From IMG/VR virus record IMGVR_UViG_3300032334_001937, positions 48,020 through 112,019 of that record: 64,000 bases of DNA; one strand, given 5' to 3'. Positions 1-64,000 of this stretch are shown here, piece after piece; the first letter of the stretch is position 1, and each line of letters opens with the position of its first letter. The DNA is from a virus. The notes beneath the pieces are model-generated. The model was given only the letters and a program-made list of their open reading frames with translations, was not told the origin of the DNA and searched no databases. The position numbers and the translations under genes were made by a program.

Positions 1-2054
1 GTAAATTCACCACCAGTTGCATATAGTGTTCCAGTTAGTGTTGCACCTGTAGCAGTTAGTGTTCCATCATTTTTAACTGCAAATAATCCACCAGCACTAA
101 TTAGGTTGCTAGAAGGATCACCATTACCTATGATGGTAATTTCTCTTGCTGTTACTTCACCTGTTGGAGTTACTGTAAATTTTGCAGATGAGTTACCACC
201 GCTTGTAGAACTTCCTGCCCAAAACGAATATGTGCCAGATGCTGAAAGTCCTGTATATTTTGTTGGTGGTCCTGATAAATCATTTTCAATTTTATATTCA
301 GAAATTTTCCAGTCAGCTATCTGTGCTTGCTTTGTAATAAATGTTGGTGTTCCAGCTGATGCATCTGAAACAATCTGTGTTGATGGTGAAGTATTGGTTG
401 CGTCATATGCAAAAATACCAGAGCTTTTAAATATAGTTCTTTTTCCTGATGTTGCACTATTACCTGCGTAAATAACTCCATTAGCACCAAATGTAATTGG
501 ACTTTCAAAAGATGTAATCTGTGCTGGGTCAAGTGGTGTTGTTGTTCCTTCTGCAGAATAATTTGATGTGTTACCAAAGTCATCATAATATCTAATTTTA
601 ATATATACAGTTGTGTAGTCAGTATCTGTAATAACTGCAGGACTTAATCCAGCATAAACTACATAGGTATCGTCTGTTGGGTCTCCAGACCAAGCTGTAT
701 GCTTTGCATATACCTCTGCAAAAACAGCACCTGTTGGCAATGTAAAGTTAACTGAATAAGCATTAGATAAAGGAACTGTTGTAAATGTTGGAGTAACCCC
801 TGAGAGCGGATTTGATCTTGCTGCTACGTTAAATGAAACTCCAGAAGACTTATTGTCATTTATATCAATACTTTTTAATAGTCCAGAGAAAGAACTGTAG
901 TGCTCTCCAAATTGATCAAATAAATCTTTTTTGGTGATGATTGTTGTCTGGCTTGTTCCACCTCCAGTTGGGAAGCGATAAAAATATCCTACTAAGTTAT
1001 TTGGTGCAGTTAATTGTATCTGAACTCTTACCGCAGCATCTGAAGATGGAAGTGTGTAAGCAACCACAACATCGTCATTTACCCAAGATCCAGATACTGA
1101 AGCAACTTCACTTGGTGGTGTATTGTCAACTGATACTGGACTGGTTGGAGTAACAGCAGCAGCTGTAGAATAGGCTGTTGTTAGTCCACCATCTGAAGTA
1201 AATCTTGCTTTTACCCAACGCTTATTAAAGTTATGGGCAATAATATTAGCTGGATTAACTGTTCCTAAATAAGCTCTTGAATATGTTACACCTGTTGGTT
1301 CTGTAGAGCTTGTTGATTCGTACTCAACAATTTCAATTGAGTTATAGGCACTTTGGGTTGGAGTAGTGTATGCAACACTATACCCTGCATTAATTGCCGT
1401 TACAGTAATTACTGGAACTGGTAAATCTAAAACATAAGTCGGAATAGTTCCAGCACATATTGTTTGGCTAATATTATTTAGGGGATCTGCAACAAGAACA
1501 CATATTCCTGTTATTGCTGCTCTAAATATTCCAAATGTTTGAACATTTAATGTTTTTGTTAGGGTAACGGTTTGTGCTGTTTGTGTTTTATTTGCAGGGA
1601 ATGTATTAAGAGCTGTGCGTTTTGTAATGCCATCTGCCGTTAATTCAAGAATAAATTGAGAAACTGTGCTATTAAGTTTGTTGGTGTAGTCCCAATTAAA
1701 CTGTACAACTAAATCTTCTCCAACCCAACTAGCGGTTACATTGGTTGGGTCTGTTGGAATAATTACTACTGGGCCTTGTCCAGGATAAATAGATTCGGGC
1801 ATTCCGTTAATTGGTGGAAGGTATGTATCTTTTGTATTATCTTTACTCTTACTTACATTTGATCCTGATTGATTCCCTGGAGTTGTTCCGCCAGCAACTA
1901 AAGATTTTCCATCAAGACCAACAATATCAATTTCTGCACCTTGACGTGATTTTGTTTGATTTATTTTATCCCAAGCAACTCTTGGATCATCTGCACTGAT
2001 TGGGACTGTTGGATTCTTTGCAACAGATTTGCTACTTTGATATTTTGATTTCAC
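1..2054 (-). CDS. Fn3-rich tail tip/fibre protein (3' end outside window)
   Basis: The minus strand is open without a stop from 2054 to the window edge. I place the start at a GTG (2052-2054) preceded by AAGG about 7 nt upstream, just after the stop of the upstream gene. The protein begins MKSKYQSSKSVAKNP and contains several beta-sandwich segments that look like fibronectin type III repeats (for example VTASWVGEDLVVQFNWDY and a later TPPSEVASVSGSWVNDDVVV). Near the edge it carries AQIADWKISEYKIENDLS and a G-T-L-T-A-T-G pattern, both common in tail fibre proteins. It follows the tail hub gene, where receptor-binding or central-fibre proteins usually lie. Function is inferred from repeats and position. 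Confidence 0.8.
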   Translation of the reverse strand, partial: MKSKYQSSKSVAKNPTVPISADDPRVAWDKINQTKSRQGAEIDIVGLDGKSLVAGGTTPGNQSGSNVSKSKDNTKDTYLPPINGMPESIYPGQGPVVIIPTDPTNVTASWVGEDLVVQFNWDYTNKLNSTVSQFILELTADGITKRTALNTFPANKTQTAQTVTLTKTLNVQTFGIFRAAITGICVLVADPLNNISQTICAGTIPTYVLDLPVPVITVTAINAGYSVAYTTPTQSAYNSIEIVEYESTSSTEPTGVTYSRAYLGTVNPANIIAHNFNKRWVKARFTSDGGLTTAYSTAAAVTPTSPVSVDNTPPSEVASVSGSWVNDDVVVAYTLPSSDAAVRVQIQLTAPNNLVGYFYRFPTGGGTSQTTIITKKDLFDQFGEHYSSFSGLLKSIDINDNKSSGVSFNVAARSNPLSGVTPTFTTVPLSNAYSVNFTLPTGAVFAEVYAKHTAWSGDPTDDTYVVYAGLSPAVITDTDYTTVYIKIRYYDDFGNTSNYSAEGTTTPLDPAQITSFESPITFGANGVIYAGNSATSGKRTIFKSSGIFAYDATNTSPSTQIVSDASAGTPTFITKQAQIADWKISEYKIENDLSGPPTKYTGLSASGTYSFWAGSSTSGGNSSAKFTVTPTGEVTAREITIIGNGDPSSNLISAGGLFAVKNDGTLTATGATLTGTLYATGGEF

Positions 2055-2067
2055 TGTAGCGCCTTAA

Positions 2068-2574
2068 TTATTTTGGACCTATTGCTTGCCAATTTAAATA
2101 ACAGTGACCGCTTAAAGCAGATACTGGTAAAGCATCTCCTCTATTTATCCTATAACTAAACTTATCTCTTGTAACATTATAAACATTAACAACAATATTG
2201 TGATCTGTACTAACAACACTTGTAAATCCAAACTGAATAGTTGCAGTAACAATTGGAATTGAGCTAAAAGCTGTTGCCCCAGTTGCTTCATCTCCGTAAT
2301 CAATATCACCGTAATATATGTTTGCAGTACTTAATGAAGCATTATCACCAGAAAAATCTATGCGAGTTCTTCCATAAAGAATCTTTTCGGAGCCAGGGTT
2401 GTACTCATGACCAACTGCATCTTCTGTGTTCCAGTTAGGAGTACCCGTTCCAACAACCCCAAAATTATTTGTAATAGTATTAATACTGTCGCTGTGCTGA
2501 TTAACAACATTAATAAGTTGATGCCAAGCAGCAAGGTCAATAATATTTGGATCTGATATTTTTACATATGGCAT
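2068..2574 (-). CDS. putative minor tail protein, 168 aa
   Basis: A 168-residue protein with no family I recognise. It lies between the large hub-like tail protein and the Fn3 tail protein and is read in the same direction, so a tail-tip role is likely. The first 40 residues look helical (IDLAAWHQLINVVNQHSD), and the rest looks like a beta-rich domain with many Thr, Ser and aromatic residues. The start ATG at 2574 follows AGGAGAAC, a good ribosome binding site. The stop is 13 nt before the GTG of the next gene. Confidence 0.7.
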   Translation of the reverse strand: MPYVKISDPNIIDLAAWHQLINVVNQHSDSINTITNNFGVVGTGTPNWNTEDAVGHEYNPGSEKILYGRTRIDFSGDNASLSTANIYYGDIDYGDEATGATAFSSIPIVTATIQFGFTSVVSTDHNIVVNVYNVTRDKFSYRINRGDALPVSALSGHCYLNWQAIGPK

Positions 2575-2609
2575 TCTGTTCTCCTATTTTATTAATTATA
2601 CCACAGGGC

Positions 2610-5600
2610 CTAGTAGATCCTGTTAAGTGTTAACTGTGTGTCAAGTCCTTGATCAAAAGTATGATTAACTGAGCTTACAATATATTTTTGATTAGATATT
2701 CCATTTAGTGAGTATGTCAGGGTTACTACATCTCCCACTTGAATTAGTGGATTGCCAAATACATTTAGCGATACCGTTTTTGAAAAACCTTCAATGCCCA
2801 TAGATATAACCTTGAGCATTCTTTGTCCTGCCTGCTTTGACTGAATCCATTCTGAATCTAGTTGTGCTGTTTCTAGTATGTTGGCTGGATCAATTACTAC
2901 CTCTAAAATTTCTGGATCTGAAGGGGCAACAATTTCATGTGTCCAAAGATTAAGATTGATTGTAACTTGATTAAGCTCATCTGCTTCTTTTCTCAAAAAA
3001 ACAAGATTAGACGAGTTATTTGCAATTGCCATCTTTGCTCTAAATCCTGTATTAATTGGTGTTGAGTATGACAGTGAGTATTCATCAACTAGTTTCTTTT
3101 GATATTGTTTTTGATCACTTTGATCGGTTCCTGGGAAATAATACCACATATACTCAATTGGTAAAATGTCAACTGAAACTGCTGCAGGGGTTGTATATTG
3201 AACATCATAATAATTAATACCAGATATCTCTGGTGTTGTTTGCATCATGTATGTTGAGTAATCACCATACAAGTTTTGATGTTGTACAAGACCATTTAAG
3301 AATTCTCTATCTTGATAATAATAGCTTACGCTTCTTTCTTTAAGTGGTTTTTCAGTTGCATGAATTTCTCTAAGCGATGTTGTGCTTATTGGATTTGGAG
3401 AAACATCTCCAGTATACTCATACAGTGCAGGAATTGCTGTTGGAGTAGCGGTAGTCAAAAATCCAAACTTAGTACTATAACCAATATTGTCATTAAAGTA
3501 TGGTTTTTGTCTCATTCCAGTTTTCTTATTTACTTCAGTTGTTTTCCATCCAGATCCTCCTGGATTTGTAACTGTGTTATAATCATCTGATTTAGTTTCA
3601 TTCCAACCAGTAACCTCAATATTATTTATGAATACTGAAAGTATTCTTTTCTCATCTCCTGATGAACCATTTTCTCCATCCTCTCCATCTGAAAGATAAT
3701 GAACAACCTTTAGGTTAAATGGGTTATCTGTTGTATAACTATATGTTGCAGGATCTGTGGTTGTATCCTTTTTAATGATTTTTGAAAAATTATTTACAAC
3801 GCTATTGCAAATACCTGTTACATCTGCAAAATATTCATTTTCTGATCCATTAAAAATATGCAATAAATATCTATATTTTGGCGGGTTGTAATAGGCAACT
3901 GTCTTAGGGTCAAGTCTATTAAACCTTTGGAGCTCTACATAATATGTTCCGCCAGTGTCTGTCTCACTTGGCATATTAAAAAATAAACCAGATGCAATTT
4001 TAAAGTTGGTATCTGGCATATCAAACTTTACTGAATATGTCTGATAATATTGTTCGGTTTCATTTGTTGGATAAATAATTACATATTGATCTGTTAATCC
4101 ACTAACTTTTATCTTATCAATGCTTGGTAGTGCTGGATCTTGATCATAGTCGTCAACAATTGAGGTGTATCCAGTAGAGCTACCAACTGTCCATCCATCT
4201 CTATCAATAAGTTTTTCTGATAAACCTTTACTGTCTAAATCAGTAATTCTTGAGTGAGCAGATGGAACTGTTCCAAACATACCTCTTTGTACATTTGTTA
4301 TGTTTCCTAATGTACGAATTAATACATCATAGTCAGAAGATATGGTTGCTTCTCCTCCAGATATATATGCTCCTTCTTGTGTACCCTCAATTTCAAACCA
4401 AGTGCTTGATGCATCAATAATGGTTCCAGATATATTGAATATTTGCGGATTAACTGCAGTAATATTTACTCTGTCTCCAACGCTAAAATTATTTGCTGCT
4501 GTATAAACAATTGTTCCTCCATTTGAATTTACATCTGTGATTGTGGCATAAGATACCTTTAGCTCAACAGCATATTCTCTAATAAAATTATTAATCTCTG
4601 CCTGCAACTGTAGATCATTTTTTACTGAAACCTTTTTGCTGGTGCCTGGATTTTCATCATCAATATATGGATCTGTTGATTTTGAAATTACATACTCTTT
4701 GTATAGAACTGAAACAATTTCATTCTCAATAAATGCATATCCATTTGCATCACGATTAAATGTATGAAAAATATTTTGTAGGTCGTTAACATTCATGCTA
4801 AATGAATTACTATCTTTTGCCATATCACTATACAAATAGTTAAATCCAACAGAGTCTATACTTTGTTGTTGCCATACTACGTCGTTAGACGCTGTATACA
4901 AAAATGATGATGAGTCTTTAATTGTAGGGTTTTTTACATTTTGCAAAGATGGAGATTGCTTTACCTTTGGTGACTGATACCTTAAAGAAACTTTTCCTGG
5001 CTTTGCTTTATTTGAAACTGAAAAACCATTCTTCTTAATATCATTATCATTTAATGAGAATGAGGATGTAGTTGTTGTAAGAATATCCTGTAGGCTTAAA
5101 AATTCCATTACTCCATACTCATTAATGTATGCCCCAATTTGATATGCTACAAAAATTTTGTTAAGTGTATCTAAGATTGTTGAGTCTTTTGAGTTACAGT
5201 AAAAATAAGAAATATCCATAGGTAGTGTTTTGCTATTGCAAACTTTATATAATGAATCATAGTTATAATCAGTAAACCCAACAAGATCCAAAATGTTTGT
5301 AATAATGTCAAATACTGACTTTAAATTAGCAACATAATCTGGAGCTGGAGTAGACTGTAGATATCTAGTAATGTCTAGACACTGAATAGATACTGTGTCT
5401 ATGTCATTTTCGTCCCATGTATCAGAATAGAATACTCCGCCTGGTATATATTTGTTTGTAGAAACAGCATTAGATGGCTTAGAATATTCAAAAATATTAA
5501 ATCCAACATAGAGCTTAATATTTTTTCTTAATATGTTTGCAAGAAGTGTTGATGATTGATCACTTTGACTTGAAAAAATGCTAACTAGCTGACCATTATT

Positions 5601-6995
5601 TACTAATGGTATTCCAGAAAGTGTAACGTTGCAAGAATTTGAGTTAACTGAAGATATTGGCAAAGCACTGTTTTGTGTATCTAGCATTTTTTCTATTGAT
5701 AAAGATTGCACAAAATCTGAAATATCAACTTCAAGTCTTGGAGATACTTCAATAACCTGCATTCTATTAAGGTCATTGACTAAATCAAGACTGGTGTAAG
5801 AGCTAACTTCAGTTCTTGGAGTAGTAGATTTTTGTTTTACTGTTATTTTACTGAACGATGTTGCGTTACTTATTGTTCCAGTGCTAGTAAACTTTGGCAA
5901 AGTTGATGGTACCCATTTAGTTTTTGTCCACATTGTTCCTGTCCAGTACAGCGTTAAAACTCCAGTAGTAAAGCTTTCTGAGTTTACTGGGAAAGTTACA
6001 TCACTATTGTTATCAACTTGGATTAACTGTCCATCCAAATAAATATTGATTATTGGGACTGAAAGTAAAGTATTAAACTTAATAACTATTTTATTTGTTA
6101 AGATTGACTTTTCATATATACCAGAGATACTTGGAAGATATTCAAGTACAGAGTCAATTGGCTCTGAAACAAAATATTTATATGGAGCAATGTCTGAAGC
6201 TACAACACTTTTTAATCCTGGTACTGGGGATGAAGCAAAGAAAAAAGATGGCATATGTACAATTGGGCTAATTGGAGAATAATTTACGCCAGAGTAGCCA
6301 TTGATAATAGATGAGTTAATCTTTCTATAGTTAGCTGGTGGAGTACAGCTTGAGTTACCAGACTGAATGTATGATTCCCCTGGTCTAAAATGTGTAAAAG
6401 CACTATCTGTTGGCCACAAGCTTCCGCTTGTATGATCTGAATAAGATGTTTCAAAAATATGAGGTACAGTAAAATATACAACAGGATTAATATCTGTTCC
6501 ACTTAAAGCATTAACATTAATTGTATATGTAAAAGAAGACATGCCAGAACCTCTTGGGGTTGTGCCAATAGAGGTAATAATTTTTGTCCAGCCCAAAGAA
6601 GTTGCTTCTTCTTGGCTTGTTCCATATTGATTTATTTCGCTTTCAGCAAAAGCTGTTACCATTACTGGGATTGCATTATTAGTTTTTACATAAGTAACTA
6701 TTTTATACGCATGACCTTCATTTACAGAAACAGTATATGCCACTGATCCTTTTCCGTCAGCCATTGTAAATTTTTTAGTTGTAAAATTTTTCTTTTCTTC
6801 ATCATTTGAAGCAGTAACAGTTCCAGAAGATAGCGTTGGTGTATACTCAGTTGATCCTGCAGCAACAGTAATATATGGTGGATTAAATAAATTATGATTC
6901 CACTCAGCAGAAACTACAGGAACTAAACCAATAGAGCCTGAATCTTTAAATATATCGTTGCTTTCGCTTTGAGTTAATGTTCCCACCTTTAACAT
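2610..6995 (-). CDS. large tail hub / baseplate-type protein, 1461 aa
   Basis: This long protein is read immediately after the distal tail gene, with which it shares one base (TAATG overlap at 6995). The C-terminal part has the pattern NPLIQVGDVVTLTYS followed by YIVSSVNHTFDQGLDTQL, typical of tail hub or Gp37-like minor tail proteins that end in an OB-like or gp27-like domain. The middle holds beta-rich stretches and two candidate carbohydrate-binding regions (GLFFNMPSETDTGGTYYVEL; around residues 1020-1160). Order after the tape measure and distal tail gene supports a hub, possibly with host-recognition domains. No peptidase or lysozyme motif is evident to me. Confidence 0.72.
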   Translation of the reverse strand: MLKVGTLTQSESNDIFKDSGSIGLVPVVSAEWNHNLFNPPYITVAAGSTEYTPTLSSGTVTASNDEEKKNFTTKKFTMADGKGSVAYTVSVNEGHAYKIVTYVKTNNAIPVMVTAFAESEINQYGTSQEEATSLGWTKIITSIGTTPRGSGMSSFTYTINVNALSGTDINPVVYFTVPHIFETSYSDHTSGSLWPTDSAFTHFRPGESYIQSGNSSCTPPANYRKINSSIINGYSGVNYSPISPIVHMPSFFFASSPVPGLKSVVASDIAPYKYFVSEPIDSVLEYLPSISGIYEKSILTNKIVIKFNTLLSVPIINIYLDGQLIQVDNNSDVTFPVNSESFTTGVLTLYWTGTMWTKTKWVPSTLPKFTSTGTISNATSFSKITVKQKSTTPRTEVSSYTSLDLVNDLNRMQVIEVSPRLEVDISDFVQSLSIEKMLDTQNSALPISSVNSNSCNVTLSGIPLVNNGQLVSIFSSQSDQSSTLLANILRKNIKLYVGFNIFEYSKPSNAVSTNKYIPGGVFYSDTWDENDIDTVSIQCLDITRYLQSTPAPDYVANLKSVFDIITNILDLVGFTDYNYDSLYKVCNSKTLPMDISYFYCNSKDSTILDTLNKIFVAYQIGAYINEYGVMEFLSLQDILTTTTSSFSLNDNDIKKNGFSVSNKAKPGKVSLRYQSPKVKQSPSLQNVKNPTIKDSSSFLYTASNDVVWQQQSIDSVGFNYLYSDMAKDSNSFSMNVNDLQNIFHTFNRDANGYAFIENEIVSVLYKEYVISKSTDPYIDDENPGTSKKVSVKNDLQLQAEINNFIREYAVELKVSYATITDVNSNGGTIVYTAANNFSVGDRVNITAVNPQIFNISGTIIDASSTWFEIEGTQEGAYISGGEATISSDYDVLIRTLGNITNVQRGMFGTVPSAHSRITDLDSKGLSEKLIDRDGWTVGSSTGYTSIVDDYDQDPALPSIDKIKVSGLTDQYVIIYPTNETEQYYQTYSVKFDMPDTNFKIASGLFFNMPSETDTGGTYYVELQRFNRLDPKTVAYYNPPKYRYLLHIFNGSENEYFADVTGICNSVVNNFSKIIKKDTTTDPATYSYTTDNPFNLKVVHYLSDGEDGENGSSGDEKRILSVFINNIEVTGWNETKSDDYNTVTNPGGSGWKTTEVNKKTGMRQKPYFNDNIGYSTKFGFLTTATPTAIPALYEYTGDVSPNPISTTSLREIHATEKPLKERSVSYYYQDREFLNGLVQHQNLYGDYSTYMMQTTPEISGINYYDVQYTTPAAVSVDILPIEYMWYYFPGTDQSDQKQYQKKLVDEYSLSYSTPINTGFRAKMAIANNSSNLVFLRKEADELNQVTINLNLWTHEIVAPSDPEILEVVIDPANILETAQLDSEWIQSKQAGQRMLKVISMGIEGFSKTVSLNVFGNPLIQVGDVVTLTYSLNGISNQKYIVSSVNHTFDQGLDTQLTLNRIY

Positions 6996-7501
6996 TAGAT
7001 CTCCGTAAACTCAATATTTATATCTACATAATCTGATAAAGATGTTCTCTTTGATAAAGTTTTTGCAAATGTTGTGATAAAAGCACTGTATGTTCTATAT
7101 CCAGTTGCATCAGTTATTGTTGCTTCTGTCTGTGCAGTCTTAAAGTTATGCCCTGATTCATTTGGGACTGAACCAGCAGCAGGATCTGAAGCAAGCTTTG
7201 ACTCAACAACCTTTAAATATATCGGCACACCAGCATTGGCATTATAAAATGATTCCATCCAGGCAGCACCGTAGTTACCATCAGCTGTTTCTGATGATCT
7301 TGTTGGCAAGAATGTCCAGGCTGTTGATATTCTATGCTTTTTAGCAATAACATATTTTCTCATAGTACCGTTAGCCATACGTGTTGTTTGCTCAATTAAA
7401 TCTACATCTATTTGTATTGGTTGTCTATTATGGTCAGTAAGCTTATACCAGGTTGACCCATTAAGGGAAACCTGTATACCCGCTTGAATTTTATATGCCA
7501 T
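6995..7501 (-). CDS. distal tail-type protein, 168 aa
   Basis: A 168-residue protein directly after the tape measure gene; its ATG overlaps the tape measure stop by one base. It starts MAYKIQAGIQVSLNGSTWYK and contains RISTAWTFLPTRSSETADG and IYLKVVESKL, features consistent with a beta-sandwich structural protein. The position between tape measure and hub is where distal tail or adaptor proteins are encoded in siphoviruses. Assignment rests on order, not on a recognised signature. Confidence 0.6.
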   Translation of the reverse strand: MAYKIQAGIQVSLNGSTWYKLTDHNRQPIQIDVDLIEQTTRMANGTMRKYVIAKKHRISTAWTFLPTRSSETADGNYGAAWMESFYNANAGVPIYLKVVESKLASDPAAGSVPNESGHNFKTAQTEATITDATGYRTYSAFITTFAKTLSKRTSLSDYVDINIEFTEI

Positions 7502-10500
7502 TACATCATCACCTTATTTGTTTTGTTATTTTGTCTTTGTACCCTATCTAATCTTACCATAATCTCATCTGCAATTTCTTTCTTATTGAGGTCTGTTCCA
7601 TTAATAATAAAGTGGTTTGTCATTCCTCCATCATTATAAGTTTTATTTTGATCTGCTGGAATAATACGTTCACCCTTGTGAACCATTGCAAGAGTATCAG
7701 CAGGTACATAATCTGTTCCAACATCATATGAAGGAATATTAAATTTAACCATTCCACCTTTAGCAAATCCAAATTTTGATTTTGCTGCATCAATTATTTT
7801 TCCAAAATTGGGTCCAGAGTAACCTATTGTTCCTTTTGAAGTTATTTCTCCTCCGCCCTGAATAATTGTATTAAATTTTTCTGGATTAAATTCAGGATAA
7901 ACAGTTTTATATTGATCTGGCAAGAAAAGCTCTGCTCTTCTATTTTTAGCCATATTTGTAGCGTTTGTATTTGGTGCTAATGGTTCATATGTTCCAAATC
8001 CTATTGGCATAAATTTTATACCCTTTGCAAATTTAGAAAGATATGATGCTGTTGCTTTTGCTCTATTTAATGAAAGCAAGTCATTATCTACTCCACCACG
8101 TGAATCTGCATGTCCTTGAACAACTATAGACTTTATGTTATTATCAATTAATTGAGAAGCTAGTTTTTGAAGTTCTAGCCTTTGTTTTTTATTTAAATCA
8201 TATGAATTAGTACTAAAGTTAGATCTTATTGGCGGAACTTTAATTTTAATTATTTCTTTATGCGCTTCTTGCCAGGCAGCTGCTGGACCCATCATTGTTC
8301 CGCCTTGATAGGTAGGTTTTACTTCACCTTGGAAATTTTTGGAATAATTAGTGACTTGTCCACCTCTTGCAAACTTAGGTTTATTAATATTTTGGAATGC
8401 ATTTGGTTGATTCCATCTTGGTCCAGCTGTTCCAAAATGAGGTATATGTGGTGAAGGCAATGTTCTTTTTGCTTCAAATACATACTCATCTAATAACTTA
8501 GAAGCACTTGGTCCAACCCACTGTTGACTTGCTCCTTCTCCAATAAAATGACCACCTTCTGCTGGTATTTTAATTGCTAAAGGATTAATTGCTTTTAAAA
8601 CAAATTCTGTATAAGCAGCAACATACTGTTCTTTAGCTGTTGCATCTTTGAAGTATCCACCAAGACCAAGGTCCATTAAGTTTTTTATTCCACGGACATC
8701 TTTGCCTAATATAACTTTTGCTATAGCACCAGCCTGTCCACCTCCTGTACCTCCTTGTGTTGCTATGACTTTAGCCCAGTCTAAATTGTCAGTAAATGAT
8801 TTATGCATATCTGGTATCCAGGATTGACCTACATTTAACCCCTTATCAAATTCTTTAAATGGAGCTGCTTCTGGTGAATCATATCTTGGTTCTGGTTTTC
8901 CAGATGCCTTAATTAAATCTACTGCATTTTCTTTCCATCTTGAGGTAAAATGTGACCAAGGAGCATCTTGGGTCATAGAGTTATATCCGAATTTATCCAT
9001 CCAAGCTTTTCCATTTTGCAAAGCCTTATTTGGAACTGTTTTATGTCCTACAATATCAGCCATGTCCTTAAGGCTAAGACCTCTATAGACAACTTGATCT
9101 TCTCCCATTGGTTTTCTAGTTAATAATGAATTAATTACTCCCCAATCATCTTTTTGAGCATACATTGGTTTTTGAGTATATAAATCAAGTGCATTAATTC
9201 CACCAGGTGGGGTGTCTGTTTTTCTTGATAATTTTAATAGCTTTAGAGCATCAGCTATTGTTGTTTTTGAATTTTCTATCATAGATGGAGCATCTTCTGG
9301 TTTTGCCCAGGTGTGGTCCTTAAAGAATTTACCACTTTCAAGATCTTTTATTTTGGTTCTATGATCTGCTATCATTTGCTGATATTTTTTAATTGATGAA
9401 ACTGTATCTTCAGAAAGCTTTGATGTTTTAACGGCTTGTGCTTCTGCAAATGCTTTATTTTGCTGTATAACTCTTTGCATTACATAACTATTACCCATTG
9501 ATGGACGATACTGAGGAAGCTTAGGAACAAAGTTATCATCCATAGCAGCATGGACAGTAACTTTAGGAACAATGGCTGATTTTGTACCCATTCCTAATTT
9601 ACCTGCAAGTCCTACAGCAGGCAATACTCCAAGCACATCTGCAGCAACGCCTAAGCCTTTATGTCCAAATATTTCAGGGCTTGTATTATTTTTTAAATTA
9701 AATGCTGATGTATAGCCAGATAGACCTTGTGCAGCTAGTAACGCAATTCTATCTTTTTCTGTTTGAGAAACTGCTGACTTATAAGAAGAAACTCTTGGGT
9801 CAATTTTTGATGCACCCATACCCATCATTCCAGATAGGTATGAGGAAAACATATTTACTGGGTTAAATCTACTAAAGAAGTTTCCGTTTTTCTTTCCAAC
9901 TGGTCCACCTGTAGCAAACTTCTTTGCATTTAGTTGATCAAAGAAACCTACGCCATATTTATCAACAGCACTTGCATTAACAACATATTCTTTATTAGAT
10001 AGCATTGCTGGAATAGAATCAGATGTTGTACTTCCTGGTCCAGAAATAAAACCGCCATCTGCTTTTTTAGTTGTATTTCTATTGACTGGCTTTCCCTTTA
10101 CACTTAATGTTTGAGGATTCCATTGCTGAATCACGCCAGCACCGTCTACAGCATACTGCTTTCCATTCCATTCAAATACATAAACAGAGTCACCAGTACT
10201 TGTTCTTGTTACTCCACTTCGTTGCTGCAATGCCTTATCAGCTGCAGCGCCAACAGTCTTACCGTCTATAGCCCGTGTAGGTGTCATAGATCCAGCACCA
10301 GACACAACTACTACTGGAAGAGGATTACTTTTATCAAAATTAAACATTCTTGATATGCGATCAAGTGCACCCTTAATGTCTATTGTTGGGGTTGCAACTG
10401 GAGCTGGTCCAGCAGATGCAATGATGTTATCTTTTTTATCTTTATCTGCCTGTAGTTTATCAACTTCATCTTGCTTTGCAGCAATTTGCTTTTCTAGAGC

Positions 10501-13500
10501 TGTTAGTGCATTTTGATTATTATAGTCTACTGTGTTATTAGCTTGTTGTTGTCTTAGCTGTTCTGCTAAAACATAATTTCCATGGATCTTTGCATCTAAA
10601 ATTTCTGCATCAAGGCTTGCCTGTTTTTGCAAGTAATCTTGCTGATTCTTTAACTCTGCTGTTGCATCTTGCTGAGCCTGCAATTTTTTCTGAAGAACTT
10701 TAAGCTCTGCCTTTGCAATTTCTAAAGCACTCTTGCTATTTGCCTTTTCTGCTGCCTTTAGATTAGCAACCTTTGCTGCATAGTCTGCTCTGTCTTTTGC
10801 ATTTTGTTTTTGTATGTCAGCATTTGTTTTTTCAAGGTCTTTTTTAACTGCATCTAAAATCTGCTTTTGTCTTGCTTCTTCAGTTTGACCTGGAGTCATA
10901 GGAACACTTTGTGCTGCCTTCAAGAATATCTGAGCCTCAGCAAAGCTTGCACCCAATGCTCTAAGTTTTGTTAGCTGTGCACCAAGGGCTATGTCTGATT
11001 TATTTGCTGCAATAATTAAATACTGATATGCCTGAGCTGTTCCGCCAAGAGCCTTAGATAATGCGTTGGCCATGCGGATTGCATCTTCATAAGATGTTTT
11101 TGAATCTAGAATTCTGCTTGCAACTAATAGCGCTGCATCCGCTACTCTCTTTTGCTGCTTTGTCAAACCATCATATGCAACATCAAGGTTTGATAATGGT
11201 CTAGCAGCATTTCTTAATTTAGATATCCATGTACCAGTTGCAGTAGTTGAATTCTTTGTGCTTGTTGTAACAGAATCTATTGCCTTCTTTAAGTACTCAG
11301 TCTTTCCAGCATATGTAAGAAGAGTTGTAATTAAGTCTTTTACCTTTGATGGATCCATTCCATTTGCTACCTGTGCAGCAACAAACTGTCTTACTGTTCC
11401 AACAACACTGCTCTCACTGCTCATTCCCTTTAGGCTGTCAGCTACAAGCTTTAGAGGATTATCACTCTTTAACTTATTAATTGCATTAACACGTTTTTGA
11501 AGTTCACTTAATTCTTTATTTGTATCTTTGACTGATGTTGCAAATACGTGAATCTTTGCAGTCTGATCAAGCATTGTTCCACCGAACATGCTAATTACAT
11601 CAGCACTTGCTGTATAAGTTGCTTTTACAGTTGCTTCATGCTTTCTATGCATTTCCACTAATGATGTTATTCCAGCAGTAACAAGTCCTATTGCAGCTCC
11701 AGCTGCAGCTCCCCATACACCAAACATTGCTCCCATAGCTGCCATATTTGCTGTTGATTGAGCTAATGCTTTTCCTGTAAACTCTGGCAAAGCACTAAGA
11801 GCCATGCTTCCAACCATAAGTCCAGCACCAGCTGCCATGCCTCTGCCACTTAAACCAAATCTAGATTTTCCAGCATCTTTTGTTTTGTTTCCATTTTCTT
11901 TTCCAGCAGCTAATTTTTCTTGTTCAGTTAATGCAGCAACAATTGGAAGTGACATTGCATTCTCTGGCATGCTTGGTCCAATTTGAGCTGGCCCCTGTGT
12001 TCTTGTTGCTACTCTTCTTTTCTTTAGTGCCTCTTTAGCTCCAACATCTACTGACTGTACAGCTTCTACACCAATCTTTTTACCTGCTGCTGTTACAATC
12101 TTTTCATCAGCAATCATGCCTTCTGCAAGACCACCATCAATATACTTTCCAGTACGTTTTGATGCTTGAGAGTTTGAAGCAGTTTCTGCACCCTGTGCAA
12201 CTCCCTTAGTAGCTCTTCTTCCAGTTTCTATTGCAACCTTTTCTGCAAATTTTATTAAACGATCATGTGCATTTGCAATAATTGCTTTAGTTCTTACTTC
12301 AATTTCTTTTACACTTGCTGTAATTCCTGGCATGATGTGTGCTGCTTGAGCTCCAGTATATTCTTTTAGTGAATTTTCCTGTGCTCTTTTTCTTGCACGA
12401 TTTAAAGCTATTCGTTGTGAAAGATATGACTTGCGCTCTTCTGGCATGTCTTTTGGTGGTAATGTTCCTAGCTCAGGCAAAACATCTGGCAAAGTGTTTG
12501 GAACATTTTTCATTTGAAATTCGGGCTTAGTACCAGTTTCACTTGATTTACTTGGTCTTTCACCTTTTCTAAAAGCAAAAGGATTTAATCTTACTGCAAG
12601 AGCTTGTGCTTTTTCTCTAAAATCAATATAAGATTTTCCTAAGCTTGTTCTTGGAACAGAAGATCCAGTACCGCTTCCAACCATTGCAACAGTTCTTATA
12701 TCATCTATTGCGCTATTAATTGCTGCAGCTGCTTGTTTACCGCCAATATTAATTGTTTCAGCTTCTTTTCTCATTGCTGGAACAACAATATTTTCAAGGT
12801 CTAAATCTGTTACTAAAGTTTTTCCTGATTTTTCTAATGCACTTATAGAAGACTCTATAAGTTTTTTGCCTGCAACTTCAAAATCTTTATGTAACGTTGG
12901 ATCCTCAACACTTACTCCCATTGAGTCTGCCATTACTGCAAGAAGTGGAGATGCTGCTGCACCACCAGACTGACGAAGTGATGCAATAACATCCTGCATG
13001 CTTGCTCCAGTTGAACTTCCTAGCTGTTGGTTAATCCAATCTTGTAAATATATGGTTGCATTTCTATATGCTTTAATCTCAATGTCTTCAAGTGGTCCTG
13101 TTGTCCCGCCCTTTAGTTTTGTTCCACGACCTGTTGGGAATCCAGGTAGGTTATCTGCAACTAAAGAATTAATTAGATCTGGATGTTTTGAAACAACTGC
13201 TGCTGGGATGATTGCTTCACCATTAGAAATTCTTGCAATGATAGAATCTGAAGTTCCAGTTCCTGGGCCAGTCACAACTCCTGGTGTTCCAGTTGCAAAC
13301 TTCTTGAGGGCTGGAGCCTTCATCATTCCAGGATTGCTCATAGCAAAAGTTTTTGCTGCAACTATTGCTCTTTCATATGCCACTCTTAATTGATTGACTG
13401 CCCCTGCTTCTACAGTAAATTGCTGAGTAAGGGTTGCATGTGCCTGCTCAAGTGAGTGTGCTGCTGCTGCAGCATCAAGCTGTTCGCTTGTTAAATATTG

Positions 13501-15291
13501 TGTTTGTTCTCCAAGATTTTGGCTTTGGCCAGTAAGTCTTTGATATCCTGTTCTTAATGTAAGGAAAAGTTTCATTATGTTTGCAACACCGTTTGCAAGC
13601 AAACCAAATGTCATCAAAAGAATTGGACCAAGACCACCAATAACTCCAGCGGTAATTGCTACAAACTTTTTAGTGCCATCAGATAAGTTATTAAACTTAT
13701 CAAGTACTTTAGTAACAAAATCAATAACTGGAGTAAATGCTTTCATGAACACTTCTCCTACTGGAGCAAGAGATGCTTTAAGCTTTGCAACTGCTGCTTG
13801 AAATTTAATTAATGCAGATGCTGATGTTACACCTAATTCTTTTTCGGTAAGGCTTGCAAGATTCCCTGCTGACTGACCTGCTAAATCAAGAACTCTTGAT
13901 GCCTGATTTCCTGACTGAATAACATTCTTCATCAATGTTGAAATACGTGCAAACTGGAATTTACCAAACATTGTTTCAATTGCTCTTGCTCTAGCAAGTG
14001 GATCTAATCTATCAAGTTCTTTAGCAAACTCAACAACTGTTGCCTTAAGATTACCCTTGTTTTTATTTACAATTCCATTTATATTAATTCCCATACTTGC
14101 AAGCATTTCATTTGCTTTTTTGCTTGGGTTAATTAAAGAGGCTAAGCCAGACTTTAGTGCGTTAGCACCTTCTGATGCATTAACTCCTCCTTCTTTCATT
14201 GCAGTAAGGAAGAAAGCTAAGTCTTTTACATCTCCACCAAGTGACTGAATTACTGGAGCTACCTTTGGAATAGCTGTTGTAATATCATCAAGAGATGTTA
14301 CAGTTTGGTTTTCTACTGCGTTAAGGAAGTCAATTGTTGTAGCAAGCTCTGTTGAAGAAATCTTAAAAGCATTTTGAAGAGATATAGTTGTTTCAAGTGC
14401 TTGCTGTTGTTCAATTTGTCCAAGGATAGCAAGCTTAGTTGCTGCATCTGTTTGTGCAATTAAGTCTGCATTCTTAAAACCTGCTGCAGCTGCTTGAGAA
14501 GCAAGCTCTACTGTCTTAGATACTTCAACGCCATACTTTGTATACCCGTCAGCAAGTGCTCTGATATTCTTTAATGCAGCTTCTGTTTCTACTTGATTAG
14601 TACCAAGATCGCCATATACTTTTCTAAATCTAATTACTTCTGTTTCTAATGTCTTAAAAGACTTGGCTGCTGCCTGACCAAATGCAGCAAGTGGTAGAGT
14701 AAAACCAACCATAAGCTGACGACCAGCCCACTGAGTATTTTTACCAAAGTTAAGAAGACTTGTTGATCCTTGTTTTATTAACTGATTAAAGATTGCTTGC
14801 TTTTGAGCTGCTATCTGAGTTTGTGTACTCAGATTATTCATGTCAAGAGTTAATGGTCTGATAGCAATTGCCTTCATTGCTCCAGTTGCATCACGACCCA
14901 TCTTGATGTATTGGGTCTGTAATGTCTTTACACGTTCTTCGGCTACCTTGCCAATTGTGTCAAATTCACTCTTAAATGCTTTACCAAATGTTTTTGTTGC
15001 TGCCCCAGCATATCTGAAGTACTCACGCATTGAGAGCTTATTGCCCTCAAGCGATGTAGTAAATGATTCTGCTGTTGTTTTTACTGTGCGGAGTTCTGCA
15101 GAGAAAGCACCAATAGCATTTACACTATTGACAAAATTTCTCTGCAGATCCCTCTGAGCAAGTGCTGCTGCTTCACTACTTTTAGCAACAGATGAGTGAA
15201 ACTGAGATATCTGACGTTGTAGGGCCTTTAGTTGGTCCAATGCTGCAGACGTATCAATATTTACGCCAATATTAGCATTTACATCAGACAT
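7501..15291 (-). CDS. tape measure protein, 2596 aa, with OmpA-like and possible ART domains
   Basis: The length, the Ala/Lys-rich helical N-terminus, a TP901-type core near residues 180-560 and hydrophobic segments near 560-600 and 1160-1200 identify the tape measure, which sets tail length (about 390 nm if 1.5 angstrom per residue). A coiled coil lies near 1480-1620. The motif G-P-G-x-G-T-S-D-S-I recurs with GEAIIPAAV, KEYVVNASAV and GERIIPADQ. Unusually, residues about 2355-2460 resemble an OmpA peptidoglycan-binding domain (VVQGHADSRGG, then NRRAELFLP), and residues about 2035-2260 carry VVYRGLSL and SFTDNLDWAKVIA, reminiscent of ADP-ribosyltransferase folds. A strong Shine-Dalgarno AGAGGTGAT precedes the ATG at 15291. 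Confidence 0.93.
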   Translation of the reverse strand: MSDVNANIGVNIDTSAALDQLKALQRQISQFHSSVAKSSEAAALAQRDLQRNFVNSVNAIGAFSAELRTVKTTAESFTTSLEGNKLSMREYFRYAGAATKTFGKAFKSEFDTIGKVAEERVKTLQTQYIKMGRDATGAMKAIAIRPLTLDMNNLSTQTQIAAQKQAIFNQLIKQGSTSLLNFGKNTQWAGRQLMVGFTLPLAAFGQAAAKSFKTLETEVIRFRKVYGDLGTNQVETEAALKNIRALADGYTKYGVEVSKTVELASQAAAAGFKNADLIAQTDAATKLAILGQIEQQQALETTISLQNAFKISSTELATTIDFLNAVENQTVTSLDDITTAIPKVAPVIQSLGGDVKDLAFFLTAMKEGGVNASEGANALKSGLASLINPSKKANEMLASMGININGIVNKNKGNLKATVVEFAKELDRLDPLARARAIETMFGKFQFARISTLMKNVIQSGNQASRVLDLAGQSAGNLASLTEKELGVTSASALIKFQAAVAKLKASLAPVGEVFMKAFTPVIDFVTKVLDKFNNLSDGTKKFVAITAGVIGGLGPILLMTFGLLANGVANIMKLFLTLRTGYQRLTGQSQNLGEQTQYLTSEQLDAAAAAHSLEQAHATLTQQFTVEAGAVNQLRVAYERAIVAAKTFAMSNPGMMKAPALKKFATGTPGVVTGPGTGTSDSIIARISNGEAIIPAAVVSKHPDLINSLVADNLPGFPTGRGTKLKGGTTGPLEDIEIKAYRNATIYLQDWINQQLGSSTGASMQDVIASLRQSGGAAASPLLAVMADSMGVSVEDPTLHKDFEVAGKKLIESSISALEKSGKTLVTDLDLENIVVPAMRKEAETINIGGKQAAAAINSAIDDIRTVAMVGSGTGSSVPRTSLGKSYIDFREKAQALAVRLNPFAFRKGERPSKSSETGTKPEFQMKNVPNTLPDVLPELGTLPPKDMPEERKSYLSQRIALNRARKRAQENSLKEYTGAQAAHIMPGITASVKEIEVRTKAIIANAHDRLIKFAEKVAIETGRRATKGVAQGAETASNSQASKRTGKYIDGGLAEGMIADEKIVTAAGKKIGVEAVQSVDVGAKEALKKRRVATRTQGPAQIGPSMPENAMSLPIVAALTEQEKLAAGKENGNKTKDAGKSRFGLSGRGMAAGAGLMVGSMALSALPEFTGKALAQSTANMAAMGAMFGVWGAAAGAAIGLVTAGITSLVEMHRKHEATVKATYTASADVISMFGGTMLDQTAKIHVFATSVKDTNKELSELQKRVNAINKLKSDNPLKLVADSLKGMSSESSVVGTVRQFVAAQVANGMDPSKVKDLITTLLTYAGKTEYLKKAIDSVTTSTKNSTTATGTWISKLRNAARPLSNLDVAYDGLTKQQKRVADAALLVASRILDSKTSYEDAIRMANALSKALGGTAQAYQYLIIAANKSDIALGAQLTKLRALGASFAEAQIFLKAAQSVPMTPGQTEEARQKQILDAVKKDLEKTNADIQKQNAKDRADYAAKVANLKAAEKANSKSALEIAKAELKVLQKKLQAQQDATAELKNQQDYLQKQASLDAEILDAKIHGNYVLAEQLRQQQANNTVDYNNQNALTALEKQIAAKQDEVDKLQADKDKKDNIIASAGPAPVATPTIDIKGALDRISRMFNFDKSNPLPVVVVSGAGSMTPTRAIDGKTVGAAADKALQQRSGVTRTSTGDSVYVFEWNGKQYAVDGAGVIQQWNPQTLSVKGKPVNRNTTKKADGGFISGPGSTTSDSIPAMLSNKEYVVNASAVDKYGVGFFDQLNAKKFATGGPVGKKNGNFFSRFNPVNMFSSYLSGMMGMGASKIDPRVSSYKSAVSQTEKDRIALLAAQGLSGYTSAFNLKNNTSPEIFGHKGLGVAADVLGVLPAVGLAGKLGMGTKSAIVPKVTVHAAMDDNFVPKLPQYRPSMGNSYVMQRVIQQNKAFAEAQAVKTSKLSEDTVSSIKKYQQMIADHRTKIKDLESGKFFKDHTWAKPEDAPSMIENSKTTIADALKLLKLSRKTDTPPGGINALDLYTQKPMYAQKDDWGVINSLLTRKPMGEDQVVYRGLSLKDMADIVGHKTVPNKALQNGKAWMDKFGYNSMTQDAPWSHFTSRWKENAVDLIKASGKPEPRYDSPEAAPFKEFDKGLNVGQSWIPDMHKSFTDNLDWAKVIATQGGTGGGQAGAIAKVILGKDVRGIKNLMDLGLGGYFKDATAKEQYVAAYTEFVLKAINPLAIKIPAEGGHFIGEGASQQWVGPSASKLLDEYVFEAKRTLPSPHIPHFGTAGPRWNQPNAFQNINKPKFARGGQVTNYSKNFQGEVKPTYQGGTMMGPAAAWQEAHKEIIKIKVPPIRSNFSTNSYDLNKKQRLELQKLASQLIDNNIKSIVVQGHADSRGGVDNDLLSLNRAKATASYLSKFAKGIKFMPIGFGTYEPLAPNTNATNMAKNRRAELFLPDQYKTVYPEFNPEKFNTIIQGGGEITSKGTIGYSGPNFGKIIDAAKSKFGFAKGGMVKFNIPSYDVGTDYVPADTLAMVHKGERIIPADQNKTYNDGGMTNHFIINGTDLNKKEIADEIMVRLDRVQRQNNKTNKVMM

Positions 15292-15313
15292 GTATCACCT
15301 CTTTTAAGTTTTA

Positions 15314-15634
15314 TTATTCAGCTGGTAAAACGTTGACCAGTGAACCAAGCTCAATGCCTGATGCTGCTTCAACAATTTTATAAACAGTTGGAAGGTCAAG
15401 AATTTCTTCCAATGTTGCCAAATCTTTTGCCAGTTCTGGCTTGTACTGCTCCATAGCAATTTGAACACACTCAATCAAAATATTCATTGATTTTTCGTTG
15501 TTGTCTGCGACAGTAGCTATACCCTCAAACTTCTTCATAAATGGGCGGAGCAAAGAAATTTTTAGAGGCTTAACCTCAATCTTTGTACCGTCCATAAGAA
15601 TAAGTTCATTACCCTCATGTACTTTCGTTGCCAT
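15314..15634 (-). CDS. tail assembly chaperone, short paralog (G-like), 106 aa
   Basis: This gene lies just upstream of the tape measure, where phages encode the tail assembly chaperones. Its protein clearly resembles the first 95 residues of the neighbouring longer protein: both have the pattern DGT-I-E-x-x-PLKI near residue 20, then a short ECV-IxMxQYxPE stretch and a final LDLP-VY segment. It therefore looks like a separately encoded G-type chaperone rather than one half of a frameshift pair. The start ATG follows AGGAGGAATAAA. Confidence 0.75.
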   Translation of the reverse strand: MATKVHEGNELILMDGTKIEVKPLKISLLRPFMKKFEGIATVADNNEKSMNILIECVQIAMEQYKPELAKDLATLEEILDLPTVYKIVEAASGIELGSLVNVLPAE

Positions 15635-15665
15635 TATTTTATTCCTCCTATATAGGCTTAGTCAA

Positions 15666-16370
15666 TTATAGCATAGCGGAGGGGTCTCTAGCGTCTTCAT
15701 AATCAAGACCAAGACCAATACCAAACCCTGCTTTCTGTGCATTTACTCCTTGTAAAGCAAGAACATCATTACTATCAGAAGTTGCCCCACCACTAAATAC
15801 TCTAGCCTTCATATCTTCCCATTGCTTTTGACCTTGCTCTTGTTCACCTTCAAGATCAACCCCTTGCATTGCTGCTAAAAATTTCTTTTCTTCATAGTCT
15901 AATTCTCTTTTACTTGCTAGGGTTGCCAATAACTCTGGCATAGATAAAGATAATTCTAGTTCATGATAATCTTTCCATATACCCAGTAAAAATACTTCTG
16001 ACTCTAATTTAGCCAAGTCTAAGTCTGCCCATGTCATTCCGCTGCTAGTTGCTTGACTCTTTACGGTTTCTTGAGAATCTTCATTTATCTTAATTCCCGC
16101 AGCAACATCAAGAACCAAATATACATTTGGCAAATCAAGATTATCTTCAACATCATCTTTTGTTTTTGATATTTCAGGAAAGTACTGCTTCATTGATATT
16201 CTAACGCATTCAACTAAAAGGTCTATTGACTCATCATCAGTTTCTGCAGTTTGCACTTTTTGAAAAGCGTCCATGAACTCACGAAGGTACTTAATTTTTA
16301 AAGGCATTGCCTCTATTTCAGTTCCATCAATAAGTTTAATTATTTTATTATTGTAAACAGTTGTAGCCAT
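15666..16370 (-). CDS. tail assembly chaperone, long paralog (GT-like), 234 aa
   Basis: The N-terminal 95 residues match the short chaperone next door, and the remaining 140 residues form an acidic, Gln-rich extension (about residues 100-234) like the T part of lambda gpGT. Two starts are possible; I prefer ATG 16370 (MATTVYNN) because the paralog begins MATKVHEG at the same place and a GAAG lies close upstream. An ATG at 16388 would add six residues but has no visible ribosome site. The reading frame is continuous, so no programmed frameshift is needed to join the two parts. It is the first gene after the terminator behind the major tail protein. Confidence 0.72.
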   Translation of the reverse strand: MATTVYNNKIIKLIDGTEIEAMPLKIKYLREFMDAFQKVQTAETDDESIDLLVECVRISMKQYFPEISKTKDDVEDNLDLPNVYLVLDVAAGIKINEDSQETVKSQATSSGMTWADLDLAKLESEVFLLGIWKDYHELELSLSMPELLATLASKRELDYEEKKFLAAMQGVDLEGEQEQGQKQWEDMKARVFSGGATSDSNDVLALQGVNAQKAGFGIGLGLDYEDARDPSAML

Positions 16371-16394
16371 ATACTTCAATTTTAGCATATAGAA

Positions 16395-16423
16395 ACAACA
16401 AAACCCACTATTTTCATAGTGGG
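16395..16423 (-). terminator. Rho-independent terminator after major tail protein
   Basis: Read on the minus strand, a perfect 8-bp stem CCCACTAT/ATAGTGGG closes a GAAA loop and is followed by TTTTGTTGTTT. It lies 22 nt after the stop of the major tail protein gene and would limit expression of the chaperones and tape measure relative to the abundant tail tube protein. Confidence 0.88.
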
Positions 16424-16445
16424 CTCAGTCGTATAATTTATTAAA

Positions 16446-17084
16446 TTATGAAGCAGGTGTGAAGGTACGATCTACGATCTTACCGTATGAACCTGAAACG
16501 TCTTCTGGAAGAAGACGGAAGTTAACTGCGAACATTGAAGCTTCGTTACGCTTTGCAGATACTGTAACATTTTCAATTGAAAGTGCACGGTATGCTGTGT
16601 AAACACGCTCTACTGTTGTTGAATCAACGCAATCACCAGTTCCTGGACCGACTGCGATAACTCCACGCTCTACTGGGCATTCGCCAATATCGCCTGCAGA
16701 AAGATCAAGTACACGGCCAGCTGATGTTGACTTTGTACCTGAAAGCTTTGAATCCTTATATGCAAGTGCAAGAAGAAGGTTCTCTAGTGTAGCTTCTGCG
16801 AAAGAAGTTGCAAGAGAAACCTGCATGCCCTGCTTATAAAGCTTTGCAACGTCAAGAATCTGGTCTACCTGGACTTCACCGAAATCTGGTTGGAACTGCA
16901 ATTCAAGACCATTTGTTGTATAGCCTACGTTTGTGTAATCTGCGTCATTTGTAAGGGTATCCTTATAAGACTTAGAAGACTCAAATGCTGTAAGGCTTGC
17001 TGCATCAAGAGTTGTATCTGCAACGAAAAGTGCTGCTGCACCAACGATGATGTTGGTTGATGTACCACGACTATAGTTAGCCAT
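16446..17084 (-). CDS. major tail (tube) protein, 212 aa
   Basis: The length, the position before the chaperones and tape measure, and the strong expression signals identify the tail tube protein. It begins MANYSRGTSTNIIVGAAALF; the central part has NVGYTTNGLELQFQPDFGEV and the last third EVSAKRNEASM-like beta strands ending in DRTFTPAS. It has its own likely promoter (17148-17153) and the ribosome site AAAGAGGTGAAAAT in front, and a strong terminator behind, as expected for a highly expressed virion protein. Codon choice looks more GC-rich at third positions than in neighbouring genes, consistent with high expression. Confidence 0.85.
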   Translation of the reverse strand: MANYSRGTSTNIIVGAAALFVADTTLDAASLTAFESSKSYKDTLTNDADYTNVGYTTNGLELQFQPDFGEVQVDQILDVAKLYKQGMQVSLATSFAEATLENLLLALAYKDSKLSGTKSTSAGRVLDLSAGDIGECPVERGVIAVGPGTGDCVDSTTVERVYTAYRALSIENVTVSAKRNEASMFAVNFRLLPEDVSGSYGKIVDRTFTPAS

Positions 17085-17147
17085 ATTTTCACCTCTTTTT
17101 TCTAAATAGGGTTATTAAGTTGTTTGGCGTTGTGTTTCCTCAAACCC

Positions 17148-17153
17148 AGTATA
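17148..17153 (-). promoter_or_regulatory. -10 box upstream of major tail protein
   Basis: On the minus strand the sequence TGTTATACT gives an extended -10 box (TATACT) 64 nt before the major tail gene, just beyond the stop of the upstream gene. The -35 region (CTTTAT at 17 nt spacing) is weak, so an activator or the extended -10 may matter. Confidence 0.55.
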
Positions 17154-17162
17154 ACAGCATTT

Positions 17163-17696
17163 TTAATTGTATAAAGTAGTATTAGTATGGTAGTCGTACT
17201 CAACGATTATCTTGTTTTTCCAGTTAAATTTGACTGATGCCAGCTCTAGCAGATCCCTGGTCTCGTCAATCTGGAATACCCTAAAATTGTGGAAAAATAC
17301 ATTTAAAGGTGGAAGATCAGCATTATTCTGACTTAGCCAGGTGTTCACATCTTGAGCTGCAGCATCCTCACGGTCTAGGGCCTCTGTTATTACTCTTGAA
17401 ATATTTATGCCCTTGATATCACTTGTAGCATGAATTGTATAGACTAATTGCTCTTTTTTATTCCAGTAACTTGTGTCTGATCCATAGCGAATGAGTCTAT
17501 CCCAAAATATCATGAATGGAGCACCATCTACAGATATCTCTGTAAATAGGTCATCTAGGTTTGTTGACTGTACTGGAAATATTGGATCAATTCCTTCAAT
17601 TCCAGTTAATAGGTCAAATTCTTGTAATTGTGCAAGAATATATTTATTAACCAATACTGGTGGAAATGCTGTCTGTAGTGATACGCTTTCTGCCAT
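17163..17696 (-). CDS. putative tail terminator / tail completion protein, 177 aa
   Basis: A 177-residue protein encoded directly before the major tail gene, the usual place for the tail terminator (gpU-like) in siphovirus order. It contains a mixed alpha/beta pattern (FMIFWDRLIRYGSDTSYWNK and RDLLELASVKFNWKNKIIV). The stretch VNTWLSQNNADLPPLNVFFH suggests an edge beta strand. I recognise no named family with certainty; the call rests on gene order and size. Confidence 0.6.
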   Translation of the reverse strand: MAESVSLQTAFPPVLVNKYILAQLQEFDLLTGIEGIDPIFPVQSTNLDDLFTEISVDGAPFMIFWDRLIRYGSDTSYWNKKEQLVYTIHATSDIKGINISRVITEALDREDAAAQDVNTWLSQNNADLPPLNVFFHNFRVFQIDETRDLLELASVKFNWKNKIIVEYDYHTNTTLYN

Positions 17697-17700
17697 GATA

Positions 17701-18378
17701 TTATGCTACTCCAATTTTTGCGTTTACTATCCATTTGAATCCAGTATCAACTCCTGTTGATCTACCGTTCCTTGCTCCAGAGGCAAAGTTCTTTTTGTAT
17801 ATTACTGGATTTTTAATATAATCATAAAGACCTGAAGACTTTAAAAATGATTGCTTAAAATATCTATTAAAAAATTGATCTGTTATTTTTTGTAAAGATC
17901 CTTGAACAAATTCTCCACCTGGGTTATCAACAACTATTTCTTTATCTGTAAAAATTGTTTCCCCATTGATTTCAAAAACAAGCTTGTCTGCTTTTTTAGG
18001 AGATATGGTTACTGGTATTCCTTCTTCCATAATTCGTGCCTTATCGTAAAATGGTGTTCTTGATCCATTTGATACTGTGGTTGATTGTTTAAAAGTTGAT
18101 CTAAAGGATAAACCAAGATTACTAACAGTATAATCAAAGTTGTAAAGTCTTGCATTAGGGCTTCCTGTTTGATACCACTCATAAATATGATGCAATGCTT
18201 TTGGGTTTGATCGTGCTTCGGAATCAACATATTGTTTTAATACCTCAACAACGTTCATGCCAAGATTATTCAGGAATAAAGTTTTTCCACGATTAGCTCC
18301 ATCTAAAAATCCAACAGAATACTCATAGATGTTTAACAGTTTCTTTTCAAGTTCTTTGGTACTTAATGATACTTTCAT
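17701..18378 (-). CDS. head-tail joining (neck) protein, HK97 gp10-like position, 225 aa
   Basis: A 225-residue protein with a helical N-terminus (STKELEKKLLNIYEYSVGFL) and a basic C-terminal half. It lies between the head-closure type gene and the tail terminator, the location of HK97 gp10-like tail component or neck proteins. It overlaps the upstream gene by 4 nt (ATGA), so translation is probably coupled. Function is inferred from context. Confidence 0.6.
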   Translation of the reverse strand: MKVSLSTKELEKKLLNIYEYSVGFLDGANRGKTLFLNNLGMNVVEVLKQYVDSEARSNPKALHHIYEWYQTGSPNARLYNFDYTVSNLGLSFRSTFKQSTTVSNGSRTPFYDKARIMEEGIPVTISPKKADKLVFEINGETIFTDKEIVVDNPGGEFVQGSLQKITDQFFNRYFKQSFLKSSGLYDYIKNPVIYKKNFASGARNGRSTGVDTGFKWIVNAKIGVA

Positions 18379-18842
18379 TGATCACCAACTGTTTGATTTT
18401 CTGACCTACGCCACATCATATAATAATATTCAATATTTTGAAGACCGCCTACAAATGGCTCAAGGGTTGCAACTTCAAATATTGTTCCTCTTCCTTTTCT
18501 AGGTCCTGCTGTTTCTCTATAGACTATGTTATCTCCAGGAAGCCTTACATTTGTAACTAAAATGTTTGTTATATTATTGTTATCATTTTTAGTAGAGGTT
18601 CTAATATCTACTCTTGATCTTGCCATTAATTTTCCATCTTGTTGCAAAAATACCTCTGGACTAATTTCTTCTTGAGTTCTTTTTGTAATAGACTGTGCAT
18701 TGCAGGCAATAGTTCTATCAAAGATCCATTCTTTTACTGCTTTGCCATATTCATTTTGAGTAATCACTGCATAGTAAACATCAGCAAGCATTGGATACAT
18801 AAAGTCTGTTGACTCACATGGATTTGATGATGCACCATACAT
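18375..18842 (-). CDS. putative head closure protein, 155 aa
   Basis: A 155-residue, beta-rich protein positioned between a connector-type protein and the neck protein. Its size and place fit a head closure or stopper protein. It overlaps the upstream gene stop by one base (TAATG at 18842) and the downstream start by 4 nt, showing a tightly coupled structural operon. No signature sequence is recognised. Confidence 0.55.
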   Translation of the reverse strand: MYGASSNPCESTDFMYPMLADVYYAVITQNEYGKAVKEWIFDRTIACNAQSITKRTQEEISPEVFLQQDGKLMARSRVDIRTSTKNDNNNITNILVTNVRLPGDNIVYRETAGPRKGRGTIFEVATLEPFVGGLQNIEYYYMMWRRSENQTVGDQ

Positions 18843-19822
18843 TACAACAGTCCTGGTGTACGCAAGTTTGTTACATATTTATCAAGAATAATGTCAACAA
18901 GAATATTTCCTGTACCAAAGAACTTAGATGGGTCATACTTAAGGCTAAACTGATCTGTTTGATACTCAGTTATATATGCTTTGTAGTGATCCATTCTTCC
19001 ACACTTAAGGTCTTCAATCATCATTCCTACTGCATCACGAACATCGTTTGGAATAACCTTATACCCTGCTTCATAAACAAATACATAATCAAAACCTTCG
19101 GGAAATGACACTGCTGGGTTTCTTGTATTAATCCACATATTGTCAAAATTCTCATATGGAGCATATGTATAAAATGAATCAGATCCAGCATCTCTATATT
19201 TTAGTGGTTTACGCTCATTGCGATTCTTTGGTTCATACTGACTTGAGTCTGTTGGAACCTTAACGATAGATGTTCTATCTTTTGTAATTACATAGTCAAA
19301 CCCTGCAAGTGCTGGAGTTGTAGCCTTTGAATCAAATACCATTATGCCATTTTCATAGACTTCATCAATCTTATAAATAGTTTCCCAGAATGGCATATAG
19401 TCTGTTCCTTGACCAACAACCTCAAGGACTTTCTTCTCAAATGTAAAACCACGGCTAATAAGTGAGTCAACAATAGCTCTTGCAATACGTTCATTATATG
19501 TTGCTTCTGCAATTTCTGATGCTGTTGTACCCAATGTTTTTGGATCAACATATGGTCTAACAATACTAAGAATATCTTGTACTAAAATGTGTTCTTCTGC
19601 ATCATTATTAATTTCATAAATTTGTACAGAATAATCATGATCATAGGTAATAAAATCACCTGTCAAAGTAAAAGTAATTTGTGAATTATTGTCTGATGTA
19701 ATAACCTCAGATGCCTCAACGGTTTTTGGAGCATTTTCAATTGTAAAAAGATAGTCCGTGTTTGGTTCTGGAACATCATACTTAACATCAATAGGATATG
19801 GTGGGAGTCTAAGAATGATCAT
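18842..19822 (-). CDS. head-tail connector / adaptor protein, 326 aa
   Basis: A 326-residue protein, larger than most adaptors. The N-terminal 110 residues look beta-rich (TFTLTGDFITYDHDYSVQIY), and the C-terminal third is helical (VIPNDVRDAVGMMIEDLKC), as in gp6-like connector proteins that start with a DNA-entry helical bundle. It follows a small unknown gene after the capsid genes. The assignment is by order and fold impression only. Confidence 0.55.
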   Translation of the reverse strand: MIILRLPPYPIDVKYDVPEPNTDYLFTIENAPKTVEASEVITSDNNSQITFTLTGDFITYDHDYSVQIYEINNDAEEHILVQDILSIVRPYVDPKTLGTTASEIAEATYNERIARAIVDSLISRGFTFEKKVLEVVGQGTDYMPFWETIYKIDEVYENGIMVFDSKATTPALAGFDYVITKDRTSIVKVPTDSSQYEPKNRNERKPLKYRDAGSDSFYTYAPYENFDNMWINTRNPAVSFPEGFDYVFVYEAGYKVIPNDVRDAVGMMIEDLKCGRMDHYKAYITEYQTDQFSLKYDPSKFFGTGNILVDIILDKYVTNLRTPGLL

Positions 19823-19824
19823 AA

Positions 19825-20166
19825 TTATTTACCGTAGTGTTTTGCTACCTCTTGGGGTGTCGCTATGCGAACCTTATTGTGGGTAAGCCACTTTTCGGAA
19901 ACCTCCTTGGTTACAATATTATAGCCTTTTACGACTTCTCCAACACCATTCCAGAAAATATTACGTTCTGAAAAAAGTGCTACTTTTTCGTCCTTTGGCT
20001 TTTCTACCTTTGGTTCCGCTATTGATTCTTCTCTGGGTGTCCAACTAGCAATTACCTCAAGCATATGAGCCTTAGTCTTTACCCCAAATAAATCAATGTT
20101 ATTTTTCTTTGCATAAGACTTTATTTCCATAACAGTCTTTTTAGACAAATCTTCAATAATAGACAT
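19825..20166 (-). CDS. small SAP/Rho-N-like virion-module protein, 113 aa
   Basis: The first 40 residues (EDLSKKTVMEIKSYAKKNNI, then KTKAHMLEVIASW) resemble the two-helix SAP/LEM or Rho-N type nucleic-acid binding fold often found in small genes after phage capsid proteins. The C-terminal half contains FSERNIFWNGVGEVVKGYN and ends in a helix. It is read 2 nt before the next gene, with ribosome site AGGAGGAATTA. The role is unknown. Confidence 0.6.
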   Translation of the reverse strand: MSIIEDLSKKTVMEIKSYAKKNNIDLFGVKTKAHMLEVIASWTPREESIAEPKVEKPKDEKVALFSERNIFWNGVGEVVKGYNIVTKEVSEKWLTHNKVRIATPQEVAKHYGK

Positions 20167-20194
20167 TAATTCCTCCTATGTCATTATACCAGAA

Positions 20195-20437
20195 TTAGCG
20201 CCGTCTTCTTCCTCTACCAAAATTATTTTGTGATGGTAAACGAATTCCATTTGGTGTTCCAGATGGATTGACTGCGTTTGGACCTGATGTATCACCCATG
20301 TTTGCATTACCAAATGTTCCCATGGTATTAACTTGCAAACCACCTGGACCCATAATGATTACTCCTGGGTTTCCAAGTGTAACAATAGCACCTTCTGCAA
20401 CATGTGTATGATCTTGTGGTGTTCCTGGATATGACAT
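20195..20437 (-). CDS. capsid-N-terminus-like small protein with Arg tail, 80 aa
   Basis: This 80-residue protein shares its beginning and middle with the first 80 residues of the major capsid protein just upstream: both have YPGT-x-Q-x-HTH-x-x-EGA and a later GTFG...NAVNP-x-GTP-x-GI-x-LP. It is rich in Gly and Asn and ends in GRGRRRR, which could bind nucleic acid. It has its own ribosome site (AAGGAGAATAA). It may be a duplicated fragment used as a decoration, head-fibre or DNA-contact protein. The function is not known. Confidence 0.7.
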   Translation of the reverse strand: MSYPGTPQDHTHVAEGAIVTLGNPGVIIMGPGGLQVNTMGTFGNANMGDTSGPNAVNPSGTPNGIRLPSQNNFGRGRRRR

Positions 20438-20461
20438 TTATTCTCCTTATAAATGACTAAA

Positions 20462-20487
20462 GGGGGACAGATTTTACTCCATCCCCC
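20462..20487 (-). terminator. hairpin after capsid gene (terminator or attenuator)
   Basis: On the minus strand a GGGGGA/TCCCCC stem with a loop of 14 nt follows the capsid stop by about 20 nt and is followed by TTTAGTCATTT. The U-tract is short, so partial termination is more likely than a full stop. Confidence 0.6.
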
Positions 20488-20505
20488 AAGTCAATCGTTT
20501 TGCGA

Positions 20506-21618
20506 TTATGAGTTGTTTGCTGCTGTTGCGAATGCAACTGCGTCAAGTTCTTCCCACTGAAGACCAAAGCGGACGAATACTGTGTATTCAATTGTGTCCT
20601 TCTTTGGCTGGTAGAAACGGTTTACAGTGATATCACGCTGGAATCCCCATACACGGTTCTGAGGGAATGTAAGATCTACATAACCTGCAGGGTAGTAAGG
20701 AACTTCCTGAACTTCAACACCGAGAACACGTGTTGTACGTGCTCCACCAAATGTCTGAGCGTTTCCATCATAGTATGCCTGACGGTTAGCCTCAGTACCA
20801 CCAAGACGTGGTGTAAATGCTTCTGCAATTGCATCAGCAAGTGTACCGTTGTTCTTGACAATACCCTGGAATGCGTCTGTACCAGCATAGAACTTAAGAT
20901 TGTTCTTAATTGCACGGTACTTACGTGGCATTGCAAGGATGATATCCTGAAGGATTGGGGTTGTCCAGTTGTTATTAGCAACTGTTACGAGAGACTCGTG
21001 TGAATCTCCGCCCTGTACCTTTGAAACAAAGCCTTCCATGATTGAAAGGAAGTTTCCTGTTGAACCGTCACCGTTGATCGCAAGATCTTCAATGTCGTTA
21101 GCAAAAGCTGTTGTCATCAAACGTACGAGATGGTCTTCAAGAGCTCCACCTTCTACGTTATCTTCAAGTGCTTCTGTTGATACTTCCCAGTCAAGACGAA
21201 TCTTCTTAGTAGTCAATTCAACCTTTGAGAAAGTTGCGCCTGCATTTGTAAATGTAGGGTCTGCCTGTGCTGCTGCACGAATTACACGCTCACCAACGTT
21301 AACCTTTTCAAGTTCCATTGTGTTGGCTCTCATAGTAACTCTACGTCCATCCTTAGCGAGAACTGTAGCATCCCACACATAATCAATGAAGCGACGAGCT
21401 TGTTCAGGCAATAGGATACCACCTGGTGTACCTACAGGGTTAACTGCGTTTGCACCAAATGTTCCGTAATTTGCACCATCAATGTTACCCATAACGCCTT
21501 CACGACCATTAACAATGGCTGCTGCGTCTGCGGTAGAACCAGATGCTACTGCACCCTCACCTGTGTGGGTGTGGCCCTGTGTAGTTCCTGGATAGTTTTT
21601 TACGATATCTTCTGACAT
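20506..21618 (-). CDS. major capsid protein, HK97 fold, 370 aa
   Basis: Length, position after the protease/scaffold gene and the sequence pattern support an HK97-fold capsid protein. The N-terminal arm is Gly/Ala-rich; the body contains EKVNVGERVIRAAAQADPTF, LDWEVSTEALEDNV, and the E-loop and P-domain like segments; the C-terminus has FPQNRVWGFQRDITVNRFYQ and FVRFGLQWEELDAVAF. I start it at ATG 21618 (MSEDIVKN), which lies 7-8 nt behind AGGAGGTGA; the GTG at 21627 overlaps that site. Codons are richer in GC than nearby genes, as expected for an abundant product. Confidence 0.92.
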   Translation of the reverse strand: MSEDIVKNYPGTTQGHTHTGEGAVASGSTADAAAIVNGREGVMGNIDGANYGTFGANAVNPVGTPGGILLPEQARRFIDYVWDATVLAKDGRRVTMRANTMELEKVNVGERVIRAAAQADPTFTNAGATFSKVELTTKKIRLDWEVSTEALEDNVEGGALEDHLVRLMTTAFANDIEDLAINGDGSTGNFLSIMEGFVSKVQGGDSHESLVTVANNNWTTPILQDIILAMPRKYRAIKNNLKFYAGTDAFQGIVKNNGTLADAIAEAFTPRLGGTEANRQAYYDGNAQTFGGARTTRVLGVEVQEVPYYPAGYVDLTFPQNRVWGFQRDITVNRFYQPKKDTIEYTVFVRFGLQWEELDAVAFATAANNS

Positions 21619-21645
21619 ATTGTTCACCTCCTAGTGATTTTTATG

Positions 21646-22266
21646 TTAGTTATATAGGTCGGAGAATTTGAGGAAACGTCCGCCCCATAGGGATTTTTGA
21701 ACTGGACTTTCATCCAATTCCTGCACGATCTCGCCTAGATCGCCAGACTTGCGGAAAGCTGTGTCCTTTTCTACGGAATCAACTCGCTTTCCAATTTCAT
21801 TAAAAGTACCCTTGATCTGATTTACATCAGTTGTTGTGGCATCAAGAGACTTCTTCATATTAGCAACTTCATCACTAAGTGACTTAATTGTTGCTGTTAA
21901 ATCGCTAAAGGCATTAGTAACAGATTCTTTGATATCAGAAATTGCAACTGCAATTACTTCGTCTGACTTAGGAGCCATTGGCTTCTTGTCTTCTGCTTCT
22001 TCATCCCCTGGCTTTTCAGTCGCAGCATCTGCAGCAGTTTCTTCATCAGATGGCTTTGCAGCTTTTTCTGTTGAATCTTCTTCAGTTGCATCAGACTTCT
22101 TGTCGCACTTGCATGCATCCATAGCCTTTCCACAATCTGGACATGTTGAAGCCTTTGTGACTTCCTGGGTATTAGCATCTGCCTCTGGAGCGACCTCTGA
22201 CTTTGCTACTTCTACTGCTGCTTCTGTTTCAATAACTTCTGCAACTGCATCTGTGTTTTCTGTCAT
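21646..22266 (-). CDS. nested in-frame scaffold protein, 206 aa
   Basis: Inside the protease gene an ATG at 22266 (MTENTDAVAEV) is preceded 7 nt upstream by AAGGAGGT, one of the strongest ribosome binding sites in the window. It is in frame with the protease and would produce only the acidic, coiled-coil scaffold half. This matches the arrangement of lambda C and Nu3, where the scaffold is made from an internal start. The ribosome site falls in codons for KEV, which is unlikely to occur by chance at such quality. Confidence 0.72.
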   Translation of the reverse strand: MTENTDAVAEVIETEAAVEVAKSEVAPEADANTQEVTKASTCPDCGKAMDACKCDKKSDATEEDSTEKAAKPSDEETAADAATEKPGDEEAEDKKPMAPKSDEVIAVAISDIKESVTNAFSDLTATIKSLSDEVANMKKSLDATTTDVNQIKGTFNEIGKRVDSVEKDTAFRKSGDLGEIVQELDESPVQKSLWGGRFLKFSDLYN

Positions 22267-23037
22267 GGATTGTACCTCCTTGTTAATCTTAGAAGTATTA
22301 ATGCCTTTAGCACTATCAACTAAGAATTTTATCATGTTTGTTTTTTCTGAGTCATTCTTTTCTACAAAACCAATGTTTTTCATTTCGTTACCACTTACTG
22401 GGCTAACGTATGTTTCTTCATCAGAAGTTAGAACAATTCCTGTTTCTTCATCATAGAAAACATTTTCTACAACTACATCTGCAAGGTCTCCCTTAATTGT
22501 GTCTACTCCGTCAACCTTTTCAACTGACATAATGCTTGCGAACTGATTTGCTGGGGAGTCTACAAGACTCAACTCAACAAGATCATAGTCCTTAATAACT
22601 CTAATTGTTTTATCTAGTTCTTCGTTATATGCGTCATCCCACTTATTCATTCTACCGCCGATAGAAAAACCAGTGTATGTTCCATCAAGAACTTTTTCCC
22701 ATGCATCTGCTGCACCTTTTGAAATGTATGTAGAAACATAAATGCCTTTGTAAAACTTCTTTGACTCTGGATCAAAATACTTTTCTTCTTTAAAAGAAAT
22801 CATCTTGCCAACTGCTGAAGGTTGATGCATTTCACGAATATTTCCACGGAACTTTGCAAAAGCGCTCATTGATGCTTCTGTTGTAACAATGTCATATTGC
22901 TTGTCAACATTGTCAAGGGAGGCAAAGCCAGACACAATTCTTTTCTCAATATCTACTTTTCCAAAGGGCATTGATAAGCGAACATTGTCGCCGTCAGTGG
23001 TCCAAAAAGCCTTATTTATGTTCATATCGTAATCCAT
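21646..23037 (-). CDS. capsid maturation protease fused to scaffold, 463 aa
   Basis: Residues 15-180 fit the prohead protease family (S78/XkdF-like): GFASLDNVDKQYDIVTTEA, a conserved His in REMHQPSAVG (near 74), the catalytic Ser in TYTGFSIGGRM (near 124) and the motif DLVELSLVDSPANQ. Residues 258-463 are acidic, rich in Ala/Glu/Lys, with a coiled coil (ATIKSLSDEVANMKKSL) and fit a scaffold. A small CPDCGKAMDACKC cluster (near 300-315) may bind zinc. The sequence GGTATAATGG spans the start, so the ATG at 23025 (MNINKAF) is an alternative start. The gene lies between portal and capsid. Confidence 0.88.
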   Translation of the reverse strand: MDYDMNINKAFWTTDGDNVRLSMPFGKVDIEKRIVSGFASLDNVDKQYDIVTTEASMSAFAKFRGNIREMHQPSAVGKMISFKEEKYFDPESKKFYKGIYVSTYISKGAADAWEKVLDGTYTGFSIGGRMNKWDDAYNEELDKTIRVIKDYDLVELSLVDSPANQFASIMSVEKVDGVDTIKGDLADVVVENVFYDEETGIVLTSDEETYVSPVSGNEMKNIGFVEKNDSEKTNMIKFLVDSAKGINTSKINKEVQSMTENTDAVAEVIETEAAVEVAKSEVAPEADANTQEVTKASTCPDCGKAMDACKCDKKSDATEEDSTEKAAKPSDEETAADAATEKPGDEEAEDKKPMAPKSDEVIAVAISDIKESVTNAFSDLTATIKSLSDEVANMKKSLDATTTDVNQIKGTFNEIGKRVDSVEKDTAFRKSGDLGEIVQELDESPVQKSLWGGRFLKFSDLYN

Positions 23038-23066
23038 TATACCAAACTTTTATGTAGATTTCTCAA

Positions 23067-24701
23067 TTATTGAGACGCTCTACCTTCACCCTTCGGATTA
23101 CGTCCAGAGACTGTTGCAGGGCCATCTGATTGGTTATTTGTTCTTTCTGCATCTCTAGAACGATTGCCATTTGCTCTTGCATCGGCAGCCTGCCTTGGAC
23201 TTAACTCAAGAGGAGTATCTCCATGCTCTGCCTGTGGAAGATCAAGGATTTCACGAGCTTCATTAGGAAGCATAATCTGATTCTTAACATAACGCTCAAG
23301 AATCTGTGACTGTGCAATCTCATCTGTAAGAGTAAGTTCGTTAAACTTAAACTGAAGAATATCTGTTCTTTCCTTAATAATTTTGCTAATTACCTTCTCA
23401 AGATGCTGTTGTTCTGGACGAGAAACCTGCTCTTTAAATGTGCGATCTTGTGCTAATGCTGCAGCGATTGCTCCTGATTCTGAACCACCAAGCTTAGAAA
23501 TTGGAACTTGATGAGCGATCAAAATATCATCACGATTCTGCTTACGGTATTCCTTAAATGAACCATCCTGAATTCCATTCTCAATTGGTTTCATATCAAA
23601 CTCAACCTTAGAATGATCGTTATCACCAGGTAGTGGGATATACAAAGTTCTGTGTGACTGAGATTTTAGTCCTGTCTGTAGGAATCGGAACATCTTATCT
23701 TCAGCATCAGCCGATAGCTTGGCACCCTTAAGAGTAATTACATATCTTGGTACCGCTTTGTTTTCAAAATAATCAATGTTGTATTGTGAAGCAAGCTGGT
23801 CACCAATAAGTGATGGCAGCGCTGCGATAATATCTGGGACACCATAATAAGTGTTTAGTGGAGAGTAATCCTTGAAATGAATAATTTCATTTGGACGATT
23901 ATCTGCTGTCAGTGGGTTACGGTTAGTTGCTCCAAAATTACGGAAGTAAACAACCTTTGGCCCAATGATTTGAACATATCCATCACGGATACGACGCACA
24001 CGCATTGTTGTTGATGGAATGTGACCAATGTAACCAATCTCACCACTTACAGTTCTACCAACTTCCATATATCCATTACCAGTTGCCTGTAGGTCTGTAT
24101 AAATTTTTTCCATTGTGCGAGTAAAACTGTCATCATCATTTAGTGATTCAAGCCAATCACGAAGTTCTAGTTTTGCTCTTTCAATGCGGTTACGTGCACG
24201 TGCTGTAGCAGCCTGATCTGAATTATTTTCAAGACTCATCATTGTGCGGTCTGTTACATCAAAACGATATCCAAGACCAACAACATTTTCTACCTTTGCA
24301 TCAATGGCAGCATGATTAGCAAAAGATGTATCATAAAAGTTAGCTAGTTCATACATATTGTATGGAGGAGTAATTACATCAAAAAGACCATAGCCATTTC
24401 GGTATACCAAACCAGGATTAATTGCTTTAGAGCCAGAATCCTTTAAGCCTTTTGGATCTGCATTTGCCGAATCAAGATATGGAACACTAAGAAGATCAAT
24501 GTTTGCATTTGTTGCAAGATAGCCTTCTTGTGTCATTGCTTTGTTTACTTGTCTTGAAATACGACGCTTAACATTATCTTCAAGTCCCGTTAAAGATTTT
24601 AATTCTTCCCATGATTTATTAAATGGGTCACTGTTTTTAAATTGACTTTCTGGTTTTTCTGTTGTGCCAAGTCTGGCTTCTAGATAATCTTCGTTATTCA
24701 T
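23067..24701 (-). CDS. portal protein, 544 aa
   Basis: The protein fits HK97/PBSX-type portals: an N-terminal helical region, the central LGYRFDVTDRT segment, a conserved block YFRNFGATNRNPLT, DYSPLNTYYGVPDIIAALP, then ISKLGGSESGAIAAALAQDR and a long helix before LQFKFNELTLTDE. The end is low-complexity. I choose ATG 24701 (MNNEDYLEARLG), which overlaps the stop of the upstream gene by 8 nt; an ATG at 24758 lies inside that gene. It is the first large gene of the head module. Confidence 0.92.
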   Translation of the reverse strand: MNNEDYLEARLGTTEKPESQFKNSDPFNKSWEELKSLTGLEDNVKRRISRQVNKAMTQEGYLATNANIDLLSVPYLDSANADPKGLKDSGSKAINPGLVYRNGYGLFDVITPPYNMYELANFYDTSFANHAAIDAKVENVVGLGYRFDVTDRTMMSLENNSDQAATARARNRIERAKLELRDWLESLNDDDSFTRTMEKIYTDLQATGNGYMEVGRTVSGEIGYIGHIPSTTMRVRRIRDGYVQIIGPKVVYFRNFGATNRNPLTADNRPNEIIHFKDYSPLNTYYGVPDIIAALPSLIGDQLASQYNIDYFENKAVPRYVITLKGAKLSADAEDKMFRFLQTGLKSQSHRTLYIPLPGDNDHSKVEFDMKPIENGIQDGSFKEYRKQNRDDILIAHQVPISKLGGSESGAIAAALAQDRTFKEQVSRPEQQHLEKVISKIIKERTDILQFKFNELTLTDEIAQSQILERYVKNQIMLPNEAREILDLPQAEHGDTPLELSPRQAADARANGNRSRDAERTNNQSDGPATVSGRNPKGEGRASQ

Positions 24702-25089
24702 CAAACGCTGCCCCGCCTGCTTTATTAAGAGTTTGCTGTGCTGCATGCCATGCGCCAAGATCGTTCATGGAAGGAATTAATCCAGCTTTCATGCGATCTA
24801 TTTGCTCAGAATGCTCTTCATCAGTGATTCTTGTAAGACCAGGAACAAAAACTGCTTCTCCATCACCTTCATCACCATAATGCTTAGCTGCTGCCTTAAG
24901 TTCTGCAATTTTAGTTAGATCATTACGCATTGACTCAATGTTTAGTACATTCCCACTGCCGTCCGTAAACCACTTGCCATTTGACTTCTTGTACACATAT
25001 AGACCCCAGTTATACTTCTTTTCAATAACTTGTCTACGTACATTTTTGACAATTGGTTCGCCAGTTTCAGGGTTGATTAAAGAATCCAT
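24694..25089 (-). CDS. unknown protein before portal, 131 aa
   Basis: This small protein starts the structural transcription unit. I prefer ATG 25089 (MDSLINPETGEP) because it lies 7 nt behind the -10 box TATACT; an ATG at 25095 would put only one base between box and start. The N-terminal half is basic (KNVRRQVIEKKYNWGLYVY), and the C-terminal half is helical. In many phages this place holds a terminase or head assembly protein, but this one is far too small to be a terminase large subunit and I see no motif. Confidence 0.65.
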   Translation of the reverse strand: MDSLINPETGEPIVKNVRRQVIEKKYNWGLYVYKKSNGKWFTDGSGNVLNIESMRNDLTKIAELKAAAKHYGDEGDGEAVFVPGLTRITDEEHSEQIDRMKAGLIPSMNDLGAWHAAQQTLNKAGGAAFDE

Positions 25090-25096
25090 AACCATC

Positions 25097-25102
25097 AGTA
25101 TA
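25097..25102 (-). promoter_or_regulatory. -10 box for the head operon (near-leaderless)
   Basis: TATACT on the minus strand lies 7 nt before ATG 25089 in the only gap between the ribonucleotide reductase gene and the head genes. No good -35 is seen at 17 nt (TACTTA). The arrangement predicts a leaderless or nearly leaderless mRNA. Confidence 0.5.
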
Positions 25103-25142
25103 CCATATTCCCCACTAAATAAGTATTTAAAGAACCACTATT

Positions 25143-27176
25143 TTAGTAAAACTTAATTTCGCAGGCATCTGTTGAGCAATATGCCTCACCTGCTGCTTCA
25201 AGGTTTTCTACTCCATCATAAATAGCGGACCAGTCAATTTTACCAATCTTGCCAACATATGAGTTATATTCTTCACGTGTGATTTCTGTATATGGCTGCT
25301 GAGGATAAGTTTTATTTCCCATTGGAAGAAAAGAAACTGCCTTTAGCTGACCCTCATACATATTAAGTGCTGGAGCGACAAACTTCTTTTCTTCTTCCTT
25401 GTCAAATGAGAGTGTTACAGAAACACCATTATCTGACCAGTACTTCTGAGCGGTTGCTGCCAAACCAATCTTTTCAAATAGGCTAACCTGCTTCTCAGAA
25501 CGTTTATGTCCTGATGCTACTGGGAAATATACTACTTGAGTATTTGCTGATACTAGATCTGGTTCAACTTTATATCCCGCTGCTTTAAACAAATGAAGCA
25601 TTGGATCAGTATCTCCAAAACGAATAGCACGAAGATAGAATTCTCCACCAGGTCCCCAGTGAACTCCAGGTGTAGCACCAGAAAGAAGCGATACAGATCC
25701 TGATGGCTTAACTGTTGTCACACGAACTGATTCACGAACACAAAGCCATTCTGAATACTGATGATCATATTTACGAATTGTTGAGTAACCCTCATCCATC
25801 CATTCACGAGTTGTTGGCAAACCATGTTCGTCAGCAAAAGCAGCAATTCCTGTAAGGGATGTACCAATGCGACGATTGCGTTGCATAATTCCGTTTGTAA
25901 CTGGCCAATGTGTTGGCATAAGAGTAACAGTCTTTCCATACAAATATGCAAACTTAAGAGTCTTCAAAAAGTCTTCTTTTGACTCATGGCGATTAAGGTG
26001 AACCTCTACAAGGGTACAAAGTTCATACGATTCAAGTGGCTGCTCTGCACATGGATTAAATCCCATAATACGAGCATCTTTATAATCTGGAGCATCTGCA
26101 AGGCGACCATAGTCACGTGCAACCCCTAGCCAGATAAAACCTGGCTCTCCGTTGTCTGCAATTAAATCTACATAATCTTCATACTTAGTTCCAACTTCAG
26201 CAGCAATAGAGTTATTACTCATCCATGCCCAACCTGGTTTTTCTGGATCATAGGAGTTTCTTTCTGGGAAGACTTCTGGATTTTTAAGATTAATAAAGCC
26301 ATCATCTTCTGGTGTACCCAAAGCAAGAGTTGCAGAACGACGAACATTTCCAGAAACAACACATGTTCCAATAAGGTTTACGATATCTACAATTGCACGG
26401 CTATCAAGCATATCTCCTGCTCTAGAGCCCACAACATTGCGAATGCGTGTATGGAGATCAATAAGTGGCGCTGGACCGCTTGCAACGCCTCCAAAGCCCT
26501 TAATAGGGGCTCCTAGAGGGCGGATAAGGTCATAGTTAAACTCTTGAATTGGTTGGTTCTGGCGTAAAAATGAATTAATCAAAAGGCGTACAGATTCTAC
26601 CCATCCTTCACGGGTATCTGGAATTTCATAGGTAGATACTGGTTCATTAGGAGCATAAATAGACATTTGCTTATCTTGTCCAAGAGTATCAAATCCTACT
26701 CCAATACCCAGCATTAATGCATCCATAACCCAAGCAAATAATGCACCTGGATCATTGCGGTCAATGTCACGAGTAGAAACCATTGCACAGTTTTGGAGGG
26801 AAGCAGAGTTACGCTTTTCCATAGTCATAGGTGTACCGAATGCCCAAAGACCACGACCTGGTGGTGTCCACTTCAATTCAAACATTCTCTGGAAAGCTTC
26901 CTGAGCAGACTTCTGTGCCTTGTTATCATTCCATGGAAGACGATTGTCTTTAGCATGGTTCTTCTGAACTGAATACATACCCTCAATTACACGACGGCAA
27001 ACTTCATGCCAGCGTTCCTTAGTTCCATCTTCCTTAACACGAGAATATGTACGAATAAATGTAATCTCTCCAAGTGAGTTAGATCCTGCATCTTGAAATC
27101 CAAAAGGACTTGGAGCGTTGTTATATTTATTTACAAATTCATCGGAAAGACGAAAAGAGAATACTGTATCTGACAT
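25143..27176 (-). CDS. nrdJ: adenosylcobalamin-dependent (class II) ribonucleoside-triphosphate reductase, 677 aa
   Basis: The enzyme reduces ribonucleotides to deoxyribonucleotides in the host cytoplasm to feed phage DNA synthesis. The catalytic segment MGFNPCAEQPLESYELC carries the thiyl-radical cysteine (near 378), CAMVSTRDIDR (near 131) holds the first active-site cysteine, and the tail CSTDACEIKFY supplies the redox pair. The length and the absence of an R2 partner or glycyl radical region fit the monomeric Lactobacillus leichmannii type. It therefore depends on host vitamin B12. It has its own promoter and lies downstream of a terminator, separate from the oxygenase operon. Confidence 0.92.
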   Translation of the reverse strand: MSDTVFSFRLSDEFVNKYNNAPSPFGFQDAGSNSLGEITFIRTYSRVKEDGTKERWHEVCRRVIEGMYSVQKNHAKDNRLPWNDNKAQKSAQEAFQRMFELKWTPPGRGLWAFGTPMTMEKRNSASLQNCAMVSTRDIDRNDPGALFAWVMDALMLGIGVGFDTLGQDKQMSIYAPNEPVSTYEIPDTREGWVESVRLLINSFLRQNQPIQEFNYDLIRPLGAPIKGFGGVASGPAPLIDLHTRIRNVVGSRAGDMLDSRAIVDIVNLIGTCVVSGNVRRSATLALGTPEDDGFINLKNPEVFPERNSYDPEKPGWAWMSNNSIAAEVGTKYEDYVDLIADNGEPGFIWLGVARDYGRLADAPDYKDARIMGFNPCAEQPLESYELCTLVEVHLNRHESKEDFLKTLKFAYLYGKTVTLMPTHWPVTNGIMQRNRRIGTSLTGIAAFADEHGLPTTREWMDEGYSTIRKYDHQYSEWLCVRESVRVTTVKPSGSVSLLSGATPGVHWGPGGEFYLRAIRFGDTDPMLHLFKAAGYKVEPDLVSANTQVVYFPVASGHKRSEKQVSLFEKIGLAATAQKYWSDNGVSVTLSFDKEEEKKFVAPALNMYEGQLKAVSFLPMGNKTYPQQPYTEITREEYNSYVGKIGKIDWSAIYDGVENLEAAGEAYCSTDACEIKFY

Positions 27177-27236
27177 TTATTTACCTTTCATAGCAAAAAT
27201 AAGTTAAGTACTTTGTAAATTCCAAAGTAGTTCCTA

Positions 27237-27242
27237 AGTATA
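27237..27242 (-). promoter_or_regulatory. -10 box for the ribonucleotide reductase gene
   Basis: On the minus strand TGTGCTATACT gives an extended -10 box 60 nt before the start; GAAAGGTAAATAA is the ribosome site. The box lies just behind the terminator at 27251-27282. Confidence 0.58.
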
Positions 27243-27250
27243 GCACAGTT

Positions 27251-27282
27251 TAAAAAGAAAAACACGCTCACAAAGAGCGTGT
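27251..27282 (-). terminator. Rho-independent terminator of the five-oxygenase operon
   Basis: On the minus strand an 8-bp stem ACACGCTC/GAGCGTGT with a 5-nt loop is followed by TTTTTCTTTTT. It closes the block of five tandem oxygenase genes. Confidence 0.9.
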
Positions 27283-27332
27283 CAATCTATAGTTTATAGT
27301 TAGTACTTTTGCAAAACAAAAGTAGTCTTACA

Positions 27333-27962
27333 TTATGAGATCCAGTGGTTTGGAACCATATACTTTAGTCCACTCTTAACAAGGTGTGCTGTATGATGGT
27401 AAGGTGGTGATGGCGGAAATACAATAATGCTTCCTGCTTTTGGTTTTACAGCAAATGTATAATTTCCAGTTCTTTCTGCTTCAGCAAAATCTGGGGTTGG
27501 TCCTGCTTGCTGCAAAATTCCATCAGGAGAAGAAATAGTAAATGATATTTCTCCGCCCTCATAATCATCATTAAGGTACATGACAAAAGAAACCTTTAGT
27601 CTTTCATCTCCTTCTTGCTGATCAAAGTGAGCGCCCATAAATGTACCAGGTTCATATCTTTTTATTGGGTACATAGGAAATAGCTTTGGCTCATCTGTAA
27701 TTCCTTGTGCAGCTGCATAGTCTTTTGCTACAACATCAAAGGCATCTCTAATTGTATTATAGATATAGTTATTTTTTTCATCATCATTCTCTGGAGTATA
27801 GATGGTCTTGTCTGTTCCATACACATAGTGCTGTCCACTACAGGCCATCCATTCACCCCAGGGATCTTCATTATCTTTGTCAATTGCCTCAACAAGTTTT
27901 TGAGGGTCTTGAATTACGTTTGTGTAATAGTAGACCTTTTCTTCAAGTATTTCTCTTTCCAT
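27333..27962 (-). CDS. 2OG-Fe(II) oxygenase (prolyl/lysyl hydroxylase type) 1, 209 aa
   Basis: The protein shows the double-stranded beta-helix signature of the P4H family: iron ligands H112-x-D114 (MGAHFDQQ), the strand motif MYLNDDYEGGEIS, the distal His in PPYHHTAH (near 189-193) and a 2-oxoglutarate-binding basic residue at K200 (Lys instead of the usual Arg). Such enzymes hydroxylate Pro, Lys or other residues of proteins using O2, Fe(II) and 2-oxoglutarate. It carries an insert around 145-165 between strands. It is the last gene of a run of five oxygenases; the substrate is not visible from the sequence. Confidence 0.88.
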   Translation of the reverse strand: MEREILEEKVYYYTNVIQDPQKLVEAIDKDNEDPWGEWMACSGQHYVYGTDKTIYTPENDDEKNNYIYNTIRDAFDVVAKDYAAAQGITDEPKLFPMYPIKRYEPGTFMGAHFDQQEGDERLKVSFVMYLNDDYEGGEISFTISSPDGILQQAGPTPDFAEAERTGNYTFAVKPKAGSIIVFPPSPPYHHTAHLVKSGLKYMVPNHWIS

Positions 27963-27973
27963 TTTATATCTCC

Positions 27974-28633
27974 TTAGTATCTATTCTTTTCGTAGTGATC
28001 TTTTTCTCTAATGAAACCTACTATGACATATCTTATTGGTCCATCACCAACAAATCTTACTCCGTGTTCATATTTTTCAGTTCCTGGAAAAACCAATAAA
28101 GAACCTGGTTTTGGCTTTAGTTCTATGTCAAGATGTTCAAAGAAAAGTTCTCCATCTACATAGTCATCATTTAAATAAAGAATTGTTGCATAGCGAATTG
28201 AGGGGTCTGTGTGCTGATCTGTATGTGATTTTAATTGAACCTTTTCCTGCATTCTTTGCATAGTTCCAAATCCACCAAGCTCTAAGCTGTCATCTAATTG
28301 TTTAACTAAAGAGTTTACTCTAGTATGAATTGTTCCAGTTACTTCATATTCAGTAATCTGCAAATTTTTATCATTCCAGTTTTTAGTAATTTCAAACTTA
28401 CCTTCTGCAACTAAGTTATCAACATCATCTCTTCCAAACTTTTCAAGACAAAATCTTTTTAAGTTTTTTACATACTCTATTGACCAGTCTTCTTCTGGTC
28501 TTGTATTAATAATATCCCATAAAGATGCAAGTTCTTCTTTAGACAAAAAATCCTCTACAAGCAAAATTTCATCGTCAATATCTGTACATTTAAAGTTATT
28601 TTTTTCAAATGACTCTTTTAAAAAATTAGACAT
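27974..28633 (-). CDS. 2OG-Fe(II) oxygenase (prolyl/lysyl hydroxylase type) 2, 219 aa
   Basis: Iron ligands are H137-x-D139 in KSHTDQHTD and H190 in YEHGV; R201 (PIRYVIVGF) is placed to bind 2-oxoglutarate. The core strand motif reads LYLNDDYVDGELFF. The N-terminal 130 residues are helical and unlike those of the neighbours, suggesting a different substrate or partner. The gene overlaps the upstream oxygenase gene by 8 nt, so the two are translated together. Confidence 0.9.
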   Translation of the reverse strand: MSNFLKESFEKNNFKCTDIDDEILLVEDFLSKEELASLWDIINTRPEEDWSIEYVKNLKRFCLEKFGRDDVDNLVAEGKFEITKNWNDKNLQITEYEVTGTIHTRVNSLVKQLDDSLELGGFGTMQRMQEKVQLKSHTDQHTDPSIRYATILYLNDDYVDGELFFEHLDIELKPKPGSLLVFPGTEKYEHGVRFVGDGPIRYVIVGFIREKDHYEKNRY

Positions 28634-29384
28634 TATTCTCCAGATCCTCTATCTTGTACCTATTACCACTAGCATCTATTTTATACCCTTGTTTGATGAG
28701 CTCTTGCCATTCTGCTCTTTCAATCTCTTGCTTTGCCCTAGTTTCTTTCATTTCTGCTGCCCAAGCATCTCTTACCTCTTGTGGGTATGCAGATTCTTCT
28801 CTATCATCCCAGAAAGATCCGATTGTATATCTAATACCCTTGGTGATTAAAGAAACTTCATGCATATTATTAAAACCACCATCAAATACTGCAAGCATTC
28901 CAACTTTAGGCTTAATTTCTATATCTTGATCTGGAAATTTTAAAAGTCCACCCTCAAAATCATCATTAAGGTATAAAAATCCTGCATATCTGCTTCTTGT
29001 AAATGCTCCAGAATTTCCATGCTCGTCTGTGTTGTCGGAGTGAATTCTTGCATATGCTCCTGGCTCCCATTTTTGAGTATGATATCCAATCTTACAAATT
29101 GTTTTTGGATCAAGGTCGTGTACTGAAGCAATGGCTTCTGGCATAACTTTCTCAATATCAGAAAACATTGTAGGTGAAAGTCCAGCATCTAAAACTTCTT
29201 GATCATTATCTTGTGGAGTTACAGAAGAATATGATTCATAAAAAGATATTGGCATCCAAGAAAGCTTGCCGTTATGTGCTTGAGCATCTAGTGCTTGAAT
29301 CATTTTTTTACAGTTTTCTTCAGAAATAAAGTTTTCGTAAACAACTATATCCTTTGTGATTCTTTTTTTATTATCTAGGTTCAT
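28626..29384 (-). CDS. 2OG-Fe(II) oxygenase (prolyl/lysyl hydroxylase type) 3, 252 aa
   Basis: Iron ligands are H115-x-D117 (RIHSDN) and H175 (NMHEV); R185 in GIRYTIGSFW binds the co-substrate. The strand motif is LYLNDDFEGGLLKF. After the catalytic domain an extra helical tail of about 55 residues, rich in Glu/Lys/Ala, ends in a short GNRYKIEDLEN segment, which could serve contact with another protein. It overlaps the upstream gene by 4 nt (ATGA). Confidence 0.9.
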   Translation of the reverse strand: MNLDNKKRITKDIVVYENFISEENCKKMIQALDAQAHNGKLSWMPISFYESYSSVTPQDNDQEVLDAGLSPTMFSDIEKVMPEAIASVHDLDPKTICKIGYHTQKWEPGAYARIHSDNTDEHGNSGAFTRSRYAGFLYLNDDFEGGLLKFPDQDIEIKPKVGMLAVFDGGFNNMHEVSLITKGIRYTIGSFWDDREESAYPQEVRDAWAAEMKETRAKQEIERAEWQELIKQGYKIDASGNRYKIEDLENNV

Positions 29385-30241
29385 CTTATTCTTCTCTCTT
29401 TGTCGGCATTAATTTTATTTGGATTCTTTTTTCTAAATTCTTCCATAATCTCTGACCATTCTTTGGCCCACTCTTCTTTTCCATAGTCAGCTTCTCTTTT
29501 GAGCCACATCTTGTCGCCAACTTCATACTTCATCCAGTACATTCTGGATAGATATTTTTTTGCTCCTCTTGGTGGGAGCACTCCATGAATATAAACCTGA
29601 TCATTTTTAGTCAATACATCTGGGTGGCCAGAAGGGAAAAGTAAGTAATCTCCAGCCTCTGGCTTATACATGTAGGCTTCACCATCAACAATAAAATCAA
29701 TCTCTCCACCCTCATAGTCATCATTAAAGTAAGCTAAAGCAGTTATAGCAAATTTATATCCTGGTGTTACCATTGGTTCTCTTACGTAGTCGGAATGATA
29801 TGTCATTGCTACTGGATCTTCTATATCTTCTCTATATCTTGCTATTGACGGCCCATTGGTTTTCCATAATTTTACAGTATCACCTTCATGGGTTGTGACC
29901 ATTGCATCTTTATCAAAATCAACACTATTTCTAGATATATAGTCTTCAGTTGCTAAATAAAAGTTTTCAAAAAGTTCTACCATTGCAGCTTTTTGCTCTT
30001 CGTCTTTTTCTGTTGCTGCTTCTACACTTTTAATTTCTTCTATGCTCATGGCACCTGGGCAACCTTTAAATAATGGATTAAGGTACTCTCCAAAACCAGA
30101 CCATTGTGACCAAGGGCTAAGTATTGCATCTTTATCTTCATCTTTTAGGATTGAGAATGTTTTTGAAATATCTTTAAACAGATTTTTATAAACAAATATC
30201 TTAGGATATATTTCAATACAGTCTAAAACCTTTTCTTTCAC
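29381..30241 (-). CDS. 2OG-Fe(II) oxygenase (prolyl/lysyl hydroxylase type) 4, 286 aa
   Basis: This is the longest member. Iron ligands are H149-x-D151 (MTYHSDY) and H219 (YIHGV), with R233 in YLSRMYW. The strand motif is AYFNDDYEGGEIDF. It has a longer N-terminal domain and a basic, Trp-rich helical tail (residues 240-286). It starts with GTG, overlapping the previous stop as GTGA. Residues 40-140 are more divergent than in the other copies. Confidence 0.9.
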   Translation of the reverse strand: MKEKVLDCIEIYPKIFVYKNLFKDISKTFSILKDEDKDAILSPWSQWSGFGEYLNPLFKGCPGAMSIEEIKSVEAATEKDEEQKAAMVELFENFYLATEDYISRNSVDFDKDAMVTTHEGDTVKLWKTNGPSIARYREDIEDPVAMTYHSDYVREPMVTPGYKFAITALAYFNDDYEGGEIDFIVDGEAYMYKPEAGDYLLFPSGHPDVLTKNDQVYIHGVLPPRGAKKYLSRMYWMKYEVGDKMWLKREADYGKEEWAKEWSEIMEEFRKKNPNKINADKERRIR

Positions 30242-30912
30242 GGCTTTCTATCTCCCGTATGCTCTGTAATTTCCCAGAAGAACGGGCATGTATATCTAAT
30301 ACCACTCTTGATCTCTGTTACTCCATGGATATAGTTTTTATCCCCTGGGAAGAAATATGCTGCACCCTTTTTGGGCTTGAACTGTACACCCTGTAATGGG
30401 AAGTATAGCTCTCCGCCTTCGTAGTCTTCATTCAAATAGAATAGGCTTGAAAGATCATAGTTTGGGAAATCATTAGGCAAGCCAGCATCTGGTCCCTCAT
30501 GAAGTTCTTTATCTGCGTGAGGTTTTTGAAATTGTCCTGGAAGCCATCTAACAATAGTTGTTCCAGTAGGTGTAACCTTTACCTTGTAGAACTCTTCAAC
30601 AATTGGCTTTAGTCTTTGAAACAATCCTGCAATTACAGGAGCAATAGCTGGATCATTTTTATCTAATGTTGGACTAGTCGCTACTCTGTCTTTCCAATAA
30701 TCTGAATCGTATACAACAGTTCCGTTTTCATTTACGTGACTCTGTGTTACATCCCAAATAGTTATAGACTTTGCAGCCTTTTCTAAAAAATCAATTTCTT
30801 CTTGTGTCATAAAGTTTTCTAGTTCAATAATCATTTCTTTTCCATTGCCAAACCAGCCCGAAGGGGTCATTGATGGTTTTCTAACTACTACTGAGGCATC
30901 CATATTATCCAT
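30238..30912 (-). CDS. 2OG-Fe(II) oxygenase (prolyl/lysyl hydroxylase type) 5, 224 aa
   Basis: Iron ligands are H132-x-D134 (KPHADK) and H196 (YIHGV); R206 in GIRYTCPFFW completes the site. The core reads FYLNEDYEGGELYF. It is closest to the oxygenase at 46563, sharing W-x-V/D-I starts of helices, PHADK, the FPGD-x-x-Y-x-HGV block and the RYT-P-FW end. It is the first gene of the five-oxygenase operon and has a -10 box exactly 6 nt upstream of its ATG, so the mRNA is probably leaderless. Confidence 0.92.
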   Translation of the reverse strand: MDNMDASVVVRKPSMTPSGWFGNGKEMIIELENFMTQEEIDFLEKAAKSITIWDVTQSHVNENGTVVYDSDYWKDRVATSPTLDKNDPAIAPVIAGLFQRLKPIVEEFYKVKVTPTGTTIVRWLPGQFQKPHADKELHEGPDAGLPNDFPNYDLSSLFYLNEDYEGGELYFPLQGVQFKPKKGAAYFFPGDKNYIHGVTEIKSGIRYTCPFFWEITEHTGDRKP

Positions 30913-30918
30913 AATAGC

Positions 30919-30924
30919 ATTATA
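30919..30924 (-). promoter_or_regulatory. -10 box of five-oxygenase operon (leaderless)
   Basis: TATAAT on the minus strand, 6 nt (GCTATT) before ATG 30912, in the 28-nt gap after the preceding gene. It would separate the five-gene operon from the block upstream. Confidence 0.65.
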
Positions 30925-30940
30925 TCATAGGCAAAAAATC

Positions 30941-31396
30941 CTATAATTCCCTTTCTATTTCTAGTTGTTTTAAAAATCTTTCTGGATTAAATCTCCAGTT
31001 ATCTTTTGCAAAAGAAGTTACAATCTTGATACAAACATCTTCATAGTCTTCTTTTTTTAGCTTATTTTTAAGCCCATAAAGTGCATCAACTGTGTCTATA
31101 TAGTTTTGCCTAACAAAAGATGGATCTCCCGCATGATTTCTTTTTAGCACTTTTGTTGTAACTTTTCCAGAAGGTTCGTACAAAGAAACAGTTAAAAACT
31201 CTTTTGCAAAACCAGCATCCTGATACATTTCATATCCTTCTAAAGCTTGGCTTAAGCTATCAAAAGATATAATAGATCTTACTGGCTTTTCACCATCTCT
31301 GGCAACAGTTATAATGTAATGACTTATTTTACCTAGCTTACAGTTTTCCACATATTCATTGACTATATCTGTGTGTATTGAGTTTAATTCACTCAT
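30941..31396 (-). CDS. unknown protein with duplicated 60-residue domain, 151 aa
   Basis: Residues 24-90 (SHYIITVARDGEKPVRSI, then the block AKEFLTVSLYEPSGKVTTKV) match the whole of the small protein at 51297 (ANEYATINFSEPNGKMHTKI). The second half is helical and basic, and the C-terminal segment resembles the small MTRKDYV protein at 50643 (IVTSFAKDNWRFNPERFL versus DFALMFEEDNPNFKREKF). So it seems to be a fusion of two small phage domains found separately elsewhere in this genome. The function is unknown; it shares one base with the next gene. Confidence 0.75.
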   Translation of the reverse strand: MSELNSIHTDIVNEYVENCKLGKISHYIITVARDGEKPVRSIISFDSLSQALEGYEMYQDAGFAKEFLTVSLYEPSGKVTTKVLKRNHAGDPSFVRQNYIDTVDALYGLKNKLKKEDYEDVCIKIVTSFAKDNWRFNPERFLKQLEIEREL

Positions 31397-32109
31397 TATC
31401 TACCGTGGCCTGTTTGATCATCTACAAAAAGCTTTAAGGTTTTTACTTCATGAGAACCAAGAGATTCTTGTTTTTCATTAACAGCATTTCTGTACCAATC
31501 TGTCCACTGACCACCAGAATTTACAACTTGTGCTGCTTCACCATAAGCTTTATTTGCTTCTACTCTTTTTCTATCTTCGTCCTTATAGTCAAAGATATTA
31601 ATTACTGTATTGTTTAGGTTAGTCAGTGATATAGGAATCAACGTTGCAATTGGAGTTCCTGCCTTAATAACAACTTTTTTATTTGCTACTTTTGCCTTAA
31701 TTGCTAAGGGTAGTGGGTTATCATAAAAAGATGTACTTATTAAAGAAGACATAGTTTCAAACTCATCACTAAAATAATTTACTGGATTAATAGAAAAAAT
31801 GCTAACGTCTTGATCTGTTTTAAATATTAATCCAGTACTTAAACTTACAGAGGATTGCCCTCTTCCAGAGTATGCTGTTTTTGGATTAAATATTTCTACA
31901 CGATCAGGCGTTTGATCATTAACTCCATCCCAAATAAACTCAATGTCTTCTTTGCAGGACAGACTATATCCAATAACATTTGCCTGTGTTACAGGGAAAC
32001 ATCTATATGCGTGATTTTCAGAAGTTTCATCCATCCAGTCTCTTTTAATTGACATTGAAGATATCTCAAAAATACAGTCTGGAGTTTTTTCAACTGAAAT
32101 ATTAAACAT
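31396..32109 (-). CDS. DUF6065-like protein among oxygenase genes, 237 aa
   Basis: The protein has the pattern CFPVTQANVIGYSLSC, EDIEFIWDG, then LIFKTD and the block VVIKAGTPIATLIPISL. A similar order, with a CPAI start, a TGY segment and AGTPYVQILPF, occurs in the protein at 32770, so I consider both members of one family, which resembles DUF6065. That family is found in phages and bacteria and has no known activity. The gene is directly adjacent to an oxygenase gene (one-base contact) and probably works with it. Confidence 0.55.
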   Translation of the reverse strand: MFNISVEKTPDCIFEISSMSIKRDWMDETSENHAYRCFPVTQANVIGYSLSCKEDIEFIWDGVNDQTPDRVEIFNPKTAYSGRGQSSVSLSTGLIFKTDQDVSIFSINPVNYFSDEFETMSSLISTSFYDNPLPLAIKAKVANKKVVIKAGTPIATLIPISLTNLNNTVINIFDYKDEDRKRVEANKAYGEAAQVVNSGGQWTDWYRNAVNEKQESLGSHEVKTLKLFVDDQTGHGR

Positions 32110-32760
32110 TTAGTCTTCTACATACATTTCTGCAGTATGGAACTTTTTGTTGTAGTCAAGCATGGTTACAATAGAATATTTTGTTCCAGAGTGAACTGGC
32201 ATTGCCTGGTGTGGATACATAAAGTTTGAAGGGAAGATAAATAGATCTCCTGCTTCTGGCTTTATCTTTAAGTCTTGAAGTCTAAAGTATAGCTCTCCGC
32301 CTTCGTAGTCATCGTTTGGATAAGCAACTAATGATACTGTGCAGTTATAAGAGAACCCATGATCATGGTGCTCCTTAAAGTGCTGACCTGGACCATACTT
32401 AATAAAGTTAAATGCTTCCCAGTACTTTAGCTCTCCCAGATTATAGTCTTTGCAGTAATCCTGTACTGCTGGAGCTTGAACATCATAAACATCTTGCCAT
32501 AGTGACTGTAGAGCAAGTGACTGTGGGCGTGTATCATGTTCAAGATTTTCCTTCTTAAACTTAAAATCAACACAGTCTCTATATTCTGGCATTAGCTGAC
32601 GGTATCCAACATATGCTGGCAACCAGCTATACTTTGTTTCATCTCCAACTTGGCCTAAGTTAGACTCAAGTCTATTAACAACATCAATTTCTTTCTTAAT
32701 TACATTCTTATAGCAATGAATTCCATTACCAAGATTAACTTTGTCAGTCCAAGTGCTCAT
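32110..32760 (-). CDS. 2OG-Fe(II) oxygenase (prolyl/lysyl hydroxylase type) 6, 216 aa
   Basis: Iron ligands are H131-x-D133 in KEHHDHGFSYNCTVS and H184 in YPHQAMP; the co-substrate residue is K194 (GTKYSIVTML), Lys instead of Arg. The core reads AYPNDDYEGGELYF. It is a close relative of the oxygenase at 33534: both share RDCVDFK, YWEAFNF/YYEAFNF, a GPGQHF-like turn, NCTVS and SGTKY. The pair forms a distinct subgroup. The ATG follows AAGGAGAAAA. Confidence 0.92.
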   Translation of the reverse strand: MSTWTDKVNLGNGIHCYKNVIKKEIDVVNRLESNLGQVGDETKYSWLPAYVGYRQLMPEYRDCVDFKFKKENLEHDTRPQSLALQSLWQDVYDVQAPAVQDYCKDYNLGELKYWEAFNFIKYGPGQHFKEHHDHGFSYNCTVSLVAYPNDDYEGGELYFRLQDLKIKPEAGDLFIFPSNFMYPHQAMPVHSGTKYSIVTMLDYNKKFHTAEMYVED

Positions 32761-32769
32761 TTTTTCTCC

Positions 32770-33537
32770 TTATTTATATTCTCTTCTTGTCCAAATTTGA
32801 TTCTTGTAAACACCACCATCGGGTTTACGATAAAAAGTTGCATTCTCTACCATTTTATCATACATATCTTTTTGATTTAGAATTTCAACTTCATTTTCCC
32901 AGTTTTCTCTCTTAAACGGTAAGATCTGTACGTATGGAGTTCCAGCTGGGATGGTTCCTTCCCAATCTTGTGCGATAAAGAATGGAAGACTTCCAATTAA
33001 TTCAACCTTATCAGAATCAACAACCCCAGTTGTATTCATGAAAGGAAGATCAAACCTATTCATTGGAGTCATAAATAGTGAACTATATCCTTCTGGTAGT
33101 CCTAGTGACCATTCTGACTGCCAAGCAAAATGTTCTTTATAGAATCCTTTTGGATGCTCAAACTGTGGCATAGGCGGTCTCTTAGTACAAAAATCTTTAT
33201 GCTTTTCATCAACTACCTTAACATCAATTTTTCCATTACTATCTTTAAAAAATTGAATATCACATGGAGTTAGTAAAACATAACCAGTTGAAAATCCATC
33301 CATAATAGCAGGACATGCTTTCCAGGTAGGAACCTTGCCATAATCATTTGTTGTTCCTTCTTTTGGAAAAGGACAAACCTGATTATTTGCTGGAAAGTAT
33401 TCCCCTGTGTAAGGATTCTTTGCAAATCTATCTGCATCTTTATACCAATCTGGAATTACCTTTTGTGTAGGCAATGGTACAGAAATACTATCTTTTTTTA
33501 ACCAAGGACGAAAAGCTTTAAATATTACTTTGTTCAT
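32770..33537 (-). CDS. DUF6065-like protein with IPDWYK motif, 255 aa
   Basis: It begins with a basic segment and the motif TQKVIPDWYKDAD, followed by ACPAIMDGFSTGYVLLTPCD and, near the end, FFIAQDWEGTIPAGTPYVQ. I know the IPDWYK start from uncharacterised proteins of aquatic phages. Together with the protein at 31396 it forms a pair that alternates with the oxygenases 6 and 7. It overlaps the upstream oxygenase stop by 4 nt (ATGA). The role is unknown; a cupin-like fold is possible but unproven. Confidence 0.55.
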   Translation of the reverse strand: MNKVIFKAFRPWLKKDSISVPLPTQKVIPDWYKDADRFAKNPYTGEYFPANNQVCPFPKEGTTNDYGKVPTWKACPAIMDGFSTGYVLLTPCDIQFFKDSNGKIDVKVVDEKHKDFCTKRPPMPQFEHPKGFYKEHFAWQSEWSLGLPEGYSSLFMTPMNRFDLPFMNTTGVVDSDKVELIGSLPFFIAQDWEGTIPAGTPYVQILPFKRENWENEVEILNQKDMYDKMVENATFYRKPDGGVYKNQIWTRREYK

Positions 33538-34247
33538 TTATGACTTAACTCATTAATATCTGTCATAATAACAACACAATATTTTGTGCCAGATTCCATT
33601 GGAAGGGATGCATGCTCATAGATATAGTTTGAAGGGAATACTGCAATATCTCCAACCTTTGGCTTGTATACTAAATTATCAAGTCTTGGAAACTTTAAGT
33701 CTCCTCCAACATAGTCATCATTAATGTAGATAACAGCAGACACTGTGCAGTTATATGCTGGACCGTGATCTGCGTGAATATTGAAGTGTGTACCTTCACC
33801 CTCATATTTTACAAAATTAAATGCTTCATAGTAAACAACATTAATGCCCCAATAACGTGCATAGTCATCTATACAAACCTTTAGCTTTTGATAAATCTCT
33901 TCATGTAGGTCAACAAGCTCTGCATTTGATTCATCCTTTGGTCCAAGGTCAGATTGCTTGTATTTAAAATCAACACAATCTCTAGCCTTTTTAATTGGAG
34001 TGGTAGAGTTGGTTACTTGAGCTTCATTCCATTTATACTTTTTGCCTCCTGAAAGATTTGACTCAAGCACATTGATATAACGCTTTGAGTCTTCTTCAGA
34101 AAAAACATTATGGTAAACATTTAGGCCTAATCCTGGATTACTAACAGATATCCCTTTATCAGGCAAGGCTCTTGCTACTCTGCTAGAAGCAGTCTCTGAT
34201 CTATCCTTAGTAAACCATGGATTTTCGTTTTCATTATATATATCCAT
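33534..34247 (-). CDS. 2OG-Fe(II) oxygenase (prolyl/lysyl hydroxylase type) 7, 237 aa
   Basis: Iron ligands are H158-x-D160 in FNIHADHGPAYNCTVS and H212 in YEHASLP; the co-substrate residue is K222 (GTKYCVVIM). The strand motif is YINDDYVGGDLKF. It carries a 40-residue extra N-terminus compared with its closest relative at 32110. It is the first gene of the minus-strand block and faces the GT60 glycosyltransferase gene across a 69-nt divergent promoter region. GGGGGAT is the ribosome site. Confidence 0.92.
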   Translation of the reverse strand: MDIYNENENPWFTKDRSETASSRVARALPDKGISVSNPGLGLNVYHNVFSEEDSKRYINVLESNLSGGKKYKWNEAQVTNSTTPIKKARDCVDFKYKQSDLGPKDESNAELVDLHEEIYQKLKVCIDDYARYWGINVVYYEAFNFVKYEGEGTHFNIHADHGPAYNCTVSAVIYINDDYVGGDLKFPRLDNLVYKPKVGDIAVFPSNYIYEHASLPMESGTKYCVVIMTDINELSHK

Positions 34248-34278
34248 TTATCCCCCGTGTAATTTAGCTATATGTAAA

Positions 34279-34310
34279 AGTATATCATATAAGAGGAAAT
34301 ACTGTATAAT
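34279..34310. promoter_or_regulatory. divergent promoters of oxygenase 7 and the glycosyltransferase
   Basis: The plus strand has TATAAT at 34305-34310, exactly 6 nt before the glycosyltransferase ATG. The minus strand has TATACT at 34279-34284, about 30 nt before the oxygenase start. No good -35 is seen in either direction. The two genes could be expressed together from this short region. Confidence 0.6.
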
Positions 34311-34316
34311 CTTTAT

Positions 34317-35234
34317 ATGAAGACTATATATGTTTCAATAGCAGCATACAATGAGCCACACCTTGACCTTATGCTATCAAATTGTTTAGAAAATGCAGAA
34401 TACCCAGAGCGTGTACATTTTGGAATTTGGTGTCACTATAATGATAATACCAGGCCTAATTTTGATAAATATAAAAATGTAATGCATGCATTTACAGATT
34501 ACCCCGCAATGCTTGGACTTTGTATTGGCAGGTTAAACTCTTTGTCTTTTTATAATGGAGAAGACTATTGCCTTCAACTTGATGCTCATATGCTTTTTGA
34601 AAAAAATTGGGATACAAAAATAATTAATGCTTTTGAAGAAATAAAAAGGGAACATGAAAAACCAATCATATCAACCTATGTTCCTTGGTGGTCAATATCA
34701 AATAATATAATTAATTATTACAGTAATGATGCAAATGTGTATTGCTCTCCAATGATTATAAATAAAGCTATTGGAAATGGCGAAGGATACCCAAAACTTA
34801 CAACAGAACATTTTCCCTGGGATAAAGAGGTTTATAAAGAACATGCACTAGTCACTGGTCATTTTATATTTTCTGAACCATCTGTACTTGAAGATGTATC
34901 TCCAGATCCACAAGTAATGTTTGGTGGAGATGAAATAACATTAGCATTAAGACTTTGGACAAGAGGCTATAGAATTTTTACCATCAAAAATCCAATAGTT
35001 TGGCATTTAAATAAATTTGATGGTGATCTATACTCAAAAGATCGTTTAATGAGAGCAGAAACCCCAGGAAGAGAAACAGAGCTTCATGGCAAAAGAAGTT
35101 ATACCAGTATGCAAAGAGTAAAAAATATTTTAACTGGTAAAATACTTGGTTATTGGGGAGCTCCAACAATAGAAAAATTAAAAGAATTTGAAAAAGTAAT
35201 TGATCTTGATTTTAATAAGTTTTATGAAGGTTAA
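34317..35234 (+). CDS. GT60-like glycosyltransferase (HyPro GlcNAc-transferase family), 305 aa
   Basis: The protein matches the layout of the GT60 family (Pfam GlcNAc): start IYVSIAAYNEPHLDLML, then HFGIWCHYND, GLCIGRLNSLSFYNGEDYCL, a metal/nucleotide site LQLDAHM (D89-x-H91, like the family D-S-H), STYVPWW, GHFIFSEPS and the acidic block FGGDEITLALRLWTRGYRI ending in PIVWHLNK. In Dictyostelium this family (Gnt1) attaches GlcNAc to a hydroxyproline made by a P4H on Skp1. Its place among eight P4H-type genes makes modification of hydroxylated protein likely. It lies opposite to its neighbours, has a leaderless start and overlaps the convergent oxygenase gene by 4 nt. Confidence 0.85.
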   Translation: MKTIYVSIAAYNEPHLDLMLSNCLENAEYPERVHFGIWCHYNDNTRPNFDKYKNVMHAFTDYPAMLGLCIGRLNSLSFYNGEDYCLQLDAHMLFEKNWDTKIINAFEEIKREHEKPIISTYVPWWSISNNIINYYSNDANVYCSPMIINKAIGNGEGYPKLTTEHFPWDKEVYKEHALVTGHFIFSEPSVLEDVSPDPQVMFGGDEITLALRLWTRGYRIFTIKNPIVWHLNKFDGDLYSKDRLMRAETPGRETELHGKRSYTSMQRVKNILTGKILGYWGAPTIEKLKEFEKVIDLDFNKFYEG

Positions 35235-35800
35235 AGAGCATATTCTTTAGAAGATATCCACATTGGGATAGCATATCTTGTTTTATTAATTTTATCTATC
35301 TCATGAGCAAAAATTTTTCCTTCAGATGGAAAAAATACAAAATCTCCTACTTTTGGATTATACTCAAAATCAGCAAACGGAAACCTCAATATACCTGTAT
35401 CCTCTAATGAGTTCAGATATATGATTCCACTGTACATAAACTGTGGATTAATGCCTTTATCTACGTCTTCGTGTAATCGTAATACTGATCCTGGACAATG
35501 CTTAGAGAACCATAGGTTTGATACTGCTATATCTGTTTTATTATAAAATTTACCTATTTGATTAATTACCCTTGGAAAAATTTTATCTTTAAAATAGTGA
35601 TTAAGATGATTATGCTTGCTAAAGTCTTCAAAAGAGTTTTGAAACAAAAAATCTTTTCCATACTTTAAAGCATATCTTTTATTGTTTTGGGTTGATTCAA
35701 AAACTTCTAAATTATTTTCAATAAAGTCTATAATGCGAGAAGCCTCATCTTCCGTTATAAAGTTATTTATAACTTGGATGAGGCCCCCCGACTGACTCAT
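35231..35800 (-). CDS. 2OG-Fe(II) oxygenase (prolyl/lysyl hydroxylase type) 8, 189 aa
   Basis: Iron ligands are H110-x-D112 (LRLHEDVDKG) and H166 (IFAHEI); R175 in KTRYAIPMW binds 2-oxoglutarate. The strand motif is IIYLNSLEDTGILRF, so it lacks the NDDYEGG signature of the other copies and forms its own branch. The stop of the Fn3 Phe/Pro-rich protein lies only 8 nt upstream of its start, which suggests that the two are made together and that the Phe/Pro tail may be its substrate. Confidence 0.88.
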   Translation of the reverse strand: MSQSGGLIQVINNFITEDEASRIIDFIENNLEVFESTQNNKRYALKYGKDFLFQNSFEDFSKHNHLNHYFKDKIFPRVINQIGKFYNKTDIAVSNLWFSKHCPGSVLRLHEDVDKGINPQFMYSGIIYLNSLEDTGILRFPFADFEYNPKVGDFVFFPSEGKIFAHEIDKINKTRYAIPMWISSKEYAL

Positions 35801-35808
35801 GCTACTTC

Positions 35809-36657
35809 TTAGAATCTTGTATCACGGAAGTACGGTGGTACGAAGTAAGGGAAGTACGGACCGAAGCTTGGTGGGAAGAACGGGAAGAACGGTGGGAAGA
35901 ACGGGAAGTACGGGAAGTACGGTGGGAAGAATGGGAAGTACGGTGGGAAGAACGGGAAGTACGGGAAGTACGGTGGGAAGAATGGGAAGAATGGAGGGAA
36001 GAATGGGAAAAATGGTGGGAAGAATGGAAAGAACGGTGCAATAGTAGTAACACTAGATGTAGTAGTTGATGCTGAAGTTCCTAGAGCATTGATAGCAACA
36101 ATTGTATATGTTTGAGCAGCTGGTGATGCAGCAGAAGGTGTATTATCAGCAGCATCATAGGAAGTTGCTGAACCAGAAATTCCAGTAAAGTTTCCTCCAT
36201 CAGATGAAGTAATTGTATATGATGTAATAGCACTACCACCAGTTGCAGGAGCAGTCCAGCTAATCCGATTAAGGTTTGCAGAAACTGTAGTTGCGCTCAC
36301 TGACTGTGGTGTTTGTGGTACTGTGGTAATAGCAATTGCAGAAGAAGGATCAGAAGCTTGTGATGTTCCAGCTGCGTTTGTTGCTGTTACTGTAAAAGTT
36401 ACAGATGCATTAGCAGTAATACCAGACACAGTAACTGGAGAAGAAGCTCCAGTTCCAGTTTGACCTGTGCTTGCTGTTACTGTAAAGGATGTTGCAGCAG
36501 GGGATAGCACAGGTAAAGAGAAGGAAACAGTTGCTTGACCATCACCATAAGCACGACCTGTTCCTGTATTAGTTGCAGATACGCCTGTAGGCTTTAGTGG
36601 CTCCAAGAAATCGTTTGATGCCTGGGAGTGTCTTCCTGCTTTTTTACCTGATGCCAT
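35809..36657 (-). CDS. Fn3 protein with Phe/Pro/Tyr repeat tail, 282 aa
   Basis: Residues 1-20 are basic; two fibronectin type III domains follow (about 21-112 and 113-203, with PQSVSATTVSANLNRISW and the YTIVAINALGTSAS end typical of the fold). Residues about 208-275 are an unusual tail built of FFPFFPP and YFPYFPFFPP units, with Pro at regular places and hardly any other residues. It is encoded next to virion fibre genes and read directly before oxygenase 8. I infer a surface fibre or appendage protein whose prolines are hydroxylated. The start ATG follows AAGGGGATAT. Confidence 0.8.
   Translation of the reverse strand: MASGKKAGRHSQASNDFLEPLKPTGVSATNTGTGRAYGDGQATVSFSLPVLSPAATSFTVTASTGQTGTGASSPVTVSGITANASVTFTVTATNAAGTSQASDPSSAIAITTVPQTPQSVSATTVSANLNRISWTAPATGGSAITSYTITSSDGGNFTGISGSATSYDAADNTPSAASPAAQTYTIVAINALGTSASTTTSSVTTIAPFFPFFPPFFPFFPPFFPFFPPYFPYFPFFPPYFPFFPPYFPYFPFFPPFFPFFPPSFGPYFPYFVPPYFRDTRF
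35835..36032 (-). repeat. tandem repeat encoding the Phe/Pro tail
   Basis: About 200 bp are built from units of the type GGGAAGAACGGTGGGAAG and GGGAAGTACGGGAAGTAC on the plus strand (6- and 9-nt subunits). The purine-rich plus strand has GGGAA runs throughout. Length changes by slippage are expected, which would alter tail length. Confidence 0.9.
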
Positions 36658-36679
36658 TTTATATCCCCTTAATAGTTTC

Positions 36680-39493
36680 TTATGCTGTCAAGTCGCCGTA
36701 AACAACCCATGTATTTGTAGCTCTCTTGAAAAGAGTTGCAGATGACCATTGAGTTCTTAGCTTTAGACCTGGTGTTGCGTTTACTGTAACTCCAGTATCT
36801 CCTGCGATTGTTACCTGACCTGTTGAAGTCTGAAGGATATCAATTGATGTTCCGACTGGATAAGCAACTGCTGAGTTTGTTGGAATTGTGATAGTTGTTC
36901 CTGATGAAGATGCTACTTCAACAAGGCTATCTCTTTCTGTAAGTGATGAAAGTGTGTATGATGCTGTCTTCTGTACGATTGGTGTCCGTGAAGGAACGCC
37001 TTCCTTTGTCTGTGTACCGTCTGTAAATGCCACTCCAGATGCTGCAACTGTTACAAGACCTGTAAATGTTGGAGCATTGATTGGTGACTTAGCAGCAAGG
37101 TCAGATGTTAAACCTGAAATCTTTGACTGTGCAATTGCTGCTGATGCGTTTACATCTGCATCTACGATTGCTCCATCAGCGATCATTGCTGAAGTAACTC
37201 CACCAGTTGCAATATCAAGTGTTCCTGGTGTAGATTCTGTTAGACCAGAACCTGCTGTTACAGCCTTAGCAGCGTTGTATGCTACGTAGGTAATATTGCT
37301 TGAACCAATTGTGATTGCTGATGTGTTAGAACATACGTAACCGTATCCTGCACCAGCTGTACCTTCAAGTACGAGACAGAAGTCTCCGCCTGCAAGCTCA
37401 CCTGATGGAGTATTATCTGCATCAGCTGCACGAGACCATGTTGAAGCATTTACAACGTAGATACCGTTTGTCTTCTGGTCTGTCTGGTCCTTAACAAGAA
37501 CACGGTCACCAGCAATTACTGATACTCCGTCAATTGTCTGTGTTCCGCTTAGTGTAATATTTGCTGTTGTAGCAACACGAACTGGCTGGTGGAAGTTAAT
37601 TCCAGAAACTACGTTATCAACGTATGCCTTTGTTGCTGCATGTAGGTCTGCTGATGGAGCACCTGCAAGAGTAAGATCTCCTGTCATTGTTCCGCCAGAC
37701 TTTGACAACTTAGCATCAAGCTGTGTTTGAATTGCTGATGTTACACCGTCAACATAGCCAATTTCAGTAGCTGAAACATTTCCAATTGAAGTAGTACTTG
37801 GAAGAACTACAGTTCCTGTAAATGTTGGGTCTGCCTTTGGAGCCTTAAGATCAAGTGCTGTCTGTGTAGCAGTTGAAACTGGCTTATTTGTATCTGATGT
37901 GTTGTCAGCATTTCCAAGACCAACATCTGACTTTGTAATACCAGTTGGTGTATTAATAACTGGTGATGTTAAAGTCTTGTTTGTAAGAGTTTCTGTCTTA
38001 GTTGCAGTTGACTTAGCATCAAGCTGTGTCTGGATTGCAGAAGTAACACCATCAAGGTATCCAATTTCTGTGTCAGAAACACCTGAAACTACTGCTTGCT
38101 TTCCATTAAGCTGTGTTTGGATAGAAGATGTAACTCCATCAACATATCCAAGCTCTGTTGCAGATACTGTTGAAGATACTGCTAGCTTTGTCCAGTCAAT
38201 CGCAGCTGATGCATTAATGTCAGCGTTTACGATTGTGTCATTAGCAATCATTGTGCTTGTGACTGTACCTGTATCTGTTGTTGCAACAAGGTTAGCTGTA
38301 TTTGAAATTCCGTGAACAGCAGTTGTATCTGAGTTATGTGTGCCAATTGCATCATCAGCATAAGTCTTTGTTGCTACTGTTGAGTCAATATCAATTGTAA
38401 GTGTGTTTGATGCGTCATCGTAGTTATGCTGTAGTCCAGTACCTGAATTTAATGCACCAGCAATTGAGTCAACTGCAAGTTCACCAACATACTCTGAGTC
38501 AATGGCAAAACGATCATTGTCTGCATCCCAAGAAAGTCCTGTACCAACAAGGCCAGGGTAATCATTTGATACTCCACTAACAGCACTTGATACATAATCT
38601 TGTGTTGCAAGTGTTCCGCTTGCATCTGGAAGTGTAACTGTTCTATCTGCAGTTGGATCTATTACTGAAAGTGTAGTTTCAAAACCATCTGCTGTTGCAC
38701 CTTCAAAAATTACCTGGTTATTTACGTTAATAGCTGTGCTGTTTACTGTAGTTGTAGTACCGTTTACAGTTAGGTTACCAGAAAGTGTTAAATCTGCTGC
38801 ATTAACAGTACCTGTAAATGTTGGGTTTGCCTTTGGTGCTTTAAGATCAAGAGCTGTTTGTGCAGCTGATGAAACTGGCTTATTTGCGTCAGATGTATTA
38901 TCTACGTTGCCAAGACCTACTGAAGACTTTGTAAGTGCTGCAACTGCAGTTGATACTGCTCCGTCAGCATAAGTCTTTGTAGCAAGTGCTGAAGTATCAG
39001 CGATTCCATGAATATTAGTTGTATCTGCTTCGTGGTTTGAAAGAGCAGTATTTGAAGCCTTTGCATCAAGAGCAGTTTGTGTTGCTGTTGAGACTGGCTT
39101 ATTAGCATCTGAAGTATTGTCTACATTGCCAAGTCCAACGTGTGACTTTGTAACACCAGAAACTGTTCCTGTAAATGTTGGGTTAGCCTTTGGAGCCTTA
39201 AGGTCAAGGCTTGTTGAAAGTGTTGTAAAGAATGCTGGATCATCATTGATTGCTGCTGCAAGTTCATTAAGAGTATTTAATGCTCCTGGTGCTCCATCAA
39301 TAAGGTCATTAATTCCTGCAAGTGCACTTTCAGCATCTGTGAAGTAAGTAAGGTCAGCCCAGTGATTTGTGCCATCACCAATCTTAAATTTATTTGTGTC
39401 TGATTCCCAGCCGATTTCTCCTGCGTTGAGAATTGGGTTAGCGCCTGACCACTGTGATGCGGTTCCTCTGCGCTGTTGCATTCTAGTTGCCAT
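36680..39493 (-). CDS. tail fibre protein with repeat modules, 937 aa
   Basis: The N-terminus RRGTASQWSGANPILNAGEI, then DTNKFKIGDGTNHWADL, is the common phage fibre head domain (Mtd-N type). The shaft has repeats of GLGNVDNTSDANKPVS (three copies) and ATEIGYVDGVTSAIQTQLD (three to four copies), both known from long tail fibre proteins. The last 130 residues form a different C-terminal domain with VTIAGDTGVTVNATPGLKLR. It likely mediates host contact. A -10 box and AAAGGAGTAGTAA precede the ATG. Confidence 0.88.
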   Translation of the reverse strand: MATRMQQRRGTASQWSGANPILNAGEIGWESDTNKFKIGDGTNHWADLTYFTDAESALAGINDLIDGAPGALNTLNELAAAINDDPAFFTTLSTSLDLKAPKANPTFTGTVSGVTKSHVGLGNVDNTSDANKPVSTATQTALDAKASNTALSNHEADTTNIHGIADTSALATKTYADGAVSTAVAALTKSSVGLGNVDNTSDANKPVSSAAQTALDLKAPKANPTFTGTVNAADLTLSGNLTVNGTTTTVNSTAINVNNQVIFEGATADGFETTLSVIDPTADRTVTLPDASGTLATQDYVSSAVSGVSNDYPGLVGTGLSWDADNDRFAIDSEYVGELAVDSIAGALNSGTGLQHNYDDASNTLTIDIDSTVATKTYADDAIGTHNSDTTAVHGISNTANLVATTDTGTVTSTMIANDTIVNADINASAAIDWTKLAVSSTVSATELGYVDGVTSSIQTQLNGKQAVVSGVSDTEIGYLDGVTSAIQTQLDAKSTATKTETLTNKTLTSPVINTPTGITKSDVGLGNADNTSDTNKPVSTATQTALDLKAPKADPTFTGTVVLPSTTSIGNVSATEIGYVDGVTSAIQTQLDAKLSKSGGTMTGDLTLAGAPSADLHAATKAYVDNVVSGINFHQPVRVATTANITLSGTQTIDGVSVIAGDRVLVKDQTDQKTNGIYVVNASTWSRAADADNTPSGELAGGDFCLVLEGTAGAGYGYVCSNTSAITIGSSNITYVAYNAAKAVTAGSGLTESTPGTLDIATGGVTSAMIADGAIVDADVNASAAIAQSKISGLTSDLAAKSPINAPTFTGLVTVAASGVAFTDGTQTKEGVPSRTPIVQKTASYTLSSLTERDSLVEVASSSGTTITIPTNSAVAYPVGTSIDILQTSTGQVTIAGDTGVTVNATPGLKLRTQWSSATLFKRATNTWVVYGDLTA

Positions 39494-39518
39494 TTACTAC
39501 TCCTTTGGTGTTGTGTAT

Positions 39519-39524
39519 ATTATA
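39519..39524 (-). promoter_or_regulatory. -10 box for the 937-residue fibre gene
   Basis: TATAAT on the minus strand in TGATATAATATAC, about 25 nt before the ATG and in the gap after the preceding gene. Confidence 0.55.
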
Positions 39525-39533
39525 TCAGATAAT

Positions 39534-39992
39534 TTAGTTAAAATTATCCAATGAAATTCCGCCGTCCCATGTTTGGGACCAGACATTTGTATTATAAACG
39601 CCTGCTTCTACAAGCGCTCCTGCTTCGTTATACGTTCCACCCTGTACAAAAATACTTACTATCAAACCAGATCCATCAATTGAAGTATCGTGAATATGGT
39701 CTTGTAGTGTTTGTGAATCTTGAAGTGTTGCTACTGCTACCCAAGCTGAATTTAAATACATATGCAATCTATTTGTGATTGTATCTATGTACAAAGCGCC
39801 TTCATCAGGTGTAGCAGGTGCTTCAGCTAAAACAGGAACGGTTACTGAACCTGTTAAAGCATCTACGTAGTCTTTTGTTGTTGCATGATCTCCAAGGGTA
39901 GGAGTGGCAACAGTAACTGTTCCTCCAAATGTACCGCCGTTTGCAACGACCAGCCCATTCTTTACTTTAAAGTCTTTGTCTACTGTTGCCAT
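39534..39992 (-). CDS. small fibre-associated protein with GG-Y-LV-AG module, 152 aa
   Basis: The start MATVDKDFKVKNGLVVANGG resembles that of the next fibre gene (MATVVKDFKVKAGLVVEGST). The middle has PVLAEAPATPDEGALYIDTI, a common fibre linker. The last 40 residues (FVQGGTYNEAGALVEAGVYN) match the end of the small protein at 61239 (GGIYDSEGTLVDAGYYDTAL), suggesting a shared small domain. It is probably a fibre or fibre-tip protein. Confidence 0.72.
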   Translation of the reverse strand: MATVDKDFKVKNGLVVANGGTFGGTVTVATPTLGDHATTKDYVDALTGSVTVPVLAEAPATPDEGALYIDTITNRLHMYLNSAWVAVATLQDSQTLQDHIHDTSIDGSGLIVSIFVQGGTYNEAGALVEAGVYNTNVWSQTWDGGISLDNFN

Positions 39993-40009
39993 CTCTTACT
40001 CCTCGTTAA

Positions 40010-41854
40010 TTATGCTAGTAGTGTTCCAACAACAGTTACTGTTGAAGTATTGTTAGTTGGTGTTACACGAAGTCGTACATTTGCTCCATCAACATCTGCT
40101 GTTATAGTTGATGATGAACCATTTGTTCCAACAATTGCGTATTCTGTGATAGCAATATTGTCAGATGTATCAAGTGTGATAAGAACTTCAGAAAGTTCTG
40201 TGTGTGTTCCGTATGCAGTTTTTACAAGGAACTTTGCTGAACGGTAATCTGCCTTAGCAAATGCATAAGCAGTAACTTGTGAACCACCTGTTGGAGCAGA
40301 AACAGTTGCTGCAATCTGCTTAGCAAGTGAGTTAACCTCAACTGCTGTAAAGTTTGGAACTACTGCTTCAAGAGCAGATACTGCTCTCTCATTTGTAAAG
40401 TAAAGGTTTGTTGAACCTTCATCAAGGTCATCAGTATAAGAATCTGCTACACCGTTTTCTGCGGTAATAGTAAGTCCTGCACCTGAGCCTGTGATTGTAA
40501 TATTTGTGAGTGAGGCACTAGTCAAAAGATCTGCTGCTGAACTCTTAGCACGACCATCTGTGAAGTAGAGGTTGTCTTGTCCTTCTTCAATATCGTCTGT
40601 TGTTAGAAGATCAATCTGATCTCCAATTGTTCCGCCTACAGCGTCAATTGCTCTCTGGTTTGTGAAGTATAGGTTTGAACCTTCTTCAATGTCAGATGTT
40701 GTAAGAGCATTAATTTCATCATCTGTGTAGCCATTAGCATTTTGCTCTGCTGTTGCTGCTGCTCCAGCGATATCGTATGCTGCTGCGGTTGCGTCAAGTG
40801 CTCTTTGATTTGTGAAGTATAAGTTTGTGCCTTCTGCGACATCTGTAGTTGTTTGATCATCTACATAGGCCTTAGTTGCTGCATCTGTATTTGATGTAGG
40901 AGTTCCAAGACCAGTGATCTTGTTTGTTCCCATTGCAATAGCACCAGTCATTGTTCCGCCTGCAAGTGGAAGTTTATTTCCAATTGCTACTGCAAGACCC
41001 TGTGCATCTACGCTATCACCAATTGCTGCTGCTAACTCATTAAGAGTATCAAGAAGTTCTGGTGCACCATCTACAAGATCTGCAACTGCTGTTGCAATTC
41101 TATCTGTAACTGTATTTCCACCAGAACCATCAATTGTATTATCTCCAAGAAGAAGATCTGTGTAATCTTTTGCATCTTCAAGTGCTGTTGATGCTGCACC
41201 TAGTGCATCATAAGTACCTGCAAGGTTTAGGTCTGTAATTTCTTGACCAACATAAGCCTGTGTTGCAAGAATATCTGAGCCCCACTTAACAGAAGAACCT
41301 GCTGCTGGGGTAAGAACGATATGAGAATCAGAGTTGATTGTCATTGCTCCTGCGCCAGTGAAGTTAAGTGTATCTCCGATGGTCTTGTTTGTTAATGTTT
41401 GAGTATCTGTTGTACCAACTACGTTACCAGTTACACCGTGTGCTGATGTATCTGACATATGATCTGAAAGATCTGACGCTACTGCACCTGCAGCACCTGC
41501 TGCATCGTATGCTGCTGATGTTGCATCAAGTGCACGTTGGTTTGTAAAGTACTGATTTGTACCTTCAGCAATGTCTGTAGTTGTAAGTGCATCTGCATAA
41601 TCTTCTGCATCTGAAAGAGCCTGTGCTGCTGCACCAAAGTCATCAAATACTTCAGCCTTAACAGAAAGTTCTCCATTAATAACTTGAAGTTGATCTGAAT
41701 CTACAGATGTTACAAGTGTCTCTCCTCCGATGAGGTCAATAATGTACTGGTCAGAATCATCTTCTCTAAGAATATTCTTTCCGTTGATTGTACCTGTTGA
41801 ACCTTCAACTACGAGTCCTGCTTTTACCTTAAAATCTTTTACTACTGTTGCCAT
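40010..41854 (-). CDS. tail fibre protein with LYFTN-RA repeats, 614 aa
   Basis: The N-terminal head DFKVKAGLVVEG is shared with the preceding gene. The shaft has five copies of the fibre repeat T-x-x-I-x-EG-x-N-LYFTN-x-RA (for example TTDVAEGTNLYFTNQRALDA) and the segment SHIVLTPAAGSSVKWGSDIL. The C-terminal 90 residues (ELSEVLITLDTSDNIAITEY and following) resemble the whole C-terminal part of the 148-residue protein at 41870, so they form one domain family used twice. Confidence 0.87.
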   Translation of the reverse strand: MATVVKDFKVKAGLVVEGSTGTINGKNILREDDSDQYIIDLIGGETLVTSVDSDQLQVINGELSVKAEVFDDFGAAAQALSDAEDYADALTTTDIAEGTNQYFTNQRALDATSAAYDAAGAAGAVASDLSDHMSDTSAHGVTGNVVGTTDTQTLTNKTIGDTLNFTGAGAMTINSDSHIVLTPAAGSSVKWGSDILATQAYVGQEITDLNLAGTYDALGAASTALEDAKDYTDLLLGDNTIDGSGGNTVTDRIATAVADLVDGAPELLDTLNELAAAIGDSVDAQGLAVAIGNKLPLAGGTMTGAIAMGTNKITGLGTPTSNTDAATKAYVDDQTTTDVAEGTNLYFTNQRALDATAAAYDIAGAAATAEQNANGYTDDEINALTTSDIEEGSNLYFTNQRAIDAVGGTIGDQIDLLTTDDIEEGQDNLYFTDGRAKSSAADLLTSASLTNITITGSGAGLTITAENGVADSYTDDLDEGSTNLYFTNERAVSALEAVVPNFTAVEVNSLAKQIAATVSAPTGGSQVTAYAFAKADYRSAKFLVKTAYGTHTELSEVLITLDTSDNIAITEYAIVGTNGSSSTITADVDGANVRLRVTPTNNTSTVTVVGTLLA

Positions 41855-41869
41855 TTTTATCTCCTTTAA

Positions 41870-42316
41870 TTAAGCCTTCAACCCAATACGTGCATAACGT
41901 AGGGTGATAGGGGTTATTCCTTGGGCTGGTGTAACAGTGAGGGCAACCGTGTTACTAACCCTGGAGACGCTAATGGTGCCAATATTCCCATCGGTGTCTA
42001 TTGTGCCATACTCGCTAACAGAAACATCTTCTCCGTCAATCAAGATGGTCATCTCTGTGGCGTAAAATTTATTATCACCAGCAGAAGTCTTTGCTATGGA
42101 GATAATGTACTTTACCATTCTCCATGTTGTTGCATCAAAATTATCAAACACAGTAACATTTGTAATGTCACTAATTGTGTTATCGTTGTTACCAGATGAA
42201 CCAAGATTAGTTGCTTGTCCAGCGGTAGAATCAATTAAATCTACGTAATCTTCCTGAGTAGGACGATCACCAGTTTGAAACTTAGTCTTTACGTTTGTGA
42301 GCGATGTGTAGGCCAT
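41870..42316 (-). CDS. fibre C-terminal domain-like protein, 148 aa
   Basis: The first 45 residues have TKFQTGDRPTQEDYVDLIDS, a motif known from small phage proteins near fibres. The rest (KYIISIAKTSAGDNKFYATE, ISEYGTIDTDG-like pattern and a final LRYARIGLKA) corresponds to the C-terminal domain of the fibre at 40010. It may be a tip or a free head of the same fibre. Its promoter -10 box lies exactly 6 nt upstream of the ATG. Confidence 0.7.
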   Translation of the reverse strand: MAYTSLTNVKTKFQTGDRPTQEDYVDLIDSTAGQATNLGSSGNNDNTISDITNVTVFDNFDATTWRMVKYIISIAKTSAGDNKFYATEMTILIDGEDVSVSEYGTIDTDGNIGTISVSRVSNTVALTVTPAQGITPITLRYARIGLKA

Positions 42317-42322
42317 GTATGA

Positions 42323-42328
42323 ATTATA
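42323..42328 (-). promoter_or_regulatory. -10 box 6 nt before ATG 42316 (leaderless)
   Basis: TATAAT followed by TCATAC and ATG on the minus strand, in the 21-nt gap between two genes. Same spacing as other leaderless starts in the window. Confidence 0.65.
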
Positions 42329-42337
42329 TCACGTATT

Positions 42338-42562
42338 TTAAAGTATATAGTTAGAAAAGCCAATAATCTGAATACCAATTCCAGGGATATTATTTATATC
42401 GTGACCTGGGATTTGAATGTTTGTTAAACGAATTCTATATGGAAGAGTATCGTTAATTATTGAAAGCCTTGTAGGGCTAGAGATGAAGGTTTTGTGTTCT
42501 CTTACTTCTTCAACTACTCTAGTAATTACAGGGTTTTTAGTAGTAATTACTGTTGTTGCCAT
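42338..42562 (-). CDS. unknown virion-module protein, 74 aa
   Basis: A small protein (MATTVITTKNPVITRVVEEV...) rich in Ile/Val/Thr. It shares one base with the preceding gene (TAATG at 42562) and lies between two fibre/baseplate-type genes, so it is probably structural. It has no motif that I recognise. Confidence 0.6.
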   Translation of the reverse strand: MATTVITTKNPVITRVVEEVREHKTFISSPTRLSIINDTLPYRIRLTNIQIPGHDINNIPGIGIQIIGFSNYIL

Positions 42563-42984
42563 TAGTCAGTTACATCCTCAAGAACTATTACTCGTCCTTG
42601 CGCTACCGTCCAAACAATTTCATCTTGTGGAAGAGAAAGTTGAATATCAAAAATATCATTAGTACGCAATGTATAAGTTTCTGCTGCTGTTAAAGAAACA
42701 GTAAACTCTCCTGCACCATCGCCTGCGCCTGGAGCTGGAATTTTAGCCATGATTGTTGTTGCCGTATCTGTAATAAAACCTGGAACTACTGGATCTGTTG
42801 TGGGTCTTTTAATTTTCATACGAATAGTCCAGTCAGCAATAATCAGGGGATCTAGATTATCATCTGTTACATAAACACGAAATGCTGCTGTATCACCTTT
42901 AACAAAAGTCCATTCAACTTTTGGAGGTGTTGCTCCAACGCTATATTGAGTCTTTTGAACTAATTGGTCTCTATAAGTTGCCAT
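42562..42984 (-). CDS. BppU-like Ig-fold baseplate-type protein, 140 aa
   Basis: The pattern VEWTFVKGDTAAFRVYVTDD with WTIRMKIKRPT and a final VIVLEDVTD is found, in changed form, in the proteins at 44561 (IQWTVVRGDSASFTVSL ... VLGDVTP) and 60877 (YYRGDTFEFKIYP ... ITVTDDI). The G-D-T/S-x-x-F motif followed by an Ig-like domain resembles the N-terminal domain of upper baseplate proteins. A -10 TATAAT lies 9 nt upstream of the ATG. Confidence 0.65.
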   Translation of the reverse strand: MATYRDQLVQKTQYSVGATPPKVEWTFVKGDTAAFRVYVTDDNLDPLIIADWTIRMKIKRPTTDPVVPGFITDTATTIMAKIPAPGAGDGAGEFTVSLTAAETYTLRTNDIFDIQLSLPQDEIVWTVAQGRVIVLEDVTD

Positions 42985-43048
42985 AGTTCTTTTATTATAT
43001 CATAATAAGTAATAATACATTTTGTTATCAAATCGTTATAAAGATAAT

Positions 43049-43062
43049 GGACAAAACGGACA
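43049..43062 (+). promoter_or_regulatory. tandem GGACA motif upstream of lysin promoter
   Basis: Two GGACA copies, start to start 9 nt (GGACAAAACGGACA), lie 7 nt upstream of the -35 box of the lysin gene. The same 9-nt tandem is found at six other intergenic sites, so it may bind a regulator. Confidence 0.55.
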
Positions 43063-43068
43063 TTAAAG

Positions 43069-43097
43069 TTGTACTAGGTAGTAGATTATGTTATACT
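43069..43097 (+). promoter_or_regulatory. sigma70-type promoter of the lysin gene
   Basis: TTGTAC at 43069-43074 and TATACT at 43092-43097 are separated by 17 nt. The start codon is 51 nt behind the -10 box, so this mRNA has a leader with a strong ribosome site. Confidence 0.75.
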
Positions 43098-43147
43098 AGA
43101 TTATGAGACCAATCAAGGTCTCATTCGTTTCTTAGGAGGTAAAAACT

Positions 43148-43702
43148 ATGAGAGAAACTAAAGCGTGGTTAGGGGTAATGTTATTGGTGGTGTCGTCTGC
43201 TGTGTTTGCAAATAATGCAAATGCAGAAAGTCTTACTACTAAAAATAATTTACTAAACAAATCAGCTCAGAATCAGAATACCGCCCACAAAGCGGTTTTT
43301 TTCGTTTCTAGAGCAGAAATGTTAAAAAAGTATGAGAATAAGCCAGTTCTTTCAGACAGAGATTTGGCTTTGATGCTAAAGGCAGTAGGGTTTAAAGGCC
43401 AGGACTTGAAAGAGGCTTGGGCAGTAGCAAAGAAAGAGTCTAATGGGCAACCAATCAGATTCAATGGAAACACAAAAACAGGAGATAGTTCTTATGGGCT
43501 ATTTCAGATCAACATGATTAGCGATCTAGGTCCAGAGCGTCGTGATAAGTTTAACCTTGACACAAACTTTGACTTATTGAATCCTGTCGTTAATGCAAAA
43601 ATTGCATACCATATGAGCAATGGTGGTAAGAACTGGTCTGCTTGGCATGGCATAACAGCCAAAACCAAGATGTGGATAAAGAAGTTCCCGCATAACATTT
43701 AA
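43148..43702 (+). CDS. secreted lysozyme-like / transglycosylase endolysin, 184 aa
   Basis: The N-terminus has a signal peptide (basic start, hydrophobic LGVMLLVVSSAVFA and a cleavage site after ANNANA near residue 27). The C-terminal domain (about 75-184) fits a lysozyme-like transglycosylase: the catalytic Glu in AWAVAKKESNGQP, the SSYGLFQINM motif and a final helix GGKNWSAWHGITAKTK. It would cut peptidoglycan from outside after export by the host Sec system. It is a single-gene unit with its own promoter, AGGAGGTAAAAA site and terminator, opposite to the fibre genes. Confidence 0.87.
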   Translation: MRETKAWLGVMLLVVSSAVFANNANAESLTTKNNLLNKSAQNQNTAHKAVFFVSRAEMLKKYENKPVLSDRDLALMLKAVGFKGQDLKEAWAVAKKESNGQPIRFNGNTKTGDSSYGLFQINMISDLGPERRDKFNLDTNFDLLNPVVNAKIAYHMSNGGKNWSAWHGITAKTKMWIKKFPHNI

Positions 43703-43713
43703 ATAATAATAAG

Positions 43714-43749
43714 ATACCCCCTGAGCTATATGCTTGGGGGTATTTTTTT
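43714..43749 (+). terminator. terminator of the lysin gene, probably bidirectional
   Basis: An 8-bp stem ATACCCCC/GGGGGTAT is followed by TTTTTTT on the plus strand. On the minus strand the same stem is followed by CTTATTATTATTT and would also stop the convergent collagen-like gene. Confidence 0.9.
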
Positions 43750-44477
43750 TATGACACAGATATATAAAATGCTTTAATTTTTGCTTCGCAAGGATTATCT
43801 GTTCTTATTTGCGGTAAACCGCCAAAAGACTGAAACTCTGAATTATTTATAAAAAGAGTATGTTCTGCAGAAAAATCATATTCGTACTGGTACTTAAAAG
43901 AACCAATAAAAGAAGTAGGAGAAACTTCTTCATCACTTAACAGTGTTCTCATCCAAACCTCTGTATTATTTGAATATGTAGTCAATTTTATATCATAACG
44001 AATTGTTACAATTGCTCCGATATTAAGGTTTTTAAAATTTATTTTTTGTGCTACTTTGTTCCAAAGCGAAACATGACCTTTTGGCAAAAATAACTCATTT
44101 GTATTTTTTCCTTCTGCATCAACTAAAAGACTTACCCAACCATCTTCTCCTTGATCAATTCCAGTTCTTTGATCTTTAGTTCTTTTATTTTCATAATAAC
44201 CCCAGCCAATTTGTTGACCTGAAGGAGATAGTACGCTAGCACCATCTTTGCCATCTTTACCATTTTTTCCATCTTTACCAGAATCACCTTTATCGCCTTT
44301 TGTGCCCTGGTCTCCTTGATCACCCTTATCTCCTTTTGGTCCCGCTGGTCCTTGAGGGCCTTGTGGTCCAGGCACAGGAAGAAAGGATAGGGTATTGTCT
44401 TGGTATTGAGATTGCTCTACTTGTGCAGCATAGTTAGATTTCTTGTATGGCCCATCCATGCTTTTAGATATAGCCAT
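43749..44477 (-). CDS. collagen-like fibre protein, 242 aa
   Basis: Residues about 35-80 are 15 uninterrupted Gly-x-y triplets, from GPQGPQGPAGPKGDKGDQG to GKNGKDGKDG. Prolines are mostly in the x position; Lys occupies the y position in several x-K-G triplets, the sequence that collagen lysyl hydroxylases recognise. The N-terminal 35 residues form a small head, and a 160-residue C-terminal domain (GHVSLWNKVAQKINFKNLNI onward) is beta-rich and could be the tip. It is likely a virion fibre and a candidate substrate of the phage oxygenases. It is last in a short minus-strand operon. Confidence 0.88.
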   Translation of the reverse strand: MAISKSMDGPYKKSNYAAQVEQSQYQDNTLSFLPVPGPQGPQGPAGPKGDKGDQGDQGTKGDKGDSGKDGKNGKDGKDGASVLSPSGQQIGWGYYENKRTKDQRTGIDQGEDGWVSLLVDAEGKNTNELFLPKGHVSLWNKVAQKINFKNLNIGAIVTIRYDIKLTTYSNNTEVWMRTLLSDEEVSPTSFIGSFKYQYEYDFSAEHTLFINNSEFQSFGGLPQIRTDNPCEAKIKAFYISVS

Positions 44478-44480
44478 GAG

Positions 44481-44564
44481 TTACTTCTTTACTTTAAAAA
44501 TAGTCCCATTAATTTTAATAATTGGTGGGAGTTTAGTATTTTTGTCATTAATTTTAATTATCAT
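44481..44564 (-). CDS. 27-residue peptide gene coupled to neighbours
   Basis: MIIKINDKNTKLPPIIKING and seven further residues. Its ATG overlaps the upstream stop (ATGA) and is preceded by GGAGGAAGTTT, a very good ribosome site. It ends 4 nt before the start of the collagen-like gene. The function is unknown. Confidence 0.6.
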   Translation of the reverse strand: MIIKINDKNTKLPPIIKINGTIFKVKK

Positions 44565-44956
44565 AAACTTCCTCCAGGTGTAACATCTCCAAGAACACAA
44601 ATTGTTCCGATTACTGGTGTCCAAGTAATTGTTGAACTACCATCTGGAACCACTGCCTGAAGGTCAAAAGAAAGCTCTGCTACTACTGATTTATATTTTG
44701 TTCCCCAGTTTGCTGTTACTGAAGCTGGTGCTGTAACTGTAACTACGCTTCCATCAGCTGTTACTGTAAGGTCATCTAAAAGGTCTGCAATGGGGTCATA
44801 GGCCGTTGCTGAATATGTCCAACCCACTGTGTCAAATTCTGTAACTTCGTCGTTTTCAAGAAGAGAAACGGTAAATGAAGCAGAGTCACCACGAACTACA
44901 GTCCACTGAATATTTGCTGGTGTAGCGCCAAATTTCTCTATTGTTGGTGAGCACAT
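44561..44956 (-). CDS. BppU-like Ig-fold baseplate-type protein, 131 aa
   Basis: It has the pattern IQWTVVRGDSASFTVSLLEN, then WTYSATAYDP and a final TICVLGDVTPGG, and is a paralog of the protein at 42562. Both begin with a G-A-T-P-x-x-x-W block before the R/K-G-D motif. It lies before the collagen-like fibre gene and may anchor it. A -10 box TATAAT lies 7 nt before the ATG (minus strand, 44964-44969), so the mRNA is nearly leaderless. Confidence 0.68.
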   Translation of the reverse strand: MCSPTIEKFGATPANIQWTVVRGDSASFTVSLLENDEVTEFDTVGWTYSATAYDPIADLLDDLTVTADGSVVTVTAPASVTANWGTKYKSVVAELSFDLQAVVPDGSSTITWTPVIGTICVLGDVTPGGSL

Positions 44957-44985
44957 ATCATTGATTATACCATAATAAATAGGAC

Positions 44986-45031
44986 TGACCCCTAGGGGCA
45001 GTGGGGTGGGTAGAGAGCAACCTAGGGGTCA
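44986..45031. repeat. inverted repeat in gene-free stretch 44957-45303
   Basis: An 11-bp perfect inverted repeat TGACCCCTAGG/CCTAGGGGTCA flanks 24 nt rich in G (GTGGGGTGGGTAGAGAG). No U-tract follows on either strand. The remaining stretch to 45303 is very AT-rich, has two AAGCCAGAGT copies and one tandem TGTCC site (45189), and shows no gene to me. Confidence 0.6.
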
Positions 45032-45188
45032 ATCATTATAAATTATAACATTCATTTATAAAATAGTTATTAAGCATCGTCCCCAGTATATTAATTAGTA
45101 ACAAAAAGTTATAATTGGGAATTTTAAAATATAAAGCCAGAGTGTATTGAAATTGTTATCAAAGAGTTATAAAGAGTTATATACCAAA

Positions 45189-45202
45189 TGTCCATTTTGT
45201 CT
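45189..45202 (-). promoter_or_regulatory. tandem GGACA motif (TGTCC, TGTCT)
   Basis: TGTCCATTTTGTCT: two copies with a 9-nt period, as at 52255. It lies in the gene-free stretch downstream of the holin-like gene. Confidence 0.45.
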
Positions 45203-45303
45203 CAATAAGCCAGAGTACTGATAGTGTATACTTAAAATATATAAAGAAAAGAAATAACTAACTAGTAAGGTTTTTAAGATATCTTATATATTATATATAG
45301 TAG

Positions 45304-45588
45304 TTATTTAGAACGAGCAATATAATCAAGTAATACATCGTACATATGATCTAGTTTATCACTAGTTGCTTTACGTTTTTCTCTAGCATTTTCTTGCTCA
45401 AGTTTAATCTGCTTAATTTCATCACGCATTGAAGATCCGCCGTTAGTTTTGGTTTCCGATCTAATATCTTCTACCGCTTCTACTATTGGCTTTACCTGGG
45501 CTTGAATATACCAACGAATTGATCCAACTACAATCGCTCCAATTGAAAGCAAAGCAAGAATGAATTGTGCCCAGTCTGTAGTGGTCAT
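45304..45588 (-). CDS. holin-like single-TM protein, 94 aa
   Basis: One membrane segment near residues 8-28 (FILALLSIGAIVVGSIRWYI) is followed by a charged helical tail of 65 residues, as in DUF2746-like or class III holins of actinophages. It lies within 2 kb of the lysin gene. A -10 TATAAT is found 9 nt before the ATG. It may form membrane holes or organise the lysis; the small size also allows other membrane roles. Confidence 0.6.
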   Translation of the reverse strand: MTTTDWAQFILALLSIGAIVVGSIRWYIQAQVKPIVEAVEDIRSETKTNGGSSMRDEIKQIKLEQENAREKRKATSDKLDHMYDVLLDYIARSK

Positions 45589-45743
45589 TATGAGATTATT
45601 ATACCATTATTTGAGATTAGATAAATAAATATAAAGTTCGCCCGATTAGACTCCGCCGATTTTAAAAGTCGCCGAAATAGAGATATCAAACCACCCTTGT
45701 ACAAACCCTGCATTAAAAATGCTATATGTACACATACTGGTAA

Positions 45744-45772
45744 TTGACTTTTAAAAGGGTTTGCGCTACAAT
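45744..45772 (+). promoter_or_regulatory. consensus-like promoter, leaderless
   Basis: TTGACT (45744-45749), 17 nt, TACAAT (45767-45772), then 6 nt to ATG 45779. It opens the plus-strand early region. Confidence 0.82.
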
Positions 45773-45778
45773 TGAGTA

Positions 45779-46375
45779 ATGGTAGATAGCATCAAAGATA
45801 CACTTAAACTTTTTTTACTGAGCAAATTACGCTTACATCACATGCTATACCGACTACCTGCTATTTCTGAATTTTTAGAAGAACTTATATCCGAAGCCTT
45901 GCAGGAAAACGGATACCCTAATGACTGGAAGCCTAATCGCTCACATGCTGTTTCAAAGGATCTTACACTAGATACTGGCAAATCGTTTTCAATTAAGTCG
46001 GGGATTTATGATCCAAAAAAGAAGACCCTAAAATTTTCGGGGAGTAGATTAGGAAAACACAACACAATAGAAGCTATGGTAGAAAGTATAGAGGCAACAC
46101 ACGCAGACTTCTACATATGCCTTGCAAAAGCCTCTGAAGACTGGTCTAGCATCCCAGGAAAGGCAGACCCTAAGACGTACTACCTATTTGTCTTTGAATC
46201 TGGTAAAATTGATTACAGCGGGGTTTGGGGAGTATCCGAATCCAAGAAGGGTGGTTTTAAATACGTGATTGACAAACCAGGTTTTCATGCAAAGATTGCA
46301 CCTTCCATGTCATATCAACTCTGGACTACTGTGGATACATCTATTATTGGCGAACCAGAGAAGTTGATTGTATGA
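45779..46375 (+). CDS. unknown protein, possible PD-(D/E)xK nuclease, 198 aa
   Basis: The protein has a helical N-terminus and the block DLTLDTGKSFSIKSGIYDP followed by FSGSRLGKHN and IEATHADFYICLAKASEDWS. A D-x(n)-S-x-K pattern followed by an acidic region is what one sees in some restriction-type nucleases, but I cannot confirm the catalytic set. It is the first plus-strand early gene and overlaps the next gene by 4 nt. The start is fixed by the promoter 6 nt upstream. Confidence 0.55.
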   Translation: MVDSIKDTLKLFLLSKLRLHHMLYRLPAISEFLEELISEALQENGYPNDWKPNRSHAVSKDLTLDTGKSFSIKSGIYDPKKKTLKFSGSRLGKHNTIEAMVESIEATHADFYICLAKASEDWSSIPGKADPKTYYLFVFESGKIDYSGVWGVSESKKGGFKYVIDKPGFHAKIAPSMSYQLWTTVDTSIIGEPEKLIV

Positions 46376-46569
46376 GTGATGTAAGTTTTGGTGATTGGCT
46401 TAAACCTTCTACGCCTAGAGCCAGTGAGGATCTCATTGAATCCCGCTTTAAAATTTGCTCTGAGTGTGAGTTTTTTAAGAAGAATGGATCCCGCTGCAAA
46501 TTGTGCCATTGCTTTATGAAGCTTAAAACCGAACTATTACATGCTAGGTGTCCAATAGGCAAATGGTAA
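46372..46569 (+). CDS. Cys-rich zinc-cluster protein (DUF6171-like), 65 aa
   Basis: Cysteines are arranged as FKICSECEFF, SRCKLCHCFMKLKTELL and a final RCPIGKW. This is the order of a small family, DUF6171-like, found in phages next to oxygenase and capsid genes; it probably binds one zinc or an iron-sulfur centre. It overlaps both neighbours (4 and 7 nt) and lies directly before oxygenase 9. Confidence 0.7.
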   Translation: MSDVSFGDWLKPSTPRASEDLIESRFKICSECEFFKKNGSRCKLCHCFMKLKTELLHARCPIGKW

Positions 46570-47108
46570 TTGATACTGGCTATTTTGGAACTTCTTCTAA
46601 TAAGATACTTAAGATTGATAGCATTGCGTCTAAAGACGAGTTGGATTTTATTGTATCTTCCGTTGCAAATATAGACGTTTGGGATATTGATAATCAGCCA
46701 GATGTTTGGACAAATAGAGTAAGCGATCCAGATAAACTGTTTGAGCATGCAAACCAAGCATATGCGTTAATTGAAGAAATACAATTAAGGTTTATGGATG
46801 AAGTAACAAAATTTTATAATGTAAAAGTTGAAGACCCTAGACCATCAATTGCTAGATGGTTTGTCGGAAACTCACAAGAACCTCATGCGGATAAAACACA
46901 CTATCCAGACTATGATATTGGATCTGTCATTTATTTAAATAATGAGTATGAAGGTGGTGAGATTTACTTCCCCCAGCATAATATAGAGCTTAGGCCAAGC
47001 GCAGGAAATGCTATTGCCTTTCCAGGAGATGAGTATTATATGCATGGCGTTAGAGAGATTGTTTCTGGATTTAGGTATACCCTGCCTATTTTCTGGAAAG
47101 TTATATAA
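46563..47108 (+). CDS. 2OG-Fe(II) oxygenase (prolyl/lysyl hydroxylase type) 9, 181 aa
   Basis: Iron ligands are H108-x-D110 (EPHADKTH) and H161 (YMHGV); R171 in GFRYTLPIFW completes the site. The strand motif is IYLNNEYEGGEIYF. It is the nearest relative of oxygenase 5 (30238) though it lies 16 kb away on the other strand. I start it at ATG 46563 (MVIDTGYF), overlapping the preceding stop by 7 nt; a GTG at 46548 lies deeper in that gene. Confidence 0.9.
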   Translation: MVIDTGYFGTSSNKILKIDSIASKDELDFIVSSVANIDVWDIDNQPDVWTNRVSDPDKLFEHANQAYALIEEIQLRFMDEVTKFYNVKVEDPRPSIARWFVGNSQEPHADKTHYPDYDIGSVIYLNNEYEGGEIYFPQHNIELRPSAGNAIAFPGDEYYMHGVREIVSGFRYTLPIFWKVI

Positions 47109-47109
47109 T

Positions 47110-47313
47110 ATGGCTAGAGACTGGCAAAATAAAGACTGGCTTACAAACCAGTATATTACTATGGGACGTAGCGTAGCATGGATAGCAGATAGTGTTAATG
47201 TTCATTCAGATATGATTAGGTTTTATTTAGATCAATTTTCTATCTACCGTCCTCTGCAAAAATGCAAACATGGTATGATTATATGTGAAATATGTAACAC
47301 TAAAAATTTATAA
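47110..47313 (+). CDS. small HTH DNA-binding-type protein, 67 aa
   Basis: The segment WLTNQYITMGRSVAWIADSV followed by VHSDMIRFYLDQFSI has the spacing of a sigma-factor or MerR-like helix-turn-helix. A short C-terminal CKHGMIICEICNTKN may bind zinc. It is read 1 nt after the oxygenase stop. The start is the ATG at 47110; upstream in-frame codons belong to another frame of the oxygenase gene. A regulatory role is likely. Confidence 0.68.
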   Translation: MARDWQNKDWLTNQYITMGRSVAWIADSVNVHSDMIRFYLDQFSIYRPLQKCKHGMIICEICNTKNL

Positions 47314-47330
47314 CAGAAAGTGAGTTAAAT

Positions 47331-47516
47331 ATGAATAAGCAAGAAACCGTAGAGTTTATGGTCAAGAATATTAGCGAAACCAATAGAATGTTTTGCGAAC
47401 AAGGTGGAATGGATAAGGCTGAGATTGATAAGATGACTGAAGCTAGTATCCCATCGCTAAATATGATCTGCGATGTTTTGTACGATAATATGAAGAAGGA
47501 GAACCTAATTGCCTAA
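47331..47516 (+). CDS. unknown small helical protein, 61 aa
   Basis: MNKQETVEFMVKNISETNRM and following; entirely helical, acidic and with a hydrophobic face. It overlaps the next gene by 8 nt. The function is unknown. Confidence 0.65.
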   Translation: MNKQETVEFMVKNISETNRMFCEQGGMDKAEIDKMTEASIPSLNMICDVLYDNMKKENLIA

Positions 47517-47718
47517 GTATACATATAGAGTAATTTCAAATGTTGTAGAAGAAACATTTATCCAGAACGCTAACAAGACAATCTATGAGATGCTTGGCGA
47601 TGTTGATTTTGATAGCCTTGAGCTTGTAGTTACCACAAAGGATGAGTCAGAGGCAGAGAATGCCCGTAAGACTGTAACAGATATCCGAATGTGGGAATTA
47701 GTCAAAACTGAAGACTAA
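47509..47718 (+). CDS. unknown small protein with TTG start, 69 aa
   Basis: The gene starts with TTG (47509) behind GGAGAACC. The protein (PKYTYRVISNVVEETF ... DESEAENARKTVTDIRMWEL) has a beta-strand start and a helical end; similar small proteins with -ENARK- segments are common in phages. It is last in the operon from 45779. Confidence 0.65.
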   Translation: MPKYTYRVISNVVEETFIQNANKTIYEMLGDVDFDSLELVVTTKDESEAENARKTVTDIRMWELVKTED

Positions 47719-47721
47719 GGT

Positions 47722-47814
47722 TTATTCTAGGTCTGTATTTGCTTTTGATCTGTGAGAATCTGGACATGTGCATTCAGCACAGCATCTAACAGGTGCGGTT
47801 GTTTCGTTTGTCAT
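47722..47814 (-). CDS. Cys-rich 30-residue peptide
   Basis: MTNETTAPVRCCAECTCPDS and ten further residues. Four Cys close together suggest metal binding. The ATG follows GGAAGC. It ends 3 nt from the convergent gene at 47509. First or only gene of a minus-strand pocket end. Confidence 0.55.
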   Translation of the reverse strand: MTNETTAPVRCCAECTCPDSHRSKANTDLE

Positions 47815-47918
47815 GCTTCCATTTTACCACAAATCTGAAAAATTATATAAAAACTAGTTTTGAGAAAATCTGAATATTTTTGTCAGATGTATGATACATA
47901 AAAATAATACAAAAATAC

Positions 47919-47961
47919 AAAAAGAATAGTGAGCACACAAGCGTGATCCTGTGTGCCCACT
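47919..47961 (-). terminator. terminator of the minus-strand micro-gene pocket
   Basis: On the minus strand an imperfect 12-bp stem AGTGGGCACACA/TGTGTGCTCACT (G-T pairs tolerated) is followed by ATTCTTTTTG. It follows the gene at 47967. Confidence 0.72.
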
Positions 47962-47966
47962 TTTGT

Positions 47967-48140
47967 TTATTTTGTACCCTGTAGGTAGCCGTCAATTCCA
48001 AGCAAGTCGCAAGTGACTTTCACACGCTGGTTCTTTTGTAGTGTGCTCTTGTATAGCTCTATAAAGTCATATACCTCTTGCTTACTCATGAGGCTAATGC
48101 TGTGAGTATTGCCTTGCATTGATGTGAGTGTGAGTCTCAT
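47967..48140 (-). CDS. unknown small protein, 57 aa
   Basis: MRLTLTSMQGNTHSISLMSK then a helix QEVYDFIELYKSTLQ and a strand. A later in-frame ATG (MSKQEVYDF) is possible. It is followed by a terminator. It starts directly after the stop of the preceding micro-gene. Confidence 0.6.
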   Translation of the reverse strand: MRLTLTSMQGNTHSISLMSKQEVYDFIELYKSTLQKNQRVKVTCDLLGIDGYLQGTK

Positions 48141-48278
48141 TTATTTATTCTTCTTTCTCTTGTAAAATTTATACCCTGCGAAAATAACAGCGCTTAGAAT
48201 AATGAGCTTCCAGTTAATAGCAATATAAGTCCAATTGCTATCTAGGCAGATACCGTAATCGTTAATCTCTAAATTCAT
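48141..48278 (-). CDS. small single-TM protein, 45 aa
   Basis: MNLEINDYGICLDSNWTYIA is followed by a membrane segment (WKLIILSAVIFAGYKFY) and a basic end KRKKNK, so the C-terminus faces the cytoplasm by the positive-inside rule. GGAGAATAAAC is the ribosome site. A longer reading frame upstream lacks such a site. Confidence 0.65.
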   Translation of the reverse strand: MNLEINDYGICLDSNWTYIAINWKLIILSAVIFAGYKFYKRKKNK

Positions 48279-48282
48279 TTGT

Positions 48283-48390
48283 TTATTCTCCTTTTGTGCA
48301 TGTGCATGGGTCAATGTAAATTGTGCTAGCGATAACGCTAACGGTTGCAAGTGTATTGCATGAGTCGCATAGAAAAATATCAACTAGCAT
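48283..48390 (-). CDS. unknown micro-protein, 35 aa
   Basis: MLVDIFLCDSCNTLATVSVI and fifteen further residues with a DPCTCTKGE end. Cys pairs at both ends (CDSC, CTC) suggest metal or disulfide binding. It is coupled to the upstream micro-gene (stop and start directly adjacent). Confidence 0.55.
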   Translation of the reverse strand: MLVDIFLCDSCNTLATVSVIASTIYIDPCTCTKGE

Positions 48391-48453
48391 TTATTTAATT
48401 CCATTCATTAGAAGTAAGGCAACACATATAGTGAAGAAGATATAGAATGTCAT
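48391..48453 (-). CDS. 20-residue membrane peptide
   Basis: MTFYIFFTICVALLLMNGIK: a single hydrophobic segment. Its ATG overlaps the preceding stop by one base (TAATG), and its stop touches the next ATG. Very short, so the call rests on the tight gene packing. Confidence 0.45.
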   Translation of the reverse strand: MTFYIFFTICVALLLMNGIK

Positions 48454-48620
48454 TAGAGAGACACTCTCCATTGTGACCACATACCTAGACGGTCACCGTC
48501 TGATTCAATATAGAAACGCTCTATATTGTTCTCACACTCTGTACAGAATGTGTATTGTGTCTCTGATACCTCAGAGATTGCACTCTTATATGGAGAGTGT
48601 GTATGTGTTAATGTAGTCAT
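48453..48620 (-). CDS. unknown small protein with CxxC, 55 aa
   Basis: MTTLTHTHSPYKSAISEVSE followed by FCTECENNIERFYIES and an RVSL end. FCTEC with the first half His-rich may bind zinc. The ribosome site is AAAGGTGGTC. It has the promoter at 48675-48697 in front. Confidence 0.62.
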   Translation of the reverse strand: MTTLTHTHSPYKSAISEVSETQYTFCTECENNIERFYIESDGDRLGMWSQWRVSL

Positions 48621-48674
48621 GTTAGACCACCTTTCTTTTTATTCTTTTAGGGGGTTATTTAATTGTATAGATAA

Positions 48675-48697
48675 ATCTTAGCATATACCTCTGACAT
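48675..48697 (-). promoter_or_regulatory. TGTCA-N11 type promoter (minus strand)
   Basis: ATGTCA, 11 nt ending TGC, TAAGAT on the minus strand. It is the only minus-strand member of this class of eight and drives the micro-gene pocket. Confidence 0.6.
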
Positions 48698-48735
48698 TTT
48701 GGGGGATATCTAGGGGTGTGTCTATGTGAGATAGG

Positions 48736-48873
48736 TCACTCTAGTTCTTCTAGATAGAACCCTGTCTGACAGGTAGGGCAGATAGCGCCCTTTTCTTCAC
48801 CGTCTATTGCGATGACCATCTCAGTGCACTTATCGCACCAAACCATTGTATTGAATTCAATATAGTGAGTCAT
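48736..48873 (-). CDS. zinc-ribbon protein, 45 aa
   Basis: MTHYIEFNTMVWCDKCTEMV with a second pair CPTC twenty residues later: a typical CxxC...CxxC zinc ribbon. The start ATG 48873 follows AAAGGAGTCAAA; longer in-frame extension lacks a site. A hairpin TTAACCACCTTGGTTAA lies just upstream (48890-48906) in the leader. Confidence 0.72.
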   Translation of the reverse strand: MTHYIEFNTMVWCDKCTEMVIAIDGEEKGAICPTCQTGFYLEELE

Positions 48874-48920
48874 TTTGACTCCTTTCTTTTTAACCACCTT
48901 GGTTAATTTCTTATAAGAGA

Positions 48921-48949
48921 ATAATAACATACAATACCCAAAAAGTCAA
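48921..48949 (-). promoter_or_regulatory. sigma70-type promoter for zinc-ribbon gene
   Basis: TTGACT, 17 nt, TATTAT on the minus strand. It diverges from the plus-strand promoter at 49103. Confidence 0.72.
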
Positions 48950-48954
48950 GTCCT

Positions 48955-49049
48955 GACACGGCGTGTCGCATGTGATTTGCGCCACATGACCCGAGGGGTT
49001 ATCCACATGATGCACATCACACCTACGATTTACGCTTAAGTTATCCACA
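48955..49049. other. DnaA-box cluster 1 with palindromes (possible origin part)
   Basis: Two perfect DnaA boxes TTATCCACA (48999-49007, 49041-49049) lie 42 nt apart on the same strand. Close by are GACACGGCGTGTC (48955-48967), an inverted CATGTG/CACATG pair, and CCCGAGGGG (48990-48998). The region is divergent between a minus-strand and a plus-strand operon. Confidence 0.65.
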
Positions 49050-49102
49050 TGATGTAAGTCACAATCCCTTATTTCCTAAATGTCCGTTTTATACCCCTGT
49101 AA

Positions 49103-49125
49103 ATGTCATACCCCCCTGCTAGAAT
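49103..49125 (+). promoter_or_regulatory. TGTCA-N11 type promoter
   Basis: ATGTCA (49103-49108), 11 nt ending TGC, TAGAAT (49120-49125); ATG 34 nt later. TGTCC occurs 20 nt upstream. Confidence 0.68.
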
Positions 49126-49158
49126 ACTAGTATTAGAAAATAAAGAAAGGAGAACAAA

Positions 49159-49293
49159 ATGTACTTTGTAAATAAATGTTCTCACTGTGGGTATCAGACC
49201 CCAGAAACGCAGGACTACTTCTGTCCTGTGTGTAGCGACACTAAAAGTCGCAACTATGTTCGCTTAGAACAATGGGTTAGAATAGAGGACTAA
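49159..49293 (+). CDS. zinc-ribbon protein, 44 aa
   Basis: MYFVNKCSHCGYQTPETQDY then FCPVCSD: two CxxC pairs. The ribosome site AAAGGAGAACAAA is excellent. First gene of a small operon. Confidence 0.72.
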   Translation: MYFVNKCSHCGYQTPETQDYFCPVCSDTKSRNYVRLEQWVRIED

Positions 49294-49346
49294 CCCACCT
49301 CTCACACAACTTAATAAATAATAACTTCTAAAGAAAGGAATTCAAA

Positions 49347-49505
49347 ATGAATTCATTGTATAACCCAGCGGATAGCCTTACACCTATCCTTCACTTCCCT
49401 AATCGTGACGGGAGCTGTTTCTACTGTAACGAAACAATCACTTTCGTTGCAGGTCTAAATCGCTATGTAGGCAATAGCGGTATCCGTTGCAAGGAGGCTA
49501 AGTAA
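49347..49505 (+). CDS. unknown small CxxC protein, 52 aa
   Basis: MNSLYNPADSLTPILHFPNR then CFYCNETITFVAGLN and a final GIRCKEAK. The Cys set may bind metal. The ribosome site is AAAGGAATTC. It shares one base with the next gene. Confidence 0.65.
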   Translation: MNSLYNPADSLTPILHFPNRDGSCFYCNETITFVAGLNRYVGNSGIRCKEAK

Positions 49506-49687
49506 TGAATGTACTAGTCTCTTCAGAAGTGCAAGAGAATCGTCTCTTGTCTAAATCAGAGCCATGGCGTTATCGTGTGGCTGATACTTATCTAATCGCT
49601 TGTGGAATATGCGATAACAATTTTATTGAAGTATTTCTAAAGGATAGAGACTTCACTAAATATACCTGCGAAAATTGCTGGGAGTAA
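49505..49687 (+). CDS. zinc-binding small protein, 60 aa
   Basis: The protein has YLIACGICDNNFIEV and a final YTCENCWE, a CxxC...CxxC zinc ribbon in its C-terminal half; the first half is polar. It overlaps the upstream stop by one base (TAATG). Confidence 0.68.
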   Translation: MNVLVSSEVQENRLLSKSEPWRYRVADTYLIACGICDNNFIEVFLKDRDFTKYTCENCWE

Positions 49688-49689
49688 AC

Positions 49690-49779
49690 ATGAAACACTT
49701 TTTAGAAACAGGTAATGCACTTTTCTTTTTTTCATTTTTTATTTTAATTTATTCTGCGTGGTTACACTTGACAGAATGA
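49690..49779 (+). CDS. 29-residue membrane peptide
   Basis: MKHFLETGNALFFFSFFILI and nine further residues form a single membrane segment. It starts 3 nt after the preceding stop without a clear own ribosome site. Confidence 0.5.
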   Translation: MKHFLETGNALFFFSFFILIYSAWLHLTE

Positions 49780-49789
49780 TCAAAAAAAT

Positions 49790-49821
49790 CCCGAGGCGTT
49801 TTCCACAGGCTGTGGATAACT
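49790..49821. other. DnaA-box cluster 2
   Basis: CCCGAGGCG (49790-49798) is followed by TTTTCCACA (49801-49809) and an inverted perfect DnaA box TGTGGATAA (49813-49821). The sequence CTTTACGTGTG behind it is repeated at 50921. Confidence 0.6.
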
Positions 49822-49949
49822 TTACGTGTGGTATAAATCACTTTACGTTTACGGCGTGTCGCCTTGATTTCCTGGAACTTCCGTGCTAAGATTCTCTTTA
49901 TACAATTAAATAAAGTAGCAAAACGGTGTGACCAACCTCACATTCAAAA

Positions 49950-49963
49950 TGTCGGATATGTCC
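49950..49963 (-). promoter_or_regulatory. tandem GGACA motif (TGTCG, TGTCC)
   Basis: TGTCGGATATGTCC: two copies, period 9 nt, 34 nt upstream of the -10 box at 49997. Confidence 0.5.
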
Positions 49964-49979
49964 GAATTTGGATTTGATA

Positions 49980-50002
49980 ATGTCACCCAAAAATGCTAGA
50001 CT
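49980..50002 (+). promoter_or_regulatory. TGTCA-N11 type promoter
   Basis: ATGTCA (49980-49985), 11 nt ending TGC, TAGACT (49997-50002); ATG 36 nt later. Confidence 0.68.
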
Positions 50003-50037
50003 TGCCATATCAAGAAAAAAGAAAAGAAGGTGACACC

Positions 50038-50253
50038 ATGTCAGCAAATGTCTACACAGTCCAATCCCTCCTAGTGGGAAAAACTTACTATTCAAATTCA
50101 CTTAAGGGTGAAATTATTTCTGCGGAAATTCACCCTAAAGGAATTTGGTATGAAGGTTGCGAAACCTATCTAGTGCAGGTGCGCCCTCACTACTCTAAAC
50201 CCCTTGCGCTAAAAGATACTTATCGCACAGTTGCAGTAAGAAAGGAAAACTAA
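50038..50253 (+). CDS. unknown small beta-rich protein, 71 aa
   Basis: MSANVYTVQSLLVGKTYYSN and following, with GEIISAEIHPKGIWYE and YLVQVRPHYSK. The start is set by the promoter and by AAGAAGGTGACACC just upstream; an in-frame ATG at 49993 lies in the promoter. It may be a small SH3-like barrel. Function unknown. Confidence 0.68.
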   Translation: MSANVYTVQSLLVGKTYYSNSLKGEIISAEIHPKGIWYEGCETYLVQVRPHYSKPLALKDTYRTVAVRKEN

Positions 50254-50435
50254 TGTATAACCTAACACTTGAAACTTTTGGTGGTACAGTAAAAACCATC
50301 GCCCTACCTTCTAAGGGTGCAGTTGCACAATTTATTTCAACTTACCCTGAAACTCTGCCAGTTGGCGTATCAGTAAAAATTGCATGTGACGCACTAGGCG
50401 TTCGTGGCACTCTTCGTGGAAAGGCTTCTCTCTAA
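50253..50435 (+). CDS. unknown small protein, 60 aa
   Basis: MYNLTLETFGGTVKTIALPS then helix GAVAQFISTYPETLP and a basic end. It shares one base with both neighbours (TAATG), showing coupled translation. Confidence 0.65.
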   Translation: MYNLTLETFGGTVKTIALPSKGAVAQFISTYPETLPVGVSVKIACDALGVRGTLRGKASL

Positions 50436-50641
50436 TGGTACTTATTGAACACAATCTCCGTTTCGTTACAGAATTAGACGAAACAAATCCAATGGCTATT
50501 CGTTTGCTTAATCTTGAAAAAGAAATGCAGGTTGAAATGCTTGAAGGCTTGCTAAAAGAACTTCTTGCACCTATGATTCAGCCAGCAATTGACGAAGTTA
50601 ATGAAGGCAATTCATGGGCAACGCTAAGGGTGGCAAAATAA
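50435..50641 (+). CDS. unknown small helical protein, 68 aa
   Basis: MVLIEHNLRFVTELDETNPM followed by amphipathic helices (LNLEKEMQVEMLEGLLKELL). It overlaps the preceding stop and ends 1 nt before the next start. Confidence 0.65.
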   Translation: MVLIEHNLRFVTELDETNPMAIRLLNLEKEMQVEMLEGLLKELLAPMIQPAIDEVNEGNSWATLRVAK

Positions 50642-50642
50642 A

Positions 50643-50819
50643 ATGATGACACGCAAAGACTATGTAAAGGTCGCTGATATTCTTGCAGGTTATCATGTTG
50701 CAATGATTGACAACTTTTGGTGGGAAGACTTGCTAAATGATTTTGCGCTGATGTTTGAAGAAGACAATCCAAATTTCAAACGTGAAAAATTTATTGAAGC
50801 CTGCGAAGCTGGAATGTAA
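50643..50819 (+). CDS. MTRKDYV-type small phage protein, 58 aa
   Basis: MMTRKDYVKVADILAGYHVA then a second helix pair DFALMFEEDNPNFKREKFIE. Small proteins of this pattern are widespread in phages of actinobacteria and other hosts; the role is unknown. Its second half resembles the C-terminus of the protein at 30941. Last gene of its operon, followed by a conserved hairpin. Confidence 0.72.
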   Translation: MMTRKDYVKVADILAGYHVAMIDNFWWEDLLNDFALMFEEDNPNFKREKFIEACEAGM

Positions 50820-50827
50820 AAAAGGAT

Positions 50828-50852
50828 CCTGAGCATGATTTAAAACTGCTTG
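50828..50852 (+). other. conserved CCTGAGCA hairpin 1
   Basis: CCTGAGCATGATTTAAAACTGCTTG: stem GAGCA/TGCTT, loop with GA and AAAAC conserved among six copies. It lies 9 nt after a stop codon. Confidence 0.6.
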
Positions 50853-50868
50853 AAGTTTCAACTAAAAA

Positions 50869-50917
50869 CTCGGGGCGTTTTCCACAGGTTTATCCACAGG
50901 GTGATAAGTTATCCACA
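50869..50917. other. DnaA-box cluster 3 with CTCGGGGC
   Basis: CTCGGGGCG (50869-50877), TTTTCCACA (50878-50886), then two perfect DnaA boxes TTATCCACA at 50890-50898 and 50909-50917, only 19 nt apart. CTTTACGTGTG follows, as in cluster 2. Confidence 0.65.
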
Positions 50918-50980
50918 TACCTTTACGTGTGATTAAAAACACACCCCAGATTCCCCAGATTTGGCGTTTAAGATTTGTAT

Positions 50981-51003
50981 TTGTCACCCCCATAGTGTAG
51001 GAT
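50981..51003 (+). promoter_or_regulatory. TGTCA-N11 type promoter
   Basis: TTGTCA (50981-50986), 11 nt ending GTG, TAGGAT (50998-51003); ATG 36 nt later. Confidence 0.66.
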
Positions 51004-51038
51004 ATTTATATCAAGTTAATTAAAGAAAGAAGGCTCCC

Positions 51039-51185
51039 ATGACCGATGTATGTCTTGAGTGTAATGAAAATCCTGTAGATATAACTGAACTTTATTGCTT
51101 CCGTTGCTATCTTGACCGTGAAGTAGAAGCGATGATAGAATATGACTTGCTTGACCAACTATGGCTTACAGAGGAGGCTAAATAA
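51039..51185 (+). CDS. small CxxC protein, 48 aa
   Basis: MTDVCLECNENPVDITELYC then FRCYLDREVEAMIEYD: the CxxC...CxxC order of a zinc finger followed by an acidic helix. Start set by promoter and AAGAAGGCTCCC. Confidence 0.66.
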   Translation: MTDVCLECNENPVDITELYCFRCYLDREVEAMIEYDLLDQLWLTEEAK

Positions 51186-51186
51186 T

Positions 51187-51297
51187 ATGGATTTCTACGA
51201 TGAATACTATGAGTCAGATATGATTCGCTCAGACGCTAAATCATGCTATTGCAAACTTCATTCAATCTGCACCAACTGTAAGGAGAGTTACAACTAA
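51187..51297 (+). CDS. small Cys-rich protein, 36 aa
   Basis: MDFYDEYYESDMIRSDAKSC then YCKLHSICTNCKES. The CYC...CTNC arrangement suggests metal binding. It starts 1 nt after the preceding stop and shares one base with the next gene. Confidence 0.6.
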   Translation: MDFYDEYYESDMIRSDAKSCYCKLHSICTNCKESYN

Positions 51298-51512
51298 TGG
51301 AATATTTATACTCAGTATCTTGCACCTATGACGGAGACCGCTCACCTCACTGGGTTGGTCGCTATGATAATGCTATTGACGCAGTTAATTCATGGAATAA
51401 GTTTATTGACTGGGGCATGGCTAATGAATATGCAACTATCAATTTCTCAGAGCCTAATGGCAAAATGCACACCAAAATCTTTTATCGCAACGGAAATGTA
51501 GGGGGTAAGTAA
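51297..51512 (+). CDS. small paralog of the domain in protein 30941, 71 aa
   Basis: MEYLYSVSCTYDGDRSPHWV and the end ANEYATINFSEPNGKMHTKI match residues 24-90 of the protein at 30941, which lies among the oxygenases. The domain looks like alpha/beta with three strands and one helix. It shares one base with both neighbours. Function unknown. Confidence 0.68.
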   Translation: MEYLYSVSCTYDGDRSPHWVGRYDNAIDAVNSWNKFIDWGMANEYATINFSEPNGKMHTKIFYRNGNVGGK

Positions 51513-51652
51513 TGCCAGTATTTCAATTTACCACTTTCATAGATATAAAGGCTAAAGACTATGACTCAGCAATAGAAGCGTTTGACAATAACTTAAAATA
51601 TGGAAATATTAATCGCAGCGATGTATATGTCGCAGATATAGAGGAGAAATAA
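51512..51652 (+). CDS. unknown small protein, 46 aa
   Basis: MPVFQFTTFIDIKAKDYDSA then EAFDNNLKYGNINRSDVYV; beta-alpha-beta like, resembling small domains where a helix with SAIEAF lies between strands. Coupled by TAATG with the preceding gene. Confidence 0.62.
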   Translation: MPVFQFTTFIDIKAKDYDSAIEAFDNNLKYGNINRSDVYVADIEEK

Positions 51653-51653
51653 T

Positions 51654-51989
51654 ATGGGTTCAGTTACAGCACTAGGAATTCAGGATTCAGTTCTTGACTT
51701 GGAGACTCAGATTCTCTATCACCTTAAAGGTAATCACTATCCACCTGTCCCCGCAGAAATGGTGAAGCCTTGCATTGACGCTATTGACGCATACTATGAA
51801 GAAGATTTTGACCGCATGATTGGCATGCCAAAGGTTGGAGATTTTCAGATTCTCTACAAGGGTCAAACTTGGGCGCCTGCACACGCAGTTGTAGAGCAAC
51901 ACCACCTTCACACTTTCATTGAACCTGTAGATGACTGGCAAGATGGTTCAGATGACTTCCCACTCTCGCTAGAATATGATGAGGAGTGA
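51654..51989 (+). CDS. unknown protein, 111 aa
   Basis: MGSVTALGIQDSVLDLETQI, a Pro-containing helical centre (VPAEMVKPCIDAIDAYYEED) and a beta-rich second half. No family is recognised. It is preceded by AGAGGAGAAATAAT, a strong ribosome site, 1 nt after the previous stop. Confidence 0.68.
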   Translation: MGSVTALGIQDSVLDLETQILYHLKGNHYPPVPAEMVKPCIDAIDAYYEEDFDRMIGMPKVGDFQILYKGQTWAPAHAVVEQHHLHTFIEPVDDWQDGSDDFPLSLEYDEE

Positions 51990-51992
51990 TAA

Positions 51993-52235
51993 ATGACTGC
52001 TACAATGAAAACCATGGAACTAGTATGGGCTGATAAATTAACACCAGGGTCGTTGATGGTTGATGATCTAATCAAGGTTGATGGCGAGCTGTATGAAATA
52101 CTCAGCATTGATTCTGATTCAACAGGTGATAATTATTTTATTGATTGCGTTGATGTGTATGGTGAACGTGACACAATAACAATTGCACATGATGTTTATG
52201 TTGATTTATATGTATACATAGACGCAGAAGAATAA
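51993..52235 (+). CDS. unknown acidic SH3-like protein, 80 aa
   Basis: MELVWADKLTPGSLMVDDLI and then GELYEILSIDSDSTGDNYFI: a short beta-barrel pattern similar to Hint- or SH3-like small phage proteins. The first few codons (MTATMKTMELVW) leave three ATG choices; AGGAGTGATAA fits the first. It ends its operon. Confidence 0.65.
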   Translation: MTATMKTMELVWADKLTPGSLMVDDLIKVDGELYEILSIDSDSTGDNYFIDCVDVYGERDTITIAHDVYVDLYVYIDAEE

Positions 52236-52242
52236 AAAACGG

Positions 52243-52268
52243 CTCGGGGCAAAATGTCCAATTTGTCC
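52243..52268. promoter_or_regulatory. CTCGGGGC plus tandem GGACA motif
   Basis: CTCGGGGC (52243-52250) is followed at once by TGTCCAATTTGTCC (52255-52268), two copies at 9-nt period. A further promoter follows 14 nt later. Confidence 0.55.
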
Positions 52269-52281
52269 AATTAAGATGAGC

Positions 52282-52310
52282 TTGCATTTTTCCCACATTT
52301 TTGCTAAAAT
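52282..52310 (+). promoter_or_regulatory. sigma70-type promoter, leaderless
   Basis: TTGCAT (52282-52287), 17 nt, TAAAAT (52305-52310), then 6 nt to ATG 52317. Confidence 0.68.
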
Positions 52311-52316
52311 TATTAT

Positions 52317-52457
52317 ATGAAAAAGACACCTGAAGAGTTACGTAAACTTATGGAATTACGTCGTTCTAATGCAGCGTCTGCGATCCCAAATAAAAAAAAG
52401 TACAATAGGAAAAAATGTCAGTCCCTATTGCTACAATTAAAGAAAGAAAGCGAGTAA
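52317..52457 (+). CDS. small basic protein, 46 aa
   Basis: MKKTPEELRKLMELRRSNAA and a Lys-rich second half (NKKKYNRKKC). It may bind nucleic acid. The start is set by the -10 box 6 nt upstream. The promoter of the GP88 gene lies inside its 3' end. Confidence 0.62.
   Translation: MKKTPEELRKLMELRRSNAASAIPNKKKYNRKKCQSLLLQLKKESE
52415..52437 (+). promoter_or_regulatory. TGTCA-N11 type promoter of the GP88 gene
   Basis: ATGTCA (52415-52420), 11 nt ending TGC, TACAAT (52432-52437), inside the end of the preceding small gene; ATG 52464 follows after AAAGAAAGCGAG. Confidence 0.65.
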
Positions 52458-52463
52458 CCCACC

Positions 52464-53186
52464 ATGTCAAAATTACTTCGTTCAAAAGATAGGAAAGTAG
52501 CAAATGCCGTCACACCTAATGGAAAACAAGCAAGTATCGCTAACACATTCGGCTTACCCGCAGGGAAAGCTTACTCATGTCCTGGAGCGACTAGCGTATG
52601 CGAAAGTGTTTGCTATGCTGGCAAGTTGGAAAAAGTATTCCCAACTGTAAAGGTTAATCTACTTCATAACTGGGAACTATTGCGTAATGCAGACTTAGAA
52701 ACTATGGCTAATCTACTGGATGAAATGATTTCAGACTTTAGAAAAGATTGCGAAAAGCGTAATGCTAAAATGCTATTCCGCATTCACTGGGATGGCGATT
52801 TCTTTAGCGATACTTATGCCTATGCATGGAAAGCCGTAATCATGCTTAATCCAGATATTCAATTCTGGGTATACACCCGTGTGAAGTCTGCAGTACTTAT
52901 CCTTAAGGACATTGCTAATCTATCTTTATATTATTCTACAGATAGCGAAAATAAAGATGAGGGCATTGCACTTAAAAAAGATCATGGAGTATCCCTTGCA
53001 TACCTTGCCAAAAATTTTGCAATAGGACAAGCAGACATGAAAGAGCTTATAGGAAAACCTGGGGCTAAATGCCCTGAGAATAAAAAGGCTATTCCACTTA
53101 TCTCACAGCAAGGGTCTGCCTGCGCTAGTTGCAAGTTGTGTATTTATGAGAAATCTGATATAGTGTTTAGCGCAACCAAAAAGTGA
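52464..53186 (+). CDS. GP88-family protein, 240 aa
   Basis: The protein has the family order seen in mycobacteriophage gene product 88: an N-terminal ANTFGLPAGKAYSCPGAT with CPGA...VCESVCYAGKLE, a middle MLFRIHWDGDFFSDTYAYAW and a C-terminal SACASCKLCIYEKSD. The Cys groups probably hold a metal or iron-sulfur cluster; the activity of the family is unknown. It supports an actinobacterial host. It is the first gene behind its own promoter. Confidence 0.83.
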   Translation: MSKLLRSKDRKVANAVTPNGKQASIANTFGLPAGKAYSCPGATSVCESVCYAGKLEKVFPTVKVNLLHNWELLRNADLETMANLLDEMISDFRKDCEKRNAKMLFRIHWDGDFFSDTYAYAWKAVIMLNPDIQFWVYTRVKSAVLILKDIANLSLYYSTDSENKDEGIALKKDHGVSLAYLAKNFAIGQADMKELIGKPGAKCPENKKAIPLISQQGSACASCKLCIYEKSDIVFSATKK

Positions 53187-53194
53187 GGGGAACT

Positions 53195-53269
53195 ATGATT
53201 AGCCTAATTATCCTATCAGTAACTATCCTATTCTTTATCCTATTAGGGGCAGGGCTAGGGCACAAGTGA
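53195..53269 (+). CDS. 24-residue membrane peptide
   Basis: MISLIILSVTILFFILLGAG and GHK: one membrane segment. The ribosome site GAGGGGAAC is good, and it starts 8 nt after the GP88 stop. Confidence 0.55.
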   Translation: MISLIILSVTILFFILLGAGLGHK

Positions 53270-53320
53270 TGTATATCACACAGAAAATGTCTCAAAATAT
53301 GAGATTATTTGCAGAGCGAT

Positions 53321-53349
53321 TTGTATTTCTAAGATTTTTCAGATATACT
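53321..53349 (+). promoter_or_regulatory. sigma70-type promoter
   Basis: TTGTAT (53321-53326), 17 nt, TATACT (53344-53349); ATG 53383 is 33 nt downstream. Confidence 0.7.
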
Positions 53350-53382
53350 AGAAATATCAACAACTACAGAAAAGGAAACAAA

Positions 53383-53544
53383 ATGACAGTAGCAACAGCA
53401 ACATACAAGGTCGGCGACCTCTTTACAACACAGAAGTCAAAGGTCACAGGGCAGATTCTTGAAATCAAGCCAACAGACAAGAACACAGTTCGTGTGAAGT
53501 TAGATGTAAATGGCAACACACGCTGGACAACTTGGAAGGCGTAA
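53383..53544 (+). CDS. small SH3-like protein, 53 aa
   Basis: MTVATATYKVGDLFTTQKSK followed by beta strands up to RWTTWKA. The size and pattern fit a small beta barrel that could bind nucleic acid. The start follows AGAAAAGGAAAC and the promoter; longer in-frame extension runs through the promoter. Confidence 0.66.
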   Translation: MTVATATYKVGDLFTTQKSKVTGQILEIKPTDKNTVRVKLDVNGNTRWTTWKA

Positions 53545-53596
53545 GCCTTTCATAGTCGCTAATGTACAGCGACTCTAAATAAGTGGCAGGAACTAT

Positions 53597-53625
53597 CCTG
53601 AGCAAGATACAAAAAGGCTCACTTT
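53597..53625 (+). other. conserved CCTGAGCA hairpin 2
   Basis: CCTGAGCAAGATACAAAAAG then GCTCACTTT: stem TGAGC/GCTCA. It ends 2 nt before the promoter at 53627. Confidence 0.6.
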
Positions 53626-53626
53626 A

Positions 53627-53649
53627 ATGTCAGTACCACCCCCTATACT
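53627..53649 (+). promoter_or_regulatory. TGTCA-N11 type promoter
   Basis: ATGTCA (53627-53632), 11 nt GTACCACCCCC, TATACT (53644-53649); ATG 53682. Confidence 0.68.
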
Positions 53650-53681
53650 AGAAATATAACCTACAAAAGAAAAGGAACACC

Positions 53682-54104
53682 ATGTCAAGAAGCAAAGCAA
53701 TCTCAGTTAAAATCGCAACACCAAAGGTAATCAAGGCACTAGAAGATGCACTCTCAAAGTTGGAAAAAGACTATGCAGAGAAAGAAGCCAACGAAGCAAA
53801 GTATCAGAAGGCTTATGATAAGTATCGCAAGGAAATTGCTGACTATGCAATCGCAAACATCAAGAAGGCAGAAAACCTACGCACCAACTATCGTTCATGG
53901 AATAATAGCCTGAACATTGACTTTGACCTCACAGTATCAAAGGATTCACTTCCTACTGAACCTGACCGTGACTTCACAACTATGAGCGACCATGAATATC
54001 GTAGTCAGAAGGAAGAAATGTCAAACGCAATTCGTATCCTCAAAATGACAGATGAAGAAGTAGTTTCTACATCAACTTATCAAGCGGTTGCTCGTTATCT
54101 CTAA
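53682..54104 (+). CDS. coiled-coil protein, 140 aa
   Basis: Residues 15-60 form a highly charged coiled coil (LEDALSKLEKDYAEKEANEA). The rest contains NYRSWNNSLNIDFDLTVSKD and a helical end. It is a single-gene unit with its own promoter. Its codon use is richer in preferred codons than neighbours, suggesting good expression. Function unknown. Confidence 0.72.
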   Translation: MSRSKAISVKIATPKVIKALEDALSKLEKDYAEKEANEAKYQKAYDKYRKEIADYAIANIKKAENLRTNYRSWNNSLNIDFDLTVSKDSLPTEPDRDFTTMSDHEYRSQKEEMSNAIRILKMTDEEVVSTSTYQAVARYL

Positions 54105-54212
54105 ATGAGGTTGGGTGGGGTGTAAAAGCCCCACTCCAATTCGCCAGGCTGATTAGGGCGATCATAGAAATACTATAGAGCAAGGTTACTGCCGACCTAA
54201 AGACGCAGACCA

Positions 54213-54278
54213 CCTGAGCAAGTGCCAAAACTGCTCACCAATATTTATTCAAGTGACCGCATAAATATGCGCCCCGAG
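54213..54278 (+). other. conserved hairpin 3 and GCCCCGAG in gene-free stretch
   Basis: The gap 54105-54401 holds a G/C hairpin just after the stop (TGGGGTGTAAAAGCCCCA, 54116-54133), the conserved hairpin TGAGCA/TGCTCA (54213-54239) with AAAAC in the loop, and GCCCCGAG (54271-54278). No gene is seen in this stretch. Confidence 0.6.
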
Positions 54279-54343
54279 CTGTGTGATTTTTCTCACATGC
54301 ATTAAGTCTCATTATTTAAGATTCCTGGGTTTACGTATTGCAC

Positions 54344-54366
54344 TTGTCAGGGCCCGCTGCTAGACT
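54344..54366 (+). promoter_or_regulatory. TGTCA-N11 type promoter
   Basis: TTGTCA (54344-54349), 11 nt ending TGC, TAGACT (54361-54366). A second reading with N17 and TATATT (54367-54372) is also possible. Confidence 0.66.
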
Positions 54367-54401
54367 TATATTAATAACAAACAAAAGAAAGCAGGCCCCT
54401 C

Positions 54402-54839
54402 ATGGACGCAGTACAGGTAGCAACAACAGAGTTTCTTAACGCACAGATTGCAGCATTACAGGAAGCGCTAGAGAAGAAGGATGCGATGATTATCTCATTG
54501 CAGGACCGCTCTTCAGATAATTCTCAACGACTATATTCAGAACAGCGTTCACACCAAAGCACCAAGGACGCAGTAAAAGAATATGTTCTTGAATCTCTTA
54601 AGGACAATTCAATGTCTCATGACATTGCAGAAGCACTTGCACAGATTTGTGACTTTGAATTAACTAAGACTGTTACCGTTAATGCAGTTGTAGAGTTTGA
54701 AGTTGAGATTGAAGTAGCGTTTGATGTTGACGCAGATGATGTTGCTAACACTCTTGAATTCAGTGTTGATTCATTTGATTATTCAATTGATGACTACAAC
54801 GTTGACACACGTCAATTAAATGCAGAGGATAATATTTAG
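54402..54839 (+). CDS. coiled-coil acidic protein, 145 aa
   Basis: The first 70 residues are a coiled coil (NAQIAALQEALEKKDAMIIS). The second half is strongly acidic, alternating Val/Glu/Asp (VEFEVEIEVAFDVDADDVAN), and looks like a beta sheet. It has its own promoter and ribosome site AAAGCAGGCCCC. Function unknown. Confidence 0.7.
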   Translation: MDAVQVATTEFLNAQIAALQEALEKKDAMIISLQDRSSDNSQRLYSEQRSHQSTKDAVKEYVLESLKDNSMSHDIAEALAQICDFELTKTVTVNAVVEFEVEIEVAFDVDADDVANTLEFSVDSFDYSIDDYNVDTRQLNAEDNI

Positions 54840-54888
54840 TAGGGGGCTACTAATAGACATGCCGAATGTCTTTAAACTAGGTAAGGGC

Positions 54889-54985
54889 CCTGAGCACGGC
54901 CACGTAAACTGCTCCACTAGAGGTAATGCCAGTGCTATAGCGAGGCATCCGTTCCTGAACATGAATTTAAACTGTTCACTTTTTA
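54889..54985 (+). other. two conserved hairpins (4a, 4b) in gene-free stretch
   Basis: The gap 54840-55147 contains hairpin 4a GAGCA/TGCTC (54889-54915) and hairpin 4b TGAACA/TGTTCA (54954-54985). In 4b both sides of the stem changed together, which supports a real RNA structure. CTCGGGGGG follows at 54996. A reading frame crosses this stretch, but its sequence is explained by these elements. Confidence 0.65.
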
Positions 54986-55056
54986 TTGCAAAAATCTCGG
55001 GGGGCAAAACTTTCATTTGTCAAGTTTAAGAAGGGTGTTTAAGATCACAGGGAAAA

Positions 55057-55070
55057 TGTCCAATTTGTAC
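55057..55070 (-). promoter_or_regulatory. tandem GGACA motif (TGTCC, TGTAC)
   Basis: TGTCCAATTTGTAC, period 9 nt, 42 nt upstream of the -10 box at 55112; nearly the same sequence as at 52255. Confidence 0.5.
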
Positions 55071-55094
55071 ACATCTAACTATCCTGATTTGCAT

Positions 55095-55117
55095 ATGTCA
55101 CCCCGTCCTGCTATACT
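55095..55117 (+). promoter_or_regulatory. TGTCA-N11 type promoter
   Basis: ATGTCA (55095-55100), 11 nt CCCCGTCCTGC, TATACT (55112-55117); ATG 55148. Confidence 0.7.
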
Positions 55118-55147
55118 TAAATTTCAACAACAGAAAGAAGAAAACTC

Positions 55148-56170
55148 ATGGCACATGACCTAGAAATACAAAATGGAAAAACATCGTTCGCATCATTTCG
55201 TGAACCTGCATGGCATGGATTGGGTACCGTATTCACAGAAGAAAAGACAACCGCAGAAATGCTATCATTAGCAAATCTTGACGGTTGGAATGTTCGTCTT
55301 GAGGATTTGGAAACCCCATCACACCTAACAAGCGACAAGGCGTATCAGTACGTCTTGCGTACTAACCCTACAGATAATTCTCAGACAGACATTCTTGGTG
55401 TCGTTGGTGAGCGTTATCACGTAATGCAGAATGAAGATTTATTCTCATTTGGTGACAATATTCTTGACGGTGGTGGACGTTGGGAAACCGCTGGCTCAAT
55501 CAAGGGTGGACGTGTTGTGTTCGGTGCATTAGCACTAGAGCGTGAGACAGTCCTAGACCCTAGCGGTGTTGCAGATAAGGTAAAGACTTATTTACTTATC
55601 AACACATCACACGATGGCTCAATCGCTATTCAAGCAAGTATCACACCTGTTCGTGTTGTATGCGCTAACACTCTTAACCTTGCTCTTGGTGGCGTAGGTC
55701 GCAAGAAGAACAAGGGTATCAAGCAATCTTTCAAGATTCGCCACACTCAGACCGCTAATGGTAAAGTACAGATTGCACGTGAGACTCTTGGTCTTGCTAA
55801 TGCTTACATGGACGAATTTGATATCATGGCTAAGGCTATGTTTGAGAAAGAAGTCAATGCTAAGTCTTTCAATGATATTATTCTCGCTGCTTATCCTAAG
55901 CCAGAAAAAGACGCTAAGGGTGCAATCAAGAAGTGGGAAAATAAAATTGACATGGTAAATGATATTTACACAGGTGAATTTAACGGCATGATTGCTGGTA
56001 ACGCTTGGGGTGCTTTCAATGCACTTACAGAACGCCTTGATTGGTACCGCACAGCAAGAGGTGGTTCTAACGAATCTATCCTTGCAAGTGCAAGCGGATT
56101 TGACCCTGCAATTAACGCAGAGAAGAATCGTTTGCTTAAAGTTGTGCAGAATGTTATGCAACTAGCATGA
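55148..56170 (+). CDS. DUF932 / TIGR03299 phage-plasmid protein, 340 aa
   Basis: The start MAHDLEIQNGKTSFASFREP, then AWHGLGTVF, and the blocks YQYVLRTNPTDN, GVVGERYHVMQNEDLFSFGD and VKTYLLINTSHDGSIAIQAS are typical of the DUF932/TIGR03299 family found in phages and plasmids, including many actinophages. Its role is unknown, though it is often near replication or recombination genes. It is a single-gene unit with its own promoter and is followed by the conserved hairpin and the tRNA. Confidence 0.87.
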   Translation: MAHDLEIQNGKTSFASFREPAWHGLGTVFTEEKTTAEMLSLANLDGWNVRLEDLETPSHLTSDKAYQYVLRTNPTDNSQTDILGVVGERYHVMQNEDLFSFGDNILDGGGRWETAGSIKGGRVVFGALALERETVLDPSGVADKVKTYLLINTSHDGSIAIQASITPVRVVCANTLNLALGGVGRKKNKGIKQSFKIRHTQTANGKVQIARETLGLANAYMDEFDIMAKAMFEKEVNAKSFNDIILAAYPKPEKDAKGAIKKWENKIDMVNDIYTGEFNGMIAGNAWGAFNALTERLDWYRTARGGSNESILASASGFDPAINAEKNRLLKVVQNVMQLA

Positions 56171-56178
56171 TACAATTT

Positions 56179-56203
56179 CCTGAGCATGAAATAAAACTGC
56201 TCT
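56179..56203 (+). other. conserved CCTGAGCA hairpin 5
   Basis: CCTGAGCATGAAATAAAACT then GCTC: stem GAGCA/TGCTC. It ends 3 nt before the tRNA. Confidence 0.6.
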
Positions 56204-56205
56204 CT

Positions 56206-56279
56206 GGTCTGTTAGCTCAGTTGGTTAGAGCGCTACCCTGTCACGGTAGAGGTCGTGGGTTCAAGTCCCATACAGATCG
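56206..56279 (+). tRNA. tRNA-Asp (GTC)
   Basis: A full cloverleaf: acceptor GGTCTGT/ACAGATC, D arm GCTC-AGTTGGTTA-GAGC, anticodon stem CTACC/GGTAG with loop CTGTCAC (anticodon GTC), T arm GTGGG-TTCAAGT-CCCAT and discriminator G. CCA is not encoded. Length 74 nt. Confidence 0.95.
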
Positions 56280-56293
56280 CAAGCGTAAATGGG

Positions 56294-56322
56294 GCCCCGA
56301 GAAAATTTGGACATTTGGGACA
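56294..56322. promoter_or_regulatory. GCCCCGAG plus tandem GGACA motif
   Basis: GCCCCGAG (56294-56301) in GGGGCCCCGAG, followed by GGACATTTGGGACA (56309-56322), two copies with period 9 nt. A promoter follows about 40 nt later. Confidence 0.55.
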
Positions 56323-56364
56323 TTTAACTAATTGTATTAATATAAAAACCTTATTAAGAAAGAC

Positions 56365-56393
56365 TTGACTTTTTCCCTGAAATTTGCAATAAT
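56365..56393 (+). promoter_or_regulatory. sigma70-type promoter, leaderless
   Basis: TTGACT (56365-56370), 17 nt, AATAAT (56388-56393), 6 nt to ATG 56400. Confidence 0.7.
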
Positions 56394-56399
56394 TAATAC

Positions 56400-56561
56400 A
56401 TGACCACAACATACAAACCATATACCATACACGAACTCGTAGAGGAAATCTATGAGGACAACTTCTCTCACTTTGATTTCATGGAAAACATGAACGGTGG
56501 GGATTGCGATTGTAATCTACATAATGCCATGAACCTTATTGTCAAGTATTGGGGAGAGTAA
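56400..56561 (+). CDS. unknown small acidic protein, 53 aa
   Basis: MTTTYKPYTIHELVEEIYED then FDFMENMNGGDCDCNLHNAM; two Cys in CDC. Start set by the promoter. It shares one base with the next gene. Confidence 0.65.
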   Translation: MTTTYKPYTIHELVEEIYEDNFSHFDFMENMNGGDCDCNLHNAMNLIVKYWGE

Positions 56562-56713
56562 TGCTAGGATATACCATAGAAGATATTAACAAAATACAAG
56601 AGTGTCTTAGTTTACTTAGCAAGGCTGATGGCATACCACAAGACCTTTGTGATGGATTAGAAATGGCTAACTCATTCTTTGATGGACTATGGGCAGAAGG
56701 GTACTTTGACTAA
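56561..56713 (+). CDS. unknown small helical protein, 50 aa
   Basis: MLGYTIEDINKIQECLSLLS and following: two helices and an acidic end. Coupled by TAATG at both ends. Confidence 0.62.
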   Translation: MLGYTIEDINKIQECLSLLSKADGIPQDLCDGLEMANSFFDGLWAEGYFD

Positions 56714-56823
56714 TGCATAAACATCATTGGTTATCTTCAGATGTACCAGGGGTATATACCTGTACATTTAATTGTGGGTTTGGATATTGGAATCCTAAGA
56801 CAGAACAAATAGAGGAACAATAA
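56713..56823 (+). CDS. small His/Cys peptide, 36 aa
   Basis: MHKHHWLSSDVPGVYTCTFN then CGFGYWNPKTEQIEEQ. The order H-x-H-H and C-x-x-x-x-C could bind metal. Coupled by TAATG at both ends. Confidence 0.58.
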   Translation: MHKHHWLSSDVPGVYTCTFNCGFGYWNPKTEQIEEQ

Positions 56824-57065
56824 TGTGGACTAAGTATGATTATGTTTGTACTAACTGTGATGCTTTGATTGAGATTACCGCCCAGGTTTACCCTGCCCTG
56901 GACCCTGACTGTATCTGTGGAAATAGCATGATTATTAGTATTGGTACATCCCCTGGCAATGCCCCGATCATAACGGATGTGAGCAAAGTCACACCCTCAA
57001 ATGTTGTAAAAATCAACACCAACCCCTATACTGGTATAAAGGAGAAAACAAATGCCAACATATGA
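56823..57065 (+). CDS. zinc-ribbon (FmdB-like) protein, 80 aa
   Basis: The N-terminal half has YDYVCTNCDALIEITAQVY then DPDCICGNSM, a CxxC...CxC ribbon of the FmdB regulator type common in phages. The second half is Thr/Val/Asn-rich and extended. It overlaps the next gene by 14 nt. Confidence 0.72.
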   Translation: MWTKYDYVCTNCDALIEITAQVYPALDPDCICGNSMIISIGTSPGNAPIITDVSKVTPSNVVKINTNPYTGIKEKTNANI

Positions 57066-57243
57066 TGTAACAGTAATCGTAGAATATAACTATGAAGTAG
57101 AAGCAGACAATGAGGTTGAGGCTGAAGAGCAAGGCTGGCACTATGAGGATTATCCGTTCTCTGGTGAAGTCTATTCTATTGAAGTAGAAGAGCAACCTGT
57201 AGGTGAGGAATATGATGAGGACGAAGATGAATCCACTGATTGA
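57052..57243 (+). CDS. small acidic protein, 63 aa
   Basis: MPTYDVTVIVEYNYEVEADN: alternating pattern of a beta sheet, with AEEQGWHYEDYPF and a very acidic end EYDEDEDESTD. Resembles DpnD/PcfM-like small proteins; not certain. The ribosome site is AAAGGAGAAAAC. Confidence 0.65.
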   Translation: MPTYDVTVIVEYNYEVEADNEVEAEEQGWHYEDYPFSGEVYSIEVEEQPVGEEYDEDEDESTD

Positions 57244-57436
57244 GTATATGCAGTTACATGAGATTAGTTTATGTCAAGACGCAGAAAAACTTCAAAAGCT
57301 CATGGATGAATTTCCAGGTGGTGATTTAGATTCAGATGAATATAGAGAACTAGAAATGGAAGACATTATTAATACTGGCGAACTTAGGGCTACCCGCCAC
57401 CTTTTGTCAGTGGCATACGATATGGTTAACTCATGA
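57227..57436 (+). CDS. unknown small protein, 69 aa
   Basis: MNPLIEYMQLHEISLCQDAE and following, all helical. I choose ATG 57227 behind GAGGACGAAG, overlapping the preceding gene by 17 nt; an ATG at 57203 or a later one at 57248 is possible. It overlaps the next start by 4 nt. Confidence 0.58.
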   Translation: MNPLIEYMQLHEISLCQDAEKLQKLMDEFPGGDLDSDEYRELEMEDIINTGELRATRHLLSVAYDMVNS

Positions 57437-57699
57437 ATGAATCAATCACACTAGACCCATACCTACAACGCATGGTAGACGCAGGCATGGACGGTGCAGA
57501 TATAATGCACGGTCATCTTAAAACTCTCATGGTAGAGGCTGAACAACAACTAACTCTTGCTCAAGAAGCAGAGGATGAATCAGAAGAAGCAATGGACTCT
57601 ATGGAACGTAGATACTGGGAAGGTGTATGCGAAGCCTATGGAGAACTATATAGTTTAACTTATGCCATAGCGTTTGCTAAGGATAAGGTTAAGTCTTGA
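57433..57699 (+). CDS. unknown helical acidic protein, 88 aa
   Basis: MNESITLDPYLQRMVDAGMD followed by long acidic helices (LMVEAEQQLTLAQEAEDESE). Coupled to the preceding gene by ATGA. Its stop overlaps the -35 box of the next promoter (TTGACA at 57696). Confidence 0.66.
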   Translation: MNESITLDPYLQRMVDAGMDGADIMHGHLKTLMVEAEQQLTLAQEAEDESEEAMDSMERRYWEGVCEAYGELYSLTYAIAFAKDKVKS

Positions 57700-57724
57700 C
57701 AGTACCCTGCATTTTTGCTACAAT
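57696..57724 (+). promoter_or_regulatory. near-consensus sigma70 promoter
   Basis: TTGACA (57696-57701), 17 nt, TACAAT (57719-57724) with TGC just before the -10 box. ATG 57756 follows with a 25-nt leader. Confidence 0.85.
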
Positions 57725-57755
57725 TATATAAACCACCTAGTAGAAAGTAATCACC

Positions 57756-58475
57756 ATGCCAAATTGGGTATATAACGGTTTGACCATTGAGGGCAAGCCT
57801 GAATCAGTCAAGGCTCTCATCAAACAACTTAATCAACCATTCAAAATGGTTCATGACAACTGGAACATGGAAACCATGCAACAGGAAAAGAAACTAACTA
57901 CTTATCCTAATCCTGTCTTTGCTTTCTGGAACATAATTAAACCAACAGACATGGAAGCATATTGGGCTGAACCAGCAAAGCGTGAGGCTGGCCCAATCAC
58001 TTTTGATTCAGACCATTGGTATGACTGGAATATCCGTAACTGGGGTACTAAATGGGATGTGGCTATCCATGAGAACGAACAGTATAGTGATACATCTATG
58101 GAAGATTCTCCTAATGGCGAGAACCATGTAGTTCATTACAACTTCAATACCGCTTGGTCTAGGCCATTGCCTGCACTGTTTAAGTTATCTGAACAGTACC
58201 CTGAATTATTATTTACTCACTCATATCAGGAAGAAACAGGTTGGGGTGGGGAAATGGAAATCCTGCGTGGAGAAATCATTTCTGAGTCTGAGTATGATTC
58301 TCAATGCCGTGACTGTGATGCAACAGACTGCATGGAGTATTGCGAGAATGGCTGTGGTGAGATTTGTTCTGTATGTCATTGGCTAGGAGAAGCAGACCTA
58401 GAGGATGTTGCAGAATGTGATGACCACAAGATATACTTAGAGACCAAAGTTCCTGAATACAGAAAGGTAACATAA
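57756..58475 (+). CDS. Api92-like ferredoxin-fold protein, 239 aa
   Basis: The start MPNWVYNGLTIEGKPESVKA, then FAFWNIIKPTD, WYDWNIRNWGTKWDV and the later YNFNTAWSRPLPALFKLSEQ are typical of the Api92-like (YubB-type) domain found on phages and plasmids. The last 50 residues form a Cys-rich cluster (CRDCDATDCMEYCENGCGEI, then CSVC) that likely binds zinc and is an addition to the usual domain. Function unknown. It shares one base with the next gene. Confidence 0.8.
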   Translation: MPNWVYNGLTIEGKPESVKALIKQLNQPFKMVHDNWNMETMQQEKKLTTYPNPVFAFWNIIKPTDMEAYWAEPAKREAGPITFDSDHWYDWNIRNWGTKWDVAIHENEQYSDTSMEDSPNGENHVVHYNFNTAWSRPLPALFKLSEQYPELLFTHSYQEETGWGGEMEILRGEIISESEYDSQCRDCDATDCMEYCENGCGEICSVCHWLGEADLEDVAECDDHKIYLETKVPEYRKVT

Positions 58476-58765
58476 TGAAGCCAGATGACAAAGATAAACT
58501 AAATAAATGTCTAGAGATTCTTGACACCACGGACCTTGGCCTATCTATGGTTTGGCTATGGACTTGGAGTTCAATTGACAACATTCTGCAGGACGAATCA
58601 TGGAATGCAAAGGTAACCCTAGATGACATGTGGGACCACCTAACAAAGGCTGTAGAAAGCGGTAAAACATTTACACTGGAGTATGGCGCTGATGTACATC
58701 AAGATGATGTGCTTGAGTGGATGTTAGATAACGAATGGATCCATGACTCATCGGAGGAAGAATGA
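58475..58765 (+). CDS. unknown acidic protein, 96 aa
   Basis: MKPDDKDKLNKCLEILDTTD then WTWSSIDNILQDESWN and DDVLEWMLDNEWIHDSSEEE. Helical with many Trp and acidic residues. Coupled to both neighbours (1- and 4-nt overlaps). Confidence 0.66.
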   Translation: MKPDDKDKLNKCLEILDTTDLGLSMVWLWTWSSIDNILQDESWNAKVTLDDMWDHLTKAVESGKTFTLEYGADVHQDDVLEWMLDNEWIHDSSEEE

Positions 58766-58830
58766 ACTGGACACAGTTAACGTTATTTGATATCATTGTA
58801 ATAAACCACACAGAAGAGGAGCAAGAATAA
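58762..58830 (+). CDS. 22-residue peptide
   Basis: MNWTQLTLFDIIVINHTEEE and QE. Its ATG overlaps the preceding stop (ATGA) and its stop overlaps the next ATG (TAATG). It has GGAGGAAGA as ribosome site; it fills the gap exactly. Confidence 0.55.
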   Translation: MNWTQLTLFDIIVINHTEEEQE

Positions 58831-59198
58831 TGGGAGCACGTATTAATTTTGTATTCAAAGACCATCTAGAGGGCCCTAGCGTAGTATTGTATTCACACTG
58901 GGGCCAGGATTCATGGCAGCCTGACCTGGCAGAGGCTCTACAGCATGCACGTCCTAGATGGGATGACGCCTCATATGGCACACGTATGATTATTAGTTAT
59001 CTTATTCAGCATAACATCCTGGATGAAACAGGGTTTGGTATTTATGCTATTGATGGCAATGGGTCCTACGACCTAGGTGAGCAGACAGTGGTAGTTGATT
59101 TCCCTGACAAAACTATTACTGATATTCATCCCGTGGAATTTGAAGCATTCATTAATGCATATGGACCAAAGCTTTTCGCTGAGCAAGTGATAGGGTAG
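58830..59198 (+). CDS. conserved actinophage-type protein, 122 aa
   Basis: The start MGARINFVFKDHLEGPSVVL, then YSHWGQDSW, LAEALQHARPRWDDASYGTR and ETGFGIYA are a conserved pattern seen in many actinobacteriophage small proteins of unknown role. The ribosome site is AGAGGAGCAAG. It ends its operon and is followed by a terminator. Confidence 0.75.
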   Translation: MGARINFVFKDHLEGPSVVLYSHWGQDSWQPDLAEALQHARPRWDDASYGTRMIISYLIQHNILDETGFGIYAIDGNGSYDLGEQTVVVDFPDKTITDIHPVEFEAFINAYGPKLFAEQVIG

Positions 59199-59218
59199 GG
59201 TCACCCTGTCCATATAAT

Positions 59219-59264
59219 GAGACGGGGTAGGTTTGTGGTGGGCTTGCCCCGTCTCTCACTTTTT
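59219..59264 (+). terminator. Rho-independent terminator
   Basis: A 9-bp perfect stem GAGACGGGG/CCCCGTCTC with a 19-nt loop is followed by TCACTTTTTG. The following promoter (-35 TTGCCC, 17 nt, -10 TAGAAT at 59267) overlaps it. Confidence 0.75.
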
Positions 59265-59280
59265 GATAGAATGGAATACT

Positions 59281-59514
59281 ATGACTAGAGCGCAACGACT
59301 TAGAGCAAGCAAGGAAGAAAAGATTGCCCTCACCATTGGCAAATTACTTTCTGATTTTACTCTTGACCTTGAAGCGATTGGAAAATATTTAGCAACAGCA
59401 AATCCGCACATCATTTATTCAAGAACATTAGAAGTGCTGGAGTCAGCGGAATATAACAAGAGCGTTGCAGAGTATCGTGAAGTGGGCAAGTACTACGCAG
59501 ACACATTGTTTTAA
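59281..59514 (+). CDS. unknown small helical protein, 77 aa
   Basis: MTRAQRLRASKEEKIALTIG followed by helices; basic at the start. I choose ATG 59281, which lies 8 nt behind TAGAAT (59267-59272; -35 TTGCCC at 17 nt), rather than a start inside the terminator. The mRNA would be almost leaderless. Confidence 0.65.
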   Translation: MTRAQRLRASKEEKIALTIGKLLSDFTLDLEAIGKYLATANPHIIYSRTLEVLESAEYNKSVAEYREVGKYYADTLF

Positions 59515-59573
59515 AAGGTTTGAGTGTATCATTTGGTGACTGCAGTTGTCAAGTGATCACTCAGCCCTGCGGG

Positions 59574-59611
59574 GCCCCGAGTAAATCATATCAAAACGGA
59601 CATTACGTACA
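59574..59611. promoter_or_regulatory. GCCCCGAG plus GGACA/GTACA tandem
   Basis: GCCCCGAG (59574-59581) in GGGGCCCCGAG, as before the 56294 site, then GGACATTACGTACA (59598-59611), period 9 nt. It opens the gene-free stretch. Confidence 0.5.
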
Positions 59612-59642
59612 AACCACCCAAACCACATTTTCTCTAAAAGAC

Positions 59643-59904
59643 ATTACGAAGAGCTTTTAAAAATCGCTGGAACTTTTTTGACAAACCTTCTATCATACAA
59701 ACCTTATATTGTCAAACCTCATATCGGACAAACCTTCAAACCAGAAGATAAGGTTTTTCTATTATATATACTACTGGGGATTACGAAGACTCTTTAAATT
59801 CCCTGGACTTTTGCAGCTTGTCAGTGGTGCCTGGTACAATACCGCCCCGTTGGGGCGCCCCGCTTTTGGCGGGGGATTACGAAGATCAATACAAATCCCC
59901 CTAG
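59643..59904 (+). repeat. three GGGATTACGAAG elements
   Basis: ATTACGAAG occurs at 59643, 59780 and 59876 (and again at 60715). Around it GGGGATT pairs with AAATCCCC about 15 nt later in the copies at 59776 and 59873, and TGGACTTTT or a similar T-run follows two of them. The repeated sequence and pairing suggest a family of small RNA hairpins. Confidence 0.6.
59843..59874. other. two adjacent GC-rich hairpins
   Basis: CGCCCC-GTT-GGGGCG (59843-59857) is followed without gap by CCCCGC-TTTTG-GCGGGG (59858-59874) in an otherwise AT-rich stretch. TTGCAG, 18 nt, TACAAT (59811-59839) lies just upstream and could start a small RNA. Confidence 0.55.
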
Positions 59905-60043
59905 TATAATACATAACAAACCTCCAAACCTTTTTCCTGGATTTTGCTCAAATATCCAAACCTTTTTATATTTTTTCTGGATATTTTGTACATTTTCTGG
60001 ACATTTTTGTACATTTTGTACAGGGTTTTTGTCCATAAAAGGT

Positions 60044-60072
60044 TTGACAAATTGGAAGGTTTGGGGTATAAT
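60044..60072 (+). promoter_or_regulatory. perfect consensus sigma70 promoter
   Basis: TTGACA (60044-60049), 17 nt, TATAAT (60067-60072): both boxes match the consensus fully, the best promoter in the window. The -35 box lies inside an AAGGTTTGACA repeat and another repeat lies in the spacer, so a repeat-binding protein would block it. No gene starts within 200 nt downstream. Confidence 0.85.
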
Positions 60073-60291
60073 CCGCATGCAGGATATAAGGTTTGACAAA
60101 AGCAAAGGTTTGTGATAGGAGGTTTGGCCACGTTAGACATTACGGCCCCATCTGTCTAAATGCTCAATAACATGGTAGACAAACCAGATAATAAATGTCT
60201 GATACATCTAAAAAATATCAGTAACATTTAATTTGCTATCAAACCACTCAAATCGGACATTTTGTTAACCTTCATGTGCTACTATAGATGT

Positions 60292-60483
60292 ATGTTAACA
60301 ATGATTCTAATGCTATTAACCTGGTATCTAACCAAGTTATTTTATACACAAGATCCATATATTCATATTGCAGAAGTAGAAGATAATGGTTTTATGACTG
60401 CTAGATGCTCTAAGTGTTCACAGTTTATAGTAACAACACAAGATAACATGCGTAGCCCTTTCTACTGTATGGTTTGTAAATGA
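60292..60483 (+). CDS. membrane-anchored zinc-ribbon protein, 63 aa
   Basis: An N-terminal membrane segment (MILMLLTWYLTKLF) is followed by a cytoplasmic-type domain with ARCSKCSQFIV and FYCMVCK, a CxxC...CxxC zinc ribbon. I choose ATG 60292, 6 nt behind TACTAT; a TTG at 60262 would extend it through the promoter. It overlaps the next gene by 4 nt. Confidence 0.66.
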   Translation: MLTMILMLLTWYLTKLFYTQDPYIHIAEVEDNGFMTARCSKCSQFIVTTQDNMRSPFYCMVCK

Positions 60484-60584
60484 TAGCAATGCTCTATATC
60501 CATTTTGTACATTTGCTGTTGGCAGCATCAGTAGTTGGTATTTTTGCAGGGATCAAAGAGTATTTTTGGCCAGGGGACAAATAA
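60480..60584 (+). CDS. 34-residue membrane peptide
   Basis: MIAMLYIHFVHLLLAASVVG and GIFAGIKEYFWPGDK-type end: one membrane segment. Its ATG overlaps the preceding stop (ATGA). Confidence 0.58.
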   Translation: MIAMLYIHFVHLLLAASVVGIFAGIKEYFWPGDK

Positions 60585-60598
60585 GGTATACTTGGGCT

Positions 60599-60694
60599 AT
60601 GGGCATACTAGATAACCTGGAAGCATCTCTTGATCTGCTATGGGAAGACTCTGACTTAGAGCTTCAAACCCAAAACCCACATATTACTGACTAG
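60599..60694 (+). CDS. 31-residue acidic peptide, leaderless
   Basis: MGILDNLEASLDLLWEDSDL and eleven more residues. TATACT (60587-60592) lies exactly 6 nt upstream of the ATG. Confidence 0.55.
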   Translation: MGILDNLEASLDLLWEDSDLELQTQNPHITD

Positions 60695-60704
60695 GGTTAT
60701 ATCT

Positions 60705-60740
60705 TATACTAGGGATTACGAAGCATCATTTAAATCCCCC
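60705..60740 (+). other. fourth GGGATTACGAAG element
   Basis: TATACTAGGGATTACGAAG then ATTTAAATCCCCC and a T-run, as at 59767-59820. The gap 60695-60876 also has an inverted GGAATCGGAC...GTCCGACC pair and the promoter of the next gene; no gene is seen in it. Confidence 0.55.
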
Positions 60741-60864
60741 GAAATTTTTGCTTCAGGTATAGGAATCGGACCTATGTTATCCATTTCGGAAATGGGTGTC
60801 CGACCATTAGACGAACCTGAACTGTATTTTCAGTATAGCATAGTTGAATAAACTTAAACCATGA

Positions 60865-60870
60865 TATAAT
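60865..60870 (+). promoter_or_regulatory. -10 box 6 nt before ATG 60877 (leaderless)
   Basis: TATAAT followed by CAACAT and ATG. The -35 is weak. Confidence 0.65.
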
Positions 60871-60876
60871 CAACAT

Positions 60877-61239
60877 ATGGCATTCCCAAAAACTCATAAC
60901 TTTGACTACTATCGTGGTGACACATTTGAATTTAAAATCTATCCAAGACTGCAGTCAGGTGAAGGTTTTGAGCTTAGCCCATATGACTCAATAGCTTTTA
61001 AGATTGCTGACAAAAGAGGTCCTGGTGCTACTCAGACTAGCGCAACTGCAGTTAGCCTAACAGATGCTGAAGGTGATTATGTTCTATGTACGATCATACC
61101 TTCAGTAGGAAGAAACCTTACATCTGGTCAGTATGTCTATGATGTTCAGATTACAGATACAACTCCAGACCCAGATGTTATTTATACAATTCTAACAGGA
61201 ATCATAACAGTAACGGATGATATTGCTGGAGCAGTCTAA
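60877..61239 (+). CDS. BppU-like Ig-fold baseplate-type protein, 120 aa
   Basis: The pattern FDYYRGDTFEFKIYPRLQSG followed by IAFKIADKRGP and a final GIITVTDDIAG makes it the third copy of the family at 42562 and 44561. Unlike these it lies on the plus strand, before a small fibre-end type protein and an oxygenase. Its place suggests a second, separately regulated fibre set. It shares one base with the next gene. Confidence 0.68.
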   Translation: MAFPKTHNFDYYRGDTFEFKIYPRLQSGEGFELSPYDSIAFKIADKRGPGATQTSATAVSLTDAEGDYVLCTIIPSVGRNLTSGQYVYDVQITDTTPDPDVIYTILTGIITVTDDIAGAV

Positions 61240-61475
61240 TGCTCAAAATAGCAGTAACACAAGCAAATAATATATTAGATTCTTGTCTTGGTCCAGAAGT
61301 AATTAAAATAACAATACGACCTACATCTATATTCTCACATAATGACACAATCACATATGTAGAGCCATTTGTCTATGTCAATGGTGGAATATATGACAGT
61401 GAAGGCACTCTTGTAGATGCTGGATATTACGATACCGCTCTTTGGGCGATTACATATAACGGAGGATACGCATAA
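61239..61475 (+). CDS. small fibre-end type protein with GG-Y-LV-AG module, 78 aa
   Basis: The last 35 residues (FVYVNGGIYDSEGTLVDAGY) match the end of the protein at 39534. The first half (MLKIAVTQANNILDSCLGPE) is different. Shares one base with both neighbours (TAATG), so it is translated with the baseplate-type protein and oxygenase 10. Confidence 0.68.
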   Translation: MLKIAVTQANNILDSCLGPEVIKITIRPTSIFSHNDTITYVEPFVYVNGGIYDSEGTLVDAGYYDTALWAITYNGGYA

Positions 61476-62095
61476 TGCAAGAATTTGAGAAAGTCTACCT
61501 TGAAGAAAATATTTATTATATAGAAAACTTCATGTCTGATAAAGAGATAGAAGGCGTTATGTCAATGGACTTAGAGTGGAACCTTATACGCAATGACTTC
61601 CATCAAAATATCTTAAATAGCATAGTTACCAATCAAGATCAAAGACAATACTTCAAGAATGAAGTTGAAGATAAGATTAGATTAGTAGTTGACAATGAAA
61701 ATCAAAAGCTAAGATCAACTAGCTTACTTACAAAATATGTGCCAGATCAAGATAAGTGTTTGGGTGAAGATTGTGGCTGTCAAGGACATGACCTATCTTG
61801 GCATTACGAAAACCATCCTGGTTGTGACTATGAATCAAAATGGATCAGATGGGGAATTGTCCTATACTTCAACGATGATTACGAAGGCGGAGAGTTGGTC
61901 TTCCAACATAAGCCTGTTGAGATCAAGCCTAAAAAAGGCACTCTCATGGTCTTTCCAGCAACCGAAGAATATAGCCATGCAGTCAAGAAAGTATCTGGAA
62001 ACGATAGATATGTATTTTCAGCATTTGTTTACGCTAAAGACTATTGGGAACTATTAAATCGCTCAGGCTTAATTGATCCCTTATTTGTATTTTAA
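61475..62095 (+). CDS. 2OG-Fe(II) oxygenase (prolyl/lysyl hydroxylase type) 10, HxE variant, 206 aa
   Basis: The core has LYFNDDYEGGELVF, the distal His at 168 (YSHAV) and R178 (NDRYVFSAFV). In place of HxD the aligned segment reads SWHYENHPG, so iron would be held by H110 and E112, a variant known from some members of the superfamily. Before it is a Cys group (C95, C100, C102, with C117 behind), unique among the copies and perhaps metal-binding. It is translated together with two small fibre-type proteins, which may be substrates. Confidence 0.85.
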   Translation: MQEFEKVYLEENIYYIENFMSDKEIEGVMSMDLEWNLIRNDFHQNILNSIVTNQDQRQYFKNEVEDKIRLVVDNENQKLRSTSLLTKYVPDQDKCLGEDCGCQGHDLSWHYENHPGCDYESKWIRWGIVLYFNDDYEGGELVFQHKPVEIKPKKGTLMVFPATEEYSHAVKKVSGNDRYVFSAFVYAKDYWELLNRSGLIDPLFVF

Positions 62096-62115
62096 GATAG
62101 GTGTATAATCGTACT

Positions 62116-62262
62116 ATGACTAGAAATTATTTCTCCAAAAAGGGTGGACCTTACTTTGTTGGCGAAGTCTTTAGTCAGCATAAAGACTCACATAAGGACC
62201 ATACACACGCAAAACCTTCTATTCTTGATAAGATTAAGAAGCTTTTAAAGCTTTCCAAGTAG
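62116..62262 (+). CDS. small His-rich protein, 48 aa, leaderless
   Basis: MTRNYFSKKGGPYFVGEVFS, then QHKDSHKDHTHAK and a basic helix. TATAAT (62104-62109) lies exactly 6 nt before the ATG. The His cluster may bind metal. Confidence 0.6.
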   Translation: MTRNYFSKKGGPYFVGEVFSQHKDSHKDHTHAKPSILDKIKKLLKLSK

Positions 62263-62269
62263 CATATGC

Positions 62270-62275
62270 TATAAT
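62270..62275 (+). promoter_or_regulatory. -10 box 6 nt before ATG 62282 (leaderless)
   Basis: TATAAT with TGC in front, followed by CATTAT and ATG. Confidence 0.65.
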
Positions 62276-62281
62276 CATTAT

Positions 62282-62416
62282 ATGTCCCAAAACAAAGAAA
62301 AGTGTTATTTTTGCGACCACTTAGCAGAGTACGATCAAGTCGTTACCCTAGGTGAGTCTACTTATACTGTTTCTGGTGTCTGCAAGTCTCATCTACTCAT
62401 GGGGCTATCTGCATGA
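62282..62416 (+). CDS. small zinc-binding protein, 44 aa
   Basis: MSQNKEKCYFCDHLAEYDQV and a later GVCKSHLL: CxxC-x2-H and C-x2-H pattern. Coupled to the next gene by ATGA. Confidence 0.6.
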   Translation: MSQNKEKCYFCDHLAEYDQVVTLGESTYTVSGVCKSHLLMGLSA

Positions 62417-62520
62417 CAGGTATTAATTGCTCTATCTGTGGTCAGCCTAATGCTTCTCAGGCTACCCTTAAGGCTATGTATTGTAGTACTTGTTATACCA
62501 AGTATGTTCCTAAGTCTTGA
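62413..62520 (+). CDS. small zinc-ribbon peptide, 35 aa
   Basis: MTGINCSICGQPNASQATLK then YCSTCYTKY: a CxxC...CxxC ribbon. Its stop TGA lies in the -35 box of the next promoter. Confidence 0.6.
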   Translation: MTGINCSICGQPNASQATLKAMYCSTCYTKYVPKS

Positions 62521-62545
62521 CTTCCCCCGTTTTTTCTGAGACAAT
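62517..62545 (+). promoter_or_regulatory. sigma70-type promoter, leaderless
   Basis: TTGACT (62517-62522), 17 nt, GACAAT (62540-62545), 6 nt to ATG 62552. Confidence 0.7.
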
Positions 62546-62551
62546 GGTTTA

Positions 62552-63097
62552 ATGAAGGTTTGTAGCGGTTGTGGAATTGAATATGATTTAGACAACTTCT
62601 ACAAGACTGCCACAAAATGTAAGTCATGCCATAAGGCCTATTCTGTTGCTTGGAGAAAAGCTAATCCAGACAAAATAAAAATTCATGAGAAACGCAAGAA
62701 TAAAAAAGCTTGGGCTGTTCAAAGACAGGATAAAGAATATCTTTTAAAGAAAACCTTATATAGGCAATCTAGAAAAGATATTTATAATGCTAGAGCTAAA
62801 CAATGGAACAAAGACAATAGAGATAAAACTCGTTTATATGTATTAAAATCTAAGTTAAAAAGAAAGGGTGTAAAAACTTTTTTTATCCTTAATAGGGAGA
62901 TTGATGCTATTTATAGCTCTATCTGTGCTTTTTGCAAATCCTCAGAAAATATTACTATTGATCATATTATTCCTTTATCCCGTGGGGGAAACCACTCAAT
63001 TGGTAATTTACAGCCATTATGCGGGTCTTGTAATTCTAGTAAAAAAAATAGGTTTATATCAGAATACAAATACTACCGATCAAAGATGGTAAAGTAA
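62552..63097 (+). CDS. HNH endonuclease, 181 aa
   Basis: The C-terminal domain has SICAFCKSSENITIDHIIPL, then RGGNHSIGNLQPLCGSCN and SKK: the HNH nuclease fold with its D-H pair and a zinc site of two CxxC groups. An N-terminal zinc finger (CSGCGIEYDLDNFYKTATKC then KSC) and a basic helical middle come before it, as in free-standing phage HNH enzymes. It may cut DNA for packaging or homing; terminase-linked HNH genes usually lie beside terminase, which is not seen here. Confidence 0.88.
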   Translation: MKVCSGCGIEYDLDNFYKTATKCKSCHKAYSVAWRKANPDKIKIHEKRKNKKAWAVQRQDKEYLLKKTLYRQSRKDIYNARAKQWNKDNRDKTRLYVLKSKLKRKGVKTFFILNREIDAIYSSICAFCKSSENITIDHIIPLSRGGNHSIGNLQPLCGSCNSSKKNRFISEYKYYRSKMVK

Positions 63098-63146
63098 CCG
63101 ATAGTGCCCTGCAAGGGCATACATAGGTATATAACCTCTATATCGG
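63098..63146. other. three-way-junction structure between convergent genes
   Basis: CCGATA (63098-63103) pairs with TATCGG (63141-63146) and encloses two hairpins, TGCCCT/AGGGCA (63105-63119) and AGGT/ACCT (63125-63136). It starts directly after the HNH stop. No T-run follows. Confidence 0.55.
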
Positions 63147-63165
63147 CGCCGAACTTAAAAACGTA

Positions 63166-63402
63166 TTAAGCGATTTCGCCCGAACCTAAAATTGATCCAG
63201 CGCCGTCTATACCTTTAGGCATAGTGTATATTTCCCAGTTGTCTGTATATCCTGGAGCATATCCTGGGTTACCACCATTAGTAATTCTGATATAGTATGC
63301 CCCATTTATTCCGTATGGGTTACCATCTGTGAGAACGGTTGCTCCAAGTGGATAAGATACTCCGTTATTATAAAGGCCTTGATAATTTGGTGGAAATGCC
63401 AT
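63166..63402 (-). CDS. small carbohydrate-binding-like protein, 78 aa
   Basis: The pattern NYQGLYNNGVSYPLGATVLT followed by GAYYIRITNGGNPGYAPG and DNWEIY resembles chitin-binding type (CBM5/12) modules of fibre proteins: Y-x-x-G-x-x-Y-x-x-GA-x-V and N-P-G with a final W. The last 20 residues are Gly-rich. It may bind a surface sugar. The -10 box lies 6 nt before the ATG. Confidence 0.66.
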   Translation of the reverse strand: MAFPPNYQGLYNNGVSYPLGATVLTDGNPYGINGAYYIRITNGGNPGYAPGYTDNWEIYTMPKGIDGAGSILGSGEIA

Positions 63403-63408
63403 AAAACT

Positions 63409-63414
63409 ATTGTA
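63409..63414 (-). promoter_or_regulatory. -10 box 6 nt before ATG 63402 (leaderless)
   Basis: TACAAT followed by AGTTTT and ATG on the minus strand. Confidence 0.62.
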
Positions 63415-63421
63415 TCATATT

Positions 63422-64000
63422 TTAAATGAAATTAATATTGATTACTATTCTTTCTTCTGTATATTGAGGGGAAGATGATGAGTGATAAGTCAAACCATCA
63501 AACATTATTGCTGATCCAGCCTTTGGAGAGATTGACCTGTTAACCGTAAGTACTGGGTCTTGATCAGATGAGTGCTTTTGATGAAAGATTATTGTATCCC
63601 CATCTGAGTCATTTACATAGTATAGTAAAACCATATGTGGTGTGGTCATATCTACATGGGGTGGGTGTATATGATCTTGTTTATCTGTTTTATTTAAGAT
63701 GTTTGCTTTAATTCTTAAAGTTTCTTTGATCTCTATCCCGTGTTTTTTAGCAAAGGTGTTTAGTATGTTGCTGCCAATTTCATGGATATCTGACATCTTT
63801 TTGTTATTAAAAGATGCTGCATGAGAGTGTTGCTTATCCTCTGATACTGTTATATTATTATTTTTTAACTTTAGATATTGGCGTATACCGCTTGTGTTTT
63901 CAAGGGTATGCCAAATAATATTTTTATTATTTTTTGTTACTGCTTGGCTTACTTCAAGAATCTGATCTAAACTTAAAAAGTTATCATCATAGATAAACAA
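63422..64000 (-). CDS. 2OG-Fe(II) oxygenase 11, at window edge, at least 192 aa
   Basis: Iron ligands are H115-x-D117 (HPPHVDM) and H173 (TYHSSS), with R184 in ERIVINI. The core reads LLYYVNDSDGDTIIFHQ and SPKAGSAIMFDG, so it belongs to a different branch, close to cyanophage-type oxygenases without the NDDYEGG motif. The frame reaches the window edge with a TTG at 64000 as the only visible start, so the gene probably begins outside. It is read before the carbohydrate-binding-like protein. Confidence 0.8.
   Translation of the reverse strand: MFIYDDNFLSLDQILEVSQAVTKNNKNIIWHTLENTSGIRQYLKLKNNNITVSEDKQHSHAASFNNKKMSDIHEIGSNILNTFAKKHGIEIKETLRIKANILNKTDKQDHIHPPHVDMTTPHMVLLYYVNDSDGDTIIFHQKHSSDQDPVLTVNRSISPKAGSAIMFDGLTYHSSSSPQYTEERIVININFI

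Follow-up and report, generated by a model that had tools for sequence, protein, structure and literature searches.

A conserved array of 2OG-Fe(II) oxygenase genes paired with a Phe-Pro-repeat fibre gene suggests fibre hydroxylation in a freshwater phage lineage

The DNA analysed here (the window, 64,000 nucleotides) forms the right-hand portion of a viral record of 112,019 bp, from a freshwater phage that probably has an actinobacterial host. It contains eight 2OG-Fe(II) oxygenase genes (oxA to oxH; Table 1), all on the minus strand between positions 27333 and 35800, next to a gene for a fibre protein in which fn3 domains are followed by a tail of nearly pure Phe and Pro, (FFPP/FFP)n. A large lineage of freshwater phages has conserved this pairing of repeat and array. 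We somewhat favour reading the array as an operon that is linked to the fibre and encodes protein hydroxylases, mostly prolyl hydroxylases, modifying the phage's own adhesion fibre. The original prediction had described the interval 27333-36657 as an oxygenase array. Its eight minus-strand oxygenases were borne out, all of them passing the Pfam cut-off for 2OG-FeII_Oxy_3, but the interval also holds two DUF6065-like genes, a hypothetical gene and a glycosyltransferase gene, and ends with the fibre gene.

Table 1. Genes of the oxygenase array, its neighbours and other features of the window.
Feature	Coordinates	Strand	Evidence and remarks
oxA, 2OG-Fe(II) oxygenase, 209 aa, Lys co-substrate anchor	27333..27962	-	PF13640 6e-11; own orthologous clade
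oxB, 2OG-Fe(II) oxygenase, 219 aa, Arg anchor	27974..28633	-	PF13640 2.7e-10
oxC, 2OG-Fe(II) oxygenase, 252 aa, Arg anchor	28626..29384	-	PF13640 3.3e-8
oxD, 2OG-Fe(II) oxygenase, 286 aa, Lys anchor	29381..30241	-	PF13640 2.3e-6; missing in some relatives
oxE, 2OG-Fe(II) oxygenase, 224 aa, Arg anchor	30238..30912	-	PF13640 3.3e-9
Hypothetical operon protein, 151 aa	30941..31396	-	Without Pfam match; 21 loci, a minority of relatives
DUF6065 protein, 237 aa	31396..32109	-	PF19541 2e-24; found at 79 loci
oxF, 2OG-Fe(II) oxygenase, 216 aa, Lys anchor	32110..32760	-	PF13640 5e-15
DUF6065-like protein (phrog_7084), 255 aa	32770..33537	-	PHROG match; AF2 pLDDT 92.9
oxG, 2OG-Fe(II) oxygenase, 237 aa, Lys anchor	33534..34247	-	PF13640 5e-10; AF2 pLDDT 88
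PF11397 glycosyltransferase (hydroxyproline/polypeptide GlcNAc-transferase type), 305 aa	34317..35234	+	PF11397 8.5e-34; accessory
oxH, 2OG-Fe(II) oxygenase, 189 aa, Arg anchor	35231..35800	-	PF13640 8e-7; accessory, few relatives (4 loci)
Fibre/adhesin protein, 282 aa, fn3 domains and C-terminal (FFPFFPP/PPYF)n repeat	35809..36657	-	fn3 3.5e-9; proposed substrate
Tail-fibre-like protein with Mtd_N domain, 937 aa, upstream neighbour	36680..39493	-	PF18454 8.8e-12; PHROG tail-fibre/minor-tail matches
Collagen-like protein	43749..44477
Second fibre with related tail	44701..46758
2OG-Fe(II) oxygenase outside the array, 186 aa	46548..47108	+	PF13640 6.5e-8
2OG-Fe(II) oxygenase outside the array, 206 aa, HxE replacing HxD	61475..62095	+	PF13640 1.1e-12; alignment
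2OG-Fe(II) oxygenase-like ORF, truncated by the record end	63422..64000	-	PF13640 4.6e-5, sub-threshold; iterative HMM

Ten of the 11 oxygenases of the window passed the Pfam cut-off. Two of the three copies predicted outside the array (at 46548 and 61475) were among them; the third, at 63422, was sub-threshold (24.7 bits against a cut-off of 27) and joined the family by iterative HMM. As had been predicted, alignment revealed an iron triad (HxD...H, or HxE in the 61475 protein) and an Arg or Lys 2OG anchor in all 11. In the array, four enzymes carry the Lys anchor (oxA, oxD, oxF and oxG) and four the Arg anchor (oxB, oxC, oxE and oxH), and N-termini are divergent. Pairwise identities (median 22%, maximum 44%) indicated that the oxygenases are old paralogs and not the product of chance. 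Seven array oxygenase genes formed separate supported orthologous clades, each occurring in 10-14 of 14 phages, which is consistent with enzymes acting on different residues or proteins. The array enzymes are under purifying selection with intact active-site motifs, dN/dS across orthologs being mostly 0.09-0.24. Catalytic residues were invariant in oxB (78 sequences; dN/dS 0.24), oxC (88; 0.13) and oxE (109; 0.09, the array minimum), as were the iron triad of oxD (61; 0.36) and the distal His of oxA (92 sequences), and the triad of oxF was near-invariant (114; 0.15). At least 592 IMG/VR stretches were related to oxG.

In a profile search the top matches were prolyl hydroxylases (B. anthracis P4H, P3H1, a PKHD enzyme, Chlamydomonas P4H, PBCV-1 P4H and PHD2), the lysyl hydroxylase LH3 was also matched, and the catalytic residues (HxD, H and Lys) lined up with those of solved P4H. 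Structure prediction, which had been proposed as a check, was carried out for oxG: the AF2 model (pLDDT 88) adopts a double-stranded beta-helix, and its 50 best Foldseek matches in the PDB were all prolyl hydroxylases. Profile search and fold thus support assignment to a predicted protein-hydroxylase class, with prolyl hydroxylases as the nearest solved structures. A role in DNA repair has been proposed for cyanophage 2OG-Fe(II) oxygenases on the grounds that some copies lie near uvsX/uvsY/uvsW (PMC9146016), several P-SSM2 copies are found near replication genes, and oxE, alone in the array, gave a weak Tet_JBP match (7.6e-4) under the Pfam cut-off. However, neither TET/JBP nor AlkB was the best profile match: the Tet-like 5cg8 (E 3e-4) ranked far below prolyl and lysyl hydroxylases, no AlkB occurred among the listed PDB matches, and the array sits between fibre genes on one side and RNR genes on the other. 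DNA repair or DNA-base modification was disfavoured on the profile ranking and the sub-threshold Tet_JBP match, and we regard it as very improbable for this array. The oxygenase family as a whole need not target fibres, since many copies in other phages lie near DNA-replication genes.

The full record encodes 15 2OG-Fe(II) oxygenases, four of them outside the window, and also an Asp/Asn beta-hydroxylase-like gene. The presence of eleven copies in one genome had been considered remarkable, but marine T4-like phages reached 7-14 matches in the same search (P-SSM2, 11; S-SSM7, 12; HTVC008M, 13; S-SCSM1, 14) and nine copies are reported for cyanophage S-SZBM1 (PMC9146016). Copy number was therefore dropped as the chief novelty.

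Among 146 unique ORFs the F/P repeat consists of 53% Phe and 43% Pro, and the second fibre of the same record has a related tail. When the repeat fibre was compared with phage records by tblastn, only one weak match limited to the fn3 part was obtained, probably because low-complexity masking hid the repeat, and DNA patterns were used in place of tblastn. The F/P pattern had only four matches in 11.3 million bacterial contigs, and the exact C-terminal motif PPYFRDTR was found in only two contigs. In all 42 oxG loci with sufficient upstream sequence an F/P-repeat gene lay upstream of oxG, the repeat being slightly farther upstream in two seeming exceptions. Conversely, 79 of 87 genes picked by the repeat alone had an oxygenase within 2.5 kb downstream, versus 2 of 57 collagen-repeat control genes. 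Three long, partial repeat-bearing records lacked an oxygenase, and the actinobacteriophage DSL-LC01, a relative by RNR, had neither an oxygenase match nor the F/P repeat. Since a single phage lineage accounts for most of the F/P-repeat loci, synteny alone could stem from shared ancestry, and the pairing may be partly due to it.

The adjoining fibre could instead be hydroxylated at sites apart from the repeat prolines, for instance at Asn, Asp, Lys or Arg of its fn3 domains or Cys-rich tip, or the target could be the collagen-like protein encoded in the window. Mixed Lys and Arg anchors, divergent N-termini, the LH3 match and the Arg, Gln and Asn found besides Pro in the repeat near cyanomyovirus oxygenases speak for such targets. 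Against them, fold matches are dominated by prolyl hydroxylases, and the conserved partner is the F/P repeat. As the collagen-like protein was matched at only four loci and collagen-like genes are generally not beside oxygenases, it was rejected as a general substrate for the lineage, and we consider these alternatives together unlikely. Still less likely, in our judgement, is modification of host proteins or regulation of the host (for instance through EF-Tu, as with the Pseudomonas prolyl hydroxylase), with fibre proximity reflecting late expression only: the P. putida P4H-EF-Tu complex (4iw3) was among the fold matches and phage gene neighbourhoods can mirror timing alone, but timing by itself does not predict a repeat that bacteria seldom carry and that occurs with the array in nearly all cases, and seven conserved paralogs seem excessive for a single host target. 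Of the dedicated virion- or host-protein hydroxylation system originally predicted, the virion part is the best-supported reading, and the FFPP-repeat fibre adjoining the array adds a concrete candidate substrate; the host part is a rival.

In the fibre model, the main target would be the C-terminal repeat of the fn3 fibre protein, a hydrophobic aromatic-proline (FFPP/FFP)n stretch. Lys- and Arg-type enzymes might split the work, for instance between the two FFPP prolines, the single FFP proline, 3- versus 4-hydroxylation or other residues, with the two DUF6065 proteins as possible partners or carriers. In some phages, the present one included, a sugar cap would next be placed on hydroxyproline by the PF11397 glycosyltransferase. 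Such processing would yield a stalk of polyproline type that is stiff and soluble and bears a variable tip. This suggests a fibre chemically hardened or decorated by the virus itself. We infer substrate and residue from gene neighbourhood and fold; the glycan and the benefit to the phage are likewise putative. Sitting less easily with the model, the PF11397 enzyme is accessory, and the number of enzymes in the array seems to exceed the needs of a simple repeat. A search of the literature on hydroxyproline in phage tail fibres returned nothing direct.

PF11397, the family of the Skp1-hydroxyproline GlcNAc-transferase, places the array glycosyltransferase with that enzyme type at the domain level. 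Its gene was present in 5 of 27 lineage records, not counting the present one, and the protein had no PDB relative by sequence. The AF2 model of the DUF6065-like protein encoded at 32770-33537 showed a weak dUTPase/dCTP-deaminase-like fold (Foldseek best E 2e-3, TM 0.3 by query), too weak a match for a dUTPase-like function to be assigned. The left end of the record carries putative glycosyltransferase-, epimerase- and methyltransferase-like ORFs, among them a GT25 match, and an ORF resembling NodU-type carbamoyltransferases, which would fit a biosynthetic pathway to a decorated sugar or small molecule. Such biosynthesis has been suggested for clusters of jumbo cyanophages that include carbamoyltransferases and halogenases (PMC7824862). 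Nevertheless, the left-end genes are distant from the array, the conserved array occurs without sugar-biosynthesis genes and its enzymes look like protein hydroxylases by profile search and fold, which leaves this explanation with very little probability.

Several known systems resemble the proposed fibre hydroxylation in part. The P4H of PBCV-1 (PDB 5c5t) is also virus-encoded, with matching fold and catalytic residues, and here too the same virus encodes a proline-repeat protein, the FFPP-repeat fibre; however, PBCV-1 is a eukaryotic virus with a single enzyme, whereas here an operon of 6-9 paralogs adjoins the repeat gene. Reported substrates of the PBCV-1 enzyme are collagen-like or other proline repeats, not FFPP. 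The FFPP/FFP units are unlike the known P4H substrates X-Pro-Gly, PAPK and Ser-Pro, and to our knowledge FFPP is not among known P4H peptide substrates; this mismatch lowers membership in a PBCV-1-type system but leaves the analogy intact. The occurrence of 4-hydroxyproline in PBCV-1 viral proteins was proposed by Eriksson (1999), as cited in PMC9301287. In the Skp1 pathway with Gnt1 of Dictyostelium and Toxoplasma, prolyl hydroxylation precedes the attachment of a sugar to hydroxyproline (PMC11570480), as proposed here, but the residue modified in that pathway is one proline in a subunit of a ubiquitin ligase, with a link to oxygen sensing, in contrast to the repetitive virion fibre proposed here, with an optional glycosyltransferase. 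PPHD of Pseudomonas putida shares the fold of the oxG model and is a bacterial protein prolyl hydroxylase, yet its target is a translation factor and its gene lies outside any array.

Kyanoviridae (P-SSM2, S-SSM7, S-SCSM1 and HTVC008M) carry enzymes of the same Pfam family in short tandem runs. In S-SCSM1 tandem oxygenases flank a repeat-bearing short tail fibre, and in marine cyanomyoviruses, a separate lineage, oxygenases adjoin a fibre with a different Pro/aromatic repeat, of RQPRNFR type. Unlike the present array, the Kyanoviridae genes are dispersed over the genome, partly near DNA genes; the phages compared lacked the FFPFFPP repeat, and no fixed array of this kind was seen in the regions examined. 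More tentatively, and with more doubt than confidence, a phage 'hydroxyproline-rich glycoprotein' system can be envisaged, in which 6-9 specialised hydroxylases, with two DUF6065 proteins as partners and an optional hydroxyproline GlcNAc-transferase, would turn a Phe-Pro repeat that is otherwise insoluble into an adhesive stalk bearing modifications, comparable fibre-repeat/hydroxylase pairs having evolved in cyanomyoviruses.

Prolyl hydroxylase genes are abundant, unexplained auxiliary genes of aquatic viruses, and viral use of prolyl 4-hydroxylase 'remains cryptic' (PMC9301287). The tight pairing of repeat and array supplies a specific, testable candidate substrate for these enzymes. If the fibre model is true, phage adhesion fibres would be hydroxylated post-translationally and possibly glycosylated, which would affect both the recognition of hosts and the amounts of oxygen and 2-oxoglutarate that infection demands. 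Should the hydroxyproline-rich glycoprotein system also prove true, fibre hydroxylation would be a common reason for the many 2OG oxygenases in aquatic phages.

Analysis of the window by Pfam searches revealed matches to PF13640 (2OG-FeII_Oxy_3) above the cut-off for the eight minus-strand ORFs of the array (oxA to oxH; see table) and for two further ORFs, at 46548 and 61475; the ORF at 63422, truncated by the end of the record, gave a weaker oxygenase match. Alignment showed that all eleven contain the facial triad of iron ligands (HxD/E...H) and a Lys or Arg anchor for the co-substrate, and the original prediction of eight oxygenase ORFs in the array and three elsewhere was thus borne out. 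The whole 112-kb record (window, bases 48020-112019) contains 15 such oxygenase genes and, additionally, an Asp_Arg_Hydrox gene (PF05118, aspartyl/asparaginyl beta-hydroxylase), which adjoins another 2OG oxygenase gene. Using a profile of 77 oxygenases (array and relatives), the PDB matches were B. anthracis P4H, P3H1, PKHD hydroxylase, Chlamydomonas P4H, PBCV-1 P4H and PHD2, with Tet-like enzymes ranking far lower, and the catalytic residues aligned with those of solved P4H. The 50 best PDB matches of the AF2 model predicted for oxG (pLDDT 88, pTM 0.85) were prolyl hydroxylases only.

Coordinates of the features discussed; L020 and L022 are stretches of this record, L094 and L096 stretches of relatives
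Feature	Coordinates	Strand	Remark
Oxygenase array, oxA-oxH	window 27333-35800	-	
DUF6065-like paralogs	window 31396-32109 and 32770-33537		interleaved in array almost always
Array glycosyltransferase, PF11397	window 34317-35234	+	between oxG and oxH
fn3 protein ending in FFPP and FFP repeat units	window 35809-36657	-	
Collagen-like Gly-X-Y protein	window 43749-44477		in fibre region
Aspartyl/asparaginyl beta-hydroxylase, PF05118	L020:4212-4676 (record 4212-4676)		
GT25-like glycosyltransferase	L020:13454-14053 (record 13454-14053)		weak match
WhiB-family regulator	record 17170-17343		
Second fibre-like protein, 685 aa	L022:6701-8758 (record 44701-46758)		tail PFFPFFPP...PPYFRDTRF, related to repeat
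FFPP repeat, then apparent Hint/intein-type domain ending in VHNK	L096:2-742	+	
FFPP repeat, then apparent Hint/intein-type domain ending in VHNK	L094:3-656	+	

The array is a conserved operon. Its genes overlap or are separated by spacers of at most 28 bases, the single exception being a 983-base gap in which the plus-strand glycosyltransferase gene is located. Scanning IMG/VR with oxG retrieved at least 592 related stretches, the best 80 of which showed 81-100% identity, and the recurring gene order was fibre genes - repeat gene - oxG - DUF6065-like - oxF - DUF6065 - oxE - (oxD) - oxC - oxB - oxA - RNR, with the DUF6065 pair slightly rearranged in some loci. Related records mostly contained 6-9 PF13640 genes, and up to 13 in some. 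In a tree of 119 sequences, oxA to oxG fell into separate supported clades, one per gene, and each clade was represented in 10-14 of 14 loci. Median dN/dS ranged from 0.09 to 0.24 across the array genes; the exceptions were oxD (0.36) and oxH, which was poorly sampled. The catalytic residues of the enzymes were invariant or almost so among orthologs. The predicted fold of the DUF6065-like proteins weakly resembles trimeric dUTPase/dCTP deaminase, and relatives of these proteins were found in haloarchaeal HF2-like viruses.

The new point is that a repeat-fibre gene adjoins this array. In relatives, the repeat consists of 53% Phe and 43% Pro, has a median length of 68 residues and is often followed C-terminally by a variable Cys-rich tip. 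The repeat gene lies upstream of oxG in all 42 loci with sufficient upstream DNA, at a distance of at most 2.6 kb in 40 of them and slightly greater in the other two. Searching at the DNA level by the repeat alone matched at least 120 viral stretches but gave only 4 matches in 11.3 million bacterial contigs. When repeat genes with 2.5 kb of downstream DNA were counted, 79 of 87 had a same-strand oxygenase within that distance, whereas collagen-like GPQ repeats, counted likewise as a control, gave 2 of 57 (Fisher p 2e-28, relatedness ignored). Several of the repeat genes lacking a downstream oxygenase come from records whose array sits elsewhere; in three partial records with the repeat, no oxygenase was found. 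L231 (JAFMJX010000128.1), a Chitinophagaceae MAG contig carrying the repeat and oxygenases, is probably a mis-binned phage contig. Judging from the apparent Hint/intein-type domain that follows the FFPP repeat in L096 and L094, the fibre of these relatives may be self-processing.

The glycosyltransferase of the array was assigned by Pfam to PF11397, which we take to be the family containing the Skp1 hydroxyproline GlcNAc-transferase. A pathway in which hydroxylation is followed by glycosylation of the hydroxyproline has been described (PMC11570480). Since PF11397 was found in only 5 of 27 related records tested, glycosylation would be an accessory step. Elsewhere in the record, the GT25-like match reached 22.9 of 24 bits. 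Collagen hydroxylysine galactosyltransferases are among the enzymes of the GT25 family.

A WhiB gene, which points to an actinobacterium as the host, is present in this record and in most long relatives, and RNR and the capsid protease are closest to those of actinobacteriophages. Neither a PF13640 match nor the repeat was found in DSL-LC01, a lake-water assembly that is probably an actinobacteriophage (PMC10611076).

Eleven oxygenase copies in one genome had been regarded as remarkable, a view that did not hold. The same Pfam search, counting PF13640 matches at E up to 0.01, gave 11 for P-SSM2, 12 for S-SSM7, 13 for HTVC008M, 14 for S-SCSM1, 8 for ACG-2014f and 7 for S-H9-1, and nine copies have been published for S-SZBM1 (PMC9146016); the copy number of this phage is therefore ordinary. 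Marine cyanomyoviruses also carry a short tail fibre with an RQPRNFR-type repeat about 1.7 kb from oxygenase genes; in S-SCSM1, oxygenase runs flank this fibre gene on either side, and related contigs repeat the arrangement. This suggests that the cyanomyovirus pairing of oxygenases and fibre may be independent.

Most repeat loci are supplied by one lineage, which is the main weakness of a fibre-hydroxylation reading; enzyme family, active-site motifs, selection and synteny are observed here, and substrate, residue, sugar step and benefit are what we infer. Prolyl hydroxylation by a virus-encoded enzyme has already been proposed for PBCV-1, and on balance we lean towards the present array being a fibre-hydroxylation operon, the main substrate of which would be the Phe-Pro repeat.
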